From assembly GCA_027314515.1 (NCBI GenBank), contig DAHVAR010000157.1:1-60823 (forward strand): a DNA stretch of 60,823 bases, given 5' to 3'. The notes beneath the pieces were generated by a model that was given only the letters and a program-made list of their open reading frames with translations, did no database searches and was not told the DNA's origin. Source of the stretch: Actinomycetota bacterium. GTDB lineage: Bacteria; Actinomycetota; Actinomycetes; Streptosporangiales; Streptosporangiaceae. Below, in pieces: positions 1 to 60,823 of this stretch; positions within the stretch are counted from its first letter, which is position 1, and each line of letters opens with the position of its first letter. Position numbers and translations under genes: made by a program.

Positions 1-555
1 AAGGCCTCGACCGGGATCGGGGCCGGCCTCGTCTGCGGTGGCGCGCTGCAGCGCGGGGCTCTCTTCGCGGCCGGCGAACTCGGTCACATCCCGCTGTGCG
101 ACGGGGGCGACGTGCGCTGCCGCTGCGGGCAGACCGGCTGCCTGGAGGCCGTCGCGGGCGGCTGGGCAATGGTCAGGGCGCTCGCCCGACTCGGCCGCGA
201 TGTGCACCACGTCCGGGACGTCGTCGACATCGCGCTGAGCGGCGACCCAGAGGCCCTCGGCATGATCCGTGACGCCGGGCGCCGGGTCGGCGAGGTCCTC
301 TCCGCAGCGGTGACGCTGCTCAACCCCGAAGTCGTGGTCATCGGCGGCGATCTCGCCGGTGCCTACGAGCCGTTCGTTGCAGGGCTCCGCGAGACCGTCT
401 ACCAGCGCTCAACCGCGCTGTCGACCAGGCAGCTGCGTGTCCTGCCCGCTACCTTCGGCGAGCGGCAGGGGCTCGTCGGCTGCGCCGCCATGATCAGCCA
501 GCACGTCACGTCCCCGGCGGCCGTCGACGCCGCGATAGCGGGACTCGTCAGCTGA
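1..555 (+). CDS. ROK family sugar kinase or repressor, 5'-truncated
   Basis: The reading frame is open from the first base of the window, so the start lies upstream; about 184 C-terminal residues are present. The segment GHIPLC followed by CRCGQTGCLEAV is the ROK zinc-binding signature (GHxx...CxCGxxGCxE). It is followed by the usual C-terminal helix-strand block, including LLNPEVVVIGGDL. ROK proteins are either ATP-dependent hexose/N-acetylhexosamine kinases or sugar-responsive repressors with an N-terminal winged helix. The N-terminus that would separate these is missing, so kinase versus repressor is undecided. The gene converges on the downstream DedA gene with a 23-base gap. Confidence 0.9.
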   Translation, partial: KASTGIGAGLVCGGALQRGALFAAGELGHIPLCDGGDVRCRCGQTGCLEAVAGGWAMVRALARLGRDVHHVRDVVDIALSGDPEALGMIRDAGRRVGEVLSAAVTLLNPEVVVIGGDLAGAYEPFVAGLRETVYQRSTALSTRQLRVLPATFGERQGLVGCAAMISQHVTSPAAVDAAIAGLVS

Positions 556-578
556 AGCCGCCGAACCGCGGGCCGTCA

Positions 579-1259
579 CTACTCCTCATTCCGGCCCCCG
601 CCGGACTCGCCGAGCCGGCGGTGGTGCCGCGCGCAGGCGCGTCCTAGTTCGACCGCGACTGTGACGGCAAGTGCGATCGAGAGCGCGAGGATCAGGCCGG
701 CCCACGGCGTGTGCGCGAATGCCTTGCCGCCGAAGTAGCCGAGGAACGCCGCGTACGAGGCCCAGACGATGGCCGCGATCGCGTCGATGACGGCGAACCG
801 CGGCCACGGGTACCGTGCCGCCCCGGCGGTGAGGGTCACGGCGATCCGCCCGCCGGGGATAAAGCGGGCAACGAGGATAAGTTCGCCGCCGCGCTCGGCA
901 AGCTGGTGCTCGGCCCAGCCGATGGCCTTGCGTCCTTTCGCGCCGCGGAAGTAGCGGGCCTTGGCGCGCGGGCCGAAATGGTGGCCGATGGCGTAGGCGG
1001 CATTGTCGCCAGCGAAGGCGCCGCACGCCGCGGCAGCGAGGACGACCGGCAGGACGAGATGACTGGCGGCAGCGACGACGCCGGCGGTGATGACCGCGGT
1101 TTCGCTGGGCACCACGGGCAGGAGAGCGTCAAGGAACGCGAAGATGAACACGACGGCATAGGCCCACGCCGACGCTTCGGCAACGAGGCGGAGAAACTGG
1201 TTGTATATCAATAGCGAGGATTTCGGTGTTATGCGACCAGTCGGTGCTGCGCCCGGCAC
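579..1259 (-). CDS. DedA/SNARE-associated family membrane protein
   Basis: A 226-residue polytopic membrane protein. It carries the DedA core: ALLPVVPSETAVITAG near residues 45-60, a GDNAAYAIG motif, and FIPGGRIAVTLTAG, matching the conserved (F/Y)xPGxR element of DedA proteins. DedA proteins are proposed scramblases or proton-dependent transporters of lipid carriers such as undecaprenyl phosphate. The GTG at 1259 is the farthest upstream start and has no clear Shine-Dalgarno site; a start some 16 codons later is possible. A second DedA gene lies at 56047. Confidence 0.88.
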   Translation of the reverse strand: MPGAAPTGRITPKSSLLIYNQFLRLVAEASAWAYAVVFIFAFLDALLPVVPSETAVITAGVVAAASHLVLPVVLAAAACGAFAGDNAAYAIGHHFGPRAKARYFRGAKGRKAIGWAEHQLAERGGELILVARFIPGGRIAVTLTAGAARYPWPRFAVIDAIAAIVWASYAAFLGYFGGKAFAHTPWAGLILALSIALAVTVAVELGRACARHHRRLGESGGGRNEE

Positions 1260-1298
1260 CGTGCCGGAGAACGACTACGCGGCGGCGGCCGAGCGGGC

Positions 1299-2285
1299 TC
1301 AGCGCAGGTACGGTTCTCTCTTGCCCGCTGCCAGGGGCCGTGAACGCGCCCTTACGGCCGCAGCCGGCGGCGTCGGGACAGGCAGAGTTTCGGCCAGTAA
1401 CGCGGGCCCGGTGGTCCGGGCTGAGAGCTTTGTCTCGGTCTGCACCACGGAGGAGCGGCTCAGCACCGCGATGCCGGCGACGGCCAGTGCGGCACCGGCC
1501 AGCTGAACAGCCAGGATCGGCGCCGACGATGCCAGTCGCTCGCCGAACACGGTCGCGCCGATGGTCACCGCGGCAACCGGCTCCACAGTGTCGATGACGG
1601 GCAGGCTGAGCGACAGCGCCCCGGAACCATAGGCGCTCTGGCCGAAGAGCGCCCCGAACACGGCGACGACGAACATGGCGTATGGCGCCCACGTTGCCAG
1701 CACGTGAGCCCCGCTGACAGCGAGGATCTCGACCGAGTTCTTGGTCAGGGCGTCCAGGAGCCCGTACAGGGCCCCGGCCGCCGCGGCCAGCCAGATAACC
1801 CGGGCGGGACCGCGCACGTGCCAGGCGGCGAATGCCGAGCCGAGCGTGACCGCGCCAACGGCTGCGAGCGCTGGCAGCCAGGCTGACAGCGAGGGGATGC
1901 GGGCGCCGGCCCGCGGCGCGGAAACGGTAAGGAAGATGATGAGTCCGGCCGTCACCAGCGCGGCTCCGGCCGCGTCCCGGATGGTAAGCCGGCGCCGGTT
2001 GCGACGGGCGATGAGGGGGAGCGCGAAGAGCACGTCGGTAGCAGCCAGTGGCTGCACCAGCGTCAGCGGGCCGAACGCCAGCGCCAGGCCCTGGATGGCG
2101 AACGAGCCTGCCGCGAGCATGACTCCGGCGACCCACCGGCGCTGCCGGACCAGTGACAGCAGCAACCGGAAGCTGAGGATCGGTTTGCCGGACTCGCGGA
2201 CCGCTACTCCCTGCTGGACCAGCGATCCGACGGCAAAGCAGAACGCCGCCGCCAGTGCTGCCGCGGCGGCTATCGCTGTGGACAC
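1299..2285 (-). CDS. DMT superfamily (EamA-like) transporter
   Basis: Translation from GTG at 2285 gives 328 residues with about ten hydrophobic segments and the two-fold repeat expected of drug/metabolite transporters (FCFAVGSLVQQGVA near the N-terminus, LYGLLDALTKNSVE opening the second half). The frame stays open far upstream, to 3146, but that part is antisense to the AhpD-like gene. The GTG at 2285 is chosen because GGAGAG lies 9 bases upstream and the first transmembrane helix starts right after it. Substrate unknown. It is divergent from the AhpD-like gene at 2448. Confidence 0.82.
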   Translation of the reverse strand: MSTAIAAAAALAAAFCFAVGSLVQQGVAVRESGKPILSFRLLLSLVRQRRWVAGVMLAAGSFAIQGLALAFGPLTLVQPLAATDVLFALPLIARRNRRRLTIRDAAGAALVTAGLIIFLTVSAPRAGARIPSLSAWLPALAAVGAVTLGSAFAAWHVRGPARVIWLAAAAGALYGLLDALTKNSVEILAVSGAHVLATWAPYAMFVVAVFGALFGQSAYGSGALSLSLPVIDTVEPVAAVTIGATVFGERLASSAPILAVQLAGAALAVAGIAVLSRSSVVQTETKLSARTTGPALLAETLPVPTPPAAAVRARSRPLAAGKREPYLR

Positions 2286-2447
2286 CTGGCTGCCCTCTCC
2301 GCTGGCCGCGGGCCCATCGACTCCCGATCGGGAGCCTATGGGCCGCTGTACCCTGATGAGCGGGCTCATCGACGGCGCCCGCCACGCTGAGTCGGTGCCG
2401 TCCCCCGAGTAGGGTGCGGTTGTCGTCGCGCTGACCGGGAGGAAATC

Positions 2448-3017
2448 ATGACCGAGAGCCGGTTCGGGCTGACGGAGATTGACGATCTCCCCGTCGACCT
2501 GCGCGAGCGAGTCGGTGAAGTTGCACGCAAATCCGGTTTCGTCCCGAACATCTTCCGCGCGCTCGGCCATCGCCCGGCCGAACTGCGCGCGTTCCTCGAC
2601 TACCACGACGCGCTGATGGAACGGCACGGCGGGCTGACGAAGGCTGAGCGCGAACTCGTGGTCGTCGCCACCTCGGCGGCCAATCACTGCACCTACTGCA
2701 TCGTCGCTCACGGCGCTATCCTGCGGGTCCGGTCGAAGGACCCGCAGTTGGCCGATCAGGTGGGCAGCAATCCCTGGCAGGCTCCGCTGGACAAGCGCGG
2801 CCGCGCGATCACCGACCTTGCGCTGGCGCTGGCCCGCACCCCCGAGCACTTCGGCGAGGCTGATGTCGCCAGTGCCCGCGCGGCCGGGCTCACGGACGAC
2901 GAGATCTGGGATGTCGGCGCGATCACCGCGTTGTTCGCCGCATCGAACCGGCTCGCCCATCTGATGGCGCTGCAGCCCAACCCCGAGTTCTACCTGATGG
3001 GCCGCACGCCACGGTGA
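2448..3017 (+). CDS. Peroxidase-related AhpD-like protein (carboxymuconolactone decarboxylase fold)
   Basis: A 189-residue protein with the AhpD-like catalytic motif CTYCIVAHG (CxxC...H) near residues 83-91, preceded by LTKAERELVVVATSAAN, a hallmark of uncharacterised peroxidase-related enzymes. The family uses the CxxC pair with a nearby His for peroxide reduction or disulfide exchange. The ATG follows GGGAGGAAATC, a strong ribosome-binding site. No dedicated reductase partner is adjacent, so its electron donor is unknown. Confidence 0.88.
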   Translation: MTESRFGLTEIDDLPVDLRERVGEVARKSGFVPNIFRALGHRPAELRAFLDYHDALMERHGGLTKAERELVVVATSAANHCTYCIVAHGAILRVRSKDPQLADQVGSNPWQAPLDKRGRAITDLALALARTPEHFGEADVASARAAGLTDDEIWDVGAITALFAASNRLAHLMALQPNPEFYLMGRTPR

Positions 3018-3165
3018 GGCTCCCTGGCGGTGGTTCCGGTCGCCGGAGGCTGCCCGCTGGCCACTATGACGATCCGCTTCCGATGCGGTCACAAGCGGCT
3101 TTCGGCTGCTGATTGCGCAGGTGACCGGGCAGTACCCTGTCGCCATGGGACGGCAAGGAGGGCCG

Positions 3166-4197
3166 ATGCCGCAGCCTCAGCCCGTGCAGTCGTCCGGTAG
3201 CAGGAACCTCATGGCTGTCGGCCAGCGGGGGACTGTCGTTCGCTTCACAGCGGATGACTGGCCACGGGTGCGGTTCGGCGATGCGCCTGCCCCGCTCGTG
3301 GAGGTCGTGCTCGGCGTCGCCGAACTCACCCGCCAGCCGAACGGGCTCGGACCGAGCCGGTGGGCCGTACGGGCGCGCAGGGTCTTTCCCGCCTCCGCGC
3401 GGCCGCTGCTCGATCTGATCTCGACGTCAGGGCCGTGGCCCATCTTCCTCGACCCTGCGGTGCCCGATCTGGACGACGCGCTCGACGTGGTTGCCGCCAC
3501 CCCCAGGGCGCGGCTGCACAGCGAGCTGGCCAGGACGTGGCGTGGCGGTGGCCGGCCGCCAGCGTGGGTGCGGCAACTCGTCGACGGTGACCGGGAGGCG
3601 GTGCGCACCCTGGTCCGGGCACTGCGCGACTGCTACCTCGCGTGCATCGCACCGTACTGGCCGGAGATCGTGACCTCATTCCGGGCCGACGTAGCCAGGC
3701 GGATGGCGGTGGCGGCGCAGGACGGGCTTGGCGCGGTGCTCGGCACCCTGCACCGCGACCTGGCGTGGCGGGACGGAGCGCTGGAGCGAACGTGCAACTC
3801 CGTGGGAAAGCCGGGCGAGTTCTGGCTGGACGGCAGCGGCCTTCAGATCCTCCCGTCGCCGCTATGGACCGGGCCGCCGCTGTTTACCGTGTCCCCTCCG
3901 GCAGCGGGCGGCAGCGCGGTGATCTATGCGGCCCGCGGGGCGGCCGAGCATGACGGGCTGCCTCAGCCCGAGGCTCTCGCGGCACTGATCGGCCGGACCC
4001 GTGCCCTGGTGCTGGGGGCGCTGCGCAGCCCGTCCAGCACCGCGGAACTTGCGGCCAGGGTCGGCATCAGCGCACCGTCGGCGTCCGAGCATGCGGCCGT
4101 GCTCCGGGACGCCGACCTGATCGAGACAATACGAAACGGCCGTGGCGTGCGCCATTCGCTGACCCCGCTCGGCCGCAGCCTGCTCAACGGCCATTGA
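3166..4197 (+). CDS. Winged-helix (ArsR-like, DUF5937-type) transcriptional regulator
   Basis: About 343 residues. The C-terminal part (roughly the last 85 residues) is a winged helix: LVLGALRSPSSTAELAARVG followed by SAPSASEHAAVLRDADLI and a basic wing (RNGRGVRHSLT). The long N-terminal part resembles the domain found in actinobacterial ArsR-like regulators and no cofactor site is evident. I chose ATG 3166 because AAGGAGG lies 4 bases before it; in-frame starts at 3121 (GTG), 3145 and 3211 (ATG) exist. It stands 147 bases upstream of an ABC importer operon in the same orientation and may regulate it (inference). Confidence 0.75.
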   Translation: MPQPQPVQSSGSRNLMAVGQRGTVVRFTADDWPRVRFGDAPAPLVEVVLGVAELTRQPNGLGPSRWAVRARRVFPASARPLLDLISTSGPWPIFLDPAVPDLDDALDVVAATPRARLHSELARTWRGGGRPPAWVRQLVDGDREAVRTLVRALRDCYLACIAPYWPEIVTSFRADVARRMAVAAQDGLGAVLGTLHRDLAWRDGALERTCNSVGKPGEFWLDGSGLQILPSPLWTGPPLFTVSPPAAGGSAVIYAARGAAEHDGLPQPEALAALIGRTRALVLGALRSPSSTAELAARVGISAPSASEHAAVLRDADLIETIRNGRGVRHSLTPLGRSLLNGH

Positions 4198-4344
4198 CGC
4201 CCGGCCAGGGCTTTCGGGCGGCATCGCCGGGCAGGCTTTCGGCTGATTCCGAAACGATTGCCGCGCGCGCGGCTCTGATCGCATCCTGAGCGCGAATGCC
4301 GGCCGTTCTCGCATCCCGGCCCGGCTAGTGAGGAGCACGCACGC

Positions 4345-6216
4345 ATGTTTCGACATGGAAAGAAGCTGCGCTTGGCGAGCATGGCTGCGGCCGGCCTGGC
4401 CGCGGCGGTCCTGGCTGCGGGCTGCGGTTCCAGCAGCGCAGGATCGCCGTCAGGCTCGGCAGGTCCCAGGGCCAAGGGCGGGACGGCGATGATCGCCTTG
4501 CCCGCGGGTGTCACCTACAACTGGATATTCCCGTTCTACTCGATCGCTGATGCCAGTGTGTACAACATCAACCAGTTCCAGTGGCTGATGTACCGGCCGC
4601 TCTACATGTTCGGCAACAACACCAACACCTCGGTGGCAATCAACTATCCGCTGTCGCCGGCGAACGCGCCGGTCTACAGCGACGGCGGCAAGACCGTCAC
4701 GATCAGCCTGAAGGGCTGGAAGTGGTCTGACGGCGAGAGCGTCGACGCCAGGGACGTGATCTTCTTCCTGAATATGGTCGAGGCGGAGAAGAGCACCTGG
4801 TACGCCTACTCAAAGGGCCTGCTGCCCGACAACATAACGTCCTACCAGGCGACCGGGCCGAACCAGGTGACCCTCCGGCTCGCCAGTGCCTACTCCAGCA
4901 TCTGGTACACCTACAACCAGCTGGCCGAGCTTACCCCGATGCCGCTGGCCTGGGATGTGACCAGCCTGGGTGCCGCGCCGGGCAGCGGCGGCTGCAGCAC
5001 CGACAGCGCGGCCGATCACTGGGCCAAGTGCCAGGCGGTCTACAGTTTCCTGACCGCCCAGGCCAAGCAGGCCGCGACGTACGCGACAAGCCCGCTGTGG
5101 TCGGTGGTGGACGGGCCATGGAAGCTGTCGAGCTTCAGCACCGACGGCCACGTCACGATGGTGCCGAACAAGGCTTACTCCGGAAGCCCGAAGCCGGCCC
5201 TGTCGGCCATCGAGTTCCTGCCCTTCACCAGTGACGCCACCGAGTACACAGCGCTGAAGACCGGGCAGGCGGACGTCGGCAATATACCGACGCAGGACCT
5301 GCCGCAGAAGCCCGCCAGCTCGGCGCTGCCGTCGGCTAACCCGCTCGGCAGCGGCTTCAAACTCGAGCCGTTCTACTCCTACGGGATCACTTACGCACAG
5401 CCGAACTTCAACAATCCGCAGGTCGGCTACCTGGTCCGCCAGTTGTACATCCGGCAGGCGCTGCAGCGTGTGTTCGATCAGCCAGGGATCATCAAGGGAA
5501 TCTTCCGCGGGTACGGCATCCCGACGTCCGGACCAGCGCCGAACTCGCCGCCTGGCAACCCGTGGATCCCGGCCACCCAGAAGGCGAACGGCGGTCAGGG
5601 CCCGTACCCGTTCAGCATCGCCGCGGCGAAGAGCTTGCTGACCAGCCACGGCTGGGCGGCGACCGGGGGCGTGATGACGTGCCAGGACCCGGCTAAGTGC
5701 GGCACCGGGATCACCAAGGGCGAGCAGCTCAAGCTGACCATCGAGTACTCAACCGGGGTGGCCAGCGTCACGGCGGCATGGCAGATCTACAAGTCCGATG
5801 CCTCTGAGGCCGGCATCGACATCACCCTGGTCGGGAAGTCATTCAACACGATCATCGGCGAGTCCGCGCCGTGCGCGCCGATGGGGCCGAAGTGCGCGGT
5901 GCAGGTGTTCGCCTACGGCGGCTGGAACTTCGACGGTCCCGGCTACGAACCGACCGGCGAGCCGCTGTTCCAGACCGGCGCGGGTTCCAACTCGGGCAAC
6001 TACTCCAACCCGGAGATGGACAAGCTGATCAGCGAGACGCACACCAGCAGCAGCATGGCGGTGTTCCACCGGTACGCGACCTACGGAGCTCAGCAGCTGC
6101 CCTACCTCTGGGCGCCGAGCACCTACGGGATCCAGGCAGTGAACGCCACGCTGCACAACGTCACGTTCAGCACGCTGTTCACCCTGCTCCCTGAGTACTG
6201 GTACTTCACCAAGTAG
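4345..6216 (+). CDS. ABC transporter substrate-binding lipoprotein, family 5 (peptide/nickel type)
   Basis: 623 residues. The N-terminus is a lipoprotein signal: KK near residues 6-7, a hydrophobic stretch, and the lipobox LAAGC with the acylated Cys at 27, followed by a Ser/Gly linker. The body shows the family 5 pattern (LKGWKWSDGESVDARDVIFF, ending near LPYLWAPSTYGI). It would be anchored outside the membrane and deliver peptides or a similar solute to the permeases encoded next. GAGGAG lies about 11 bases before ATG. A strong hairpin follows the stop codon. Confidence 0.92.
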   Translation: MFRHGKKLRLASMAAAGLAAAVLAAGCGSSSAGSPSGSAGPRAKGGTAMIALPAGVTYNWIFPFYSIADASVYNINQFQWLMYRPLYMFGNNTNTSVAINYPLSPANAPVYSDGGKTVTISLKGWKWSDGESVDARDVIFFLNMVEAEKSTWYAYSKGLLPDNITSYQATGPNQVTLRLASAYSSIWYTYNQLAELTPMPLAWDVTSLGAAPGSGGCSTDSAADHWAKCQAVYSFLTAQAKQAATYATSPLWSVVDGPWKLSSFSTDGHVTMVPNKAYSGSPKPALSAIEFLPFTSDATEYTALKTGQADVGNIPTQDLPQKPASSALPSANPLGSGFKLEPFYSYGITYAQPNFNNPQVGYLVRQLYIRQALQRVFDQPGIIKGIFRGYGIPTSGPAPNSPPGNPWIPATQKANGGQGPYPFSIAAAKSLLTSHGWAATGGVMTCQDPAKCGTGITKGEQLKLTIEYSTGVASVTAAWQIYKSDASEAGIDITLVGKSFNTIIGESAPCAPMGPKCAVQVFAYGGWNFDGPGYEPTGEPLFQTGAGSNSGNYSNPEMDKLISETHTSSSMAVFHRYATYGAQQLPYLWAPSTYGIQAVNATLHNVTFSTLFTLLPEYWYFTK

Positions 6217-6231
6217 CCGGGAGTGAACCAG

Positions 6232-6275
6232 GCCGCTGTCCCGCGGCACGCTGCGGCGCACCGCGGGACGGCGGT
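6232..6275 (+). terminator. Stable intergenic hairpin after the binding-protein gene
   Basis: Bases 6232-6246 and 6261-6275 form a 15-pair RNA stem (nine perfect GC-rich pairs plus two G-U wobbles) around a 14-base loop. No U-run follows, so it is not a classic intrinsic terminator. It sits between the binding-protein gene and the permease gene. Such hairpins can protect the upstream mRNA or cause partial termination, giving excess binding protein over permease. Confidence 0.6.
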
Positions 6276-6320
6276 CCGGATACCTACACTCGCCGGGACC
6301 GTTAGAGGGGCTTTGGCGCA

Positions 6321-7269
6321 ATGCTGGGATATCTGATCCGGCGCCTGCTGCAGGCGCTCCTGGTGCTGTTCTTCGTCACGGTGATGGTGCTGGCCCTGGT
6401 CCACCTGTTCCCTGGCGGGCCGATCCGGGCCATGCTCGGGCCGCGTGCCACCGTCGCGCAGGTTGCCTACTTCAACCATCTGTATGGCTTCGATCAGCCG
6501 TTCTATATTCAGTATCTCAAATGGGTCGGTCAGCTGCTGCGGGGCAACCTGGGTTTCTCCACGAAGCTGAATATACCGGTGGCGAGCCTGATTGCTCAGG
6601 ACCTGCCGAAGACGACGGTGCTGGTGGCACTGGGCACCGCGGTCTCGCTGCTCGTCGGGCATCCCGCTGGGAATGTACCAGGCAGTCAACCGCTACCGGG
6701 CCGGCGACTACGTGCTGACCGGACTGTCATTCCTCGGGTATGCGACGCCGACATTCTTCGTTGGCCTGCTACTGGTCGAATGGTTCTCGGTCGACCTGCA
6801 TATCTTCCCGCCGTTCGCGCCGCAGTCCAGTTCGGTGATCTCGATCCTCGCCCAGCCGCGCGCACTGGTGCTGCCGGTACTGGCATACGCATTCGTCTTG
6901 TATGCGCTGTGGTCGCGGTACATGCGCTCGTCGGTGATGGACAACCTGGTCCAGGATTACGTGCGCACGGCCAGGGCCAAGGGGGCGAGCGGGCGCCGGG
7001 TGCTGTGGGGGCACATCTTCCGCAACTCGCTGACCGCGATCGTCACCCTGCTCGGGCTGGCGCTGCCCACGATGGTGGCAGGGGCCGTCCTGGTCGAGGT
7101 CGTCTTCAATTACCCCGGCATGGGCCTGGCGTTCTTCACTGCCGCCACCGACGTCGACTACCAGGTGCTGCTCGGATTCACGGTGCTGGCCACCGTGGCG
7201 ACCGTCGCCGGGAACCTGCTGGCCGACATCGGCTACGCCTTGCTGGACCCGAGAGTGAGGTACAGCTGA
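6321..7269 (+). pseudogene. ABC transporter permease DppB-type, interrupted by a +1 frameshift
   Basis: The N-terminal half (MLGYLIRRLLQALLVLF, then GNLGFSTKLN) is in one frame and the C-terminal half (GMYQAVNRYRAGDY, then the permease EAA-loop region VRTARAKGASGRRVLWGH, ending LLDPRVRYS) is in another. Removing one G from the GGG at 6657-6659 restores the expected LLVGIPLGMYQ and a normal permease of about 315 residues with six helices. So there is one extra base: either a real inactivating mutation or a sequencing error. Because of it, the upstream half appears to run on into the next permease as one 647-residue frame, which is an artefact. The stop overlaps the next ATG by one base. Confidence 0.85.
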
Positions 7270-8264
7270 TGGCAATGATCACGCCGCCGCCGGCCGGCTC
7301 GCTCCCGGCTGCCAGTCGCGCCGCGCCGGAAATGGCTGTCGGCAGCGCAGGTGACGGGCCGGCCGGGACCGGGACAGCGCAAGCTGGTCTTCGCGTCGCA
7401 CCGGCCAGGCCGCGCGGCCTGCTGCGGCGCGGCTGGGAGGTGTTCGCGCAGAACAAGCCCGCGCTCGCTGGCATAAGCGTGGTGGCGTTCATGATCTTGT
7501 TCTGCTTCGCCGGCCCGCTGGTCTACCGGACCGACCAAGTGCACACCAACCTCAGCGACGTGCTCTGCACGCCCTCGGCGAGGCACTTGCTCGGCTGCGA
7601 CCCCGTTGGCTACGACGTGCTCGGCCGGCTGATGATCGGCGGCCAGACCTCCCTGGAGGTCGGCGTGGCAGCCGCATTCGTGTCGGTGCTCTTCGGGACG
7701 ATCTACGGTGCGGTGTCCGGGTTCCTGGGCGGCATCGCCGATGCGTTCATGATGCGGATAGTCGATGCTGGCCTGGCCCTCCCGCCGATCGTGGTCACCA
7801 TCATCCTGTCGGTGATCTTCCACCCGAGCCCGCTGGTGATGGTCTTCATCATCGCGGTGTTCTACTGGCTGTCGGTGTCGCGCTTGATCCGCGGGGAGAC
7901 ACTCGCCCTGCGCAGCCGTGAGTACGTGCAGTCGGTACGAGTGCTCGGCGGCGGCAAGCGCCGGGCGATCGTCCGGCATATCCTGCCGAACGCGATCGGC
8001 ACGATCATCGTGCAGGCCACGTTCGCGGTCGCGGACTCCATCCTGCTGCTGTCGGCGCTGGGCTTTCTCGGCCTCGGCGTGCAGCCGCCGGCCACGGACT
8101 GGGGATCGATGCTGTCCGGGGGGCTCAACTACCTGCAGTCCAGTCAGAGCTACTGGTGGCTGATCTATCCGCCTGGCGTGGCGATCATCGGAGTGTGCAT
8201 CTCCTTCAACTTCATCGGCGACGCGCTCAGGGATGCGTTCGAAACCCGGCTGCAGCGCCGCTAG
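7269..8264 (+). CDS. ABC transporter permease DppC/OppC-type
   Basis: 331 residues from an ATG that overlaps the preceding stop (TGATG). The protein has a cytoplasmic Ala/Pro/Gly-rich leader, then LAGISVVAFMILFCFAGPLVY, the OppC N-terminal domain, a periplasmic loop with LLGCDPVGYDVLGRLMIGG, and the EAA loop around REYVQSVRVLGGGKRRAI. It pairs with the DppB-type permease. No ATPase genes follow: the next gene is an unrelated glycosyltransferase, so the importer must borrow ATPases from elsewhere or is non-functional. Confidence 0.9.
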   Translation: MAMITPPPAGSLPAASRAAPEMAVGSAGDGPAGTGTAQAGLRVAPARPRGLLRRGWEVFAQNKPALAGISVVAFMILFCFAGPLVYRTDQVHTNLSDVLCTPSARHLLGCDPVGYDVLGRLMIGGQTSLEVGVAAAFVSVLFGTIYGAVSGFLGGIADAFMMRIVDAGLALPPIVVTIILSVIFHPSPLVMVFIIAVFYWLSVSRLIRGETLALRSREYVQSVRVLGGGKRRAIVRHILPNAIGTIIVQATFAVADSILLLSALGFLGLGVQPPATDWGSMLSGGLNYLQSSQSYWWLIYPPGVAIIGVCISFNFIGDALRDAFETRLQRR

Positions 8265-8463
8265 CGGTGGTCGCGTGACGGTGCCATCGGCCGGCGCGCG
8301 ACGGCTGCGCTGAAGATTAGCCGGCGCGTTTCAGTTCTCCGGCGCCGGATCCTGGCGTGCTGGAGGCGTGAGAGGCTAGGACCGCCCGTCAGCAGTCAGG
8401 CCCTACACTTCCCAAGGCCAGTGCCGACCAGGGCTAGTGGGCCCAGAAGACCAAGTGAGTGCT

Positions 8464-9801
8464 ATGGGACAGGCGTCGACCAGCAAACGGGCTGCAGTCG
8501 CCGCGGCCGTCACCGCCGCGTGCTGGCTACTGGCAGGAGCCGTTCTGGCGTGGCGGTGCATCGATGGCGTCCGCGGGCCGATGCTGGACCTGCAGGTGTA
8601 CGCCGCCGGAGGGAATGCCCTGCGGCACGGTCTGGGCGTGTACGCGATCCGCACGCCCGATGGGCTGCTGTTCACGTACCCGCCGGTTGCCGCGATCTTG
8701 GCCGTGCCGCTGGCCCTGGTGCCATTCGCGGTGGCGAAGACGGCGTGGGCCGTGCTGATGGTCTGCGTGCCGCTGGCGATAACGGTGTGGTTCAGTTTCC
8801 GGCCGCTGCTGGCCAGGGCCGGCCCGCTGCGGCTGGCTGCATTCGCCGCCGCGCTGGCCTGCTGCGCGCTGCTGTACCCGCTGGCGCGGGAGTTCTCCTT
8901 CGGCCAGGTCGATATCTTGCTGGTGGCGCTGTGCCTGCTCGACCTTGCCCCGAGTCGTCCGGGCTGGCCGCGCGGGCTGCTGATCGGCCTGGCCACCGCG
9001 ATCAAGCTGGAGCCTGGCGTGTTCATGGTGTACCTGTTGATCACTCGGCGCTGGCGAGAGGCTGCGGTGGCTGCCGCGTCGTTTGCCGGTTGGACGGTGC
9101 TGGCGTGGCTGGTCAGCCCTCGCGACTCGGTTAGGTATTGGACGAGCGCGATCTTCGACACGAAGCGGATCGGGGGCAGCGGCTCGGCTCAGAACCAGTC
9201 GCTGCGCGGCATGATCTTGCGCGCGTTCAGGCCGGACCATGCGCTGCTAACCCCGACCATGGTCTGGCTCGCGGTCGCGCTGGTCGTCGCTGCTCTCGGG
9301 TTCGCAGCGGCTAGGGCGTGCTGGGCGCGTGGTAACGACATGGCCGGGATTGCTATCACCGGACTGCTGGCCGCGGTGCTGTCGCCGGTCGGCTGGATCC
9401 AGCATTTCTGCTGGATAGTGGTGGTGCTCGGGGTACTTGTCGGTGACGGCCGCAGCTGGCGCCGCGCTCCGGCGGCAGTGGCGGCAGCCGTGCTGTTCGC
9501 GACGACATCCCTGCCCACCTGGGCGCAGGGCTGGCTCCTGCACGGCTTCCCGGTCATGCCGGGGCAGCTGCTGGAGGACTCCCTCGGACTTACGGCCATG
9601 GCTCTGATACTGGTCATTTACCGGCGGCAGCAGCCCGGCGCCGGCGCGGTAAGGCTAAGTGAGGGTGTGGCCGGGGCGAGGCGCGCCCAGGTGTTCCCTG
9701 GGCACGGGTCAGCTTGTCAGGCCGGTTCCGCAGACCTTGGTGGCGACACACGTGAGCTCAGCCTCGACGCGACACGTCGAGCCAGCAAGCTAGGCCCGTG
9801 A
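8464..9801 (+). CDS. GT87-like polyprenol-phosphate-mannose glycosyltransferase (DUF2029)
   Basis: About 445 residues, mostly hydrophobic, with a GT-C fold layout. The first periplasmic loop carries DLQVYAAGG, with the acidic residue typical of GT87 proteins, and the segment GLATAIKLEPGVF is the conserved lysine-containing loop of the family. GT87 enzymes of mycobacteria use polyprenyl-phosphomannose to extend cell-envelope mannans. The C-terminal 60 residues are hydrophilic and look unconserved. ATG 8464 is preferred; in-frame GTG codons at 8437 and 8455 are alternatives. Confidence 0.82.
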   Translation: MGQASTSKRAAVAAAVTAACWLLAGAVLAWRCIDGVRGPMLDLQVYAAGGNALRHGLGVYAIRTPDGLLFTYPPVAAILAVPLALVPFAVAKTAWAVLMVCVPLAITVWFSFRPLLARAGPLRLAAFAAALACCALLYPLAREFSFGQVDILLVALCLLDLAPSRPGWPRGLLIGLATAIKLEPGVFMVYLLITRRWREAAVAAASFAGWTVLAWLVSPRDSVRYWTSAIFDTKRIGGSGSAQNQSLRGMILRAFRPDHALLTPTMVWLAVALVVAALGFAAARACWARGNDMAGIAITGLLAAVLSPVGWIQHFCWIVVVLGVLVGDGRSWRRAPAAVAAAVLFATTSLPTWAQGWLLHGFPVMPGQLLEDSLGLTAMALILVIYRRQQPGAGAVRLSEGVAGARRAQVFPGHGSACQAGSADLGGDTRELSLDATRRASKLGP

Positions 9802-10002
9802 GCCCCCATGAGCCACCGCATGATCGGCGGCAGGCTGCGTTTGGGGACATCGGATAGCTGCCACTGAGCATGTCGCGGCACGTGTCAGTCGGTTGACAGG
9901 AAGCCCGGGGGAGTTGAAGAGACGCGGGCATGGCGCCACGCCGTCGCCAAGCGCTCAGCCCTGGCGCAGCCCCAGAGAATTTCACGCTGGTCCGCTCCGT
10001 CA

Positions 10003-10022
10003 TGGTCACCACTGGTCACCAC
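10003..10022. repeat. Tandem 10-bp repeat in the gap between convergent genes
   Basis: TGGTCACCAC occurs twice in tandem in the non-coding stretch between the glycosyltransferase gene and the convergent MBL-rhodanese gene. No function is apparent. Confidence 0.6.
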
Positions 10023-10072
10023 GGGCCAGCGCTGCTCAGCCAGCCGGGCAATGCGCCGTTAGCGGTCGCCGC

Positions 10073-11470
10073 TCATGCTGCCTTCCCCGGCGTCCCTTCG
10101 GTGGTGATGTGCAGCCCGGCGTGCGCCGCGCTGGCGTACTCGTCGTCGATGGCCACCACGGCGCGGCCGGCGGCGTCGAGGATGGAGGCGGCCACTGCGG
10201 CGCGGTAGCCGCTGCGGCAGTGCACCCAGATTTCGCCGCTGGGCACCTCGCCGATGCGGGTCAGCAGTTCATGCAGCGGGATGTGGATGGCTCCGCTGAG
10301 ATGAGACTCGGTCCATTCCAGGTCGCGGCGAACGTCCAGCACGGTGATCTTCCGGTGGTGCAGGACGGCGGCCAGCGCTGGGAAGTCCGAGACCGGATAG
10401 CTGCGCAGCGGCTGCCCGCCGGCCCAGTCGGACGGGTGCCCGGTGGCTGTGGCGGCCGGCCGGTCGAGGCCGATGCGGACCAGTTCGCGCTGCGCCTCGG
10501 CGACGGCCTCCGGGGTCTCGCCGAGCAGCGTCAGCGGGGCTCCCCAGGGGATGAGCCAGCCTAGGTAGGTGGCGAAGCTGCCGTCGAGGGGGAAGCTGAA
10601 GGTGCCCGCCAGGTGCCCGGCCGCGAACGCCGTGCCGGTGCGCAGGTCCACCACCCATTCCCGCGCCTCGAGGCGCCGCCGCAGTTCGGCGGCGTCGGCC
10701 CGGCTGCACTCGGACAGGTCCGCCGCGGTCGGCCCCGCTGCGTTAGCCGGGCCCATGTGCGCGTAGTAGGCCGGATAGGCATCCAGCCCGGCCAGCAGCG
10801 CCTGCACGTACTCTTGCTCGTCCTGGGTGAGCACGGGGTTGGCCCGGCGCTCGTGCCCGATCGTGGACGACTCGCCCTCGGCCTGGGTGGCCGAGCAGAA
10901 GCTGCCGAAGCCGTGCGTGGGATAGATCCCGGTGTCCTCCGGCAGTTCGGCTGACAGCCGGTGCGCGGAAGCGTACTGGGCGCGGGCGAGCGCCCCGGTG
11001 TTCGCCGGGCCGAGCAGGTCCGGCCGGCCGGTCGAGCCGTACAGCAGCGATCCGCCCGTGAACACCGCGGCCGGCTGTCCTGGCCCCTCCAGCACGTAGG
11101 CCAGGTGCGTGAACGTATGCCCGGGCGTGGCAAGCACCCGCACCCGAAGTGCCGGGCTGACCTCGATGACGTCACCCTCGGACACCGGGACCCGGTCGAA
11201 GGCGACCAGGTCGGCCGCGTTCACGTGATAGTCAGCCCCGGTCGCGGCTGCTAGCGCGAGCCCGCCGGTCACGTAGTCGTTGTGCAGGTGGGTCTCGAAG
11301 ACGTGGGTGATCGCTACCTGGCGGCTGGCGGCCAGCGCCAGTACCCGGTCGATGTCGCGCTGCGGGTCGATCACCACCGCGACCGTGCCGTCATGGGCCA
11401 GGTAGCTGCGATCGCCCAGCGTTGGCGTGTCGATGGCGATGATCTCGAAGCCGTGCGAGGGAGCGGTCAT
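10073..11470 (-). CDS. MBL-fold hydrolase with two rhodanese domains (CstB-like persulfide dioxygenase/sulfurtransferase)
   Basis: 465 residues. Residues 1-210 are a metallo-beta-lactamase domain with THLHNDY (H61, H63, D65), H118 in PGHTF and H186 in PTHGFG, the metal pattern of persulfide dioxygenase-like enzymes. Two rhodanese modules follow. The first (about 250-335) lacks a catalytic Cys; the second (about 355-455) has HCRSGYRA with Cys 418. This architecture matches CstB-type proteins, which oxidise persulfides and transfer sulfane sulfur in the cytosol. Its ATG overlaps the stop of the upstream rhodanese gene (ATGA), so the two are translationally coupled. A close paralogue is at 47459-48850. 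Confidence 0.87.
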   Translation of the reverse strand: MTAPSHGFEIIAIDTPTLGDRSYLAHDGTVAVVIDPQRDIDRVLALAASRQVAITHVFETHLHNDYVTGGLALAAATGADYHVNAADLVAFDRVPVSEGDVIEVSPALRVRVLATPGHTFTHLAYVLEGPGQPAAVFTGGSLLYGSTGRPDLLGPANTGALARAQYASAHRLSAELPEDTGIYPTHGFGSFCSATQAEGESSTIGHERRANPVLTQDEQEYVQALLAGLDAYPAYYAHMGPANAAGPTAADLSECSRADAAELRRRLEAREWVVDLRTGTAFAAGHLAGTFSFPLDGSFATYLGWLIPWGAPLTLLGETPEAVAEAQRELVRIGLDRPAATATGHPSDWAGGQPLRSYPVSDFPALAAVLHHRKITVLDVRRDLEWTESHLSGAIHIPLHELLTRIGEVPSGEIWVHCRSGYRAAVAASILDAAGRAVVAIDDEYASAAHAGLHITTEGTPGKAA

Positions 11471-11793
11471 GCCACGTTCTCCTGCGCGCCGCGCACCACC
11501 GGCAGGCCGCGGGTGACCCAGTCCCCGGTGCCGCCGGCCACCGACCGGGCATCCAGGCCCCGCCGGATGAGGAACTGCGCCGCCGTCCAGCTCCGGTTAC
11601 CGGATGCGCAGATCACGTACACCGGCTGACCGGCCGGCAGGTCGCCCGCGTGCTGCGGCAGCCGGGACAGCGGGACCAGCCGCGCACCGGGCACGTGGCC
11701 GCTCACGTATTCGGCCGGCTCACGGACATCGATCACCAGCGCGCCGTCGGCATGCGCCGCGGCGAACGTGCTCAGGTCAACTTCGGGAACCAC
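11467..11793 (-). CDS. Single-domain rhodanese (thiosulfate/persulfide sulfurtransferase)
   Basis: 108 residues starting at GTG 11793, which has a perfect AGGAGG four bases upstream; the frame is open further up but runs through the operator region. The protein is one rhodanese domain: LVIDVREPAEY, GHVPGARLVPLS, and the active-site loop CASGNRS with the catalytic Cys near residue 62. It would carry sulfane sulfur as a Cys-persulfide and could hand it to the coupled MBL-rhodanese protein. Two CsoR-type palindromes lie just upstream. Confidence 0.9.
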   Translation of the reverse strand: MVPEVDLSTFAAAHADGALVIDVREPAEYVSGHVPGARLVPLSRLPQHAGDLPAGQPVYVICASGNRSWTAAQFLIRRGLDARSVAGGTGDWVTRGLPVVRGAQENVA

Positions 11794-11807
11794 GAAACCT
11801 CCTACAG

Positions 11808-11823
11808 ATACCCGGTGGGGTAT
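11808..11823. promoter_or_regulatory. CsoR/RicR/CstR-type operator, proximal copy
   Basis: ATACCC-GGTG-GGGTAT, a perfect 6-bp inverted repeat with a 4-bp spacer. It also fits TACCC-N5-GGTA, the motif of mycobacterial RicR, a copper-sensing CsoR-family repressor. It lies 5 bases upstream of the rhodanese ribosome-binding site, a position where binding would block transcription. Confidence 0.75.
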
Positions 11824-11868
11824 ATGACATTGGTCGCGACGGTAGCCGGCGAAGGTCCCTGGGCGCAA

Positions 11869-11884
11869 ATACCCCGGCGGGTAT
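11869..11884. promoter_or_regulatory. CsoR/RicR/CstR-type operator, distal copy
   Basis: ATACCC-CGGC-GGGTAT, the same perfect inverted repeat as the proximal copy, with centres 61 bp apart. Two sites in one 5' region suggest strong repression of the rhodanese/MBL-rhodanese operon. Given the sulfur genes, a persulfide-sensing CstR is the likely binder (inference); no CsoR-family gene is in the window. Confidence 0.75.
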
Positions 11885-11986
11885 ATAGCCCGTTACCCGG
11901 GATGTCGGGGATGTCCGCGCCCGTGCGCACGGCCGCGGCGCGTACGCACGCATGCCGGCGCTGACTGCGGCGGACCGCGGTCGAGC

Positions 11987-14270
11987 TCATGCGGTCGCAG
12001 GCGGACCGGTGACCGAGAGCTGTGGTCCATCGCCCCGATGCCGTTCGATCTCGGCGAGCGCCAGCTGGCCGGTGCAGCCCTGGCTCAGGGCTGACGACGG
12101 GCGGTCGGCGGTGAGGACGTTCGGGTTGCCGTGGCGGCAGAAGCCGGGGTTGCCAGGATCCGGGTCGTACCATGCGCCGGTGGACAGCTGAGCTACCCCG
12201 CGGCTCACGGCGTCGTCGGTCACCAGCCCGGCCAGGCATGCGCCGCGGTCGTTGAAAATCCGCACGACATCGCCGTCCGCGAGCCCGCGGATGGCCGCCT
12301 CCTCGGGATGCAGCCGCACCGGCTCCCGCCCGGCGACCTTTGCCGACTGGCTGTGCGAGCCGACGTCGAGCTGGCTGTGCAGCCTGGTCCGCGGCTGGTT
12401 CGCCACCAGCTGCAGCGGAAAGCGCCGCGCCGCCGGGGCGCCAAGCCATTCATCGGGTTCCAGCCAGACCGGGTGGCCGGGGCAGTCGGGGTACCGGTAG
12501 CCGTCGATGGTTTCAGAGAAGATCTCGATTTTGCCGGTAGGCGTGGTGAGCGGGTGAGCATCGGGGTCGGCCCGGAAGTCGGCGAGCAGTACCTGCTCCC
12601 GGCCGGTCACCGGCAGCTCGATGCCATCACCCGCCCAGAACTCACCGAACTCCGGCACCGTGTGCCCGTGATCTGCGATCGTGAGCCGCCACTGCTGGTA
12701 GAGGTGACGCAGCCACTCACTGGTCGTGCGGCCCTCGGTGAACTCCTTTCCGGCGCCTAGCCGCTCCGCCACCTCGCCGAAGATCTGATAGTCGTCGCGT
12801 GCCGCACCGTGCGGGCGGGTCAGGGCCGGCATGGGGAAGAACATCCGGTCGTTGTCACCGGCCCCGAAGTCATCCCGCTCGATGCTCATCGTGACCGGCA
12901 GGACGATGTCGGCGTGCCGCGCGGTGGCGGTCCAGAACGGGTCGTGCACCACTACCGTCTCGGGCCGGGCGAACGCGGCGTGCAGGCGCGCCAGGTCCTG
13001 GTGGTGATGGAAGGGGTTGCCGCCGCACCAGTACACCAGGCGGACGTCGGGATAGGTGAGCTGCTGGCCGTTGTAGGAGTAGGTGGCACCGGGGTTGAGC
13101 AGCATGTCGGCGATTCTGGCGACGGGGATGAAGGCGGCGACACCATTGCTGCCCTGCGGAAGCCGGGGCGTTGACACCTCGCGGTGCGGCTCGCCTACCC
13201 TGGCCGTCGACCCGTAGCCGTGCCCGAATCCGCCGCCGGGCAGGCCGATCTGGCCGAGCATCGCCGCGAGCATCACGCCAAGCCACAGCGGCTGCTCGCC
13301 GTGACGGGCACGTTGCAGGGACCAGCTGACCGTGACGAGAGTGCGGCTGGCTGCCATCTCATGTGCCAGGTCGCGGATCCGGTCGGCCGGAACTCCGGTG
13401 ATCTGCGCTGCCCAGAGCGGATCCTTGACGACGCCGTCGGTGTCGCCGCGCAGATACGGCGCGAACCGCTCGAACCCGACCGCATACCGGTCCAGGAAGT
13501 CCGTGTCCGCCAGTCCGTCGGCATCGAGCACATGGGCCAGCGCGAGCATCAGGGCCGCGTCGCTGCCCGGCCGTGGCGCGATCCACTCGGCGGCGGCCTC
13601 GGCCGGGGTGTCGTCGCGGAGCGGGCTGACCGAGACGAACCTGCAGCCACGCGCGCGGGCCGCGCCGACCCAGCCGCGCGTGTTGTGCCGCGATACGCCA
13701 CCGGGCGTCACGGCCGCGTTTTTCGGTGAGATGCCGCCGAAGGCGACGACCAGTTCGGTGTTCGCGGCGATCACCGCCTTGGACGTGGAGTGGCCGAGCA
13801 GCCAGGGCACCTCACCCAGCACGTACGGCAGCAGGACGGTGGACGTGCCGAGGCTGTAGCTGTTCACGTGCCGCACGTATCCGCCGAGGCAGTTCAGGAA
13901 CCGGTGCAGCTGACTTTGCGCATGATGAAACCGCCCGGCACTGGCCCAGCCGTAAGAGCCGCCGTACACCGATCCCGCCCCATGCTCGGCGTACACCCGG
14001 CGCAGTTCGCCGGACAGCAGCTCCAGCGCGGTCTCCCAGGACACCGGCACGAACGGCTGCTCACCCCGCCCGGCTGCGCCGGGGCTGCCCGCCAGCCAGC
14101 CCCTTCCGCACGTGCGGCTGGCCGATGCGGGCCGGGTGGTGCTGCGCCGCGGCGACATTGCCGATCAGCGGCATCGGCTCGGGATCTCCGCGCCACGGCC
14201 GGACCTCCGTCAGCCGGTCTCCGTCGCTGTCTGCCTCGAACGCGCCCCAGTGGGTCAGATGCGTCGCCAT
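11987..14270 (-). pseudogene. BisC-type molybdopterin oxidoreductase (S-/N-oxide reductase), single-base frameshift near the N-terminus
   Basis: The N-terminal 56 residues (MATHLTHWGAFEAD, HPWxGDPxP-like WRGDPEPMPLIGNV, AAQHHPARIGQPHVR) are in one frame and the remaining 700 in another. Removing one base from the TT at 14104-14105 joins VRRGWLAGSPGAAGRG, as expected for the family, giving about 760 residues. It has no CxxCxxxC cluster site, and GGSYGWASAG carries the Mo-ligating Ser of DMSO/TMAO/biotin-sulfoxide reductases. Later landmarks: YWCGGNPFHHHQDL and TARHADIVLPVT. No Tat signal, so cytoplasmic, like BisC, which repairs biotin or methionine sulfoxide. Either a pseudogene or a sequencing error. 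Confidence 0.85.
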
Positions 14271-14422
14271 GTCCTCCACCGTAACCTGGGGAACGCCGGA
14301 GCGGGCAAGGGCGCGCGTCACGGCTGGCGCCGGCCCGCTCGCATCGCGTCGTCCGGCTACCGGGACCGCTCCCGGTCCGCGACTGACACCAGGGAGTGCG
14401 CTGAGGCTGGACGTGCGGCCTG

Positions 14423-17347
14423 CTAATCCCTGGCCGATCCAGCCGCCGGTGCCTTGCTCAGCCGGGCCAGCCGCCGGACGAGCGCTCGTCCCGCTTCGAG
14501 ACGGACGAGGCAGGTCGTGACGGCCATCGCCGCGATGAGCAGCAGGGCCAGGAGAGACAGGGCTAGCCCGGCGGCGAAGAGCGGCGGCGAATAGCGCCAG
14601 GTCAGGATGCCGCGCCCGGCGGGCACGTCGACCGCCTGGACCAGGCCTGCCCGGTGCACGGCGAGGCTGCGCGCGGGCCCGGTCACCGGCTCCCAGGTGG
14701 CCGTCCAGCCCGGTATGTCGGCGACCGAGCGGGTGATGCGCACTCCGCCGGGCGATTGCACCGCGACGATCGCCGGCTCGCTGGCGGCGCCGGACAGCGT
14801 GCGGGCTCTCGCGCCGGCGGGCGCCGGCCCGCCGTCCAGGCCGCTGACGGTCAGCGCGCCGCTGGCGTCGCGGTCGGTGAAGACCGCGAACGGCCCGTCC
14901 GACGTCGCGTAGCCCCACTGCGGCGGGGTCAGCGCGGTCTGCAGGACTCCGTCGGCCACGACGACCCGGCCGCCGGCCTCGGTCAGCGCTGGCGAGCCGA
15001 GGTTCGCCTGGCTGCGTCCCGCGCGCCCGGTCACCGCGACCGCAGTCACCGGATGAGGCAGCCGGGCCGCCAGCGACGTGCCGGTGACGGCCTGCGCCGC
15101 GAGCCAGCGGATCTGGCCGCCGGGCGTCATCAGGCCGATCTGAAAGCCGCTGGCGGCGTCGGCTGCCGCGCGGGCGTCGGGCACCGTGACTGCGGCGATC
15201 CGCAGCGCCGCACCGAGGTACCAGGTGCCGCGCTGGCCAGCCTTGATGCTCCGCTGGCCAGCCTTGATGCTCCGCTGGCCAGCCTTGATGCTCCGCTGGC
15301 CAGCCTGGATGGTCCGCTGGCCGGACCCGGCCGGCGAGCCCGGTGCCTGGCCGGCTGGCCCGGTGACGAGGTAGCGGGGCAGCGTCATCAGGACCGACGT
15401 GTTGAGCTGGCCGAGCACGCCATCGGCGATTGCCCGCGGCGAGAGCACGTCCTGACCGCCACCGGTCGCGCGATGCGAGCCGGTCGCGGCCGCATACCGG
15501 CCGTCAACGATGGATGAGTACCCCTGCACCGACGCGGTGGCGCTGAGCGCGTTCAGGTCCGGTGACCCGAGTACCGGCAGCAGGCTGGCGTCGATCAGGC
15601 CGGGATCGTAGATCGCGAACCGGCCCGGATGCGCGAGTAGCCCGGCTGGCCTGACCGGCGACGGGATCGTGCGTTCCCGCAGGCTTTGCTGAGCGGCGCG
15701 TGCCGCGGATGCCGTGTGGTGATCACTAGCGGGCAGCACCGCGACGACGGCCAGCAGCGTGAATACGACCACGTCCGCGACCATGAACGAGGCGACGAGC
15801 CGGGTGCGGCGCCGGGCCGGCATCCGCGCGCCAAGACCGACCAGGACGAGCGCGCCGACCGCGAGGATCGCGAACGGCGCGACGGACGGTGCGAGGCTGC
15901 CCGCAGTGCGGATCGCGGCCGGGCTGACGGCGAGCCAGCCGAGCAGGCTGCCGGGCCGCCAGACGGCAAGCGCTACCACGACCAGTACCGCGGCCGGCGC
16001 GAGCAAGCCGAGGACGGTGGCCGCGTCCGCCCGCCACCGGTACCGCCCCGCCGAGGTGACGGCGGTCCGGCTGACGGCCCCCGGCGGGTCGTCGACCCAG
16101 TGGGCCAGCAGCACGGCAAGCGCGGTGTCGGTGATCATGATGTTCCGGCTCTGCAGTCGCTGCATGCCGAAGAGCGGCAGGTGCGCGAGCAGATGCCCGG
16201 CCGGCGTGTTGCCGCCCAGCGCCAGTATGATCCCCGCCACCGCGATGAGGTGCCACACCAGCCAGCCGGGCACCGGCCCGCGCCGCCGCAGCCGGCCCAG
16301 CATCGCGAGCGCGGCGACCAGCGGCAGGATGCCGACGTAGCTGGTCACCTCGGCCAGCTGGTAGCCGGCGAAGAAGCCCGGCTGGCCGACCGACCCGGAG
16401 CCGCCGAGCAGGTCCGGTACCAGCATCAGCAACAGCCAGCCGGGCGGCAGCGAGCCCGAGTTGAAGAGCGTGAGCGATCCGGCGGCACGCTGTGACGTGC
16501 TGATGGCCGCCAGTCCGGGCAGCAGCTGGACGGCGCCGAGGCACGCCCCGAGTGCGAGGCCGCCGACGACCGACAGCGCCACGACGGTCGCGCCGCGCCG
16601 TCCGGCCCTGGCGACGTGCCAGAGGGCGTACATGACCACGATCGCGCCCGCGTTATCCACCGCGCGGGGCTCGCCGGCCAGAATCGTCAGCCCGAATGCT
16701 GTCGCCAGGACGGCGATCCAGCCGAGCCTGGACTGCAGGGTCTGCGACTGCGAGAGCCGCAGCACCGCAACCAGCTGGACCGGGACCCACGACATCCCGG
16801 CCACCAGCCCGAAGTGGCCGACCTGGGCCGGCATCGCCCCGGCGAACGCGAACGACAATGCGCCGAGGAAGCTGGCGATGGTGGACAGCCGCAGTGCGCG
16901 CAGGAACCAGAACATGCCCGCGCCCGCCACGGACCACGTCACGACGAGGTTGACGGTCCAGGCCGCGACTCCGGGCAGCACCGCGAACAGCAGCGTCAGC
17001 GGGTACGCGGCCCCCGCATTCCAGCCGCCCAGCAGCGGTGAGCCGCTCCAGATGTAGGGGTCGAACAGCGGCAGGTGACCGCTGGCGAGCTGGCGCCCGA
17101 CCAGCACTCGCAGCGGGTAGTTCTGCGTCAGATCGTCACCGGGGACCACGGCGTGCCCGAGCAGCGCCGGCAACCCGAAGGCCAGGACCGGCAGGAGTAT
17201 CAGAACGACAACGGCGAGCGTGTCGCCGCGCGGCCGGCGTGCGCCCGGCCGGCGCATGCGGTCGGCCAGCCGGGCCGAGCGCACCGGCGGCGGGCCTGCT
17301 GTCGCGCTGTCAGCGAGCGAGCTGACCCTGGAGGAATCCCGCAGCAC
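14423..17347 (-). CDS. YfhO-like large polytopic membrane protein (putative GT-C glycosyltransferase)
   Basis: About 974 residues. The N-terminal two-thirds has a dozen or more hydrophobic helices with GDDLTQNYPLRVL and FDPYIWSGSPLLGGW in the first outer loop, a pattern of YfhO/DUF6541-type proteins related to GT-C glycosyltransferases. A long extracytoplasmic domain follows, and a final helix precedes a basic tail (RLEAGRALVRRLARL). Function in cell-wall glycosylation is inferred from Bacillus YfhO. Residues about 680-710 contain a perfect tandem peptide repeat (AGQRSIK), encoded by 21-bp repeats. The GTG at 17347 is the farthest start; GTG or ATG codons within the next 31 residues are alternatives. 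Confidence 0.75.
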   Translation of the reverse strand: MLRDSSRVSSLADSATAGPPPVRSARLADRMRRPGARRPRGDTLAVVVLILLPVLAFGLPALLGHAVVPGDDLTQNYPLRVLVGRQLASGHLPLFDPYIWSGSPLLGGWNAGAAYPLTLLFAVLPGVAAWTVNLVVTWSVAGAGMFWFLRALRLSTIASFLGALSFAFAGAMPAQVGHFGLVAGMSWVPVQLVAVLRLSQSQTLQSRLGWIAVLATAFGLTILAGEPRAVDNAGAIVVMYALWHVARAGRRGATVVALSVVGGLALGACLGAVQLLPGLAAISTSQRAAGSLTLFNSGSLPPGWLLLMLVPDLLGGSGSVGQPGFFAGYQLAEVTSYVGILPLVAALAMLGRLRRRGPVPGWLVWHLIAVAGIILALGGNTPAGHLLAHLPLFGMQRLQSRNIMITDTALAVLLAHWVDDPPGAVSRTAVTSAGRYRWRADAATVLGLLAPAAVLVVVALAVWRPGSLLGWLAVSPAAIRTAGSLAPSVAPFAILAVGALVLVGLGARMPARRRTRLVASFMVADVVVFTLLAVVAVLPASDHHTASAARAAQQSLRERTIPSPVRPAGLLAHPGRFAIYDPGLIDASLLPVLGSPDLNALSATASVQGYSSIVDGRYAAATGSHRATGGGQDVLSPRAIADGVLGQLNTSVLMTLPRYLVTGPAGQAPGSPAGSGQRTIQAGQRSIKAGQRSIKAGQRSIKAGQRGTWYLGAALRIAAVTVPDARAAADAASGFQIGLMTPGGQIRWLAAQAVTGTSLAARLPHPVTAVAVTGRAGRSQANLGSPALTEAGGRVVVADGVLQTALTPPQWGYATSDGPFAVFTDRDASGALTVSGLDGGPAPAGARARTLSGAASEPAIVAVQSPGGVRITRSVADIPGWTATWEPVTGPARSLAVHRAGLVQAVDVPAGRGILTWRYSPPLFAAGLALSLLALLLIAAMAVTTCLVRLEAGRALVRRLARLSKAPAAGSARD
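15231..15325. repeat. In-frame 21-bp tandem repeat inside the YfhO-like gene
   Basis: Four consecutive 21-bp units (15231-15251, 15252-15272, 15273-15293, 15294-15314) plus a partial fifth. The first three are identical and the fourth has two changes. Each encodes the heptad AGQRSIK or AGQRTIQ. The identity at nucleotide level points to recent expansion by replication slippage, and copy number may vary between strains. Confidence 0.95.
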
Positions 17348-17661
17348 GGCTGACTATCGCGCGGGTTGACCGGCCAGGGCAAGGCGCAACCCGATCCGCC
17401 TTGCCATCACTCCACATCCTCCTGGGCAGCCAGGGCCTGCTGGCATCACGGCAGAAGCTTGCCAGGGCCAGGCGGGAATGGCCAGCTCCCACGGTCGGCG
17501 CCGGCGGAGTTCGCGCGGCTGGGCCAGGCTATCCCGCTCGTGCCAGCTGCCGGGCCGGAACGGATCTCCCGGGTATCCTGAATGGGATAACGGCGGAGGG
17601 ACTCGCCGGAACCGCGGCGCTGCCGCCAACGGTCCCTGCCTGGTGATGGCGGGAGGCGGCG
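17348..17661. other. Intergenic region between divergent YfhO-like and dynamin genes
   Basis: No gene is supported here. A short inverted repeat (TATCC-N6-GGATA, near 17573-17588) and a purine-rich site (GGGAGG) just ahead of the dynamin gene are the only visible signals. Confidence 0.5.
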
Positions 17662-19524
17662 GTGCGACCAACTGACGACGGCGACCCGCTGGAGGCTGCG
17701 CTCGGCGGGCTGTCGGCGCTGGCCGGCCCGGACGACCGCGCCGCGCTGGCGGAGCTGCGGGACCGGCTCGCGCAGCAGGTACTGCGGGTGCTGGTGGCCG
17801 GGGAAGCCAAGCGGGGCAAGAGCACGCTGGTCAACGCGCTGCTCGGACGGCCAGTGCTGCCGTCGGGGGTGACGCCGCTGACCGCCCTGGCCACGTCCGT
17901 GCGGTACGGGCGGGATGAGGGCGTGACGGCGGTGTTCCGGGATGGCCGGGCCGAAAGCCATCCGTTGCAGGCGCTGGGCGACCTGGTGACCGAGCGGGGC
18001 AATCCGGGTAACTGGCGCGGGCTGGCGTCGGTCACGGTGACCGTGGATGCGCCGGTCCTGGCCCGCGGGGCGGCGCTGGTCGATACGCCGGGGATGGGGT
18101 CGGTGTACGCGCACAACACCGCCGAGGCGGAGCTGGCGCTGGAGACCATGGACGCTGCGGTGTTCGTGCTCACCGCCGACCCGCCGGTGTCGGCCAGCGA
18201 GCGGGACCTGATGTCGCGGGTGGCACGGCTGTCGGTCAGCATGTTCGTGGTGCTGAACAAGGCCGACTACCTGTCCGCCGACACCCCGCCCGCTGGCCCT
18301 GGCCCTGCCGGCGGGGCACTGGACGGCCACCGCCGCAGCGAGCTGGCCGAGGCGCTGGAGTTCACCGCAGGCGTCGCGGCCGAGGCGGCGGGCCGCCCGG
18401 TACGGCTGTATCCGCTGTCGGCACGCGCGGCACTGACCGCGGCCGGCGATCCGGGGTTCACCGTGTTCGCCGCCGACTTCGCCGGCTACCTGGAGTCGGG
18501 CCGGACGGCCGACCTCCGTCTGTCGGTGGCCGGTCACGCCGAGCGGCTGGCGCGCTCGCTGCTGGACGAGGCGGACCTGACCCGCCGGGCGGCTGCGATG
18601 CGGACCGGGGATGCGGCCGGGCGGGTAGCAGCGTTCCGGGCGCGGCTGGCCGCGGTGGCCGTTCGGCGTCAGGACGCGGCGGACCTGGCGGCGGCCGAAT
18701 CGGCGCGGATGCTGGCCGCCCTGAACGAGGCCGCGGAGCAGGCGGCGAGGGAAGCCAGCGGCCGCGTGACCGCGGAGATGGATGCCCTGCTGGCCGGCCA
18801 CCTGCGGTCGGCGCAGGCGGCGGCCATCGAGAGTGCGGGGCGGGCCCGGCTCGGCGAGCTGGCGGTGGCGCAAGCCGAGGCCTGGCGCCAGGGGCAGGCG
18901 CTGCGGCTCGAGCACGGCCTGGCCAGGCTTGACGAGCGGCTCGCCGCCGAGCTGCAAGCCGAGCTCGACGCGGTCCGTGAAGCCGCCGCGGGCCTGCTCG
19001 GCCTGACCCTGACCGTCCCTGGCCCTGGTGACCGGCTGGCGCCGGACTTGCGGTTCTTCTACGTAGTCGGGGAGCAGGCGGGGCAGACCGAGTTGCTGGC
19101 CGGCGCGATCCGCCGCCACCTGCCCGGCGCGGCCGGGCGGCGGCGGGCGCGTGAGTACCTGCGCCGCGAGGCCGCCGACCTGATCCCGCAGCAGATCGGC
19201 CGGGCTAGGGCCGACCTGCAGTACCGGCTTGCCGAGGCGACCCGGCGGCTGACCCGTGACGTCGAAACCCGGTACACCGACAGCACGGCCAGGCTGGAGA
19301 GAGCGCTGCGCGTGGCCGCGGACCAGCGGCAGGCCACTGCCGGGGAGACGGCCGGGCTGGACGCGGAGCTTGCCAAGCGCCAGGAAGAACTTGGCCGCCT
19401 GCTGGAATTGCTGGCCGAGGTATCCGGGCCGCCGGAAGCGCAACCGGCCGGCGGCAGCGTCGGGCTCGGGGCCGGACCCGCGTACGGGCAGTCACCGCCT
19501 GCGGCGCCGGCGCCCGGCGGCTGA
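17662..19524 (+). CDS. Bacterial dynamin-like GTPase
   Basis: 620 residues. The GTPase motifs are clear: P-loop GEAKRGKS (47-54), DTPGMGS (141-147) and NKAD (199-202). The rest is a long Ala/Arg/Glu-rich helical region (about 290-600) with heptad character, as in the stalk of bacterial dynamin-like proteins, and a hydrophobic paddle candidate around FFYVVGEQAGQTELLAG. These proteins bind and remodel membranes, for example in Streptomyces sporulation septation or phage/antibiotic stress. GTG 17662 follows GGGAGG closely. It is a lone gene, whereas Streptomyces DynA/DynB are a pair. Confidence 0.88.
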   Translation: MRPTDDGDPLEAALGGLSALAGPDDRAALAELRDRLAQQVLRVLVAGEAKRGKSTLVNALLGRPVLPSGVTPLTALATSVRYGRDEGVTAVFRDGRAESHPLQALGDLVTERGNPGNWRGLASVTVTVDAPVLARGAALVDTPGMGSVYAHNTAEAELALETMDAAVFVLTADPPVSASERDLMSRVARLSVSMFVVLNKADYLSADTPPAGPGPAGGALDGHRRSELAEALEFTAGVAAEAAGRPVRLYPLSARAALTAAGDPGFTVFAADFAGYLESGRTADLRLSVAGHAERLARSLLDEADLTRRAAAMRTGDAAGRVAAFRARLAAVAVRRQDAADLAAAESARMLAALNEAAEQAAREASGRVTAEMDALLAGHLRSAQAAAIESAGRARLGELAVAQAEAWRQGQALRLEHGLARLDERLAAELQAELDAVREAAAGLLGLTLTVPGPGDRLAPDLRFFYVVGEQAGQTELLAGAIRRHLPGAAGRRRAREYLRREAADLIPQQIGRARADLQYRLAEATRRLTRDVETRYTDSTARLERALRVAADQRQATAGETAGLDAELAKRQEELGRLLELLAEVSGPPEAQPAGGSVGLGAGPAYGQSPPAAPAPGG

Positions 19525-19665
19525 CGCGCGCCTGGCGGCTCACGGCCAGCCCGGCGCTGCGGCGCGCCCGGCGCGCGAACGCTAGCCTGGGGCTTCGCCC
19601 GCGCCTTGCCCGGCCAGCCCGGCCGCGGGCGGGCGTAGACCGGAGCGAGCGGGACGGGGGGCGGC

Positions 19666-20673
19666 GTGGTCTCGGTTGCTGGCTGGGCGGCGATGATCGG
19701 CGTGGTTGTCGGCCTGCTCTGCCTTGACCTGGTGCTGGCCACCACGCGTCCGCATGAGGTCGGGCACCGGGAGGCTGCGGCCTGGTCGGCCGCCTACATC
19801 GCGGTGGCAGTGGTATTCGGCCTGGTGTTCGGCAGCCTGGCGGGATGGGGTTACGGCGGCCAGTATTTCACCGGGTACCTGGTGGAGAAGAGCCTGTCGG
19901 TCGACAACCTGCTCGTCTTCGTGATCATCATGACGGCGTTCGCGGTGCCGCGCGCCCACCAGCAGCGGGTGCTCACCATCGGGATCATCGGCGCGCTCGC
20001 CTTGCGGGCGGTCTTCATCGCCGTCGGCGCAGCGCTGCTGTCGCAGCTGTCGTTCATGTTCCTGCTCTTCGGGCTGCTCCTGATCTGGACTGCGGTGCGG
20101 CTGTACCGGCACCGTGCGGAGGACCCGGACGTCGCTGGCAGCCCGCTGGTCCGCGCCGCGCGCCGGGTGCTGCCGGTCAGCGAGGGGTACGACGATGGCA
20201 GGCTGATGACCAGGGTCGGCGGGCGGCGGGTGGTCACCCCGCTGTTCATCGTGTGCGTGGCCATCGGCGGGACTGATGTGCTGTTCGCGCTGGATTCCAT
20301 CCCGGCTGTCTTCGGCATCACCCGCCAGGCCTACATCGTCTTCGCCGCCAACGCGTTCGCCCTGCTGGGCTTGCGGGCACTGTTCTTCCTCGTGACCGGC
20401 CTGCTAGACCGGCTGGTGTACCTGTCGGCCGGGCTGGCGCTGATCCTGGCGTTCATCGGCGTGAAGCTGGTCCTGCAGTGGGCGCACAGCCTCGATCCGC
20501 GCGTGCCGGAGATCGGTATCGCGGTCTCGCTGGCCGTCATAGCGGTCGTGCTCGCCGTCACCACCGTGGCCAGCCTGATCCGATCCCGCCGGGACCCCGC
20601 CGCCAGAGCCCACGCCGGCGCTGTACTCGGCACGCCCGAGGCTGCCAGGAAGAGCAAGCCCGCCGAGGACTGA
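19666..20673 (+). CDS. TerC/Alx family integral membrane protein
   Basis: 335 residues with about nine transmembrane helices. The TerC signatures are present: LDLVLATTRPHEV near residue 20, EKSLSVDNLLVFVIIMTAF (70-90), and GGTDVLFALDSIPAVFGIT (about 200-220) with the paired acidic residues. Family members such as Alx export Mn(2+) and respond to alkaline pH; TerC proteins also support metalation of exoenzymes. No PRE-PRE manganese riboswitch was recognised upstream. GTG start. Confidence 0.9.
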   Translation: MVSVAGWAAMIGVVVGLLCLDLVLATTRPHEVGHREAAAWSAAYIAVAVVFGLVFGSLAGWGYGGQYFTGYLVEKSLSVDNLLVFVIIMTAFAVPRAHQQRVLTIGIIGALALRAVFIAVGAALLSQLSFMFLLFGLLLIWTAVRLYRHRAEDPDVAGSPLVRAARRVLPVSEGYDDGRLMTRVGGRRVVTPLFIVCVAIGGTDVLFALDSIPAVFGITRQAYIVFAANAFALLGLRALFFLVTGLLDRLVYLSAGLALILAFIGVKLVLQWAHSLDPRVPEIGIAVSLAVIAVVLAVTTVASLIRSRRDPAARAHAGAVLGTPEAARKSKPAED

Positions 20674-20796
20674 CCGTGGCTGGCGCTGGCCCGCGCTCTG
20701 CGCGGCGGCGGCTACCGGGCCGGCTGAGATGTCGCGCCCGTGGGGGACTATCGCACGAACGCGGCGGCGTCGGCGGCTGGCGGTAGAGTCGGGACA

Positions 20797-21213
20797 ATGA
20801 GCCGCCAGCTCACCTCTGGTGACCGTGTCGCGGATGCGATGGTGACGCGGCCGAAGACGCATGCGCCGCAGTCCACTCTGGCGGAGATCCGTGCGTTCTT
20901 CGACGATGACCACGTCCATATGGCGCTGATAGTCGCGCCCGACCGGCGGCTGGTTACTACGATCGAGCGAGCCGACCTGTCCGCCGTCCCGCCGGGGATG
21001 GTGCTGGCTGCCGCGATCGGCACGCTCGCTGGTCGCACCGTGCGGCCGCGCGACTCGCTTGCCGCCGCCGCCGCCGCTCTGCTGCCGGCCGGGCGCCGCC
21101 GGCTGGCCGTGGTTGACGAGATGGGTCGGCTGCTCGGGCTGTTGTGCGCGAAGCGGGACGGCACGGGCTACTGCTCGGATGCAGGCATCCGCAGCCGAGA
21201 AGCCGACGGCTGA
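20797..21213 (+). CDS. CBS-domain protein
   Basis: About 138 residues with two CBS-type repeats: RVADAMVTRPKTHAPQSTLAEI followed by MALIVAPDRRLVTTIER, and LAGRTVRPRDSLAAAAAAL followed by RLAVVDEMGRLLGLLCAKR. CBS pairs bind adenosyl ligands such as AMP, ATP or SAM. There is no catalytic domain attached, so it may act as a free sensor. ATG 20797 is preferred over the frame's first start at 20740 because it begins right before the first repeat. Confidence 0.75.
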   Translation: MSRQLTSGDRVADAMVTRPKTHAPQSTLAEIRAFFDDDHVHMALIVAPDRRLVTTIERADLSAVPPGMVLAAAIGTLAGRTVRPRDSLAAAAAALLPAGRRRLAVVDEMGRLLGLLCAKRDGTGYCSDAGIRSREADG

Positions 21214-21286
21214 GCCGCTCGCGGCGCGACCGCCTTGGCACCAGCCCGGCTGCGGGGCGCTGCGGGGCGCTGCGGGGGCGCGACGT

Positions 21287-21904
21287 TCAGCTCACATCGG
21301 GCGGATTGTCTCCTGAGCCTGACCGTGTTCGGCCACCCGCTTCCCGGCCAGCGCCGAACCTGAGGAATGCGGTGAGCGCGGCGATGACAAGGGCCACGCC
21401 GCCGCCCAGGTACAAGATGTCATGTCCGCCGCTGAAGCCGACGACAACGTCGACGAAACTCACTGCCGCGACCAGCACGAGCATCGAGATGACCCGCGCC
21501 TTCAGGTCGTTCAGGTCACGCATCACCAGCCAGGGCGGCATGCCGGCGCCCTGCCGGCCGGCATCGACCTTGCTGATGAACAGTTCGTAAAAGCCGATGG
21601 CACTGATCAGCAGGGTCGCTCCGACCAGGAACAAGTCGATGTCGAGCAGGAATAGCCCGATCTTGTGACCAACGGGGAAGGGATGCGGGACGACCTCCGC
21701 CAGTGCCCAGACGAACAAGGCGGCACCGTAGGCGAATGCCGCCAGCGCGGAGATGACAAGGACGACCACCGGGATGAGGACCAGGCCGCGGGACAGCTGC
21801 AAGCCCCGCTCGAACCATCGCTCCGCCGGCCCTGCGGGCCTGCCTGAACCTGCCGGGACGGAGCCCTCGGCGCTGCGGGCAGTCTCTTCACCTGAATCAC
21901 TCAT
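21287..21904 (-). CDS. YqhA family (UPF0114) membrane protein
   Basis: About 205 residues. After a disordered hydrophilic leader there are four hydrophobic helices, with the family core KIGLFLLDIDLFLVGATLL followed by ISAIGFYELFIS, and the cytoplasmic WLVMRDLNDLKARVISMLVLV. YqhA proteins are conserved inner-membrane proteins of unknown function. ATG 21904 has GGTGAG 5 bases upstream; an in-frame GTG lies at 21913. Divergent from the DUF2252 gene. Confidence 0.82.
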   Translation of the reverse strand: MSDSGEETARSAEGSVPAGSGRPAGPAERWFERGLQLSRGLVLIPVVVLVISALAAFAYGAALFVWALAEVVPHPFPVGHKIGLFLLDIDLFLVGATLLISAIGFYELFISKVDAGRQGAGMPPWLVMRDLNDLKARVISMLVLVAAVSFVDVVVGFSGGHDILYLGGGVALVIAALTAFLRFGAGREAGGRTRSGSGDNPPDVS

Positions 21905-22066
21905 CGCTCTCACCTACCGATGCTTGCCGGGGGGAGCGAACTCTAAGCGTCGGCTGAGGTTCCCGGTGGCCGCGATGTGCGCCTTCGCCCGCGCCCTGCC
22001 GCGCCCTGCCGCGCCCTGCCCAGCCCAGCCCTGCTCGCGGCAGCCGGCCGCAGCCGACAATGCTTC

Positions 22067-23470
22067 ATGGCGAACTCTAGGTCAGCGGCCCCGCTGGCGG
22101 TGCGTGCCGGGGTGCGTGCCGGGGTGCGTGATCTTGCCGCGACCGGCCGCGAACGGCGCAGGTCCGGAAAAGCCGCCAGGAAGCGCGCTCAACGCGGCTC
22201 GCTCGGGCACTGGGACGAAGCGGGTCGCGAACGCGACGCGCTGGCGACGATCACCGCCCAGAACGCGATCAGGGTGCCGGATCTCGTCCCGATCAGGCAT
22301 GGGCGGATGGCGCTCTCGCCGTGGAACTATTACCGGGGGGCTGCCGCGGTGATGGCCGGCGACCTGGCCAGTCAGTCCCACAGCGGTCTCATGGTGCAGT
22401 TGTGCGGCGACGCCCACATCCTGAACTTCGGCCTGTGGGCGACGCCCGAGCGCAACTTGCTGTTCGACCTGCGCGACTTCGACGAGACGTTGCCCGGCCC
22501 GTTCGAGTGGGACATCAAGCGGTTTGCCGCCAGCGTGGTGGTCGCCGCGCGGCAGGACCGCATGAAGCGGAAGGTGGCGGCAGCGGCCGTCGCCGCGGGC
22601 GTGCAGGCGTACTGCCGCCGCATGCGCGGCTACGCGTCGAAGCCTGAACTGGACATATGGTACGACGGCATGCATGTCGAGAGGCTGATGAGCTACTTCC
22701 AGCCTGCCGGCCGCGGCCGGATATCGATCCACATCGAGAAGCACCGCAACCGCCGGACGAGCCGCGGCGCGTTCGACAGGCTGACCACGATGGCGCAGGG
22801 CAGGCCGCGCATCTCCGCGCAGCCTCCGCTGCGGGTGACTATCAGCGATGACGAGCAGGCCGACCTGGTCGGCCACCTGCTGGCCGGGTACCGGCTGACG
22901 TTGCAGGATGACCGGCGGTGCCTGTTCGACAGGTTCACCGAGGTCGACACGGTGCGGCAGGTTGTCGGCGTCGGCAGCGTCGGCATGCGCGTCTACCTGA
23001 TCCTGCTGGAAGGGCGCTCCGGTGCGGACCCGCTGTTCCTTCAGGCTAAGCAGGCCGGTCCTTCGGTGTACGAAGAGCACCTTCAGGCCAGCCGCTACGG
23101 CAACCACGGCGAGCGGGTTATCGGCGGCAAGCGGCTGGTCCAGAGCGCCACCGACATCTTCGTCGGCTGGGGCTCCTTCCATGGCCGGGATTACTACCTG
23201 CGGCAGTTCCGGGACATGAAGATCATCCCGACGACAGACCTCATCGCGCCCGTGCTCGCGGACTTCGCCACCGCGTGCGGCGAGGCGCTCGCGCGTGCGC
23301 ACGCTCGCAGTGGTGACCCGATGGCCATTAGTTCCTACCTGGGGAACGGGGCCACGTTCGCCGCGGCGATCGGCCAGTTCGCGGACGCATATGCCGATCA
23401 GAACGCGCGCGATCACGCCCAGCTCGTCAGGGCCATCGCGGCCGGAGAGGTGGCCAGCCTGCCCGGCTGA
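22067..23470 (+). CDS. DUF2252 family protein (kinase-like fold)
   Basis: About 467 residues from ATG 22067. DUF2252 hallmarks: RMALSPWNYYRGAAAVMAGDL, LCGDAHILNFG (GDAHLxNFG motif, about 125-135), and FDLRDFDETLPGPFEWDIKR (DFDE motif). These resemble the catalytic loop and metal site of aminoglycoside-phosphotransferase-like kinases, but the substrate is unknown. The N-terminal leader includes VRAGVRAGVRD, encoded by a 12-bp direct repeat (22100-22130). The 5' flank carries three perfect copies of GCGCCCTGCC (21991-22020). Confidence 0.9.
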   Translation: MANSRSAAPLAVRAGVRAGVRDLAATGRERRRSGKAARKRAQRGSLGHWDEAGRERDALATITAQNAIRVPDLVPIRHGRMALSPWNYYRGAAAVMAGDLASQSHSGLMVQLCGDAHILNFGLWATPERNLLFDLRDFDETLPGPFEWDIKRFAASVVVAARQDRMKRKVAAAAVAAGVQAYCRRMRGYASKPELDIWYDGMHVERLMSYFQPAGRGRISIHIEKHRNRRTSRGAFDRLTTMAQGRPRISAQPPLRVTISDDEQADLVGHLLAGYRLTLQDDRRCLFDRFTEVDTVRQVVGVGSVGMRVYLILLEGRSGADPLFLQAKQAGPSVYEEHLQASRYGNHGERVIGGKRLVQSATDIFVGWGSFHGRDYYLRQFRDMKIIPTTDLIAPVLADFATACGEALARAHARSGDPMAISSYLGNGATFAAAIGQFADAYADQNARDHAQLVRAIAAGEVASLPG

Positions 23471-23616
23471 CGGCTTCCTGCCGGCCGGCGGCTTCCTGCC
23501 CGGAGCCATCCAGGGGCGATCAGGCCGCGGCGGCCAGGCTCGCAGCCGCCGACGGCGAGAAGGTGGCCGGGTCGGTCCCGTAAGGCCGGGGGCGGGATCG
23601 CTAACGTCTGCCTTGC

Positions 23617-23638
23617 GTTCACGGGCCGTTCACCGAGC
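23617..23638 (+). promoter_or_regulatory. Candidate PHO box (PhoP operator)
   Basis: Two adjacent 11-base direct repeats, GTTCACGGGCC and GTTCACCGAGC. Actinobacterial PhoP sites consist of 11-nt direct-repeat units beginning GTTCACC. The site is about 110 bases upstream of a PAP2 phosphatase gene, with a TA-rich stretch (TGTAATGTATCTA) just downstream that could be the -10 region. This suggests induction under phosphate limitation (inference). Confidence 0.65.
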
Positions 23639-23749
23639 GTGTAATGTATCTACGGGCTTGTAGAAGGTCCTGCTCCGCCCTGCGGTCCGCGGCACGCGGA
23701 ACAATGACTCAGTTGCCCAGTTTTGTCACAGACTGCGAGAGAAGCCGGT

Positions 23750-24514
23750 GTGCCCGTGTCCGCGACGACGTCGTCCGCGCCCGTTACCCATCTCAGCTCT
23801 GGGATCCTGGCCAGCGCGCCGGTACCCCGCACCTCGGGTGCCCACGGGCTCGATAAGACCCTGTTTCTCGATGTCAACCGCTTTGCCAGGGCCACCCCGT
23901 GGCTGCATGGCGTCCTGCTGTTCTATGCGGTCATCGGCGGGATAATCGTGTGCGCGCTGCTGCTGGTCATCGGCTGGTGGCTGGCCCGGCGTCGGCCCGA
24001 TGCGAAAGTCATGGCAGCGTCCTTGTGGGCCGGCGTAGGTACGGTCGCCGCAGTGGGCGTCGCGCAGCCCATCAACCACGCCGTCGCGGAGGCCAGGCCC
24101 TGGCAGAGCCTGCCGCATGCGCTCATCCTGGCTGGGCACACCGCCGACTTTTCCTTCCCGTCCGACCACGCCGTCATGGCCGGCGCGGTTATCGCCGGCG
24201 TGTTCCTTTACAACAGACGGCTGGGCGTCGTCGCCGCGGTGGCCGGCATACTGCTGTGCTTCGCCCGCGTCTATGTCGGAGCCCACTACCCGCAGGACGT
24301 AGCGGGCGGGCTCGCGATCGGTGCCGCCGTGGTGCTGGTCGGCTGGGTGATCATCCGCATCCCGCTCACCGCTGCGGTCAGTTACTTCAGCCGAACGCCG
24401 CTGCGCATGCTCCTTACCTCGCAGCCCGCATCGGCTGCCGGAGCGGCAGCGCAGGCCGCAGGCTCGGCAGGCGGCCAGCATCAGGCGGCCAGGCACCAGG
24501 CAAAGCAGCACTGA
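23750..24514 (+). CDS. PAP2-family membrane phosphatase
   Basis: About 254 residues with six hydrophobic segments. The three PAP2 motifs are in order: AVAEARPWQS (C1-like), FSFPSDHAVMAGA (C2, with catalytic His) and ARVYVGAHYPQDVAGG (C3, with nucleophile His). Such enzymes dephosphorylate lipid phosphates or undecaprenyl pyrophosphate at the outer membrane face. The start is uncertain: TTG 23723, GTG 23750 or GTG 23756; 23750 has GAGAGAAG at a reasonable distance. A PHO-box-like repeat lies upstream. The last 40 residues are an Ala/Gln/His-rich tail. Confidence 0.88.
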   Translation: MPVSATTSSAPVTHLSSGILASAPVPRTSGAHGLDKTLFLDVNRFARATPWLHGVLLFYAVIGGIIVCALLLVIGWWLARRRPDAKVMAASLWAGVGTVAAVGVAQPINHAVAEARPWQSLPHALILAGHTADFSFPSDHAVMAGAVIAGVFLYNRRLGVVAAVAGILLCFARVYVGAHYPQDVAGGLAIGAAVVLVGWVIIRIPLTAAVSYFSRTPLRMLLTSQPASAAGAAAQAAGSAGGQHQAARHQAKQH

Positions 24515-24553
24515 CCTCGCCGGCTGGTTTCCCGGCCTGGTTGCCTGGACTGG

Positions 24554-24735
24554 TCAGTCACCTGGGTAACGCGCCCGCCCTGGCCCGACAGGCTGGACGA
24601 GGCGCCCGCCGACGCGCAACTGACTGATCAGCGGGGGCGGTATCCGCGGGAACGCCGCCGAGACCAGCACCGCGTCATAGGGCACGGTCGGCGTATCCCT
24701 CGGCGCCGTCGCTCGCCACGACGAGCACGGCGCCC
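24554..24735 (-). pseudogene. pcm: Remnant of protein-L-isoaspartate O-methyltransferase (pcm)
   Basis: About 58 residues of a PCMT core survive: [16 protein letters not shown] in one frame, then [18 protein letters not shown] and [11 protein letters not shown] in the next. One missing base near 24678 separates the parts. The N-terminal SAM-binding region and the C-terminal third are absent on either side. The upstream edge merges with a 19-bp tandem repeat, so the break probably occurred there. Intact PCMT is about 200-350 residues, so this fragment cannot be functional. Confidence 0.8.
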
Positions 24736-24766
24736 CGTTCCCGCAGTGGCGCCCCGTTCCCGCAGT
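24729..24766. repeat. Two tandem 19-bp units at the edge of the pcm remnant
   Basis: GGCGCCCCGTTCCCGCAGT occurs twice (24729-24747 and 24748-24766), followed by a partial TCCCGCAGTGG. It lies between the decayed pcm fragment and the CapA gene and may mark the deletion end point. Confidence 0.85.
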
Positions 24767-24791
24767 GTCCCGCAGTGGCACAGTGGAGGTC

Positions 24792-25910
24792 ATGGCAGGC
24801 GGACTGCTGACGCTCTTCCTGTGCGGCGATGTGATGCTCGGACGCGGTGTCGACCAGATACTGCCGCACCCGGGCGATCCGCGACTGCGGGAGCCGGAAG
24901 TGGACGACGCGCGGCACTACGTCCGCTGCGCCGAGCTCCTGAGCGGGCCGATCCCGCGGCCAGCAAGCTTTTCCTGGCCATGGGGCGACGCGCTGGAGGT
25001 TCTGGACGACGCAGCGCCGGATGCCAGGGTGATCAACTTGGAGACCAGCGTCACGCGCAGCGCGGACTTCAGCCCGGGCAAGGCCGTGCATTACCGGATG
25101 AACCCTGACAATCTTCCCGCCCTGCTCGTCGCGCGGCCCGACGCGTGCGCGCTGGCCAACAACCATGTGCTGGACTTCGGTCGCACCGGGCTGCGGGAAA
25201 CCATCGATGCACTGGCGGGCGCTGGCACGCCGGCGATCGGGGCTGGCCGGGATGCGGCCGCGGCCAGGCAGCCGACCGCCATTCCGGTGCCGGGACAAGG
25301 CCGCACCGTCGTATTCTCCTGCGGGCTGGCCTCGAGCGGGATTCCCGCTGACTGGGCCGCGACGGCGAGCGAGCCTGGCGTCGACCTCCTGCCCAGCCTC
25401 TCCGAGAGAGTCGCTGACGACCTGACCAGTCGGGTACAGAGCGTCAAGCGGCCAGGCGACGTCGTCGTGGCCTCGATCCACTGGGGCTCTAACTGGGGCT
25501 ACCAGGTAGACCACGACCAGGTCCGTTTCGCTCGCCGGCTGATCGACGGCGGAGTTGACGTGATCCACGGCCACTCGTCGCACCACCCGCGACCGGTCGA
25601 GGTTTACCGCGGCAAGCTCGTGTTGTACGGCTGCGGCGACTTCATCGACGACTACGAGGGTATTGGCGGCTACGAACAGTTCCGGGACGATCTGCGCCTG
25701 CTTTACCTTGCGTCGGTCGCGCCGGGCACCGGCACACTCGACGCCCTGCGGATGGTGCCGATGCAGGCACGCAAGATGCGGCTGTGCCATGCGAGCACCG
25801 GGGACAGCGAGTGGCTGCGCGGGGTCATCGATGCGATCAGCAGCGGCTTCGGCTGCCGGGTCAGCCGCCAGCCCGACGGCGCCCTTGCCGTCCGCGTGGC
25901 TCCAGGCTGA
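24792..25910 (+). CDS. CapA-family protein (PgsA/poly-gamma-glutamate type metallophosphatase fold)
   Basis: About 372 residues. CapA landmarks: [15 protein letters not shown] at the N-terminus (GDxMLG), [22 protein letters not shown] (NNHxxDxG) and [20 protein letters not shown]. These resemble calcineurin-like metal ligands. CapA proteins are linked to poly-gamma-glutamate capsule synthesis, but no capB/capC is nearby and no signal peptide is visible, so a different cytoplasmic role is possible. ATG 24792 follows GTGGAGG at short spacing. Confidence 0.88.
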
Positions 25911-25979
25911 CAGGTGTCCGTAGTTCGCGTCGTGCCGCTGCCCTACCCACCGGCGCCGATGCAGGGTTACACTTTCTGG

Positions 25980-26076
25980 CACGCGCGGGAGTCCGGAGCG
26001 GACCGGGCTGAGAGGGTGGCTGGCCGGCCACCGACCGCAAGAACCTGATCCGGGTCATGCCGGCGAAGGGAGCGCT
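25980..26076 (+). promoter_or_regulatory. TPP riboswitch (THI element)
   Basis: The conserved THI-box parts appear in order: GCGGGAGTCCGG, CCGGGCTGAGAGGG at about 26003-26016, a variable hairpin (GGTGGC...GGCCACC), then AACCTGATCCGGGTCATGCC and GGCGAAGGGA. GCGC at 25983 can pair with GCGC at 26072 to close the P1 helix. It ends just before the GTG of the permease gene, so TPP binding would most likely hide the start region and block translation. Confidence 0.95.
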
Positions 26077-26079
26077 TCC

Positions 26080-27516
26080 GTGGCTGGCGCAATCGACGAG
26101 CTGAGCGTTTTCGATGGTGCGCGGCCGAGGCGCACCGGTGACCTGGCGCTGGAAAGCCAGGGGATTGGCCCGATCCCGGCTGACGCACGCTACGGCGCCG
26201 TCTGGCGGATGTTCACGGTGTGGTTCACCCCCAACATGGAACTGTCCGGAGTGTTTGCCGGCACGCTGGCGGTTCTGCTCGGCCTGGGATTCTGGCTGGG
26301 GCTGGCCGCCATCGTTCTCGGGACTGTCATCGGCTCGGTCCCGGTGGCGTTGCTGTGCACCTGGGGACCACAGACCGGCACCGGGCAGGTCCCGCTGGCC
26401 CGGCTGCCATTCGGGAAGACGATCGTGCTGCCGGCCACGGTGCAGTGGCTGTCCTCGATTGCCTGGGATGCGCTGGTCGGACTGTTCGGCGGTCAGGCGG
26501 CCGCGCTGCTGCTCGGCATCCCGTTCTGGGCAGGCGCTGCGCTGGTGCTGGCCGTCGAGGGCCTGGTCAGCGTCTACGGCTATGAGTTCGTTCACCGGCT
26601 GCAGTCGTGGGGCTCGACGATCCTGATCGTCCTGTTCGTGGTCCTGACGGTGCGCATCTTCCAGCACCACACCGTCCTGCCTGTCGACACCGTCCACGGC
26701 TTCGCACTGGCCGGTGCCTTCGTGCTGATGACGACCATCGCGCTTAGCCAGGGGATCTCCTGGGCCACCTATGCATCCGACTACAGCCGCTACCTCACGC
26801 CCTCCTCCTCACGGCGGGCGATCTTCTGGCTGACCCTGGGCGGCCTGACCGCCTCCTACGTGTGGGTGGAGACCATCGGGCTCGGTGCTGCAAGCATCCT
26901 CGGGAACCAGACGGTCGCGGGCGTGCGGACACTCATGGGTGGCGGGACGCTCGGTGTGCTGGCACTGATAGCCATCGCGTTCGGTGCCGTCACGTCCAAT
27001 TCGATGAATGACTACACCGGTTCGCTCGCCTTCCAGGCGCTCGGCGTACGGCTCCGCCGGCCGGTTACGGCCGCGCTGGTGGCAGCGCTGGCCTTCGCCG
27101 CGATCCTGTGGATGCACGCGGCCGACACCTCGGGCAGGTTCGAGAACATCCTGCTGTTCGTCGGCTACTGGATCGCGCCGTTCTGCGCGATCGTCATGAT
27201 CGACTGGCACGACCACAAGAACGCCTACGAGCCGTCAATGCTGCGCGCCGCGCTGCCGTTCCGGCGCCTGCGCGGCGGCTGGCCGGCCCTGGCGTCGTTC
27301 GTGCTTGCCTTCGCAGCGATGCTGCCGTTCATGAATACCTCGGTCATCGAGGGCCCGGCTGCCGTTGCCCTGCATGGTGCCGACATTGCCTTCTACGTGG
27401 GCTTCATCGTCGCGGCAGTGCTCTACTACTGGCTGCGGCGAGCTGGCCGGACGCGCGGTGGCGCCGCGCACGGCGATGGGTCACCCGTGGAGACTGCGGT
27501 CAGCCGCGAGCAGTAG
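26080..27516 (+). CDS. cytX: NCS1-family permease, CytX-like thiamine-precursor (hydroxymethylpyrimidine) transporter
   Basis: 478 residues with about twelve helices and NCS1 features: MFTVWFTPNMELSGVFAG near residue 45, ISWATYASDYSRYLTP and VTSNSMNDYTGSLAFQALG. The TPP riboswitch directly upstream indicates a thiamine-related substrate; TPP-controlled NCS1 permeases are called CytX and are proposed HMP importers. GTG start right after the riboswitch. It stands alone, so it is a salvage gene separate from thiamine biosynthesis. Confidence 0.88.
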   Translation: MAGAIDELSVFDGARPRRTGDLALESQGIGPIPADARYGAVWRMFTVWFTPNMELSGVFAGTLAVLLGLGFWLGLAAIVLGTVIGSVPVALLCTWGPQTGTGQVPLARLPFGKTIVLPATVQWLSSIAWDALVGLFGGQAAALLLGIPFWAGAALVLAVEGLVSVYGYEFVHRLQSWGSTILIVLFVVLTVRIFQHHTVLPVDTVHGFALAGAFVLMTTIALSQGISWATYASDYSRYLTPSSSRRAIFWLTLGGLTASYVWVETIGLGAASILGNQTVAGVRTLMGGGTLGVLALIAIAFGAVTSNSMNDYTGSLAFQALGVRLRRPVTAALVAALAFAAILWMHAADTSGRFENILLFVGYWIAPFCAIVMIDWHDHKNAYEPSMLRAALPFRRLRGGWPALASFVLAFAAMLPFMNTSVIEGPAAVALHGADIAFYVGFIVAAVLYYWLRRAGRTRGGAAHGDGSPVETAVSREQ

Positions 27517-27545
27517 GCGGCGGCGCTGACGCTGCCAACGGTGGC

Positions 27546-27918
27546 ATGGCGGCCGGATATGTTACCAGTGTGCAGGCTGCGGCGCTCAGGTCAGCGGGCG
27601 TGCGCTGGGCAGTGTCCGGTGTCACGTTGTCGATACTGGCCGCAGATCAGCTGAGCAAATCCCTGGTCCTCGAAGCCCATCCGGACCCTGGTGACGGCTT
27701 GCTCGCGGTCCGGTTGGTGCGCAACACAGGAGCCAGCTTCGGTGTGGGGGCTGGACATCCCGTCCTGGTCATGCTGGTTTCCGCGGTAGTTATCGCCGCC
27801 CTCATTCAACATCGCGGACGTCGCCATCCGGGTCGGCGTGGTTGGCGCGATCCTCGCGATGCCCGGCACCTGGAATCGCCTGACGTCGTGGCTCACCGCC
27901 CGCCGGAGCCATGCATAG
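27546..27918 (+). pseudogene. lspA: lspA (signal peptidase II) with internal deletion and frameshift
   Basis: The N-terminal half is recognisable (ILAADQLSKSLVLEAHP, then VRLVRNTGASFGVGAGHP) up to VVIAAL at about 27803. At 27805 the frame changes and the typical C-terminus begins (FNIADVAIRVGVVGAILAM, ending TSWLTARRSHA at TAG 27916-27918). The intervening segment that normally holds the NLxDR catalytic Asp and its helix, about 45-50 residues, is absent. Only the second catalytic Asp (NIADV) remains, so the protein could not cleave prolipoproteins. The start may be ATG 27546 or GTG 27570. A functional copy must exist elsewhere. Confidence 0.85.
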
Positions 27919-28707
27919 CAGCGGGACCGAGTCACTGACCCGTTCATGGGCTTGCCGACCACGAACCAGGCCACGGTCCGGCTTGATGGCCTGGATGATG
28001 GCCGAGTGCAGGCCGTCGGCCGCCCGGCTGGTGCTGGTGATGGTGACGCCGGAGAAGCCGGCCGCGGTCAGCAGGCGCTGGTACTCCGGCTGCGTGAGCG
28101 CTCCGGCGAGACAGCCGACATCCTGTTCGCTGCGGGCGAGTTGTACCGGGTTGGCGCCCTCGTCGGCGGTGACGTCACTGATGCCGAGTCGTCCGCCGGG
28201 CTTGAGGACGCGGAACGCCTCGGCCAGGACGGCGGGCTTGTCACCGGACAAGTTGATGACGCAGTTGGAGATGACGACGTCGACGTGGTTATCCGGCAGG
28301 GGGATGCTCTCGATGCGGCCGTGCAGGAACCGGGCGTTGGTGACCTGCGTCTGGTCAGCGTTCGCGCGGGCAAGGGCGAGCATGTCGGCGCTGGCGTCCA
28401 GGCCATAAGCGACGCCGTCCGGTGCGACTCTGCGGGCGGATAGCAGCACATCGAGGCCCCCGCCGGAGCCAAGGTCCAGGACAGTGTCCCCGGGCCGGAG
28501 CCCGGCGACCATCAACGGGTTTCCGCAGCCCAGGCTCGCGCGGAAAGCGGACTCCGGCGCCTGGCTGCGATCGGCGTAGGCGACGGCGCCGAAGCTGCAC
28601 TCCCCGGCGGCACCGCGATCGCAGTCGCTGAGGTCGTCTCCGCTTAGCGCGGCCAAAGCGAGCCGGGAGTACTTGCTGATAATCGGGTCGTCGCCGTCGG
28701 CTGTCAT
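27802..28707 (-). CDS. arsM: Arsenite S-adenosylmethionine methyltransferase
   Basis: 301 residues. The SAM-binding motif VLDLGSGGGLDVLLSA follows SLGCGNP. The three conserved arsenite-binding cysteines of ArsM are present: C61 (SLGCGNP), C149 (SNCVINL) and C199 (VGCLAGAL). It methylates As(III) to methylarsenite and further products in the cytosol. ATG 28707 is 9 bases after the arsR stop, with GGGAG upstream, so the two genes form an operon. The enzyme normally ends near IIQAIKP; here another 57 residues of low-complexity polar sequence continue, partly antisense to the lspA remnant, which suggests the native stop was lost. Confidence 0.9.
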   Translation of the reverse strand: MTADGDDPIISKYSRLALAALSGDDLSDCDRGAAGECSFGAVAYADRSQAPESAFRASLGCGNPLMVAGLRPGDTVLDLGSGGGLDVLLSARRVAPDGVAYGLDASADMLALARANADQTQVTNARFLHGRIESIPLPDNHVDVVISNCVINLSGDKPAVLAEAFRVLKPGGRLGISDVTADEGANPVQLARSEQDVGCLAGALTQPEYQRLLTAAGFSGVTITSTSRAADGLHSAIIQAIKPDRGLVRGRQAHERVSDSVPLLCMAPAGGEPRRQAIPGAGHREDRANHADPDGDVRDVE

Positions 28708-28716
28708 GCAGTCTCC

Positions 28717-29067
28717 CTATGCGGATGTGGCTGGTAGCGGCGGAACTGGGGCTGGCTTGCCCATCACGATGTCTGCTGCTGTCGGGAAGCAGCCGACGCA
28801 GGCCTCGTTGATCCGGTAATAGGTGGCGGTGCCCCGGTGATCGGCGAGCACGAACCGCACGTCAGCCAGGACCTTCAGGTGCGCCGAGACGGTGGACTGG
28901 CCGATGTCCACCGCGGCGACGATCTCGCCGACGCTCATCGGGGTGCCGCGGCGGGCTAGCAGGGCAACGATCTGGATCCGGCTGGCGTCCGCGAGCGCCT
29001 TGAACCAGCTGGCGAACTCGGCCGCCGTCGCGCGGTCGAGCGCCGGTTGCTCGTGAGCATTCATCAT
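28717..29067 (-). CDS. arsR: ArsR-family repressor, first copy
   Basis: 116 residues. A winged helix spans most of the protein (FASWFKALADASRIQIVALLA, VDIGQSTVSAHLKVLADV, RGTATYYRIN). The C-terminal tail holds ACVGCF, a CxxC pair that could bind As(III) or another thiophilic metal. No ribosome-binding site precedes ATG 29067/29064, while TTGCGG and TATCGT sit 18 bases apart just upstream, so the transcript is probably leaderless. An inverted repeat covers this promoter, consistent with autorepression. It is the first gene of the arsR-arsM operon. Confidence 0.9.
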   Translation of the reverse strand: MMNAHEQPALDRATAAEFASWFKALADASRIQIVALLARRGTPMSVGEIVAAVDIGQSTVSAHLKVLADVRFVLADHRGTATYYRINEACVGCFPTAADIVMGKPAPVPPLPATSA

Positions 29068-29088
29068 TCATCGACGATAGACGATGAA
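29067..29088. promoter_or_regulatory. Promoter and palindromic operator of arsR-arsM
   Basis: TTCATCG-N8-CGATGAA, a perfect 7-bp inverted repeat. It overlaps the presumed -10 (TATCGT, read on the minus strand) and the first base of the start codon, as expected for an ArsR operator on a leaderless promoter. Confidence 0.65.
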
Positions 29089-29174
29089 GGTGAAATTCCG
29101 CAAGGCCACGGAAACGGGGGAGAGGGCGCCAGCCGGTGGGCGCCCGGCAGCGGCTAGCCGGAGGCGCCCGGCGG

Positions 29175-29558
29175 TTAGCCGGAGACGCCGACGGAGCCGG
29201 GGGCAGGCGTGCTGGCGATCAGGGCGGCGATGCTGGCCAGCGCAGCGGGCCTGACCCGGTAGTACACCCAGACGCCGCGCTTGTCGCGGTTCAGCAGCCC
29301 GGCGCCATGCAGGACCTTAAGGTGGTGGCTGATCGTGGGCTGGGACAGGTCGAAGGCGTCGTTCAGGTCGCAGACGCAGGCCTCGCCGCCGGCGCGGGAG
29401 GCGACCAGCGACATCAGCCGCAAGCGCACCGGGTCCGCAAGCGCCTTCAGCAGCGGCGCGATCTGCTCGGCCTGGTCCCGCGACAGGGGCTGGGCGGCCA
29501 GCGGTGCGCAGCACGCGGCCGCGCCGACCGGGTCCAGCCTGAGGAGAGACTTCGACAT
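29175..29558 (-). CDS. arsR: ArsR-family repressor, second copy (arsenic-responsive type)
   Basis: About 127 residues from ATG 29558; the frame is open upstream but that part has no homology. The recognition region reads FDLSQPTISHHLKVLHGAGLL, and just before it lies ACVCDL, the classic As(III)-binding CxC motif of ArsR in the DNA-contact helix region. A further CC pair (AACCAPL, near residue 15) supplies possible extra thiols, as in three-Cys ArsR variants. It is divergent from the arsI/cadI gene. Different Cys placement from the other ArsR suggests different ligands, for example inorganic versus methylated arsenic (inference). Confidence 0.9.
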   Translation of the reverse strand: MSKSLLRLDPVGAAACCAPLAAQPLSRDQAEQIAPLLKALADPVRLRLMSLVASRAGGEACVCDLNDAFDLSQPTISHHLKVLHGAGLLNRDKRGVWVYYRVRPAALASIAALIASTPAPGSVGVSG

Positions 29559-29573
29559 ACATCTATATTGACA
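29556..29573. promoter_or_regulatory. Overlapping divergent promoters between arsR and arsI/cadI
   Basis: An AT-rich block in a GC-rich context. On the plus strand TTGACA (29568-29573) is a perfect -35 for the arsI side. On the minus strand AATATAGAT precedes ATG 29558 by a few bases with TTGCCA 18 bases further up, giving a probably leaderless arsR promoter. One repressor bound here could control both directions. Confidence 0.5.
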
Positions 29574-29643
29574 GAGGGCTATGCCTGTGGCAAGCTCGGG
29601 CTGGCCAAGACATAGAGGGTCATCGATATCCAGGGAGGTTCCC

Positions 29644-30168
29644 ATGACCGGCCGCGTACAGCTCGCGATCAACGTCGACGACCTGGCGGAGTCAATCGGG
29701 TTCTACAGCAAGCTCTTCGGTGCCGAGCCGGCGAAGGTCCGGCCAGGTTACGCCAACTTCGCGATCGCCGACCCGCCGCTCAAGCTCATCCTGATGGAGA
29801 ACCCCGGCCACGGCGGCAGTATCAACCACCTGGGCGTCGAGGTCCCCGACACCGACGCGGTCGATGCTGAGCAGCAGCGCCTCGCCGGAGTCGGTCTTGC
29901 CTCAATCGACGAGCGCGACACCACCTGCTGCTACGCCCGGCAGGACAAGTTCTGGGTGCAGGGCGCGCCCAACGGTGAGCGCTGGGAAATCTATACCGTT
30001 CTGGCCGACAGCCAGGAATTCTGGGGCGAGAGCGGCAGCAAGAGCTTCGACGCGGTCGAGGCAGCGCCGGACGCCAGCGAGCCGGCCGCGGCCACCGGGG
30101 CATGCTGCGGGGACGCCGGGCTGGGCGAGCAGACCACCGAGTCGGCCGCCCCGGCGTGCTGCGGCTGA
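29644..30168 (+). CDS. arsI: ArsI/CadI-family VOC metalloenzyme (C-As lyase or cadmium-induced protein)
   Basis: 174 residues, a vicinal-oxygen-chelate domain of two halves (residues 5-120) with H62 (NHLGVEV), E115 (WEIYTVL) and the vicinal pair C95-C96 in DTTCCYARQDKFWV. ArsI uses such a Cys pair to bind methylarsenite and cleave the C-As bond with O2. The N-terminal metal position is Gln as in mycobacterial CadI, not His as in Bacillus ArsI, so C-As lyase activity is not certain. The tail carries two extra Cys pairs (GACCG and PACCG). ATG 29644 follows CAGGGAGG. Confidence 0.85.
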   Translation: MTGRVQLAINVDDLAESIGFYSKLFGAEPAKVRPGYANFAIADPPLKLILMENPGHGGSINHLGVEVPDTDAVDAEQQRLAGVGLASIDERDTTCCYARQDKFWVQGAPNGERWEIYTVLADSQEFWGESGSKSFDAVEAAPDASEPAAATGACCGDAGLGEQTTESAAPACCG

Positions 30169-30178
30169 CCGACCCTCG

Positions 30179-31369
30179 TCACCGGCGGCCCGGCGGTGAC
30201 AACACAGCCCTGATCGCCCTGATCGCCCTGATCGCCAGGATCACCAGCACTACTGCGGTGGTCATCCGGTTTCTGGCTGACGCCGGAGCGGCGGCGGGCT
30301 GGCCGGGAACGGCAGCTTCGAGCTGGGCGGCCAGCCGCAGGCCGGCATCCGACTCTGCGGCCGTCAGCATGCGCCGTTGCTGCAGAACGTAGAGCAGGGC
30401 GAAGCCGGGCGCCACGAGCAGCACCGCGAGGGCCGCCACGACGAACTCTCCCACCAGGGAACCGGTGGGTGCACTGCCCGCTTCCAGCGACAGCGATGTG
30501 GGCAGCAGGTAAGGGTACTGGGCCAGTCCCCAGCCCCACATGACGGTCGCCACCGCGACGGCGGCGGTTCCCCGCAGGATCAGGTCGTGGTACCAGCGCA
30601 GCCAGAGCATGCCGAGCACGGCGATCCCCGCGGCTATCGAGATCACGACGAGCGGCAGCGCGATGCCGGTCAGCCGACCGTAGAGGTAGGGCGAGCTAGC
30701 CGACAGTTCCGCGAACGTGCCGCCAGCCAGCCCGCCGGTGACAACCCCGGCCGCGGTAGCGCGCAGCGAGAAGTAGCGCGTCAGGTCCTGATGCCCGCGC
30801 TGGCGGGCCTCCCGGACCAGGAACACCGCGCTGATGTAGGCGCAGGCGGCGACGAACAGCAACCCGGTGAGTATCGCGGTGGGCGAGGTCCAGGCGGCCA
30901 GCACGTTGCCGGCCGGGTGCACGGGCACCTGCCCGGTGGCGATGGCCCCGGGAACGGTGCCCAGGAAGAACGGCGTGAGCAGCGAGGCGCCGGCGAACGC
31001 CGCACCAGTGAACTGGCGCATGTGCAGCCGCTGCGCGGTGTGCCGGAAGGCGAAGCCCGCGCCGCGGAGGACGATGCCGAGTACGGACACCGCGAGTGGG
31101 ACGAACAGCGCGGTCATGATGGCGGCGAACGCGATAGGGAACGCGGTCCACGTCAGCACCAGGATGAAGACCAGCCACACGTGGTTGCCTTCCCAGACCG
31201 GGGTGATGGACTTGTCGATCAGCTCTCGTGGCGCCGCGCCGCGCCGCGCGCCGCCAGCCAGCAGGTCCCAGATCCCGCCGCCGAAGTCCGCCCCGCCGAA
31301 CAGCGCGTACGCGGCGATGACCACGATCAGGATCGCGGCGACCCCGATGGCGTCCGCCGAGGGGCTCAT
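30179..31369 (-). CDS. cydB: Cytochrome bd ubiquinol/menaquinol oxidase subunit II
   Basis: 396 residues with about nine helices. Typical CydB features: YALFGGADFGGGIWDLLAGG at the N-terminus, ITPVWEGNHVWLVFILVL and a cytosolic region FRHTAQRLHMR. It partners with CydA to hold the quinol oxidase in the membrane. Its ATG overlaps the cydA stop (ATGA). The last residues (ILAIRAIRAIRAVL) are encoded by three tandem 9-bp units at 30210-30236, an unusual, likely slippage-derived tail. No cydC/cydD follows. Confidence 0.93.
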   Translation of the reverse strand: MSPSADAIGVAAILIVVIAAYALFGGADFGGGIWDLLAGGARRGAAPRELIDKSITPVWEGNHVWLVFILVLTWTAFPIAFAAIMTALFVPLAVSVLGIVLRGAGFAFRHTAQRLHMRQFTGAAFAGASLLTPFFLGTVPGAIATGQVPVHPAGNVLAAWTSPTAILTGLLFVAACAYISAVFLVREARQRGHQDLTRYFSLRATAAGVVTGGLAGGTFAELSASSPYLYGRLTGIALPLVVISIAAGIAVLGMLWLRWYHDLILRGTAAVAVATVMWGWGLAQYPYLLPTSLSLEAGSAPTGSLVGEFVVAALAVLLVAPGFALLYVLQQRRMLTAAESDAGLRLAAQLEAAVPGQPAAAPASARNRMTTAVVLVILAIRAIRAIRAVLSPPGRR

Positions 31370-32808
31370 CGAACCCCCGGCCCGCCGGAGGATGCCCTGG
31401 ACGCGGTCGGCGGTCCCGCAGGCCCGGCGGAGGCGGCCCCGGCCGGCGCGGGACCGTACGGCACCTGCTCCGCCTCCTCTTCGGCAGCCGCCCCCCGCCG
31501 CCACCGTCGCGACATGACCATCGGCACGCCGATCGAGACCACCGTCAGGATCGCGTAAAGGGCCAGCATCACCCCCAGGGTGACCGGAACCCCGCTGGCT
31601 GGGGTGACGGCGCTGCTGACCAGCAGTACGCGGTAGACGATCCACGGCTGGCGCCCAACCTCGGTGACGATCCACCCCGCCTCCATCGCGGCCGCGGCGG
31701 CCACGCCACTGAGCGCGGCCGGCGCCAGGAACCACGGCGTCATCAGCAGCCGCCGGTGGAACCACCACCACCAGGCCTGCCACGCCGCCAGCGCGAGCAG
31801 GACGAAGCCGAGGCCGACCATCAGGTCGAAACTCAGGTGGATGAGCGTGACGAGCGGCGGTCGCTGCGCCGGGGCGACGCTGTCCCAGCCGATGACCCGG
31901 GTGTGCGGCGAGAACCCGACCAGGATCGAGTCGAACGCCGGGACTGCGGCGCCGAAGTAGACATGGCCGTTGATCAGGATGCCGCCGATCCACTCGGGCG
32001 CGTCACGCGTGGTTTTGGCGACGTATTCCATCGCGGCGAACTTGACCGGCTGGTTGTGCGCGATGAAGCGGGCGATGATGTCGCCCATCAGAACCTGCAG
32101 CGGGGCCGCGATCCCGGCGATCGTGAACGGGATGGCGAAGCCCAGCCGGTGATAGCGGTCCCGCCGGCCGCGCAGCAGCCCCGCCGCGTACACGCCGGCC
32201 ACCAGGAAGCCCGTTACCATGTAGGCGGCGAGCACCATGTGAACTGTCTCGTACGGCGTCGAGGCGTTGAAGAACACCGATACCGGGTCGACGCTGGTGA
32301 TCTTGCCATGCCTGAGCGTGTACCCGGCCGGCGAGTTCATCCACGAGTTCGCCGCGACCACCGACATCGCGCCCAGCACTCCGGCCACGACGATCGGCAT
32401 GCCGCTCCACCAGTGCGCCCAGGGCGACAGCCGCTGCCACCCGTAGAGGTAGACCCCGACGAAGATCGCTTCCAGGAAGAAGAAGATTCCCTCCAGGGAG
32501 AACGGGAAGCCGATCGCCGCCCCGAACCGGCCCATCAGGCCCGGCCAGAGCAGGCCCATCTCGTACGACAGCACGGTCCCCGACACCGCGCCAACCGCCA
32601 CCAGCACCGCCATGACCTTCGACCAGCGGCGGGCAAGCAGCAGCGCTGCGGCACTGCCGCGCTTGATGCCAATCCACTCGGCAGTCATGGTGACTGCGGC
32701 GAACGCGATGCCGAAGCACGCGAGGATGATGTGGAACCCGAGCGACGACCCCATCTGCGACCGGGCCGGCACCGGGTTCACGGCCAGAACGTGCGCCATC
32801 GCGCCCAT
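31366..32808 (-). CDS. cydA: Cytochrome bd ubiquinol/menaquinol oxidase subunit I
   Basis: About 480 residues. Haem and quinol landmarks: H26 in SSLGFHIILACFG (high-spin haem), H190 in TPYETVHMVLAAYM (haem b558), SLEGIFFFLEAIFVGVYLYGW, and GWIVTEVGRQPWIVY, the conserved GRQPW. The quinol loop between helices 6 and 7 is short, as in most Gram-positive and actinobacterial CydA. High-affinity oxygen reduction without proton pumping; cytochrome bd is known to tolerate sulfide. ATG 32808 is chosen over upstream 32838; ATG 32799 is also possible. Confidence 0.93.
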   Translation of the reverse strand: MGAMAHVLAVNPVPARSQMGSSLGFHIILACFGIAFAAVTMTAEWIGIKRGSAAALLLARRWSKVMAVLVAVGAVSGTVLSYEMGLLWPGLMGRFGAAIGFPFSLEGIFFFLEAIFVGVYLYGWQRLSPWAHWWSGMPIVVAGVLGAMSVVAANSWMNSPAGYTLRHGKITSVDPVSVFFNASTPYETVHMVLAAYMVTGFLVAGVYAAGLLRGRRDRYHRLGFAIPFTIAGIAAPLQVLMGDIIARFIAHNQPVKFAAMEYVAKTTRDAPEWIGGILINGHVYFGAAVPAFDSILVGFSPHTRVIGWDSVAPAQRPPLVTLIHLSFDLMVGLGFVLLALAAWQAWWWWFHRRLLMTPWFLAPAALSGVAAAAAMEAGWIVTEVGRQPWIVYRVLLVSSAVTPASGVPVTLGVMLALYAILTVVSIGVPMVMSRRWRRGAAAEEEAEQVPYGPAPAGAASAGPAGPPTASRASSGGPGVR

Positions 32809-32891
32809 CGCGAGCCCCCGTTCGCTGCATCCCTGCATGGCGGCTGCAAAGCCGTAGCGCTAGGTGTACCGCCGGAGCGCGCCGGGTACAC

Positions 32892-33125
32892 GTGCGGAGA
32901 GTCGGTACCGCCGGGCGCAGAGGTGCATCGGAGTTGAGCAGCAGAAGCGCGGGAGCGGTCGCCCTGATCATCGTGCTCGGGCTGGTTGTCGGCACGCTCG
33001 GGCTCGTTGCGGCCTACCTGTACACCGTCGGGGTGCTGATCCTCTTCATCGGCGGCGTCGGCGCCGCCGTCCTGGTCGGCGAGTACCTCATCCGGTACGT
33101 CAGGAGCCGGCAACCGCCCGCCTGA
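32892..33125 (+). CDS. Small two-helix membrane protein
   Basis: 77 residues from GTG 32892, or about 63 from TTG 32934, which is preceded by CGGAG. Two hydrophobic helices (GAVALIIVLGLVVGTLGLVA, VGVLILFIGGVGAAVLVGEY) are followed by a basic end (RYVRSRQ). Unknown family. It is divergent from cydA and might be co-regulated with it, but no similarity to CydX is seen. Confidence 0.55.
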   Translation: MRRVGTAGRRGASELSSRSAGAVALIIVLGLVVGTLGLVAAYLYTVGVLILFIGGVGAAVLVGEYLIRYVRSRQPPA

Positions 33126-33191
33126 CGGCTTGGCTGCGCTCCGGGTGACCGCGCTGCGGGGAATGGCAACTTCCGGGAGGTGCGAGCACTA

Positions 33192-33632
33192 ATGCCAGAT
33201 AACGCGTCCCGGCCGGTGATCGTGGCCGGGGTCGACGGGTCTGAGGACAGCAAGACGGCGCTGCGGTGGGCTGTGCGCCAGGCATCGCTGACCGGCGGCA
33301 CGGTGCGTGCGGTGACCGCCTGGCAGGTTCCGTGGCGGATCTACCTGGCACCCAGTTACACCGAGGCTGACTACGAGCGGGACGCGGCCGAGATGCTTGC
33401 CAAGGCGGTGGCCGACGCGCTCGGCCCGGACCCGGCCGCCCCGGTCATCACGCGGCTGATCCAGGACCGTCCGGCGACTGCGCTGACCAGGCAGGCTGAG
33501 GACGCCGAGTTGCTGGTCGTCGGCTGCCACGGCCGGGGTGAGCTGCCAGGAATGCATCTGGGGTCGGTGGCGTCCTACTGCGTCCACCACGCTCCCTGCC
33601 CGGTGACGGTCATCTGCCACACCCGCCGGTGA
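33192..33632 (+). CDS. Universal stress protein (UspA family)
   Basis: About 146 residues, one Usp domain. N-terminal strand IVAGVDGSEDSKTALRWAV and the C-terminal ATP-binding loop VVGCHGRGELPGMHLGSVAS match the GxxG-9x-G(S/T) signature, so ATP binding is expected. In mycobacteria these proteins are part of the hypoxia regulon, which would fit the nearby cytochrome bd genes. A GGGAGG site is about 13 bases before ATG 33192; GTG 33180 is an alternative. Confidence 0.9.
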   Translation: MPDNASRPVIVAGVDGSEDSKTALRWAVRQASLTGGTVRAVTAWQVPWRIYLAPSYTEADYERDAAEMLAKAVADALGPDPAAPVITRLIQDRPATALTRQAEDAELLVVGCHGRGELPGMHLGSVASYCVHHAPCPVTVICHTRR

Positions 33633-33733
33633 GGCCCTGGCGCGGCGGCGCGCGCAGCCCCGTCCGTGAATAGTTCGCGACAGCACTGTTATCGGTATTT
33701 TCCGGAAGCAGGTGACGTGGCAGGATAGCGCGG

Positions 33734-34339
33734 GTGCTGACCGCTGACGACCCGCGCCGCCCGGTCCTGGTGCGCCGGGGCTTCGTCCTGGAGTACCTGA
33801 CGCTCGGCTGGAACGTAGTTGGCATCGTGGTCCTGGCCATAGCGGCGATCACTGCCCGGTCGGTCGCGCTGGCGGGCTTCGGCCTGGACTCGCTGATCGA
33901 GATCGGCGCCTCGGCCGTCGTTATCTGGGAACTGTCGGGGACCGGCGAGGACCGTCAGCGCCGCGGCCTGCGGCTGATCGGGTACGCGTTCGCCGCACTA
34001 GCGCTCTACCTGCTCATCCAGTCGACTCTGGTGCTGGCCGCCGGCTACCACCCGCGGCACTCGCCGCTGGGCATCGCCTGGACCGCCGTCACTGCTGTCG
34101 CGATGTTCGCCCTCGCCGCGGGCAAGGCCCGCACCGGCCGGGAACTGGACAATCCGGTCCTGCGGACCGAGGGGAAGGTCACCACCATCGACGGCATCCT
34201 CGCTGCCGCGGTGCTGCTCGGGCTGGTCCTGAATGCGGCGGCCGGGTGGTGGTGGGCCGACCCGGCGGCCGGGTATGTGCTGGTCTACTACGCCGCCCGC
34301 GAAGTCCGGGAGATCTTCTTCGCCGGCGAGCACGGCTGA
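33734..34339 (+). CDS. Cation-transporter-like membrane protein (CDF-related)
   Basis: 201 residues with six hydrophobic segments. The motif SVALAGFGLDSLIEIGASAVV resembles the metal-site helix of cation diffusion facilitators (HxxxD replaced by GxxxD/E), and a second acidic element occurs at TTIDGILAAAVLLG. It lacks the C-terminal cytosolic CDF domain. A divalent-metal efflux role is plausible but not demonstrated. GTG start. Confidence 0.75.
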   Translation: MLTADDPRRPVLVRRGFVLEYLTLGWNVVGIVVLAIAAITARSVALAGFGLDSLIEIGASAVVIWELSGTGEDRQRRGLRLIGYAFAALALYLLIQSTLVLAAGYHPRHSPLGIAWTAVTAVAMFALAAGKARTGRELDNPVLRTEGKVTTIDGILAAAVLLGLVLNAAAGWWWADPAAGYVLVYYAAREVREIFFAGEHG

Positions 34340-34375
34340 CGCCGCCTGCAGCTGCGCCGACGGTGCGGCCGTGGC

Positions 34376-35995
34376 CTACTCGGCGTCGGCCAGCAAGGCT
34401 TCCAGCCGGAGATCGGGATGGTTGCGCTTTGCGACGGCCAGTTTCCACCTGTCGGTGAACAGGGCGAGCAGCGTGCCGTCAAGGCGGCGGGTCAGCACCT
34501 CCGCGCCGCGCTCTCCGGCGAGCATGCCCGCGCCTGCGGCGTCGGTGCGCCGGGCGATCGTGTAGTCCAGGTGCTCCAGCGCGGCACGTACGCCATATTC
34601 GGCTTCTAGCCTGTTCACCGCGACGTCGAACTGCAAGGGGCCGACTGCGGCCAGCACCGGCGCCTGGTCGCCGCGCAACTCAGACGACAGGACCTGGATG
34701 ACGCCCTCGGTGTCGAGCTGGCTGATCCCCTTGCGGAACTGCTTGTGCTTTCCGGAGTCCTTGCAGCGCGCGACCGCGAAGTGCTCGGGCGTGAAGCTGG
34801 GGATCGGCGGGAACTCTACCGGCAGCTGGTCGTAAAGGGTGTCGCCGGGCCGCAGCGCGGTGGCGTTGACCAGGCCGATTACGTCTCCCGGGTAGGCAAC
34901 TTCCAGGGTTTGCCGGTCCTGGCCGAACATGGCCTGGGCATATTTGGTGGCGAACGGGCGCCCGGTTGCGGCGTGAGTGAGCACCATCCCGCGCTCGAAC
35001 CGGCCCGAGCACACCCGGACGAAGGCAACCCTGTCCCGGTGAGCCTGGTTCATGTTGGCCTGCACCTTGAACACCAGGCCGGAGAACGGTGCCTGCAACG
35101 GTCGCGGCTGGCCGGCGGCGTCGCGGCGCGAGGCCGGGGCGGGAGCCAGTTCGCGCAGGGCCTCCAGCAGGCGGCGGACGCCGAAGTTGGGGAGCGCGGC
35201 ACCAAACAGCACCGGCGAGGAGTCACCGGCGAGGAACGAGTTCATGTCCACCGCCGAGCCGATCTCGTCCAGCAGCGCAAGCTCCTCGATCGCCGCCTGG
35301 TATGCCTGCCCGGCACGCTCGGCGGCGCGCACGGCAGTCAGGCGCTCTTCGGCCGCGGGCCCGGCGCCGCCCGGAGTCCGGGTGAACGCGGTGAACGTGC
35401 CAGTGCTGCGCTCGATCAGCCCGCGGAAGTCACCGGCTATGCCCGCTGGCCAGTTCACTGGGGTAGGCCGCAGCCTGATCCGCTGCTCGATCTCATCGAG
35501 CAGTTCCAGCGGCTCGCGCCCTGGCCGGTCCCACTTATTCACGAACGTGATCACCGGGATGCGCCGGGCCCGGCACACCTCGAAGAGCTTCAGCGTTTGC
35601 GCCTCCAGGCCCTTGGCCGAGTCCAGCAGCATGATCGCGCAGTCCACCGCCTCAAGGACCCGGTAGGTGTCCTCGGAGAAGTCCGCATGCCCGGGCGTGT
35701 CCAGCAGGTTCAGCACCGCGTCACGGTAGGAGAACCGCAGCGTCGCCGACGTGACCGAGATCCCCCGTTCGCGCTCCATCGCCATCCAGTCCGACGTCAC
35801 CCCGCGCCGGCCTGCCTTGCCGTGCACGGCTCCGGCCTGGCTGATGGCTGACGCGTGCAGCGCGAGGGCCTCGGTCAGCGTGGACTTGCCCGCATCCGGA
35901 TGACTGATCACCGCGAACGTTCGCCTGCGCCGGGCCTCGGCCAGCACGTCTGCGTCGTGGTCAGCCTGCGGCGCCGGCCTTGCGCCTTGCGTCAC
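34376..35995 (-). CDS. prfC: Peptide chain release factor 3
   Basis: 539 residues, the usual length. GTPase motifs: SHPDAGKSTL (31-40), RGISVTSA with the G2 threonine, DTPGHADFSEDTYRVLEAVD (G3) and NKWDRPGREP (G4). RF3-specific features include SDWMAMERERGIS, FKVQANMNQAHRDRVAFVRV and the C-terminal block VGPLQFDVAVNRLEAEYGV. It recycles RF1/RF2 from ribosomes after peptide release. ATG 35995 has no strong ribosome-binding site. Confidence 0.97.
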   Translation of the reverse strand: MTQGARPAPQADHDADVLAEARRRRTFAVISHPDAGKSTLTEALALHASAISQAGAVHGKAGRRGVTSDWMAMERERGISVTSATLRFSYRDAVLNLLDTPGHADFSEDTYRVLEAVDCAIMLLDSAKGLEAQTLKLFEVCRARRIPVITFVNKWDRPGREPLELLDEIEQRIRLRPTPVNWPAGIAGDFRGLIERSTGTFTAFTRTPGGAGPAAEERLTAVRAAERAGQAYQAAIEELALLDEIGSAVDMNSFLAGDSSPVLFGAALPNFGVRRLLEALRELAPAPASRRDAAGQPRPLQAPFSGLVFKVQANMNQAHRDRVAFVRVCSGRFERGMVLTHAATGRPFATKYAQAMFGQDRQTLEVAYPGDVIGLVNATALRPGDTLYDQLPVEFPPIPSFTPEHFAVARCKDSGKHKQFRKGISQLDTEGVIQVLSSELRGDQAPVLAAVGPLQFDVAVNRLEAEYGVRAALEHLDYTIARRTDAAGAGMLAGERGAEVLTRRLDGTLLALFTDRWKLAVAKRNHPDLRLEALLADAE

Positions 35996-36305
35996 TTCCG
36001 GTATTTCTCCTTCACCCAGCCGGCTGCCGGGCCGTGCGCAGATGATCGGCGAGGTTCGCCGATGGCACGACGAGGCCGGCCTCGCGCGGACAGGCCGGTC
36101 CGGTCAGCCACCGCGCTGATCTGCACCTGCCGCTCAGCATCCAGCCTGCCTGCATCTCCTAACCCGGCCTAACCGTACCGGACGTTCCAGGGGAGTCTGC
36201 CGCGGGCGGTAATGCACCCACCACGGTGCTCGAGGGTTGGCAGCGCCGATGACAAGCGCATGCGGGCTGCGTCACGGCGGTCGCGCCGCATGCTGCGGAC
36301 TAGGT
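35996..36305. other. Non-coding stretch upstream of prfC
   Basis: No supported gene. Short frames on both strands lack family features. It adjoins a transposase remnant and may be part of the same decayed insertion. Confidence 0.45.
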
Positions 36306-36473
36306 TCACCTGCTTATGGCAGGAGCCCGGCTGTCGTAGTCGCCGATGCTCCTGCGAATCAGCAGCGAGATCTCCGGCCCGCTCGATGCGACCAGCGCCC
36401 AGTCGTAGCGGCGCTCGCCTTTGGCCCCGTCGCCGCAGCTGAGACGCTGCCAGGCAGGCCTGGCAGTTGTCAC
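36306..36473 (-). pseudogene. Fragment of an IS701-like DDE transposase
   Basis: An open stretch of 55 codons reads ARPAWQRLSCGDGAKGERRY, then DWALV and, after a short gap, LLIRRSIGD. The pattern WQRLSxGxGAKGxRxYDWA followed by LLxRRS is typical of the middle of IS701-family transposases. Neither the N-terminal DDE start nor the C-terminal third is present, and no terminal repeats are recognised. It lies directly after the glutaredoxin-like gene, overlapping its stop. The family name rests on motif memory, not on a search. Confidence 0.6.
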
Positions 36474-36823
36474 CTCGATGACACTGATCGCCGCCAGGCG
36501 CGGGCGAGCGCCCGGGCGGCGAGCTTAAGCCGGGACTCCGGTCCGCCTGCATCCGCCGGGATGGCGGCCGGCAGGCTGGCCCGGGCGGCCGCCATGACCT
36601 GCCGTGCCGACGGGTTCACCAGCGCCGTCGCACCGACTATCACGGTAGGCACCGTCTCATCTCCGCCCGTGATCCGGCGGACGTCCGCCGCGGCGGAACT
36701 GTCCGCCCAGATGTTGACCCACTCGGCGGAAACGCGGCCGACCCGCAACCCGAGCCGCAGCTTCGCGCAGTACGGGCAGCCGGGCCGCCAGTACACCCGG
36801 ATGGCCGGCTGCTGCGACGTCAC
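36470..36823 (-). CDS. Glutaredoxin/mycoredoxin-like protein
   Basis: 117 residues from GTG 36823. Residues 5-80 form a glutaredoxin fold: IRVYWRPGCPYCAKLR has the CPYC active site, followed by TVPTVIVG with the cis-Pro and thiol-binding loop. Such proteins reduce mycothiol or other mixed disulfides in actinomycetes. The C-terminal 35 residues (RLKLAARALARAWRRS) are basic and may be an extension. The GTG overlaps the stop of a small upstream ORF (GTGA), so translation is probably coupled. Confidence 0.85.
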   Translation of the reverse strand: MTSQQPAIRVYWRPGCPYCAKLRLGLRVGRVSAEWVNIWADSSAAADVRRITGGDETVPTVIVGATALVNPSARQVMAAARASLPAAIPADAGGPESRLKLAARALARAWRRSVSSR

Positions 36824-36924
36824 GCCTGCCGCCGGCCGCGGCGCAGAGCAGCGCGGATCGGGCCGACCGGGCCGCGGTGGTCGATGTCGGCGAGCACGGT
36901 TCCGTGCCCTGCGGTCCTGAGCAT
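36820..36924 (-). CDS. 34-residue ORF coupled to the glutaredoxin-like gene
   Basis: A short frame starts at ATG 36924 with a strong GGGAGG 4 bases upstream and ends in a TGA that overlaps the glutaredoxin GTG. The product, which contains HGTVLADIDHRGPVGPI and a basic tail, has no known family that I recognise. The ribosome-binding site and the GTGA overlap are the evidence that it is translated; it may serve as a coupling leader. Confidence 0.5.
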   Translation of the reverse strand: MLRTAGHGTVLADIDHRGPVGPIRAALRRGRRQA

Positions 36925-37056
36925 GATCCCTCCCGAAGATGCCGGGCTCGGCCGCCCGACTGCATCGCCGTCGCGGCCGAGGACGCGAGGCACTGTCAGC
37001 AGGTGACAACATCATCAGGTGCCCGGAATCTCTGCCGCAACACCGCCGTTCAGTGT

Positions 37057-37082
37057 AACAAAACTAGCGGTATAGTTTTGTT
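37057..37082. promoter_or_regulatory. 26-bp palindromic operator of the AKR-dehydrogenase-TetR operon
   Basis: AACAAAACTA-GCGGTA-TAGTTTTGTT: perfect 10-bp arms with a 6-bp spacer, AT-rich against a very GC-rich background. It is 60 bases upstream of the first gene. The third gene of the operon encodes a TetR repressor, so autoregulation through this site is likely. Confidence 0.8.
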
Positions 37083-37141
37083 TACGAGCGCGTCCGCCAG
37101 GCGGATAACCGGTGCGGGCGCACGGGATCACCGGAGGAGTC

Positions 37142-38101
37142 ATGCAGAAGACACAGCTTGCAACCAGGCCGCTGGGTGCCAGCGGCCCGGAGATCACCCG
37201 CGTCGGCTTCGGCGCATGGGCCATCGGCGGCGGTGGCTGGGAGTTCGGCTGGGGACCGCAGGCCGATGACGAGTCGGTCGCCGAGATCCACCGGGCGCTG
37301 GATCTCGGCGTCAACTGGATCGACACCGCCGCTGCCTACGGCTTCGGCCGGTCCGAGGAGATCGTCGGCCAGGCGCTGGCCGGCCTGTCCGAGCGCCCGT
37401 ACGTGTTCACGAAGGCATCGCTGCTGGACGATGGCACCCGGCACGTCCGTCACAGCCTCAAGCGAGACTCGATCCTGCGGGAGGCGGAGGCAAGCCTGCG
37501 CCGGCTCGGCGTCGACGCGATCGACTTGTACCAGATCCACTGGCCGGTCCCCGCCGAGGACATCGAGGACGGCTGGTCGGCGATGGCCGAACTGAAAGAG
37601 CAGGGCCTGGCCCGGCACATCGGCGTGTCCAACTTCAGCGCCAGCCAGCTTCGCCGCATCCAGCAGATCGCGCCGGTGGAGACGATCCAGCCGCCGTATT
37701 CGCTGATCGACCGGGCAGCCGAGGCGGACGTCCTGCCGCTGGCGCAGCGGGAGCGGATCGGCGTGATCGTCTACTCCCCGATGGGCTCGGGCTTGCTGAC
37801 CGGCGGAATCACCAGGGAGCGGATCGCGGCAATGCCCGAGGACGACTGGCGCAAGACCGACCCGCAGTTCACCGAGCCGGAACTGTCCCGCCACCTGGCC
37901 CTCGTCGCCCGGCTGCGGGCCGTCGCCGAACGTCACGGGGTGACGCCGGGGGCAGTCGCCGTCGCCTGGACGCTGCGGAATCCCGCAGTCAGCGGCGCCA
38001 TCGCCGGCTTCCGCCGCCCGGCCCAGGTCGAGCCGATCGTGGCTGCGGCGGGCCTCGAGCTCACCGACCGGGATGTCGCCGAGATCGAAACTGCGAACTG
38101 A
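37142..38101 (+). CDS. Aldo/keto reductase
   Basis: 319 residues, a full AKR barrel. The catalytic tetrad is visible as D and Y in WIDTAAAYGFGRSEEIVG, K in YVFTKAS and H in YQIHWPVP. NADPH-binding elements include GVIVYSPMGSGLLTGG and the C-terminal GAIAGFRRPAQVEP. Substrate unknown. ATG 37142 follows GGAGGAGT. First gene of a three-gene operon whose last gene is a TetR repressor, suggesting induction by a reactive carbonyl or drug. Confidence 0.93.
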   Translation: MQKTQLATRPLGASGPEITRVGFGAWAIGGGGWEFGWGPQADDESVAEIHRALDLGVNWIDTAAAYGFGRSEEIVGQALAGLSERPYVFTKASLLDDGTRHVRHSLKRDSILREAEASLRRLGVDAIDLYQIHWPVPAEDIEDGWSAMAELKEQGLARHIGVSNFSASQLRRIQQIAPVETIQPPYSLIDRAAEADVLPLAQRERIGVIVYSPMGSGLLTGGITRERIAAMPEDDWRKTDPQFTEPELSRHLALVARLRAVAERHGVTPGAVAVAWTLRNPAVSGAIAGFRRPAQVEPIVAAAGLELTDRDVAEIETAN

Positions 38102-38114
38102 GGAGGCGCTAGCC

Positions 38115-39017
38115 ATGACGACGATCGGATTCGCGGGCCTGGGCGCGATGGGCGCGCCCATCGCCGGCCGCCTGCTGCCGGGCAATCAGCTGTACGGGAC
38201 CAACCGCACCAGGGCCAAGGCGAGCTCGCTGATCGAGCAGGGCCTGCGCTGGCGGGATACTCCCCGCGAGGTCGCCGCCGCCGCGCAGATGGTCTTCAGC
38301 ATGGTCACCGACGACGCTGCGCTAGCCGCGGTCACGTCCGGCCCGGACGGCATCCTGGCCGGCCTGCAGCCAGGCGCCCTGTATATCGACATGAGCACCG
38401 TCAGCCCGGCGGCCAGCAGGGACCTCGCCAGCCAGGTGCTCGCGGCCGGCGCCACCATGATCGACGCTCCCGTTTCCGGCAGCGTGCCGGCAGCCGAGAC
38501 CGGCACGCTAGCGATCATGGTGGGCGGCCCCGAGGCCGCGTTCCGGGCCGCCGCGCCGCTCCTGCACCGGCTGGGCAGCAACGTGACCCAGGTGGGCGGG
38601 AACGGGCAAGGGCTGCTGCTCAAGTTGGCCATCAACATCAGCCTTGCGACGCAGATGCTGGCCTTCAGCGAGGGGATGCTGCTGGCCGAGCGCGGCGGAA
38701 TCGACCCCGGGCTGGCCGCCCGTGCGATGACCGCCGCTGCGATCGGCTCGCCGATGCTGCTGGCCCGCGCGCCGCTGGTCCTCGACCTGCCCGAGCAGGC
38801 ATGGTTCGAGATGCGACTGATGCACAAGGACATCCGCCTGGCGCTGGAGGCGGCCCGCGAGTCCAGCGTTCCGCTGCCCGCAGCCGCGGCCGCTGACGCC
38901 GCGCTGAGCCAGGCGGAGGACTTGGGCTACGGGCACCGTGACATCGCCGGCCTGCGCCAGGTGCTGGCCCGGATCCCGGCGAACGCCGCGGCGGACGCCG
39001 GGCCGAGAGCAGCATGA
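38115..39017 (+). CDS. NAD(P)-dependent beta-hydroxyacid dehydrogenase-like oxidoreductase
   Basis: 300 residues. The Rossmann motif GFAGLGAMGAPIAGRLLPG is at the N-terminus; the substrate loop IDAPVSGSVPAAETGTLAIM and the helix with catalytic Lys (NGQGLLLKLAINISLATQML) match the 3-hydroxyisobutyrate dehydrogenase family, and KDIRLALEAAR is the C-terminal signature. The substrate could be a short-chain hydroxyacid or succinic semialdehyde. GGAGG precedes ATG by 8 bases. Its stop overlaps the TetR start (ATGA). Confidence 0.92.
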   Translation: MTTIGFAGLGAMGAPIAGRLLPGNQLYGTNRTRAKASSLIEQGLRWRDTPREVAAAAQMVFSMVTDDAALAAVTSGPDGILAGLQPGALYIDMSTVSPAASRDLASQVLAAGATMIDAPVSGSVPAAETGTLAIMVGGPEAAFRAAAPLLHRLGSNVTQVGGNGQGLLLKLAINISLATQMLAFSEGMLLAERGGIDPGLAARAMTAAAIGSPMLLARAPLVLDLPEQAWFEMRLMHKDIRLALEAARESSVPLPAAAAADAALSQAEDLGYGHRDIAGLRQVLARIPANAAADAGPRAA

Positions 39018-39697
39018 CCAGCGACATGACGGCGCCGGCCGGGCAATCCGGCACCGGCAGCCAGGCACCGGCACCCGGCGGTGAAGCGGTCGGGCAGGCC
39101 CGGCAGCGTGGCCGGCCGCGCAGCGAGAAGGCTCACCGGGCCATTCTCGAGGCAGCCGCGGAACTGCTGCTGGCCCGCGGCCTGTCCGCTGTCAGCATGG
39201 ATGCGGTCGCGCAGCGGGCCGGGGTGAGCAAGGCCACCATCTACCGCTGGTGGCCGACTAAGGAAACCCTCGCCCTTGATGCCCTGTACACAGAGTGGGC
39301 AGCGGCCCGCCCCGGGCCCAGCGACACCGGCTCCCTGCGCGGTGACCTGCTCTCCCTGCTGTGTCCCTGGGCCCGCCTGGCAACTAGCCGCCCGTATGCC
39401 CGGGTGATCGCCGCGCTGCTCACCGAGGCGCACAGCGACCCGGCATTCGCTGGGCAGTACCACGAGCACGTGGTTGAGCCACGCCGGGCCCAGGCCCGTG
39501 CCATCTTCCAGCGCGCCATCGCCCGTGGCGAGATCCCGCCCGGCGCCAACGTCGAAGTAGCGCTCGACCTCCTCTATGGTGCGCTCTATCACCGGCTGCT
39601 GCACGGCCACGCGCCGGTGACAGACCAGTTCATCGACGACGTGGTCGAAATGGCACTGCACGGCATCCGATCGGCCTTATTCATCAATTGTGATTGA
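39014..39697 (+). CDS. TetR/AcrR-family repressor
   Basis: 227 residues. After a 30-residue disordered leader comes a standard TetR DNA-binding domain (AILEAAAELLLARGLSAVSM, then VAQRAGVSKATIYRWWPTKE). The remaining helical ligand domain has the C-terminal pattern of the TetR_C_16-like group. Overlap with the upstream stop (ATGA) places it in the operon it probably represses. Its own stop lies inside a second, different palindrome (39682-39699). Confidence 0.93.
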   Translation: MTSDMTAPAGQSGTGSQAPAPGGEAVGQARQRGRPRSEKAHRAILEAAAELLLARGLSAVSMDAVAQRAGVSKATIYRWWPTKETLALDALYTEWAAARPGPSDTGSLRGDLLSLLCPWARLATSRPYARVIAALLTEAHSDPAFAGQYHEHVVEPRRAQARAIFQRAIARGEIPPGANVEVALDLLYGALYHRLLHGHAPVTDQFIDDVVEMALHGIRSALFINCD

Positions 39698-39699
39698 TG
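39682..39699. promoter_or_regulatory. 18-bp palindrome at the TetR/PiT junction
   Basis: CATCAAT-TGTG-ATTGATG, perfect 7-bp arms. It covers the TetR stop codon and lies just upstream of the phosphate transporter gene. The sequence differs from the operator at 37057, so another regulator probably binds here. Confidence 0.6.
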
Positions 39700-39734
39700 T
39701 ACGATGCCAGAATGCCGACACCGAGCATGCTGAC

Positions 39735-40748
39735 GTGACCGCGCTGCTGGTGGTGCTCGCGGTCGGGTTCGCCTACAGCATGGGCGCGCATTACACCGGG
39801 GCGTGCATGGGCATGCCGCATGCGCTGCAAGCGATCGGCGCGCGGAACGCGCTGCTGGTGATGGCTCCGCTGACGCTGGCGGGAGCCGCCCTGGCCTCGC
39901 ACGCGGTGGAGCGCACCGTGGGCCGTGAGCTGCTGACAGGATCGGGACTGTCGGTGTCCGGCCTGGTGATCGTGCTCGGCGTCGCCTTCGGGCTGACCAG
40001 CTTGTTCAACCTGGTAAGGGTGCCGACGTCGACTATCCAGATCCTGGTGTTCGCGGTGGTCGGAGTCGGCCTGGCGGCCGGAGCCGGAGTGCACTGGGCC
40101 ATCATCGGCACGCTGGCTGTCATCTGGGTAACCGCGCCGGTGGTTGCCGGGCTGCTGGGCTATGCGCTGACCAGGACCCTGGACCTTGTGCCGGCCATCC
40201 GGGGGCAGGCGCAGGTCACCGGGCATGCGGCGGCCGGGAACGCGGATGCCTGGGCCGCTGGCGGGCCGCTGGCGGCCGGGCTGATCATCGTCGGCGCGCT
40301 GGCCTCGTTCACGATGGGCAGCAACGACGTGGCCAACGCGACTGGCTCGCTGGTCGGGACCGGGACCTTCAGCCCGCTGACGGCGGGCCTGATCGGTGGC
40401 GCCGGGCTGGCAGCCGGCGTGCTCACCTGGGGCCGCCCGCTGCTGCGCAAGGTGGCTTTCGACATCGTCACTGTCGACCGGCCCATGGCCGCCGCGGCCC
40501 AGCTCGTCCAGGCCGGGGTCGTGCTGGCAGCGGTCGCGTTCGGGCTCTTCACGTCGATGAACCAGGCGCTCATCGGCGCCATGACCGGTGCCGCCGCCGC
40601 GCGAGGCCGGCGTACCGTCCACGCCAGCGCACTCTACGGCGTGCTGCGCGGCTGGCTGATCGGGCCCGGCGCGGCCATCGCGCTGGGCTTTGGCATCGGC
40701 TGGCTTGTCGTCGTGACGGCGGGCAGCGGTGCGCTGACTGGTGCCTGA
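39735..40748 (+). CDS. pit: Inorganic phosphate transporter, PiT family
   Basis: About 337 residues with ten or so helices. PiT repeats are seen: FAYSMGAHYTGACMGMPHAL in the first half and SFTMGSNDVANATGSLVGT in the second (GxNDVANA motif). Low-affinity Pi or metal-phosphate symport is expected. GTG 39735 aligns with the family start; GTG 39690 is in frame but begins inside the palindrome. Its last 115 bases overlap the convergent TorD-like gene. Confidence 0.88.
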   Translation: MTALLVVLAVGFAYSMGAHYTGACMGMPHALQAIGARNALLVMAPLTLAGAALASHAVERTVGRELLTGSGLSVSGLVIVLGVAFGLTSLFNLVRVPTSTIQILVFAVVGVGLAAGAGVHWAIIGTLAVIWVTAPVVAGLLGYALTRTLDLVPAIRGQAQVTGHAAAGNADAWAAGGPLAAGLIIVGALASFTMGSNDVANATGSLVGTGTFSPLTAGLIGGAGLAAGVLTWGRPLLRKVAFDIVTVDRPMAAAAQLVQAGVVLAAVAFGLFTSMNQALIGAMTGAAAARGRRTVHASALYGVLRGWLIGPGAAIALGFGIGWLVVVTAGSGALTGA

Positions 40749-41605
40749 TCGGCGCCCGCCTGTCCGGCTAGTTCGGTGAGCAGCCACGCGGTACGTCCGG
40801 CCCGGTGGCTCCACCACTGGCTGGCCGGGCCGGGATCCGCGCGTCCGGCGTGCCTGATGGCCCACTGCTCCGACTCCCTGGCGAGCCACTGCAGCGTCTG
40901 CGCCGGATCCTGAGCCAGCATTGCCTGCAGCGCGTACCGGCGCTCGCCGATGCGGTAACCGGTACCGGTGTCGCCGGCCGCTGCGGCCAGCCGGCGACGG
41001 GTCAGGATGATGCCGCTGCGGACCGGCATGAGCAGCGCCGTGACCAGCTCTCCCGGTTCCCCGGCAGCGGGGGCTGCCGGGGCGGCGCGCTGCGCGAGCG
41101 GAAGCGCTGCCGGTGCCCGGTAGCGGCCCGCTTCAGCGGTGATCGCGGCGCTGGTGAGCGCGGCCCAGGCGGAAGCAGCCGGGATGGCGAGGTCGGTGAC
41201 CGCGTCGAGGTAGGCCGGCAGCCAGGGCCACAGGTGCTCCCAGAACAGGGCGGCCCTGGCGCGGGCCAGCATCGTGGCGGTGGCCGGGCGGTGTACCTGC
41301 GCAGCTGCCTCGCCGAGTCCGGCGTACAGGCTGAGCAGCGCGGTCAGGTGGTCGGGCTCGGCTGGCGGGGTGAGGCCGATGGCGCGCCAGAAGCCCGCGA
41401 CCCGGTCGGCGCCCTCGCCGCCGAGTGCGCCGTCGGGACCGAGGAAGACCGATGCGTACGGCGGGCAGTTGAGCATGAAGACTTCGGTGTGCTCATGCGG
41501 GCTCAGGACGGGAATGCCGAGCGCGCGGCTGACAGCCCCGGCGTCGGCCGGATTGTCGGCGACGGCGCCGGCCGCGCGGAGCAACTCGAAGCTTGCGGCG
41601 GTCAC
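40634..41605 (-). CDS. TorD/DmsD-family molybdoenzyme chaperone
   Basis: 323 residues from GTG 41605, which overlaps the stop of the molybdoenzyme gene (GTGA). The N-terminal 200 residues are all-helical with features of TorD proteins (FMLNCPPYASVFLGPDGALG, ADHLTALLSLYAGL-like region, LFWEHLWPWLPAYLDAV). Such chaperones insert or protect the Mo cofactor site of a partner. The C-terminal 100 residues are less conserved and the last 38 overlap the PiT gene in antisense. Confidence 0.82.
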   Translation of the reverse strand: MTAASFELLRAAGAVADNPADAGAVSRALGIPVLSPHEHTEVFMLNCPPYASVFLGPDGALGGEGADRVAGFWRAIGLTPPAEPDHLTALLSLYAGLGEAAAQVHRPATATMLARARAALFWEHLWPWLPAYLDAVTDLAIPAASAWAALTSAAITAEAGRYRAPAALPLAQRAAPAAPAAGEPGELVTALLMPVRSGIILTRRRLAAAAGDTGTGYRIGERRYALQAMLAQDPAQTLQWLARESEQWAIRHAGRADPGPASQWWSHRAGRTAWLLTELAGQAGADQAPVSAPLPAVTTTSQPMPKPSAMAAPGPISQPRSTP

Positions 41606-44577
41606 TCGCGGCGCTCCGCGTCCGTGCCGGGCCCCGGCAGGGCGTAGGCGGCCGTGGTCGGCTTGAGGGGGCGCATCAGCCAGCGTGGCCGTCGCGAGCC
41701 ATCGGGCGATACCTGCCCGGCAGGGCGGGCGAGGGTGAGCCACTGCCGGTAGACCTCATGGGCCCGGTGGGTGTCGACGTGGATGTCACCGTGCCGGTCG
41801 CCGGGTCTGGCGGGCCCGACCCGGACGGCCTGGTGCCAGCAGTGCATGCCGGAGATGGGGTCGGGATGCACCCCGAAGGTCAGGTTCTGGTGGACGCCGG
41901 TGTCGCTCCACCAGATGCGCCTGGTGTCCGGATCGGCCGAGTCGTACGGGCCGGCCGGCTTGCGCTGCTGCATCCGCCAGCCGTCATCGCCGTGTTCCAG
42001 GCTGACGACGGGCATCGGGGCACCGCTGCGCGGGTCGCCCTGCAGGCGCCACCGGCCCATGTGATGGCTGCAGGCCACCACACCGGGCCGGATGCCCTCG
42101 GTGATCCATGCCTTCGCGACGAAGTAGCCGATCTCGGTCTCGACCCGGACCAGATCGCCGGTCTTTGCGATGCCGAACCGGCCCGCATCCCGCGGATGGA
42201 CCCACACCGGGTTGGTATGCGCGAGTTCGTTGAGCCACTTGGCGTTCGCCGAGCGGGTGTGGATCTGGGTCGGCAGCCGGAAGGTGGACAGCAGCACGAC
42301 CTGGCCAGGCTCCAGCCGGTCCGGGTGCACGTGGCTCTTGATGTAGCCGGGCAGCGCCTGCTCGGGCCAGCCCCAGCCGGCCAGCGTCGACGACCAGAAC
42401 TCGAGCCGGCCCGACGGGGTGGGGAAGCCGCGGAGGACCTGCCCGTCCACGACGACCCCGGCCGGCGCGCGCCCGTCCGGGTCCGCTTCAGGGGCACCAG
42501 TAGGCACGATGTTCGGCCCAGCCGGCCGGCGGGCGGCGCTGTAGACCCGCCCGGTGCCGGTGATGACCGTGTCCTGAAGCTCGCTGTCAGGTACTGGCTG
42601 CTCGTGCAGGGGCCCGTTCCCGCGGGTAATCTCGAATGCCCCGTAACGGCGCATCCACTGCAACGGCGTGAGGCCATCGCTGGCCGCGCGCTCGGGCAGC
42701 CCCGGTACCGAGTGCTCGAACATCCAGCCGTAGTACTCGTCCACGGTCAGCTTCTCGCCGGGCCTGGCACGGGATTCGTGGTACTGCCGGATGCCGAGCG
42801 AGCCGTCCGGGTCGATCCGCCAGGACAGCTCGGTCCAGAACTCGTTCTCCTCCCAGACCTCGCCGGGGTTGACCTCGCGCGAGTCGGTGATCGTCTCGCC
42901 CAGCCGCTCGCGCGCGGCGCGCAGCACCGGCTGCCGGAAGCCGATCCACTGGCCGTCGTACTGCTCGTAGGAGTGCGTGTCGTGGCGTTCCGGGCTGTGC
43001 CCCATCGGCAGCACGTAATCGGCGAAGTAGGCCGATTCGCTCCAGGTCGGCGTCAGCGCGACGAAGCAGCCCACCTTGTTCTCGTCGGTCAGCGCCTCCA
43101 TCCAGGACAGCCCGTCCGGGTTCGTCCAGACCGGGTTGTAGACGCGGATGAAGTAGGTGTCGAGGCGGCCCCGCCCGTCAGCCAGGAAGTGGGGGAGCAG
43201 GAAGCTCAGCTCGTTCTGCGCGAGCGGGTACTCAGCCGGCCAGGACAGGTCCTGCCAGACGCCTGGGTGCGGCGGGACGTGAATGGGCCGGGGGATGAAC
43301 TTGTTCCATGCGTTCGGGAACGTGCCGCCCGGCGTGGCCACCGCGCCGAGCAGCGCGCTGATCAGGAACACGGTCCTGGACACCTGCCAGCCGCCGAGAT
43401 TGGCGGCGGCCGCCGACCGCCAGGAGTGACAGGCGAACTGATGGCCGGCCCCGGCCACCACCTCGGCGACCTCGGCGAGCACGGCAGCGTCGATGCCCGA
43501 CTCGGCCGCCGCGTAGTCGAAGGTGAATTCGGTGTACAGCCGCGCGAGGATGGCCTCGAAGGACTCGAACGTCGGCGGCTCGCCGGGATGACATGCGGCG
43601 AGGTATTCCTGCCAGTTCCACCAGCGCCGGACGAAGTCGCGATCGTAGCGCTTGGTCTGGATCAGATGGTTGGCGATGGCCAGGTTGATGGCCGCCTCGC
43701 TGCCGGGCTGCGGAGACAGCCAGTAATCGGCGTGGGTGGCGGTGTTGGACAGCCTGGTGTCCAGCACGATGACTTTCGCGCCGTTCTCCCTGGCCTCCGT
43801 GATCCGCTGGGCGTGCGGGTTGAAGTAATGCCCGGACTCCAGGTGAGCGCTGATCAGGTAGATGACCTTCGCGTGCGCGTGATCCGGGCTAGGCCGGTCG
43901 ATGCCCATCCAGAACTGGAAGCCGGTCCGGCCGCCGCTCGAGCACACGTTGGTGTGTGAGTTGTGGCCGTCCACCCCCCAGCTGGCGAGCACGCGCTCGG
44001 TGAACCCGTCCTCGCCGGGCCGGCCCAGGTGCACCATGATCTCGTTCTGGCGGCCCTCGGTCAGCGCGGCACGGATGCGGCCGGCCAGCGCGTCGAGTGC
44101 CTCGTCCCAGCTCACCCGCTCCCAGTTGCCAGAGCCGCGCGGCCCGCTGCGGCGCAGCGGGTACAGGATCCGGTCCGGGTCGGTGACCTGGTTAAGCGTG
44201 GCCGGGCCCTTGGCGCAGTTCCGGCCGCGCGAACCAGGATGCTCGGGGTTGCCCTCGAACTTGCGAACCTGCCCGCTCTCGCGGTCCACGTAGGCCAGCA
44301 GCCCGCAGGCGGACTCGCAGTTGAAGCAGGTGGTCGGCACCAGCATGTAGTGCCGCTCCTCGCGGCGCGGCCAGGCTCTGGATGACAGCTCGGCCCAGTC
44401 ATCCCACCGTTCCTTCGGCGGGAAGGCTGCCAGGTGCACCCGGCTCGGACCCTGGTAAAAGGTCTCGCCGCGGGCCAGCGTCGCAGCGCGCGCCGCGGAC
44501 AGCTGGGTGTTCAGCGCCGCCAGGCCAGGGTCGGCCGGAGGGCCCGCTGACGGGGTGCCGGGGTGGTTTCGTGGCAT
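41602..44577 (-). CDS. Molybdopterin oxidoreductase catalytic subunit with [4Fe-4S] cluster (Psr/Phs/arsenate-type)
   Basis: 991 residues. The cluster motif is TTCFNCESACG with C84, C87, C91 and C121 (GRNCAKG). The Mo ligand is Cys 212 in NVCSSGGRTGF, so it belongs with polysulfide, thiosulfate or tetrathionate-type enzymes rather than the Ser-ligated BisC. No twin-arginine signal is seen in the N-terminal 70 residues, so the subunit should face the cytosol. GGAGAG stands 6 bases before ATG 44577. It is followed by its TorD-like chaperone and preceded by the Fe-S/NrfD subunit. Confidence 0.9.
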   Translation of the reverse strand: MPRNHPGTPSAGPPADPGLAALNTQLSAARAATLARGETFYQGPSRVHLAAFPPKERWDDWAELSSRAWPRREERHYMLVPTTCFNCESACGLLAYVDRESGQVRKFEGNPEHPGSRGRNCAKGPATLNQVTDPDRILYPLRRSGPRGSGNWERVSWDEALDALAGRIRAALTEGRQNEIMVHLGRPGEDGFTERVLASWGVDGHNSHTNVCSSGGRTGFQFWMGIDRPSPDHAHAKVIYLISAHLESGHYFNPHAQRITEARENGAKVIVLDTRLSNTATHADYWLSPQPGSEAAINLAIANHLIQTKRYDRDFVRRWWNWQEYLAACHPGEPPTFESFEAILARLYTEFTFDYAAAESGIDAAVLAEVAEVVAGAGHQFACHSWRSAAAANLGGWQVSRTVFLISALLGAVATPGGTFPNAWNKFIPRPIHVPPHPGVWQDLSWPAEYPLAQNELSFLLPHFLADGRGRLDTYFIRVYNPVWTNPDGLSWMEALTDENKVGCFVALTPTWSESAYFADYVLPMGHSPERHDTHSYEQYDGQWIGFRQPVLRAARERLGETITDSREVNPGEVWEENEFWTELSWRIDPDGSLGIRQYHESRARPGEKLTVDEYYGWMFEHSVPGLPERAASDGLTPLQWMRRYGAFEITRGNGPLHEQPVPDSELQDTVITGTGRVYSAARRPAGPNIVPTGAPEADPDGRAPAGVVVDGQVLRGFPTPSGRLEFWSSTLAGWGWPEQALPGYIKSHVHPDRLEPGQVVLLSTFRLPTQIHTRSANAKWLNELAHTNPVWVHPRDAGRFGIAKTGDLVRVETEIGYFVAKAWITEGIRPGVVACSHHMGRWRLQGDPRSGAPMPVVSLEHGDDGWRMQQRKPAGPYDSADPDTRRIWWSDTGVHQNLTFGVHPDPISGMHCWHQAVRVGPARPGDRHGDIHVDTHRAHEVYRQWLTLARPAGQVSPDGSRRPRWLMRPLKPTTAAYALPGPGTDAERRE

Positions 44578-44591
44578 CTGGGACTCTCCTG

Positions 44592-46133
44592 CTAGGCCAG
44601 CGGGACCGACTGGCCGGCTTGGACGTAGGCGTGTTCCTGGCTGAGCAGCCCGGCAAGGGCGAACGGCACCGCTGCCAGGCCAATCCATGGCGCCGCCACC
44701 GCGACAGCGACCGCAGCCAGGCCGGGCCAGAAGAACCAGGCGAACTGCCCGCGCGTCATGTTCCAGGTGGCCAGGTGTGCGTGCGCCGTCACGTGCGGCA
44801 TCGAGATCTCGGCGGCCACCAGCAGCAGGTTCAGCCCGGCTGCCAGCGCGAGGGCCACCTCGCCGGCGCTGACGGCGTGCGCGGGCGCGAGCCAGCTCAG
44901 CACCGGCAGGGTCGCCGCGGTGCCGGCCAGCGCGGCCTGGACTGCCAGGTGCGGTGCGAGCAGCGGGCTCTGCCATAGGTCACGTGCCTTAGCCTGGCCG
45001 AACAGCCAGGCGGTGTAGATCGCCGTGCCGAGGGCGAGGGGCAACCCTGCCCAGGCGAATGCCTGGCGCGCGGTCAGGAAGCCGGCCGCGTTCCCGGCCA
45101 GCGCAAGCAGCAGGTACCCGGTGGTGGCCGCGCCGTAGCCACCGATGATCAGGCTGCCGCGCACCAGCCAGCTTCGCCACTGGTGCCGGGTGAAGATGAG
45201 GTAGAACCGCGCCGGGTGCTTGAGGTCGATGATCAGCAGCACCCCGGTGACCGCGAGGAAGGTTAGTGCGAAGACCGGAGCGGCCCAGCGCACCGCGGGG
45301 TTGCTCCAGCGGAGCACGCCGGTGAGGGCGAGCAGGACCGGCACGGCGAAACCGCCCGCCGCGATGCTCTTGGTCCAGGTGTACAGGCTGACCCGCCAGC
45401 CCCACGGCGCGGTGTGCGGCACGTCATAGGACAGCAGCGCGGCAGCCGACGAGGCAGGCCGGCCGGGGTGGCCAGAGCTCACCGACCGCGGTCCTGCCGC
45501 GCCCTGGGTTGCCCACGCGAGCAAGCCGCCCTCGGGCCGCCGCGCGGCCAGCGGGTCCAGGGTGGCCTGATGCGCTCCCTTGTAGAAGACGCCGGGCCGG
45601 GTTTCCTTCTCCGGCCGCCGCACCTGCACCGGCTCGCGCCCGATCACCCGCGCGACCTGCGAGTCCGGGTCGTTCAGGTCGCCGACGATGATCGCCTCAA
45701 CCGGGCACACCGTCACGCACGCGGGCTCGAGGCCCACGTCGAGCCGGTGCGCGCACATGTTGCATTTCTCCGCCGAGTGATCCTCGGGATTGATGAAGAT
45801 GGCGTCGTACGGGCATGCGGCCATGCATGCCTTGCAGCCGATGCAGACCGACTTGTCGAAGTCGACGATGCCGTCGTCGCGCTTGTACATCGCCGCGGTC
45901 GGGCAGGCACTCACGCACGGCGCGTCCTCGCACTGGTTGCACCTGGTGACCTGGAAGGCTCGCCGGACGTCCGGAAAGGTTCCGGCATCTACCGACTTGA
46001 CGTACGTGCGCGTTACCCCGACGGGTACCTCGTTCTCGCTCTTGCATGCGGTTGTGCAGGCGTGGCACCCGATGCACCGGCTCTGGTCGAGCAGTTTCAC
46101 CCAGCGCGGCGCGGGCAAGTCGGTTACGGCCAT
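44592..46133 (-). CDS. Fused ferredoxin-like (four [4Fe-4S]) and NrfD-type membrane subunit
   Basis: About 513 residues from ATG 46133. Residues 15-190 hold four Cys groups: CIGCHACTTAC, CNQCEDAPCVSACP, CIGCKACMAACPYD and CNMC...CVTVCP, the pattern of DmsB/PsrB/NrfC electron-transfer subunits. A linker of about 70 residues leads to eight hydrophobic helices of an NrfD/PsrC quinone-binding domain (TKSIAAGGFAVPVLLA, LIIDLKHPARFYLIF). In most systems these are two proteins. It links the catalytic subunit to the quinone pool. Alternative starts at 46202/46199 would add 23 residues. Confidence 0.88.
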   Translation of the reverse strand: MAVTDLPAPRWVKLLDQSRCIGCHACTTACKSENEVPVGVTRTYVKSVDAGTFPDVRRAFQVTRCNQCEDAPCVSACPTAAMYKRDDGIVDFDKSVCIGCKACMAACPYDAIFINPEDHSAEKCNMCAHRLDVGLEPACVTVCPVEAIIVGDLNDPDSQVARVIGREPVQVRRPEKETRPGVFYKGAHQATLDPLAARRPEGGLLAWATQGAAGPRSVSSGHPGRPASSAAALLSYDVPHTAPWGWRVSLYTWTKSIAAGGFAVPVLLALTGVLRWSNPAVRWAAPVFALTFLAVTGVLLIIDLKHPARFYLIFTRHQWRSWLVRGSLIIGGYGAATTGYLLLALAGNAAGFLTARQAFAWAGLPLALGTAIYTAWLFGQAKARDLWQSPLLAPHLAVQAALAGTAATLPVLSWLAPAHAVSAGEVALALAAGLNLLLVAAEISMPHVTAHAHLATWNMTRGQFAWFFWPGLAAVAVAVAAPWIGLAAVPFALAGLLSQEHAYVQAGQSVPLA

Positions 46134-46238
46134 ATGGCGACCGTATGTACTGCGCAAGTGCGGCGGCAGCCGGGAATCGTTTGTATCCCCCACAACCATC
46201 ATTTGTAACTGAGCGCTGGCCCGGCCCGTCGCGCGGGT

Positions 46239-46253
46239 CCCCCGCTGCGGGGG
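46239..46253 (-). terminator. GC hairpin directly after the sqr stop codon
   Basis: CCCCCGC and GCGGGGG separated by one base form a strong stem of five or more pairs just past the stop. There is no U-run, so complete termination is doubtful; it may reduce read-through into the Fe-S/NrfD gene or stabilise the upstream mRNA. Confidence 0.5.
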
Positions 46254-47462
46254 TTAGGCGAGACCGCGCATCATCAGGTTCCAGTACAGGGCCGGCAGGC
46301 CGTACCGCTTGAGCAGCCACATGTCATAGCGCGGCTTCAGGGTGTTGATCAGCGGGAAGGTCGGCCGCCGCTTCAGGTCGTAATCGAACTCGGCGAGCAG
46401 CATCCGGTTCCGGCTGGTCACCAGCGGGCACGAGGTGTAGCCGTCGTAGCGCTGAGCGGCCGGCTGGCCGCTCAGCGCCGCCAGCAGGTTCGCGACCAGC
46501 ACCGGGGCTTGCTTGCGGATGGCGGCGCCGGTCTTGGATGTCGGCAGGTTCGAGGCGTCGCCGATCGCGAACACATTCGGCCACCCGACATGCTGGAGCG
46601 TGTATTTGTCCACGTTGACGTAGCCGAACGGGCTGGCCGGATCGGCCAGCGGGCTGGCCTTTACCCAGTCTGGGGCGCTTTGCGGCGGAGTGGCATGCAG
46701 GAGGTCGTAGTCGACCGCCTCCTTGGTGCCCGCTTTGGTGTCGAGGATGACCGCCCGCCTGGCGTCGCCGTCCACTTCGGCTAGCTGGGATTCCTTCCGC
46801 ACCTCGATGCCGTACCCGGCGGCGATGCCCTCCAGCACCTTCGCCCAGTCGGGCTGGCTGAACATCGCGGCCGTGGGCAGTACCAGGATGATCCTGGTCT
46901 TGTCGAGCACGCCCTGGCTGCGCCACCAGTCGGCGGCGAGGTAGGCGATCTTCTGCGGTGCGCCGGCACACTTGATCGGCCCGGCCGGCATGGTGAACAC
47001 GGCAGTGCCACCGCGCATGTCCCGAATGAATTCCCAGGTACGCGGGGTCAGGTCGAAGCGGTAGTTGCTGGACACGCCGTTACGGCCGAGCGCCTCGGTG
47101 AGCCCGGGAACCTTGTAGTAATCCAGCTGGATCCCCGGGCCCACGACCAGGTAGTCGTAGCCCACAGTGCGGCCGCCGTCGGTGGTGACCGTCTGACCGG
47201 CCGGATCGACCGCGGTCGCGGCCTCGGTGATCCACCGCAGTCCCTTCGGCATGACCGAAGCCTCCGGGCGGACTGCCGCGGACTGCGGCGCGCGACCGCC
47301 GCCGACGAGCGTGAACAACGGCTGGTAGTAATGCTGGCTGGACGGCTCGATGACGGCGATGTCCGGCTGGCCGGCCCGGACCAGCCGGGCGGCCGTCGTG
47401 ATCCCGGCGGTCCCGCCGCCGATGATCAGGATCTTGTGGTGCTCGGTGCCGGCTGCGCTCAT
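46254..47462 (-). CDS. sqr: Sulfide:quinone oxidoreductase
   Basis: 402 residues, two-Rossmann flavoprotein. FAD motif IIGGGTAGITTAARL (13-27), second nucleotide-like region after residue 190, and FAIGDASNLPTSKTGAAIRKQ near 298-318. C165 (GPIKCAGAPQK) and C345 (YTSCPLVTSRNRM) are the two redox cysteines of the SQOR type. It oxidises sulfide to a persulfide with quinone at the membrane. The start overlaps the stop of the upstream MBL-rhodanese gene (ATGA), so sulfide oxidation and persulfide processing are made together. Confidence 0.92.
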   Translation of the reverse strand: MSAAGTEHHKILIIGGGTAGITTAARLVRAGQPDIAVIEPSSQHYYQPLFTLVGGGRAPQSAAVRPEASVMPKGLRWITEAATAVDPAGQTVTTDGGRTVGYDYLVVGPGIQLDYYKVPGLTEALGRNGVSSNYRFDLTPRTWEFIRDMRGGTAVFTMPAGPIKCAGAPQKIAYLAADWWRSQGVLDKTRIILVLPTAAMFSQPDWAKVLEGIAAGYGIEVRKESQLAEVDGDARRAVILDTKAGTKEAVDYDLLHATPPQSAPDWVKASPLADPASPFGYVNVDKYTLQHVGWPNVFAIGDASNLPTSKTGAAIRKQAPVLVANLLAALSGQPAAQRYDGYTSCPLVTSRNRMLLAEFDYDLKRRPTFPLINTLKPRYDMWLLKRYGLPALYWNLMMRGLA

Positions 47463-48850
47463 CGCGTTAACTCCTTCGGCTGACTGCGCAAGATGGGTAG
47501 CCCCGCCCCCTCGGCATTGGCGAAGTCGTCATCGACGCTGATCACCCGGCGGCCGTCGGCCGCCAGCATCGAAGCGGCAACGACAGCGCGGTAGCCGGTG
47601 TGGCAGTAGATCCATACGTCCCCGGCCGGGATCTCCTCAACCCGGCCGGGCAACTGGCTGAACGGGATATGCATCGCGCCAGCGACGTGCCCGTCCTGCC
47701 ACTCCAGCCGACGGCGAACGTCCAGGACGAGGACGCCCTCCTGACCGCCCGACCCCGCCATCGCGGCGGCCAGATCACCGAACTTTGCCAGCCGCATCGT
47801 GGCGAGATCCTGCCCGGCTGCCCAGGCCTGCGGCCCGCCCGAGGCCGCTGCGACCGGACGGTCGATCCCGATCCGAACCAGTTCGCGCTGGGCCTGCGCG
47901 ACCTGCTCGGCTGTCCCGCCGAGCAGCGTCAGCGGCGTGCCCCACGGCATCGCCCAGCCGAGATAGCTGGCGAAGCTGCCGTCGAGTGAGAAGGAGAATG
48001 ATCCGGGCAGGAATCCGGCCGCGAACGCGATGCGGTTGCGCAGGTCGACGACCCACTCGCCAGCGTCGATGCGGCGGCGGATCTCTGCCGGGTCGGCCGG
48101 CCGGGGAGGGGTGAGATCGGCCGCGTCGGGTCCGGCGAGGTTGGCCGGCCCCATCTGCGCGTAGTACGTGGGGTAGGCGTCCAGCCCCGCCAGCAGGGAG
48201 TCGACATAGGCTTGCTCGGCCATGGTCAGCACCGGGTTGACCTGCTGCTCCCTGGCGATGGTGGACCAGGCTGCCTGAGCCTGGGTCGCGGCGCAGAAGC
48301 TGCCGAACCCGTGCGTCGGGTAGATCTGAGCGGTATCCGGCAACTCCCGCGCCAGCCGGTGGGCGGATGCGTACTGCGCGTGCGCCAGCGGCCTGGTGTT
48401 GTCCGGCCCGAGAAGGTCGGGACGGCCGGTCGAGCCGAAGAGCAGAGATCCACCGGTGAACACCGCGCCCATCGACCCGGCCGACTCCAGCGCGTAGCTC
48501 AGGTGGTTGAAGGTATGGCCGGGCGTGGCCAGTACGTGCAGCCGCATGTGGGGGCTGATCTCGATGATCTCGCCGTCCCTCACGCAGGTGCGCTCGAAGC
48601 GCACCGGGTCGGCCTCATTGACCAGGTAGGCGGCACCAGCCTGCTGGGACAGCGCCAGGCCGCCGCTGACGTAATCGTTGTGGATGTGAGTCTCGGCGAT
48701 GTGCGTGATGCGTACGCCTGCCGTGCCGGCCAGCGCCGTTATCCGGTCGGTATCGCGCTGCGGGTCGATGACGACGGCCACGTTCCCGTCGTGCACCAGA
48801 TAGCTGCGGTCACCGAGAGTCGGCGTCTCAATCGGGATCACTTCGACCAT
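47459..48850 (-). CDS. MBL-fold hydrolase with two rhodanese domains (CstB-like), second paralogue
   Basis: 463 residues, close to the protein at 10073-11470 over its full length. Metal ligands: THIHNDY (H55, H57, D59), PGHTFNH and PTHGFGSFC. The first rhodanese module has no catalytic Cys, the second has IYCHTGYRA. It likely converts persulfides produced by the coupled sqr. ATG 48850 is chosen because GGGAGG is 9 bases upstream; ATG 48859 directly abuts the GGGAGG. It is the first gene of the sulfur operon and divergent from GntR. Confidence 0.88.
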   Translation of the reverse strand: MVEVIPIETPTLGDRSYLVHDGNVAVVIDPQRDTDRITALAGTAGVRITHIAETHIHNDYVSGGLALSQQAGAAYLVNEADPVRFERTCVRDGEIIEISPHMRLHVLATPGHTFNHLSYALESAGSMGAVFTGGSLLFGSTGRPDLLGPDNTRPLAHAQYASAHRLARELPDTAQIYPTHGFGSFCAATQAQAAWSTIAREQQVNPVLTMAEQAYVDSLLAGLDAYPTYYAQMGPANLAGPDAADLTPPRPADPAEIRRRIDAGEWVVDLRNRIAFAAGFLPGSFSFSLDGSFASYLGWAMPWGTPLTLLGGTAEQVAQAQRELVRIGIDRPVAAASGGPQAWAAGQDLATMRLAKFGDLAAAMAGSGGQEGVLVLDVRRRLEWQDGHVAGAMHIPFSQLPGRVEEIPAGDVWIYCHTGYRAVVAASMLAADGRRVISVDDDFANAEGAGLPILRSQPKELTR

Positions 48851-48893
48851 GGCCAGCATCCTCCCGAAGGGTAGGCTGCTCGATCGGTCAAAT

Positions 48894-48909
48894 GTACGAT
48901 CATTCGTAC
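48894..48909. promoter_or_regulatory. Palindromic operator between the sulfur operon and gntR
   Basis: GTACGA-TCAT-TCGTAC, perfect 6-bp arms. It lies 44 bases from the MBL-rhodanese start and 62 bases from the GntR start. The adjacent GntR protein is the likely ligand, acting on both directions. Confidence 0.72.
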
Positions 48910-48971
48910 GGGGAGGCAAGGCTCCTGCTCAAGGCCGTGGCCGGTGGCCGGCGACAGCGGAAGGGAGACTG

Positions 48972-49742
48972 ATGACCCCGGACGTTGCCCGCACTGCTGC
49001 CGTCGCGGGGCCGCTGGATCGCCGCAGCCCGACCCCGTTGTGGGCGCAACTTCGTGCTGACCTGCTGCGGCGGCTGCAGGCAGGTGCGTTCGACCTGGAC
49101 TTTCCCGGCGAGATGGCACTGGTGGCGGACTACCGCGTCAGCCGGCAGACGGTCCGGGCTGCCCTCGCCGAACTACGGACGGATGGCGTGGTGCTGGCCG
49201 AACGGGGACGACGCCCGCGGCTCGCCGGCCAGATCGCCCAGCCGCTTGGTACCGTGTACTCGCTGTTCACCCCGGTCGAGGCGGCCGGGCTGCGGCAGAC
49301 CAGCGTGGTCAGGTCCGCCGGCCTGCGTGCTGACGGCGTGGTTGCCGACCGGCTCGGGCTGGAGGCGTCGACTCCGCTGTTCAGGCTCGAGCGGCTGCGG
49401 CTGGCTGGCGACGAGCCGCTCGCGCTGGATACCGTGTGGCTGCCCGGTGACGTGGGTGCCGCTCTGCTGGGGGCAAGTTTCACCCATGTCGCGCTTTACG
49501 ACGAACTCGAGGCCAGGAGCGGCGTGCGCATCGACGGCGGGCGAGAGCAGATCACCGGAGTGGTGCCGACGAAGGCGGAGCAGCGCCTGCTCGGCATCGG
49601 CGCGTCCACTGGCGCGCTGGCGATCAGCCGGCTCGGATACGCCGCCGGCAGGCCGGTCGAATGGCGGACGACCCTGATCCGCGGCGACCGGTTCTGCCTG
49701 CTCGCGGAGTTCTCCGCGCGCACTGGGCGGCGGCGCTTCTGA
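48972..49742 (+). CDS. GntR-family (HutC-like) regulator
   Basis: 256 residues. Winged helix at residues 20-90 (PLWAQLRADLLRRLQAGAFD, VSRQTVRAALAELRTDGVV) followed by a UTRA-type ligand domain (SPLFRLERLRLAGDEPLALDT-like core, EQITGVVPTKAEQRLLGI). HutC members sense small acids or sugars; a sulfur-linked ligand would be new. ATG follows AAGGGAG. Divergent from the sulfur operon. Confidence 0.92.
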   Translation: MTPDVARTAAVAGPLDRRSPTPLWAQLRADLLRRLQAGAFDLDFPGEMALVADYRVSRQTVRAALAELRTDGVVLAERGRRPRLAGQIAQPLGTVYSLFTPVEAAGLRQTSVVRSAGLRADGVVADRLGLEASTPLFRLERLRLAGDEPLALDTVWLPGDVGAALLGASFTHVALYDELEARSGVRIDGGREQITGVVPTKAEQRLLGIGASTGALAISRLGYAAGRPVEWRTTLIRGDRFCLLAEFSARTGRRRF

Positions 49743-49766
49743 CGCGGGGTCCGGCTACTCTTCGCC

Positions 49767-50414
49767 TCAGCCGGGCACGGCTGAGGCGCCACGGCGGGCG
49801 CGGAAGACCACGTCGTGGACGCCCACGGGGCGGCCGTCGGGGTCCGTGCTGAACCGCTCGGGGACGGCGTTGCTTACCACCTGCCATTCGCCGGGTTCGA
49901 GCACCATGACCAGCTCGTCACCGGTGAAGTAGCGGTCCGGGTCTTGCGGCCGGGGAATGGCGGTCTGCAGGTCGGTGACGTGGTGGCCGACGATCAGCAG
50001 CGTGCCGCCCGGCGCGACGGCCGCCGCGAGCCGCCCGAACGCGGCCGGGCGAACTGCGGATGGCAGGTGCACGTACTGGGCGGTGACCAGGTCGTAGCCC
50101 AGTGGGCCAGGGTCGAAGTCGGTGAGATCGTGACGGGCCCAGGTGATGCGCGCTGCCACGCCGGGGCCGCGCTCGCGGGCATGCTCGGCTGCCCGCTGCA
50201 AGGCGGCACTGGCGAAGTCGACGGCCGTGACCAGCCAGCCGTGCTCGGCCAGCCAGATTGCATCGGCCCCTTCACCGCAGCCCGCGTCCAGGGCGCGGCC
50301 CGGCGTCAGCTCCGCCGTCTCGCTGACCAGGTACTTGTTGGGGCTGTCGCTCCACACCCTGGCCTGGCCGCCGTACCGCTCGTTCCAGAACGCCTCGCCC
50401 AGATCACCAGCCAT
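49767..50414 (-). CDS. Class I SAM-dependent methyltransferase (TehB/thiopurine-type)
   Basis: About 215 residues. N-terminal FWNERYGGQARVWSDSPNKY and SAM site ALDAGCGEGADAIWLAE, later ARHDLTDFDPGPLGYDLVTA. The order resembles small cytosolic methyltransferases annotated as TehB or thiopurine methyltransferase. Substrate unknown; given the neighbours, thiol or metalloid methylation is possible but not shown. ATG 50414 has GGGAG 6 bases upstream. Confidence 0.85.
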   Translation of the reverse strand: MAGDLGEAFWNERYGGQARVWSDSPNKYLVSETAELTPGRALDAGCGEGADAIWLAEHGWLVTAVDFASAALQRAAEHARERGPGVAARITWARHDLTDFDPGPLGYDLVTAQYVHLPSAVRPAAFGRLAAAVAPGGTLLIVGHHVTDLQTAIPRPQDPDRYFTGDELVMVLEPGEWQVVSNAVPERFSTDPDGRPVGVHDVVFRARRGASAVPG

Positions 50415-50550
50415 GATCGGCTCCCTCATCGTGACGCTTCCTGCCGCATGGTGACGCTACCTGCCGGGCTGACCGCCCTTCGCCAGCCGGGCCGGCTTCC
50501 GATGGCGGGACGGCTTGCAGCCGGGGCGAGCGGTCATCTGAGCTGACCGG

Positions 50551-52119
50551 TCAGTCCGGTGTCATGTAGGGACGGATCGGGCGCCAGACATGCTCAGGTC
50601 CATCCGGTCGGATGACCTGAAGCGCCAGCCGGACCGGATCGCGCGGCGAGCTGTCCGCGGGCTCCGGCTGGCTGGCGGTGTCGATGATCTGTGCCTCGGG
50701 CCATGGTTCGAAGCCGGCGGTCAGCCGCTCGGCGATCGCCGGCGTCGCGTCGGAGTTGCCTGCCGTCCGGCTGGCGATGCGACTGGCGGTCATCCTCAGC
50801 GGGGCAGAGCAGCGCAGCTGAACGAGGTCGGCGGCGGCCTGGCCGGCCGCGGCCGCTGCCGCCTGCCGGTGGCGTGCGGACGTCCAGGTCGCGTCAAGCA
50901 CGACCGACTCGCCACGGCTGAGCAGGCCGGCGGCGCGCCTGAGCAGCGAGGCGTACGTCTGCTCGGTCCATGACGCGGTGTAGATGCCGGCCCCGAACCC
51001 GGCGGTGACGTGGTGGCCCGGCTCGATCCCGGCTAGTTCCTTGCGGATCCGGTCGCTGCGCAGGACGGTGAACCCGAGTCGGTCGGCGATGGCGCCGGCC
51101 AGGGTGGACTTGCCGGTGCCGGGCGGGCCGCCGACCAGCACCAGGGTGACAGCGCCCGCGCGCAGGTGCCGGAGGGCAGCGGCGAGCAGATGGCGGGCCT
51201 GGCTTGCAGCGGTACCGTCGCCCTGGCGGGCCCGGATGCAGGAGACCTTAGCGCGGACGATAGCGCGGTAAGCGACGTAGTGGTGACGCAGCGCGGCCGG
51301 GGCCGGATCGCCGGAGTACTCGCTGTACCAGCGGATGAACTGCTCGGCCAGGCCCGGTGCGCCGCGCTGTTCCAGGTCCATGGCCAGGAACGCGGCGTCG
51401 TCCAGGCCATCCAGCCAGCGAAGCTTGTCATCGAAGTCCAGGCAGTCCAGGATCCGGGGCCCGTCGTCGAGGCAGAAGATGTCCCCGGCCAGCAGGTCAC
51501 CGTGACCGTCCAGGACACGGCCATCGCGGATCCGCGCGTCGAACAGCGGCCGGCGGCCGGCCAGGAACCTCTCCGCGAGCCGTGCCGCCTCGTCGATCGC
51601 GGCTTCAGGGACCAGGTCGTCGCGGGCGACCGCGCGGAACTCGCCGATGTTGTCGTGCCAGCGTCGCCGGGTCGCGTCCCGGCTGCCCTGCTGGCTGATC
51701 TGGCCGCTGCGGGCGGCCGCCGCGTGCTGGGCCGCGACGATCCGCGCGACCTGGCGTACCGCGTCGCCTACCGCGTCGCCTACCGTGTCGCCTACCGTAT
51801 CACCTACCGCGTCGCCTACCGGCTCACCGGTCTCGATGAGCGCGGACAGCCGCCGGCTGGCCGGCATCCGGCGCATCACCACGAGGTGATCGCAGACCTG
51901 ACCGTCCGGGCCCCGCACCTCCGCGACCCCCAGGTACACATCGGGAGCGAACCGGCGGTTGAGCTCGGTCTCGCGGGCGCAGGCGGCGGCGCGATCCTGC
52001 GGCGTGCTGAAGTCCAGGAAGGGTAGCTTCACCGGCTTCTTCAGCTTGAAAGCCCGATTCCCGGCAAAGTACACGACTGCCGAATGCGTCTCCGCCACGT
52101 CGGCAAACGGCTCCGTCAT
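50551..52119 (-). CDS. Two-domain protein: phosphotransferase-like N-terminus and AAA/P-loop kinase C-terminus
   Basis: 522 residues. Residues 1-330 resemble an aminoglycoside phosphotransferase-like fold: AVVYFAGNRAFKLKKPV with the ATP-binding Lys, LDGHGDLLAGDIFCLDDGP (HGDL catalytic loop) and DCLDFDDKLRW (metal Asp). Residues 335-500 are a small P-loop kinase with GGPPGTGKSTLAGAIADRLG and a second acidic strand VVLDATW. Such fusions occur widely in proteobacteria and actinobacteria; substrate unknown. A VGD(A/T) tetrapeptide repeat (about residues 98-121) sits between lobes. Confidence 0.85.
   Translation of the reverse strand: MTEPFADVAETHSAVVYFAGNRAFKLKKPVKLPFLDFSTPQDRAAACARETELNRRFAPDVYLGVAEVRGPDGQVCDHLVVMRRMPASRRLSALIETGEPVGDAVGDTVGDTVGDAVGDAVRQVARIVAAQHAAAARSGQISQQGSRDATRRRWHDNIGEFRAVARDDLVPEAAIDEAARLAERFLAGRRPLFDARIRDGRVLDGHGDLLAGDIFCLDDGPRILDCLDFDDKLRWLDGLDDAAFLAMDLEQRGAPGLAEQFIRWYSEYSGDPAPAALRHHYVAYRAIVRAKVSCIRARQGDGTAASQARHLLAAALRHLRAGAVTLVLVGGPPGTGKSTLAGAIADRLGFTVLRSDRIRKELAGIEPGHHVTAGFGAGIYTASWTEQTYASLLRRAAGLLSRGESVVLDATWTSARHRQAAAAAAGQAAADLVQLRCSAPLRMTASRIASRTAGNSDATPAIAERLTAGFEPWPEAQIIDTASQPEPADSSPRDPVRLALQVIRPDGPEHVWRPIRPYMTPD
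51757..51828. repeat. Six tandem 12-bp units inside the phosphotransferase/kinase gene
   Basis: Units of TACCGCGTCGCC, three perfect and three with one to three changes. In frame they encode VGDA/VGDT repeats on the minus strand. In-frame length makes copy-number change tolerable. Confidence 0.92.
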
Positions 52120-52210
52120 GCCTGCCCCGTTACCCTCTGACGGCGACCGGCCACTCGGTCATCCTTCCCGCGCCCGCGGCGCGAAAGCCGGTTACCGCGA
52201 GCTGGGCCCG

Positions 52211-52417
52211 CTAGTGCGCGGCATGCGCGCGCGCCGGGTGATGCTCGACCATGGTGCCGGACGAGGGGAAGAAGAGGCTCTCATGGTCGTCCTGCCACCG
52301 CACCAGGTAGGGCGGTTCGCCGTGCTGGCCGTGTACTTCGATGATCTTGCCGTGCCGGTCTGCCTCGCCCTGGTGCACTGCCTTGACTGTCAGGGTGTCG
52401 CCCACTGCAGCTTGCAT
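52211..52417 (-). CDS. DUF1918 domain protein
   Basis: 68 residues: AVGDTLTVKAVHQGEADRHG, then IIEVHGQHGEPPYLVRW and HESLFFPSSGTMVEH. This compact beta-barrel domain of unknown function is common in actinobacteria. GAGAGGAG lies 7 bases before ATG 52417. It ends 91 bases before the downstream-facing kinase gene. Confidence 0.92.
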   Translation of the reverse strand: MQAAVGDTLTVKAVHQGEADRHGKIIEVHGQHGEPPYLVRWQDDHESLFFPSSGTMVEHHPARAHAAH

Positions 52418-52538
52418 GACTGTGCTCCTCTCTCCGCATCGATGCTCTGCCAGCCGGGCAGGCCCCGGCCAGGGGCAAAGGTCCGGACCGCAGGTGCCGG
52501 CCGTCCCGCGGCGCCGGCGGCGCCCTCGGGCCGCCCGG

Positions 52539-55500
52539 CTAGAGCGGAAACTCCGCGCTCTCGCCCGGCCCGAGCGTCGTCGTTTCCTCCCTGACCATGA
52601 CGGTAACGGGCGCTGCGCGGCCAGGCCGGCAGGTGACCGACATGTGGTCGGGAGCAAGGCTGATGTCGAGCCGGTTGCCGCGGTAATGGACGCTGAACCG
52701 GAGCTGCTTGACCTCAGCCGGCAGCAGCGGGTCGAATCTCAGCATGTCCGCGCGTGCCAGCATGCCGGTCAGGCAGCGCAGGACGATGTCGATCGTGCCC
52801 GCCATCGCGCCCAGGTGGATGCCCTCGGCGGTCGTTCCCCCCTGGACGTCCGCGACGTCGCTGTTCAGCGCCGCCAGCAGGCAGCGCCACGCCTCGGCCG
52901 GGTTCTTCCGGGCCAGCACCCAGGAGGTGACCACGCCGCTCAGCGTCGAGCCGTCGACGGTCCGGGCGAGATAGTAATCGACGGTTTGCGCCAGTTGCTC
53001 TGCTGTCACGTCGTAGCCCAGCCCGCGGAGCAGGTCTTGCAGTTCGTCGCTGGGTAGCAGGTACCGCAGCATCAGGACGTCCGCCTGCTTGGAGACCTGA
53101 TACCGGTTGGCGCTGTCACCCTCGGCCTCGAGCAGCCGGTCCAGCCGCCGGATGTTGCCATAGCGGGCGCGGTAGCCGGCGAAGTCGAACTCCTCGAGCT
53201 GGTCGTAGCCCTCGAACTGGGCAAGCATGCCGTCCCGGGTGAACACGATGCGCATCTTCGTCGCGATGTCGCGCCATCGGTCCAGCTCGCCCGCGGCGAG
53301 CCCGAGTTCGCTGAGCACCTCGTGCCGGTAGTGCGGCGGCAGCTCGTCCAGTGCCTGCAGCGCGCGCAGCAGCACCCATACCGCCATCAGGTTGGTATAG
53401 GTGTTGTTGTTCACGCCGGGCGTCTGGCTGCCGGGGTAGGCGTCGTGGTATTCGTCGGGTCCGATGACGCCGAGAATCTCGTACCGGTCCAGCCGGCGGT
53501 TGTAGGTCGCGATGCTGGCCCACAGGCGTGCGATCTCGATCAGCATCTCGGCACCCTGGAACCGCAGGAACTGGATGCTGCCGGTGATCATGTAGTACTG
53601 CCACACGTTGTAGGCCACCGCGATGTTGACGTGCCGCTGCAGGTGAGAATGATCGGGCAGCCATCGGCCGGATACCGGGTTCAGGTGCCAGCGCTGTGTC
53701 TCCTCGCGTCCGTCGCTGCCGCTCTGCCACGGGAACATCGCACCGTCGTATCCCGCCGCACTTGCCGCGGCCCTGGCCGCGCCGAGGCGCTCACGGCGAT
53801 AGTCAAGCAGCGCGCTTGCCAGCCATGGCCGCTGAAGGCTGAGGAACGGGAAGACGAACATCTCATCCCAGAAGACGTGGCCGCGGTATGCCTCGCCGTG
53901 CCAACCGCGGGCGGGCACGCCGACGTCCAGGTAGCTGGAATGGGGTGACACGGTTTGCAGCAGGTGGAACACGTGCAGGTGCAGCACCGTCTCCACCCAC
54001 TCGTTGGCGCTGTCGATCTCTACGTCGAACCGATCCCACAGCGTGTCCCACGCCTCCGCGTGCCATCGCGCCAGCCGGCCGAAACCAGGCGCTGTCTTCG
54101 CGGCAAGGCGCGCTGACAGCAGGCTCTCGGAGATGGCCCGGTCCCGCGAGGTATAGAGCGCTGCGACCTTCTCAACCCGGACCGGCTGCTGCTGGCCGAG
54201 ATTCAGGGCCAGCGCATGGGCGACGAAGCCGGGCTCGGTGACGAGCCGGCGGTCCGGAGTAACCGGCCTGCCGTCGGCGAACACCCTGGTCCGGGCGGCC
54301 AGTGCAATCCGGACGTGCGACTGGCTAGTCTCGGCCTGCAGCTCGATGGTGTCGCTGTCGGCCTGCGCCGCGTGCAGCACCGACAGGTGGCGGCCGTTCA
54401 GTTCGCGGTAGCGCCTGACCCCGGCGTTGGCGACCCGTCCGTCCAGCCCGGACCTGACCTCGAGCGTCCCCGCCCAGTTCTCGGCGGTGAACACCGTTTC
54501 CAGGGCCGCGAGGTGGGGGTCCTTCATGCTGACCAGGCGCCGCTGGACCATGCTGGTGCGGCGGCCGTCGGCGTCCTGGAAGCGCATGCTCCTGGTGAGA
54601 ATGCCGCGCCGGACGTCAAGCTCAAGCCGGTGCTCCAGGACCTGGTCCTCCCGCATGTCGAACCATGACCCGCCGGCTACCCGGAACGACAGCGGCAGCC
54701 AGTTCGGCACGTTGACCAGATCCTCGTGCTCGACCACCCGGCCGGCGATCTGCGTCTGCAAGCGGTTGTACAGGCCCGCCACGTACGTGCCCGGGTAATG
54801 GATCTGGTCGGCGCGCGCCTCGGGCAGCGCGCCGCGGGTCACGAAATACCCGTTTCCCAGCGCGCACAGCGCCTCGCGCAGCCCCTGGTGATCGGGCTCG
54901 AACCCGTCGTAGACCAGCGTCCAGGCACTAGGCGGCCGCTCCCGCTCCCGCCGCGTGAGTTCGGCCGCGAAACCGCGCCGTTCCAGCCGGCCATCGGCCA
55001 GCGCCGCCGTCAGGACATGGTCGAGCGAGCTGACGACCAGGTCAGCGCCGGCCTTGACGAGCAGTTCCTCGTCACCGAGGCGGGCAACGCCGAGGGCGGA
55101 CATCCCGCCAGCCTTGGCCGCCTGGACCCCGCTTGCGGCGTCCTCTACGACGAAGCAGCGGCTCGGCGGGACGCCGAGTTCGTTAGCCGCGGTCAGGAAG
55201 ATAAGCGGGTCCGGCTTGCCGCGCGCTATGTCCCGCCCGGAGGTGTCAGCGTCGAACAGATCGAGCAGCGTCATGCCCTGGTGCAGGAACGGGTAGTCCA
55301 GCCGCTGCTCGGCGGCAAAGGTGTCCAGCCGGATCTGGCGCAGGAACAGCTTCGCGTTCTTCGACGACGAGGCCGCCGCGACCGGGATTCCCGCGCCCTT
55401 GACGGCAAGGATGAAGCGCAGCGCGTCGGGAAATGCGGTGAACTGGCCATCGTCGATGAGCCTGACCACGTGCTCCTGCTTGACTTCGGCATAGCGCTCG

Positions 55501-55760
55501 GCGAGGCGGTCGGAGTCCGGCACGCCGAAGTACTCCAGCGCGGCCCTGGCACCCGCCAGGCGCGGCTTGCCCGCCTGCAGCTGCTGGTACACAGCCTGGG
55601 TGAACCGTTCTGGGGCGTAACTTGTCTGGGGCCGGATTTCCCGCCATTCGCCCGCCATCAGTTCACTGAGCGCCTCTTGCCAGGCGCGGGCGTGCGGTGA
55701 GTCGACGAGCACGCCGTCCACATCGAAGATCGCACCCTGGAATCCCATCGGCGTCGCCAT
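52539..55760 (-). CDS. Fused beta-phosphoglucomutase (HAD) and GH65 glycoside phosphorylase
   Basis: 1073 residues. Residues 1-255 are a HAD phosphatase-like mutase: FDVDGVLVDSPHARAW with nucleophile and acid/base Asp, AAASSSKNA, GKPDPLIFL and EDAASGVQAAKAGGM. Residues 275-1060 are GH65: an N-terminal beta-sandwich, then the (alpha/alpha)6 barrel with VFWDEMFVFPFL and the catalytic acid E770 in GVIGPDEYHD, and QADVLMLRYLL. GH65 phosphorylases split trehalose, maltose or kojibiose with phosphate to beta-glucose 1-phosphate, which the mutase turns to glucose 6-phosphate. In M. tuberculosis these are two genes; here one. Confidence 0.93.
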   Translation of the reverse strand: MATPMGFQGAIFDVDGVLVDSPHARAWQEALSELMAGEWREIRPQTSYAPERFTQAVYQQLQAGKPRLAGARAALEYFGVPDSDRLAERYAEVKQEHVVRLIDDGQFTAFPDALRFILAVKGAGIPVAAASSSKNAKLFLRQIRLDTFAAEQRLDYPFLHQGMTLLDLFDADTSGRDIARGKPDPLIFLTAANELGVPPSRCFVVEDAASGVQAAKAGGMSALGVARLGDEELLVKAGADLVVSSLDHVLTAALADGRLERRGFAAELTRRERERPPSAWTLVYDGFEPDHQGLREALCALGNGYFVTRGALPEARADQIHYPGTYVAGLYNRLQTQIAGRVVEHEDLVNVPNWLPLSFRVAGGSWFDMREDQVLEHRLELDVRRGILTRSMRFQDADGRRTSMVQRRLVSMKDPHLAALETVFTAENWAGTLEVRSGLDGRVANAGVRRYRELNGRHLSVLHAAQADSDTIELQAETSQSHVRIALAARTRVFADGRPVTPDRRLVTEPGFVAHALALNLGQQQPVRVEKVAALYTSRDRAISESLLSARLAAKTAPGFGRLARWHAEAWDTLWDRFDVEIDSANEWVETVLHLHVFHLLQTVSPHSSYLDVGVPARGWHGEAYRGHVFWDEMFVFPFLSLQRPWLASALLDYRRERLGAARAAASAAGYDGAMFPWQSGSDGREETQRWHLNPVSGRWLPDHSHLQRHVNIAVAYNVWQYYMITGSIQFLRFQGAEMLIEIARLWASIATYNRRLDRYEILGVIGPDEYHDAYPGSQTPGVNNNTYTNLMAVWVLLRALQALDELPPHYRHEVLSELGLAAGELDRWRDIATKMRIVFTRDGMLAQFEGYDQLEEFDFAGYRARYGNIRRLDRLLEAEGDSANRYQVSKQADVLMLRYLLPSDELQDLLRGLGYDVTAEQLAQTVDYYLARTVDGSTLSGVVTSWVLARKNPAEAWRCLLAALNSDVADVQGGTTAEGIHLGAMAGTIDIVLRCLTGMLARADMLRFDPLLPAEVKQLRFSVHYRGNRLDISLAPDHMSVTCRPGRAAPVTVMVREETTTLGPGESAEFPL

Positions 55761-55960
55761 GGCAATAGCCTTCCCGCCGCCGGGCCGCGATCATCTGCGG
55801 GGCATGCGGCTTGCCCCGGTTGGTGCCGAGGACCGGGCGCAGGCGGTCTCGGTCACGGCTACTCTTGTCAGCATCTACAGCACTGTAGTTCCAGAGCACG
55901 GTAGATCCAGGTTCAAGAGCGCGGCGGCCCTGCACCGCTACGCCGGCGGGAGGTGAGGCG

Positions 55961-56050
55961 GTGTTCTGGCGGATGATCACCAACCGCTGGCAGCAGGTCG
56001 CCTCCGCTGACCAGGCGCAGCGGGCCAGCGAGGCGGGAGGCGCCGGGTGA
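55961..56050 (+). CDS. 29-residue ORF coupled to the downstream DedA gene
   Basis: GTG 55961 has a strong GGGAGG 7 bases upstream, and the TGA overlaps the DedA GTG (GTGA). The product begins MFWRMITNRWQQVASADQ and ends Gly/Ala-rich. An amphipathic N-terminal helix is possible. No family recognised. Confidence 0.55.
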   Translation: MFWRMITNRWQQVASADQAQRASEAGGAG

Positions 56051-56886
56051 ACATCAGCCATCTGATACTCGCCAGCGGCTACTGGGCGCTGTTCCTGCTG
56101 GTCGCCATCGAGAGCCTCGGCGTGCCGTTGCCGGGCGAGACGGCACTGGTCATCGCAGGCACCTTCGCCGGCACCACCCACCACCTGAACCCGTGGGCCA
56201 TCTTCGCCGTCGCCGCGGCGGCAGGGATTGTCGGTGACAACATCGGGTACTGGATCGGCGACAAGGGCGGGTATGCGCTGGCCCGCCGGTACGGGCCCAA
56301 GGTCCGGCTGGATGAGCGGAAGCTGAAGATCGCCCGGTACTTGTTCGACCGGCATGGCGCCAAAGTGGTGTTCTTCGGCCGGTTCGTGTCCGTGCTGCGC
56401 ACCTACGCCGCGTTCCTCGCCGGGACAAGCAAGATGCGGTGGCGGCGGTTCCTGCCGGCCAACGCTCTCGGCGGGATCGTCTGGGCGGGTGCGTACACGC
56501 TGGCGTCCTACCTAGCCGGCGCAGCGCTGCAGCGTGCCTCGTCGACCATCACCGGGGTGCTCGCGGGCGCAGCGGTTGTCGTGATCGCCGCCGTGGTGCT
56601 CCTGCTGCGCCGGCAGGCGGACCGTCTCGCGGTCCGCGCCGAGGCCGCCTACCCCGGCCCGCTCGGAGAAGCGCCTGGCGCTGGTGGCGGTCGGGGCTCA
56701 CGGCTGCCTTCGTCTCCCGTCCGGCCCCGCGCCGCCGTCATGTCGGCGGCCGACGTCGAGGGGAATCTCAATGTCGTAGGCCAGCACGGCGAGCAGGATC
56801 GCCACGAGGAGGACCAGTACTCCGAGGGCGAGCATGCCGCCGACCGCGGCGACGGGGACGGCCACGAACAGCATCACCGGCCTTGA
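56047..56886 (+). CDS. DedA-family membrane protein, second copy
   Basis: 279 residues. Core features: ESLGVPLPGETALVIAGTF near residue 25, GDNIGYWIGDKGGYALARRY, and FFGRFVSVLRTYAAFLAG with the conserved FxRxxxxxR/T element. Residues past about 210 form a hydrophilic, probably unconserved tail that overlaps the convergent gene by 189 bases, so the functional end may be earlier. GTG start overlaps the stop of a small ORF. Confidence 0.88.
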   Translation: MNISHLILASGYWALFLLVAIESLGVPLPGETALVIAGTFAGTTHHLNPWAIFAVAAAAGIVGDNIGYWIGDKGGYALARRYGPKVRLDERKLKIARYLFDRHGAKVVFFGRFVSVLRTYAAFLAGTSKMRWRRFLPANALGGIVWAGAYTLASYLAGAALQRASSTITGVLAGAAVVVIAAVVLLLRRQADRLAVRAEAAYPGPLGEAPGAGGGRGSRLPSSPVRPRAAVMSAADVEGNLNVVGQHGEQDRHEEDQYSEGEHAADRGDGDGHEQHHRP

Positions 56887-57159
56887 CAGGTAGGGCCGCG
56901 CCATCAGGATGCTGCCCGCCGCGTAGGTGATAGCCCCGGCTGCCAGCACGGCCAGGCCGGTCCGGGTGTGGACGTCGGCGTGCCACGCCAGCCTGATGGT
57001 AGCTGCCGTGATGTGGCCTCCGATGCCCTGGTGACGCAAGGCGATCCAGGCGTATGCGGCAGCCCCGGCCACCCCGGCCGCTTGCACGGTGAGTCCGCTG
57101 ATCACCCACCGTTCCGGTGAGGAAACGGCGTGCGGCGAGGCCCGGCCGTTGGTTGTCAT
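56698..57159 (-). CDS. Hypothetical four-helix membrane protein
   Basis: 153 residues. Four hydrophobic segments (VISGLTVQAAGVAGAAAYAW, TGLAVLAAGAITYAAGSIL, PVMLFVAVPVAAVGGMLALG, LVLLVAILLAVLAYDI) with short loops and a hydrophilic tail. No family recognised. The coding end overlaps the tail of the DedA gene. It is divergent from the copper chaperone and shares its operator region. Confidence 0.65.
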   Translation of the reverse strand: MTTNGRASPHAVSSPERWVISGLTVQAAGVAGAAAYAWIALRHQGIGGHITAATIRLAWHADVHTRTGLAVLAAGAITYAAGSILMARPYLSRPVMLFVAVPVAAVGGMLALGVLVLLVAILLAVLAYDIEIPLDVGRRHDGGAGPDGRRRQP

Positions 57160-57203
57160 GCCTGCCAGGGTCCGCTAGTTGCCGCGGGCACGCAATAGGT
57201 GCA

Positions 57204-57222
57204 TATACCATGCCGGGGTATA
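57204..57222. promoter_or_regulatory. CsoR-like operator upstream of the copper chaperone gene
   Basis: TATACC-ATGCCGG-GGTATA: 6-bp arms with a 7-bp spacer, related to the two ATACCC-N4-GGGTAT sites at 11.8 kb. It lies in the divergent region between a membrane-protein gene and the CopZ-like gene, so a Cu(I)-sensing CsoR is the likely regulator. Confidence 0.65.
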
Positions 57223-57349
57223 GTACGTAGGCGGGAGAGCCGGGCTGCAGTCGGTGGCCCCGGGCCATGCGGGATCAGCACCCGGGTCACTGCGTTGCCC
57301 GGCTGCTGCGGTCCTGATCCGCTTGCAGGCAGACACGAGGAGAAGCGCA

Positions 57350-57568
57350 ATGACCACCATGACCTACTCGGTGACCGGGATGACGTGCGAGCACTGCGTG
57401 CATGCGGTCACCGAGGAGCTGACCAGGCTCGGCGTCACCGAGGTCAACGTCGAACTGGTGGCCGGCGGGGCCTCGTCGGTGACTGTCACCAGCGACGCGC
57501 CGCTGTCGCCGGAGGCAATCAGCGCGGCACTGGATGAGGCCGGTGACTACCGGCTGGCCGGGAGCTGA
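57350..57568 (+). CDS. copZ: CopZ-like heavy-metal-associated (HMA) copper chaperone
   Basis: 72 residues, one HMA domain. GMTCEHC at residues 10-16 is the Cu(I)-binding CxxC loop, followed by the expected beta-alpha-beta pattern (VNVELVAGGASSVTV). GAGGAG stands 7 bases before ATG. It shuttles Cu(I) to a P-type ATPase, none of which is in the window. A CsoR-type palindrome lies 130 bases upstream. Confidence 0.92.
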   Translation: MTTMTYSVTGMTCEHCVHAVTEELTRLGVTEVNVELVAGGASSVTVTSDAPLSPEAISAALDEAGDYRLAGS

Positions 57569-57731
57569 GCGCGGGGCGCGCCGAGCTGGCTCCGGCGGCT
57601 TGAGCGCAGTGACCGGCCGGGTCCTGAGTCAGCACTTCGCAGGACCGAAGCCCCTGCAGTTCCGTAGGAGAGTCCGGTAGTGATGGAACCAGCAGTGGAT
57701 ATCGGAGTCGGCCGCGGAGGGGGTGGTGGCC

Positions 57732-58010
57732 ATGATGTTCTGGTACGGCGGCCATTGGATGTGGTGGCAGGCGACCCTGGGGTGGGTCGGCATGATCGTG
57801 GTCCTTGGCCTGCTGATTTTGGGTATATATGCGCTGGTCAGGAGTACTGCCCGCAAGCCAGAGGCGGGGGAGCAGGGCAGCAACGCCGACCGCATCCTCG
57901 ATGAGCGGCTCGCTCGCGGCGAGATCGACGCCGAGGAGTACCGGCGGCTCCGCGACTTGATCGGGTCGGGCCGCGGCGACGGTACGGTACGGTCGGGAAC
58001 GCGGTCCTGA
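57732..58010 (+). CDS. SHOCT-domain small membrane protein
   Basis: About 92 residues. One hydrophobic helix after a Trp/His-rich start (MMFWYGGHWMWWQATLGW), then a SHOCT domain (ADRILDERLARGEIDAEEYR, RLRDLIG). Such proteins often sit next to copper chaperone and copper ATPase genes; the His/Met/Trp-rich N-terminus could bind metal (inference). GGAGGGGG is upstream; starts at 57723 (GTG) or 57735 are alternatives. Confidence 0.8.
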   Translation: MMFWYGGHWMWWQATLGWVGMIVVLGLLILGIYALVRSTARKPEAGEQGSNADRILDERLARGEIDAEEYRRLRDLIGSGRGDGTVRSGTRS

Positions 58011-58243
58011 CCGTCTCAGCTGTTACCGGCCGAATTATCTGACCACGGATCGGTGATCAACAGGCGATGCTGATCGCACTGCATCTTCGTCACGGAGCGT
58101 CATCGCGTGATGGACGTCGAGGGGACAGGGCCGACAGCAGATCGCCGATTATTCGTTCCGGCGACGCTGGTGCTGGCTGGGCACGGAGACACGCAGAATG
58201 TCTATTCGGAGGCGGTCGGCGGCGATATCCGGTCCAGGCTCTC

Positions 58244-58795
58244 TCAGGTCGCTCTGGTGTGGCTGTCGATTCCATCCCCGGCGGCGAGCGCGCGGAGCAC
58301 CGCGATATCGGCGATGTCTTTCTGCCGCCACGGCCCGCCGTTGCGCAGGTGCGGGTATTGCTCTTTCATGGCGAGCATGCCGGAGACGCTCATAGCCAGA
58401 ACCGGCATCCCATCGAGCGTTCCGGGATCGTCGCCGAAGGATCCGGGCGGGAACAGCCAGTCAGACCATCGCCCGAGGAGCTGACCGGATGACCCGTCTG
58501 GCTGCCGGTCGAAGTAAGCGGTGCTAAACGGCACATCGTCCCACGTGAACTCGCATGCCTCCTCAGGCGGCTGAGTCGCCAGAGCCGTAGCGCCGGCAGC
58601 CAAGAGCACTGCCTTCGATCGCTCGGCGTGGGTTCGCTGAACCCAGAACTCGACGTCGCCGTGCTTGCGGGTTATCCGGCCGATCCTCGCGTCCAGGCCC
58701 CAGCCTCCGAACAGCCACGCGGAGATACCGGCGGCCTGCGTGACCGCTATGACTTTGCGGATAAGTCGCAGCTGCCCTTCGGTCGTTTCGTTCAT
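58244..58795 (-). CDS. Nucleotidyltransferase-fold protein (aminoglycoside/lincosamide adenylyltransferase-like)
   Basis: 183 residues. The N-terminal motif WLFGGWGLDARIGRITRKHG followed by DVEFWV matches the GGWxxD...HxDxD/E pattern of the ANT(2'')-Ia/LinB-like group; D47 and E49 would bind metal. Such proteins can inactivate aminoglycosides or lincosamides, but many chromosomal members have no known resistance role. Confidence 0.82.
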   Translation of the reverse strand: MNETTEGQLRLIRKVIAVTQAAGISAWLFGGWGLDARIGRITRKHGDVEFWVQRTHAERSKAVLLAAGATALATQPPEEACEFTWDDVPFSTAYFDRQPDGSSGQLLGRWSDWLFPPGSFGDDPGTLDGMPVLAMSVSGMLAMKEQYPHLRNGGPWRQKDIADIAVLRALAAGDGIDSHTRAT

Positions 58796-58834
58796 GGTTT
58801 GATGCTGGCATGCCGAGTGGACGCGTGCCGCCCG

Positions 58835-59318
58835 TCACCGGCTGATAAGCCGGGAGAAGTACCGCTGGCCGCGCACGTCGTCCCGCCTGTTGAAACCGCA
58901 CCGCCTTGCGACGGCGAGCGAGGCCTCGTTTTCCGGGTCGATCAGCAGCGTTGCCGCCGTGTACTGCGTGTCCCGCGCAAGGTGCTGGAGGAGGAGTTCG
59001 ACCGCCGAGGTCGCGTAGCCGTTGCCCCGGTGTTCCGCGAACACGAAATAGCCGACGTTCACCTCGCCGTCGCCGAGCCAGTCGTGGTCACGATCGTGGT
59101 CATAGTCGACCCACCCAACTGCCTGCTCGCCGATGACGATGCAGGCGCCAGGGCTGGGGTTATCGGAACCGGGCCCGAGCCATCGGTGGAAGGCGTCGTC
59201 GCGGGCCGCAATCAGAATCGCCGTGTCGTCGCCTCGCGGCGGGCGAAGCGTGACGGGGGGTTCTCGCGCGGCTGCTGTCTGGATACACCCGAATCCTGCC
59301 AGGAGCGATCCAGATCAT
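58835..59318 (-). pseudogene. GNAT N-acetyltransferase with a frameshift in a six-base C/G run
   Basis: The conserved part is intact: VTLRPPRGDD, FHRWLGPGS, VIGEQAVGWVDYD, NVGYFVFAEHRGNGYA with the acetyl-CoA loop, and ENEASLAVARRCGF. But that frame has no ATG, GTG or TTG after its upstream in-frame stop at 59315-59317. The neighbouring frame has ATG 59318 and joins smoothly (SRARTPVTLRPP) if one C is removed from the run at 59255-59260. A homopolymer error or a phase-variable tract would explain it. About 160 residues when repaired. Confidence 0.75.
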
Positions 59319-59655
59319 GCTGATCTGATCTGATCTGATCTGCTCAGCGGACAATGCCCGAGAAGGATCTAGCAGAGCCGCGCAGATCGGCGGGAGTGTG
59401 CGCACTGATTCCCAGCCGCCGGTTACGCTCTGTAACAGACCTTCTCGCGGGCTGCTGCGACGGCGATGCGCCGGCAGACTTGAACGGGCACTCGCCGAGG
59501 GCTTACGAACCCCGGCGCAATCGATAGTCTCGGCATGTGATGGATCGCCCTGTCGGCGGCATGTGCGGTCGTGACAGGTGGCAGGTGACGCCGAGCTGTT
59601 CGGGGAAGCCTCGGCGGGGATCGGACGTCGCCCGGCAGCGTCCGTCGGCCTCGAG
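59319..59655. other. Non-coding region with a repeat shared with 60686-60718
   Basis: No supported gene. It contains (TGATC)4 at 59321-59340 and, at 59383-59426, a segment (CAGATCGGCGG, TGTGCGC, then CCGCCGGTTAC) that recurs with small changes near 60686-60718 past the next gene. Confidence 0.5.
59321..59340. repeat. Pentanucleotide repeat (TGATC)4
   Basis: Four tandem TGATC units just upstream of the possible GNAT start. Five-base units change the frame when copy number varies, but here the tract is outside the repaired reading frame. Confidence 0.9.
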
Positions 59656-60504
59656 TCATGGGCCAAAGGTGCGGCCCATGGCGAGCAGGTGCGGGCTCAG
59701 GTCGCGCAGTCCCGGCTGCGACTCAAAGGCCTCCGCCAGCGTGCGCGCTGCCGCGATCAGCAGCGAGTCGTGTGACCGGCTGATCTCGATCGCCTGGGCG
59801 CCCGGCCCCTCGATCCCGATGACTCGCACGTCACGCAGCCCGGCCGCGAGCGCCTCCTCCTCGAGTTCGTCTGCCAGATGGAAGTGGCCACCGGGGAAGC
59901 CGTTGTGGCTGAGATCGCCAGCGCCCTCCTCGATGAGCCGCCGCCACTTCTCGGGGTACGGGGACCTGGACGTCGCCCTGCCGCTGGCGGCCAGTTCGAT
60001 CGACGGCCCGATCACCGTGACCCAGGCCATGGCAGAAAGCCTCGCAATGCCGGCTGCGAATACCCAGCCGCCTGGGCGAACCACCCGGACCGCCTCGCCC
60101 CACGCGCGGAGTCGATCGCGACGATCGCACAGGTGATACAGCGGCCCGAGGAGCATGGCGGCGTCGAAGCTGTCATCGTCCACCGGCAGGGACCGGGCGT
60201 CGCCCAGCTGGGCCGTGAAGGTGCCGTAGCGGCGTGCGGCATCCACGTGCCTTGGCACGGGATCAATGAGCAGTACGTCGGCGCCCCGCTTAGCCAGGGC
60301 GGCGGCGTGCAGCCCGCTGGCACCGCCGATGTCGATGATGCGAGCGCCTGCGGGCACCCGCTCGCCCACGATCTGCTGGGTCCGCTCGAACTCCAGCACG
60401 CCCTGCCCCGATCTGCCGACGAGGCGATCCCCCTCATCGAACTCGGAGCCGTAGTAGGCGAGGATGCGGGCGTCGACATGTTCCTGGGGCGACAGCTCGG
60501 ACAT
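59656..60504 (-). CDS. Class I SAM-dependent methyltransferase
   Basis: 282 residues from ATG 60504. SAM-binding motif RIIDIGGASGLHAAALAKRG (about 58-77), LLIDPVPRHV (acidic ribose-binding position), LGDARSLPVDDDSFDAAMLL and a VVRPGGWVFAAG post-motif. The N-terminus (LAYYGSEFDEGDRLVG) is typical of actinobacterial small-molecule methyltransferases near antibiotic or tailoring genes. Substrate unknown. A perfect 16-bp palindrome lies 70 bases upstream. Confidence 0.88.
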   Translation of the reverse strand: MSELSPQEHVDARILAYYGSEFDEGDRLVGRSGQGVLEFERTQQIVGERVPAGARIIDIGGASGLHAAALAKRGADVLLIDPVPRHVDAARRYGTFTAQLGDARSLPVDDDSFDAAMLLGPLYHLCDRRDRLRAWGEAVRVVRPGGWVFAAGIARLSAMAWVTVIGPSIELAASGRATSRSPYPEKWRRLIEEGAGDLSHNGFPGGHFHLADELEEEALAAGLRDVRVIGIEGPGAQAIEISRSHDSLLIAAARTLAEAFESQPGLRDLSPHLLAMGRTFGP

Positions 60505-60823
60505 GCTGGCCAGTGTCACAGGACGAGGACCACGGCGCAATCGGATGACGTTCCGCGCCGGGGCGCCGGCGTCCTCACATGCATGTGAGTGAGACGTCAG
60601 CAGTGTCGGGGACCTGTAAGAGCGCACAGATCAGCCCGTTCGGAGCGACATCGACGGCATGACGGCAGCTTGACACTGCCACCCAGATCGGCGGCTGTGC
60701 GCTCTCGCCGCTGGTTACTGAATGCGATCAGGCGAACTTGCTCGGCATGGGGTCGCATATCTCCCCTGGGGGTGGCTCAGGCGTTTCGGTTGCGTGTCGC
60801 CGCGAGCCGGCTCTCGCTGGCTG
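60505..60823. other. Upstream region of the methyltransferase gene up to the window end
   Basis: No supported gene. It holds the palindrome at 60574-60589, an 11-bp inverted repeat AGAGCGCACAG/CTGTGCGCTCT at 60619-60629 and 60695-60705, and the second copy of the repeat seen at 59383. Confidence 0.5.
60574..60589. promoter_or_regulatory. Perfect 16-bp palindrome upstream of the methyltransferase gene
   Basis: CTCACATGCATGTGAG, no spacer. Its position 70 bases before ATG 60504 suits an operator. No regulator gene is adjacent within the window. Confidence 0.6.

Follow-up and report, generated by a model that had tools for sequence, protein, structure and literature searches.

The window, i.e., the whole stretch of 60,823 nucleotides analysed here, carries five structural genes on the minus strand and a divergent GntR regulator, a six-gene locus confirmed at the coordinates below, where the neighbouring features are also given.

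48849-49742, plus strand: open reading frame of a GntR/UTRA (HutC/PhnF-type) regulator with Pfam GntR and UTRA domains; the gene is likely 48972-49742, from ATG 48972
48894-48909, no strand: candidate GntR operator, inverted repeat GTACGA-TCAT-TCGTAC, with core ATGTACGATCAT from 48892
47459-48850, minus strand: MBL-rhodanese-rhodanese protein of type III persulfide dioxygenase (PDO) architecture, HNDY/TGGS subfamily
46254-47462, minus strand: sulfide:quinone oxidoreductase (SQR), 363.6 bits to 6mp5
44592-46202, minus strand: fusion of a 4Fe-4S dicluster-type Fe-S protein with an NrfD membrane anchor, inside-facing as judged from charge
41602-44577, minus strand: catalytic molybdoenzyme (Mo) subunit of 991 aa, with Cys ligand and 4Fe-4S cluster, in its own clade
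40634-41605, minus strand: TorD/NarJ-like assembly chaperone (PF02613)
39690-40748, plus strand: convergent PHO4/PiT family transporter, weakly CysP sulfate-permease-like (NF053884, 87 bits against a cut-off of 400)

An earlier note on this DNA had described five same-strand genes from 48850 to 40634 with ATGA and GTGA overlaps at two junctions, and both 4-nt overlaps were found, ATGA between the SQR and MBL-rhodanese genes and GTGA between the TorD-like and Mo genes. The Mo gene starts 14 nt downstream of the Fe-S/NrfD fusion; an open reading frame reaching 44976 was judged over-extended, and the gene was taken as 41602-44577. Since the likely regulator start is ATG 48972, the divergent intergenic region spans about 120 bp. 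The PHO4/PiT transporter, which among the relatives' loci examined adjoins the module elsewhere only in a congener (L029), is a possible part of the system.

The regulator has both the GntR helix-turn-helix and the UTRA domain of the HutC type. The repeat at 48894-48909, previously called a perfect palindrome, does have two perfect 6-bp arms, but its 4-bp spacer (TCAT) is asymmetric and the whole is therefore not a perfect palindrome. It is nevertheless more than chance, because an operator-like motif recurs in a similar position in six genomes besides the source; a core pattern derived from the very sites it counts gave 8 distinct sites in 7 genomes within about 3.1 Mb of DNA examined, where base composition predicts about 1.5. 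GntR homologues lie no more than 7 kb from the Mo gene in 7 of the 90 loci counted here and below (L001-L004, the short loci L091-L141, and contigs L181, L184, L185, L186, L188, and L190 are left out); the core is present in four of the seven (L009, L016, L029, and L182) and was not found in L005, L019, and L039, the remaining sites being those of the window, G047, and G029. This conserved site makes GntR control of the operon, as proposed earlier, plausible, and the regulator would most likely act as a repressor from 48894-48909.

By alignment, human SQOR (6mp5) is the closest solved relative of the SQR, a flavoprotein that keeps both redox cysteine motifs (KCAGAPQK and YTSCP). The MBL-rhodanese protein has the MBL plus rhodanese architecture of type III PDOs and a fold matching 3tp9 (TM 0.89) as well as 3r2u of Staphylococcus aureus, which we take to be CstB. 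In CstB/ETHE1-type enzymes, two His and one Asp serve as iron ligands; both His are kept here, but the Asp, present in solved 3tp9, 3r2u, 5ve3, and 4ysb, is Gly in 12/12 members of the subfamily set A2. Consequently, the former label of CstB-like holds for fold and architecture and fails for the third iron ligand. As proof against a dioxygenase, the missing Asp is weakened because a Streptomyces plasmid locus with the order pdo-tauE-csoR-rhodanese carries the same HNDY/TGGS subfamily. The S. coelicolor circuit shares this gene order, and oxidation of GSSH by its PDO is stated in the excerpted text of its description (PMC7533328). The operon protein and that active enzyme, ScPDO, are likely orthologous, an assessment based on a different Streptomyces that has this arrangement, SCO0618 being compared by gene order alone. 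Given its family and this likely orthologue with measured activity, the operon protein probably acts as a persulfide dioxygenase, which poses the enzymological question of persulfide dioxygenation without the usual iron-binding Asp. The subfamily was present in 10/11 genomes with the Mo clade versus 42/139 others (one-sided Fisher p 1.1e-4, with fragments counted and kinship ignored).

Gene order in relatives bears on the operon reading put forward earlier, and the set was found to be kept beyond the genus. All five structural genes stand together in Actinomadura formosensis (L059), in the congener L029, and in a metagenome-assembled genome (L016, in the order GntR-SQR-MBL-FeS/NrfD-Mo-TorD, with SQR matching in three pieces); the full set is thus rare (3/80 loci, the best 80 of at least 592 relatives of the Mo subunit). 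In L009 the order is GntR-MBL-FeS/NrfD-Mo-TorD, without SQR, and in G047 GntR-MBL-SQR occurs without a Mo-clade match. Unsupervised clustering of the neighbours of 90 Mo genes recovered, as recurrent families outside the core (names checked on representatives), MBL-rhodanese in 22 loci, SulP sulfate permease in 14 (all same strand), DsrE in 11, TusA in five, and SQR in four, along with ABC-transporter ATPases (nine) and short-chain dehydrogenases (seven); a cluster of 11 loci antisense to the TorD gene was rejected as an artefact. In 67/90 loci, a TorD-like gene is found no further than 7 kb from the Mo gene.

Moreover, with a profile panel built largely from these same, partly related and hence not independent loci, sulfur genes were detected within 7 kb in 36/90 Mo loci versus 1/40 control regions (on shorter contigs, 420 kb versus 943 kb), where the sole match was a PiT gene. 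Restricted to MBL-rhodanese, rhodanese, SQR, DsrE, and TusA, the counts were 30/90 and 0/40. The clade is thus often embedded among sulfur genes, in agreement with the link drawn earlier, as in Rhodococcus jostii (gene order below) and Halomicrococcus (rhodanese-TauE-FeS/NrfD-Mo). As Mo substrates, sulfite, thiosulfate, and carrier-bound persulfide are all compatible with this neighbourhood.

The Mo subunit has a Cys aligned at the ArrA Cys position, presumably the Mo ligand in ArrA; the motif HN[ST]HTN[VI]CS[SA] is kept in 89/90 loci (the exception being L061) and the Fe-S motif in 90/90. No Tat signal was recognised on the Mo subunit in the 90 loci by pattern and by reading of the N-termini, on which the judgement rests because a hydropathy test failed to separate even the Tat-like protein of Azoarcus KH32C. 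Among homologous Fe-S/NrfD reading frames, 70/75 reach at least 450 aa and were taken as fused. In the NrfD anchors, Lys and Arg are more numerous on the Fe-S side in 76/76 (medians 12 versus 2; 10 versus 3 in the window); one PsrC-like anchor shows the opposite pattern, as does the anchor that accompanies a Tat-bearing Mo enzyme in KH32C. Since the N-termini showed no recognisable Tat signal and the anchor charge is opposite to that of the PsrC-like and Tat-associated anchors, the Mo active site is most likely cytosolic, with the membrane complex facing the cytosol, as the earlier note had it.

In the phylogeny that the same note had called for, the Mo clade (23 rows, SH-aLRT 100) stood apart from three PsrA-like rows and PhsA (short search, no bootstrap), and also from TtrA-like rows, which fall below the TtrA family cut-off, from ActB, and from SoeA-like enzymes; the tree has no ArrA rows, a search for an ArrA reference having given no match. 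The excerpted text of a survey describes soeABC as conserved in all dsr-positive sulfur oxidisers covered (PMC6397845). Among our eight dsr-positive gammaproteobacterial genomes (of 394, above the dsrA cut-off), three hold Mo-FeS-NrfD clusters in soeABC order (L191-L193; 23 regions examined), from which the Mo clade is separate and which are SoeA-like by gene order and dsr context only. The SoeA identity of the compared rows is uncertain, since only 3/8 genomes show this order, a fourth such cluster (L194) groups elsewhere, and an L201-type group with a weak DmsC anchor might instead be SoeA. Identity of the Mo subunit with SoeA itself was rejected or is weak, its clade occurring in only 1/8 of these genomes. 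Eight matches of about 1000 aa (L171-L178) were initially suspected to be SoeA; L171 was assigned to ActB, a component of alternative complex III, and the remaining seven have the same domain composition.

In this context, we lean, by a modest measure, towards a cytosolic sulfide-oxidation operon in which the Mo complex would be a sulfite:quinone oxidoreductase working like SoeABC, from a seemingly separate clade. SQR would pass sulfide electrons to quinone and leave a persulfide, probably on a low-molecular-weight thiol; the MBL-rhodanese protein, by its family and likely orthologue, would burn this persulfide with O2 to sulfite; and the Mo complex, in keeping with its supported orientation, may oxidise sulfite to sulfate at the cytosolic face and reduce quinone. 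The TorD-like protein would mature the complex of Mo-Cys catalytic subunit and fused Fe-S/NrfD anchor. The source genome also carries a RuBisCO large-chain gene, form I-like on reading, so that lithoautotrophic use is possible. Against this reading count the absent Asp, the position of the SoeA-like rows elsewhere in the tree, the rarity of the five-gene set, the lack of any panel sulfur gene in 27/52 long-flank loci, and two PF00174 sulfite-oxidase-fold genes in the source genome, able in principle to do the sulfite step.

The MBL-rhodanese protein might mainly be a sulfur transferase, with the Mo complex itself oxidising sulfane sulfur (a persulfide from TusA/DsrE or a low-molecular-weight thiol) at the Mo-Cys site. 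The profile panel placed DsrE near the Mo gene in 16/90 loci and TusA in 13/90, both directly upstream of Fe-S/NrfD-Mo on Rhodococcus jostii pRHL3, where MBL genes lie close by (DsrE-TusA-FeS/NrfD-Mo), and the MBL partner combines its unusual metal site with an invariant C-terminal rhodanese Cys (C416, 12/12). However, the molybdoenzyme superfamily is known for single two-electron transfers, and sulfane sulfur to sulfite takes more than one such step. Furthermore, the likely Streptomyces orthologue is a measured dioxygenase in the excerpted description (PMC7533328), and we regard this alternative as unlikely.

Still less probable is that the complex faces the cytosol as a reductase of polysulfide, thiosulfate, or tetrathionate in anaerobic respiration. 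The best NCBIfam match of the Mo subunit is indeed PhsA, and among solved sequences it comes nearest to ArrA (120.5 bits), followed by the Thermus polysulfide/thiosulfate reductase at 108.4 bits; ArrA and polysulfide reductase are also among the best folds, which confirm the superfamily only, because model confidence is moderate (pLDDT 73). Yet the scores lie far below the curated cut-offs (PhsA 184.6 against 694 bits, TtrA 100.6/1750, ArrA 111.2/1600, Fdh-alpha 148.4/666.25), and the Mo enzyme falls outside the PsrA/PhsA and TtrA-like branches. Beside partners from O2-dependent or quinone-reducing families, the reducing role once entertained is the weaker choice, and actinomycetes and haloarchaea, mainly aerobic groups, contain many of the relatives. 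The former reading is partly supported, in gene set, sulfur context, and orientation, and loses its Psr/Phs-type label. Equally improbable is a substrate outside sulfur chemistry (an arsenic oxyanion, formate, phenylacetyl-CoA, or similar) with incidental sulfur neighbours, which the 27 loci and the branched-chain amino-acid transporters near the Thermomicrobium and Natrinema genes (the latter also near acyl-CoA genes) would suit, but which is opposed by the repeated, phylum-crossing sulfur-gene association and by ArrA, formate, and ethylbenzene dehydrogenase models matching far below cut-off.

With a fairly low probability, below that of the main reading, the clade could represent an independently evolved family of cytosolic sulfur-oxidising molybdoenzymes, derived from a Tat-exported ancestor by inversion of its membrane orientation, taking sulfur from TusA/DsrE or the carboxylate-less MBL-rhodanese dioxygenase, and carrying sulfide all the way to sulfate in numerous bacteria and haloarchaea that are seldom regarded as sulfur oxidisers. 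Streptomyces makes sulfite from sulfane sulfur, as the excerpt states (PMC7533328). One operon that joins SQR, a protein of dioxygenase type, and a Mo complex linked to quinone makes the further step of actinomycetes to sulfate, and any energy gained from it, testable in the isolate Actinomadura formosensis. The clade spans many phyla and has no assigned function in the libraries searched, and an assignment would change the sulfur-cycle annotation of environmental genomes. No description of the exact gene set was found among the titles and abstract openings listed in searches of open-licence papers, which leaves the earlier claim of novelty uncontradicted.

Compared with known systems, the complex resembles PsrABC/PhsABC in pairing a Mo-Cys enzyme with an Fe-S protein and an NrfD-type subunit, and these are, with ArrA, its nearest solved relatives; unlike it, the PsrA/PhsA-like rows compared have Tat-like N-termini on reading and lie on a different branch, and one PsrC-like anchor has the opposite charge pattern. 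CstB and type III PDOs share architecture, fold, and an SQR partner with the operon protein, whereas the latter has Gly for the iron-ligand Asp. The S. coelicolor CsoR-PDO-TauE-rhodanese circuit likely has the same MBL-rhodanese subfamily, but in its excerpted description control is by CsoR and TauE is the proposed sulfite exporter (PMC7533328), whereas here a GntR protein is found and the Mo complex could oxidise sulfite. The sulfide, persulfide, and sulfite logic is that of the SQR-PDO pathway of heterotrophs and of PDO with SoeABC in Beggiatoa leptomitoformis; the excerpt of that study mentions no single operon of this kind and reports that SoeABC protein was not detected in its samples (PMC11507549). 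The proposed functional parallel is SoeABC, described in the excerpted literature on Allochromatium vinosum as a sulfite:quinone oxidoreductase of sulfur oxidation at the cytosolic face. Unlike SoeABC, the present complex, known from sequence alone, has Fe-S and NrfD fused and encoded upstream of a Mo gene on a branch separate from the SoeA-like clusters (so named by gene order and context); like SoeABC, it combines a Mo-Cys catalytic subunit, an Fe-S protein, and an NrfD anchor, with a predicted cytosolic face and a sulfur-oxidation setting.

The earlier note had set five minus-strand genes opposite a divergent GntR gene, and an ORF check bore out these positions, with the following Pfam assignments:

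47459-48850, minus strand: MBL-rhodanese gene (MBL and two rhodanese stretches)
46254-47462, minus strand: SQR gene (flavoprotein oxidoreductase)
44592-46202, minus strand: Fe-S/NrfD gene (4Fe-4S/NrfD fusion)
41602-44577, minus strand: Mo gene (molybdopterin oxidoreductase, three domains)
40634-41605, minus strand: TorD-like chaperone gene (PF02613)
Divergent, plus strand: regulator gene (GntR and UTRA)

The intergenic gaps of -4, 51, 14 and -4 nt fit one transcript for the five genes; the source genome measures 5.86 Mb in 280 contigs and is 97.9% complete. Relatives of the Mo subunit amount to at least 592 stretches in the genome collection (E up to 1e-3), and the best 80 of these (67-96% identity, mostly MAGs) are assigned by their record titles to actinobacteria, Acidobacteria, Gemmatimonadetes, Binatota, Chloroflexi, Armatimonadetes, Gammaproteobacteria and a small number of further groups; plasmids of Thermomicrobium roseum, Rhodococcus jostii and haloarchaea gave matches of 50-62%. 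One locus with the Mo module, SulP and MBL genes (L077) is titled as a Klebsiella pneumoniae MAG, a label that is probably wrong for this metagenome bin. The cluster motif CFNCE[SA][AG]CG is present in 90/90 Mo loci and HN[ST]HTN[VI]CS[SA] in 89/90. In a 60-row tree, made by a brief search without bootstrap and with a program warning about long branches, the 23 clade rows formed one branch on a long stem (SH-aLRT 100), with the Azoarcus sp. KH32C enzyme (SH-aLRT 93) and then three family-member enzymes (SH-aLRT 99 for all 27) as nearest sisters, whose N-termini are Tat-like on reading. The Psr/Phs-type placing proposed earlier was not supported, since PsrA-like and PhsA rows stood apart from the clade, as did the TtrA-like, ActB (alternative complex III) and SoeA-like rows, the last named from gene order and dsr context.

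Absence of a visible Tat signal, claimed for the window, held in 90 upstream stretches of Mo genes by both pattern and reading. A loose RR pattern occurred in 25 of them (28 matches), 20 matches lying within 14 residues of the cluster as a conserved body motif, and the eight farther off were followed by no signal-like stretch on reading. In place of a Tat signal, a conserved segment of the SAAR..EARGETFYPGPSR..FPPKERWDDW type precedes. Furthermore, K+R in the NrfD loops was higher on the Fe-S side in 76/76 fusion-family proteins (medians 12 vs 2; window, 10 vs 3). Single-protein counts gave 10-16 vs 0-2 in six clade loci with at least seven helices found, and were weaker where only five were found (window 8 vs 5; Actinomadura formosensis 8 vs 6). 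Anchors in SoeA-like context had the excess on the same side (20-21 vs 2-3), whereas the bias was opposite in the PsrC-like anchor (6 vs 14) and the KH32C anchor (2 vs 10); because of this reversal in the two exported anchors compared, the clade anchor appears from its charges to be flipped relative to exported relatives.

Clustering placed a Fe-S/NrfD gene no more than 7 kb from Mo in 75/90 loci (at least 450 aa in 70 of the 75), and TorD was near in 67/90 by profile. Unsupervised clustering of these loci recovered sulfur-linked neighbours (MBL-rhodanese 22, SulP 14, all co-directional, DsrE 11, TusA 5, SQR 4), regulators (LysR 18, ArsR 8, GntR 7) and, in addition, ABC ATPases (9) and short-chain dehydrogenases (7), while a cluster of 11 loci was an antisense artefact; representatives of LysR, SulP, DsrE, ArsR, TusA, GntR, SDR and ABC were checked with Pfam. 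With a panel of profiles built largely from the same loci, at least one sulfur gene was found in 36/90 Mo loci vs 1/40 arbitrary regions of same or related genomes, and in 25/52 Mo loci with long flanks. Moreover, the gene-order search found the window set in locus L016 and in A. formosensis NBRC 14204 (identities: MBL 67%, SQR 75%, Fe-S 79%, Mo 73%), with DsrE and TusA near the operon of the latter; in L182 (genome G032) the Mo module stands a few kb from a GntR-MBL-SQR unit. Among 150 family genomes, the MBL subfamily occurred in 10/11 with the Mo clade vs 42/139 without (p 1.1e-4, kinship ignored).

The SulP-type sulfate permease, possibly a sulfate exit, lies downstream of Mo within ~2.5 kb in 13 of 14 loci (L035, L045, L051, L055, L058, L067, L069, L070, L075, L076, L077, L079, L179) and upstream in L053. 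An Mrp/NBP35-type ATPase gene follows Mo in Rhodococcus, Natrinema and second Amycolatopsis loci (L086 11799-12968, L087 11897-13057, L189 7223-8992), where panel profiles found no TorD, and is perhaps an alternative maturation factor there.

The operator-like core ATGT[AC]CG[AG][ATC]CAT, derived from the same sites on which it was counted, gave 8 distinct sites in 7 genomes over retrieved sequence totalling ~3.1 Mb (overlaps between retrievals included), with ~1.5 expected by composition. Sites lie between GntR and MBL genes or, in L016, between GntR and SQR; AAATGTACGATCATTCG is common to five genomes, and the core is missing from 3/7 GntR loci of the neighbour clustering. GntR seems tied primarily to the MBL and SQR genes, because genome G047 has GntR, the site, MBL and an SQR-like gene without a Mo-clade match. 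Many Mo modules have a LysR-type regulator close by (L007, L008, L011, L012 and 14 more loci, mostly without GntR; both in L039 and L182), hinting at alternative control.

Window SQR has human SQOR as its nearest solved structure (363.6 bits), and its two cysteine motifs are intact. The description of the MBL-rhodanese as CstB-like stood for the fold, its predicted model (pLDDT 88) matching 3tp9 (TM 0.89) and S. aureus 3r2u, but not for the S/T-G-D of the solved persulfide dioxygenases 3tp9, 3r2u, 5ve3 and 4ysb, which is T-G-G here and replaces an Asp that we take to be an iron ligand. T-G-G is paired with HNDY (instead of HADH/HADF) in 12/12 aligned proteins, and by pattern in 28 of the 30 loci that the family search gave; of the other two, one has SGA and one was unscored. 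Gly for this Asp was located in L292 4983-6419, at G134 of the 47459-48850 protein and in L280 2493-3875 of this actinobacterial family. Three MBL-rhodanese genes of the own genome match at E up to 1e-30; TGG is present in every one, but the third has HADF rather than HNDY. Divergent from the third, an ORF with ArsR and rhodanese parts (L280 1769-2476, contig C115) is possibly a persulfide sensor. A second window cluster (10073-14158, minus strand) holds a BisC/TorA-like S/N-oxide reductase (TIGR00509, 895 bits, under the family cut-off), a rhodanese and another HNDY/TGGS MBL-rhodanese, and a congener locus (L281) has a similar Mo-rhodanese-MBL arrangement.

A Streptomyces angustmyceticus plasmid carries pdo-tauE-csoR-rhodanese with a PDO of the HNDY/TGGS subfamily. 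Its genes are arranged as in the sco0618-0621 circuit of S. coelicolor, where the PDO uses O2 with GSSH (Vmax 1.19 umol/min/mg; PMC7533328). By this matching order SCO0618 would be orthologous, and the Gly-for-Asp family apparently includes an experimentally active Streptomyces enzyme.

In the pathway we propose, the MBL-rhodanese would convert persulfide to sulfite and the Mo complex sulfite to sulfate, quinone would take electrons at SQR and NrfD, sulfate may leave through SulP or PiT-type carriers, and GntR would repress the operon. The own genome also has a RuBisCO large-chain gene (L297, C191:38593-39516, 465.5 bits; form I-like on reading), which would permit lithoautotrophy and suggests possible autotrophy.

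The SQR-PDO logic is already known. PDO with SoeABC was discussed and doubted for Beggiatoa (PMC11507549), and MopB trees have shown a bSreA/SoeA radiation (PMC10100899), to which the present clade may or may not belong. For Sulfobacillus, cytosolic enzymes resembling SoeA have been proposed (PMC4378227, PMC5114278). As far as our searches show, what is new is an apparently separate Mo clade with a fused anchor that appears flipped, its tie to sulfur genes across phyla, the whole set in one operon, and a carboxylate-less MBL-rhodanese as partner.
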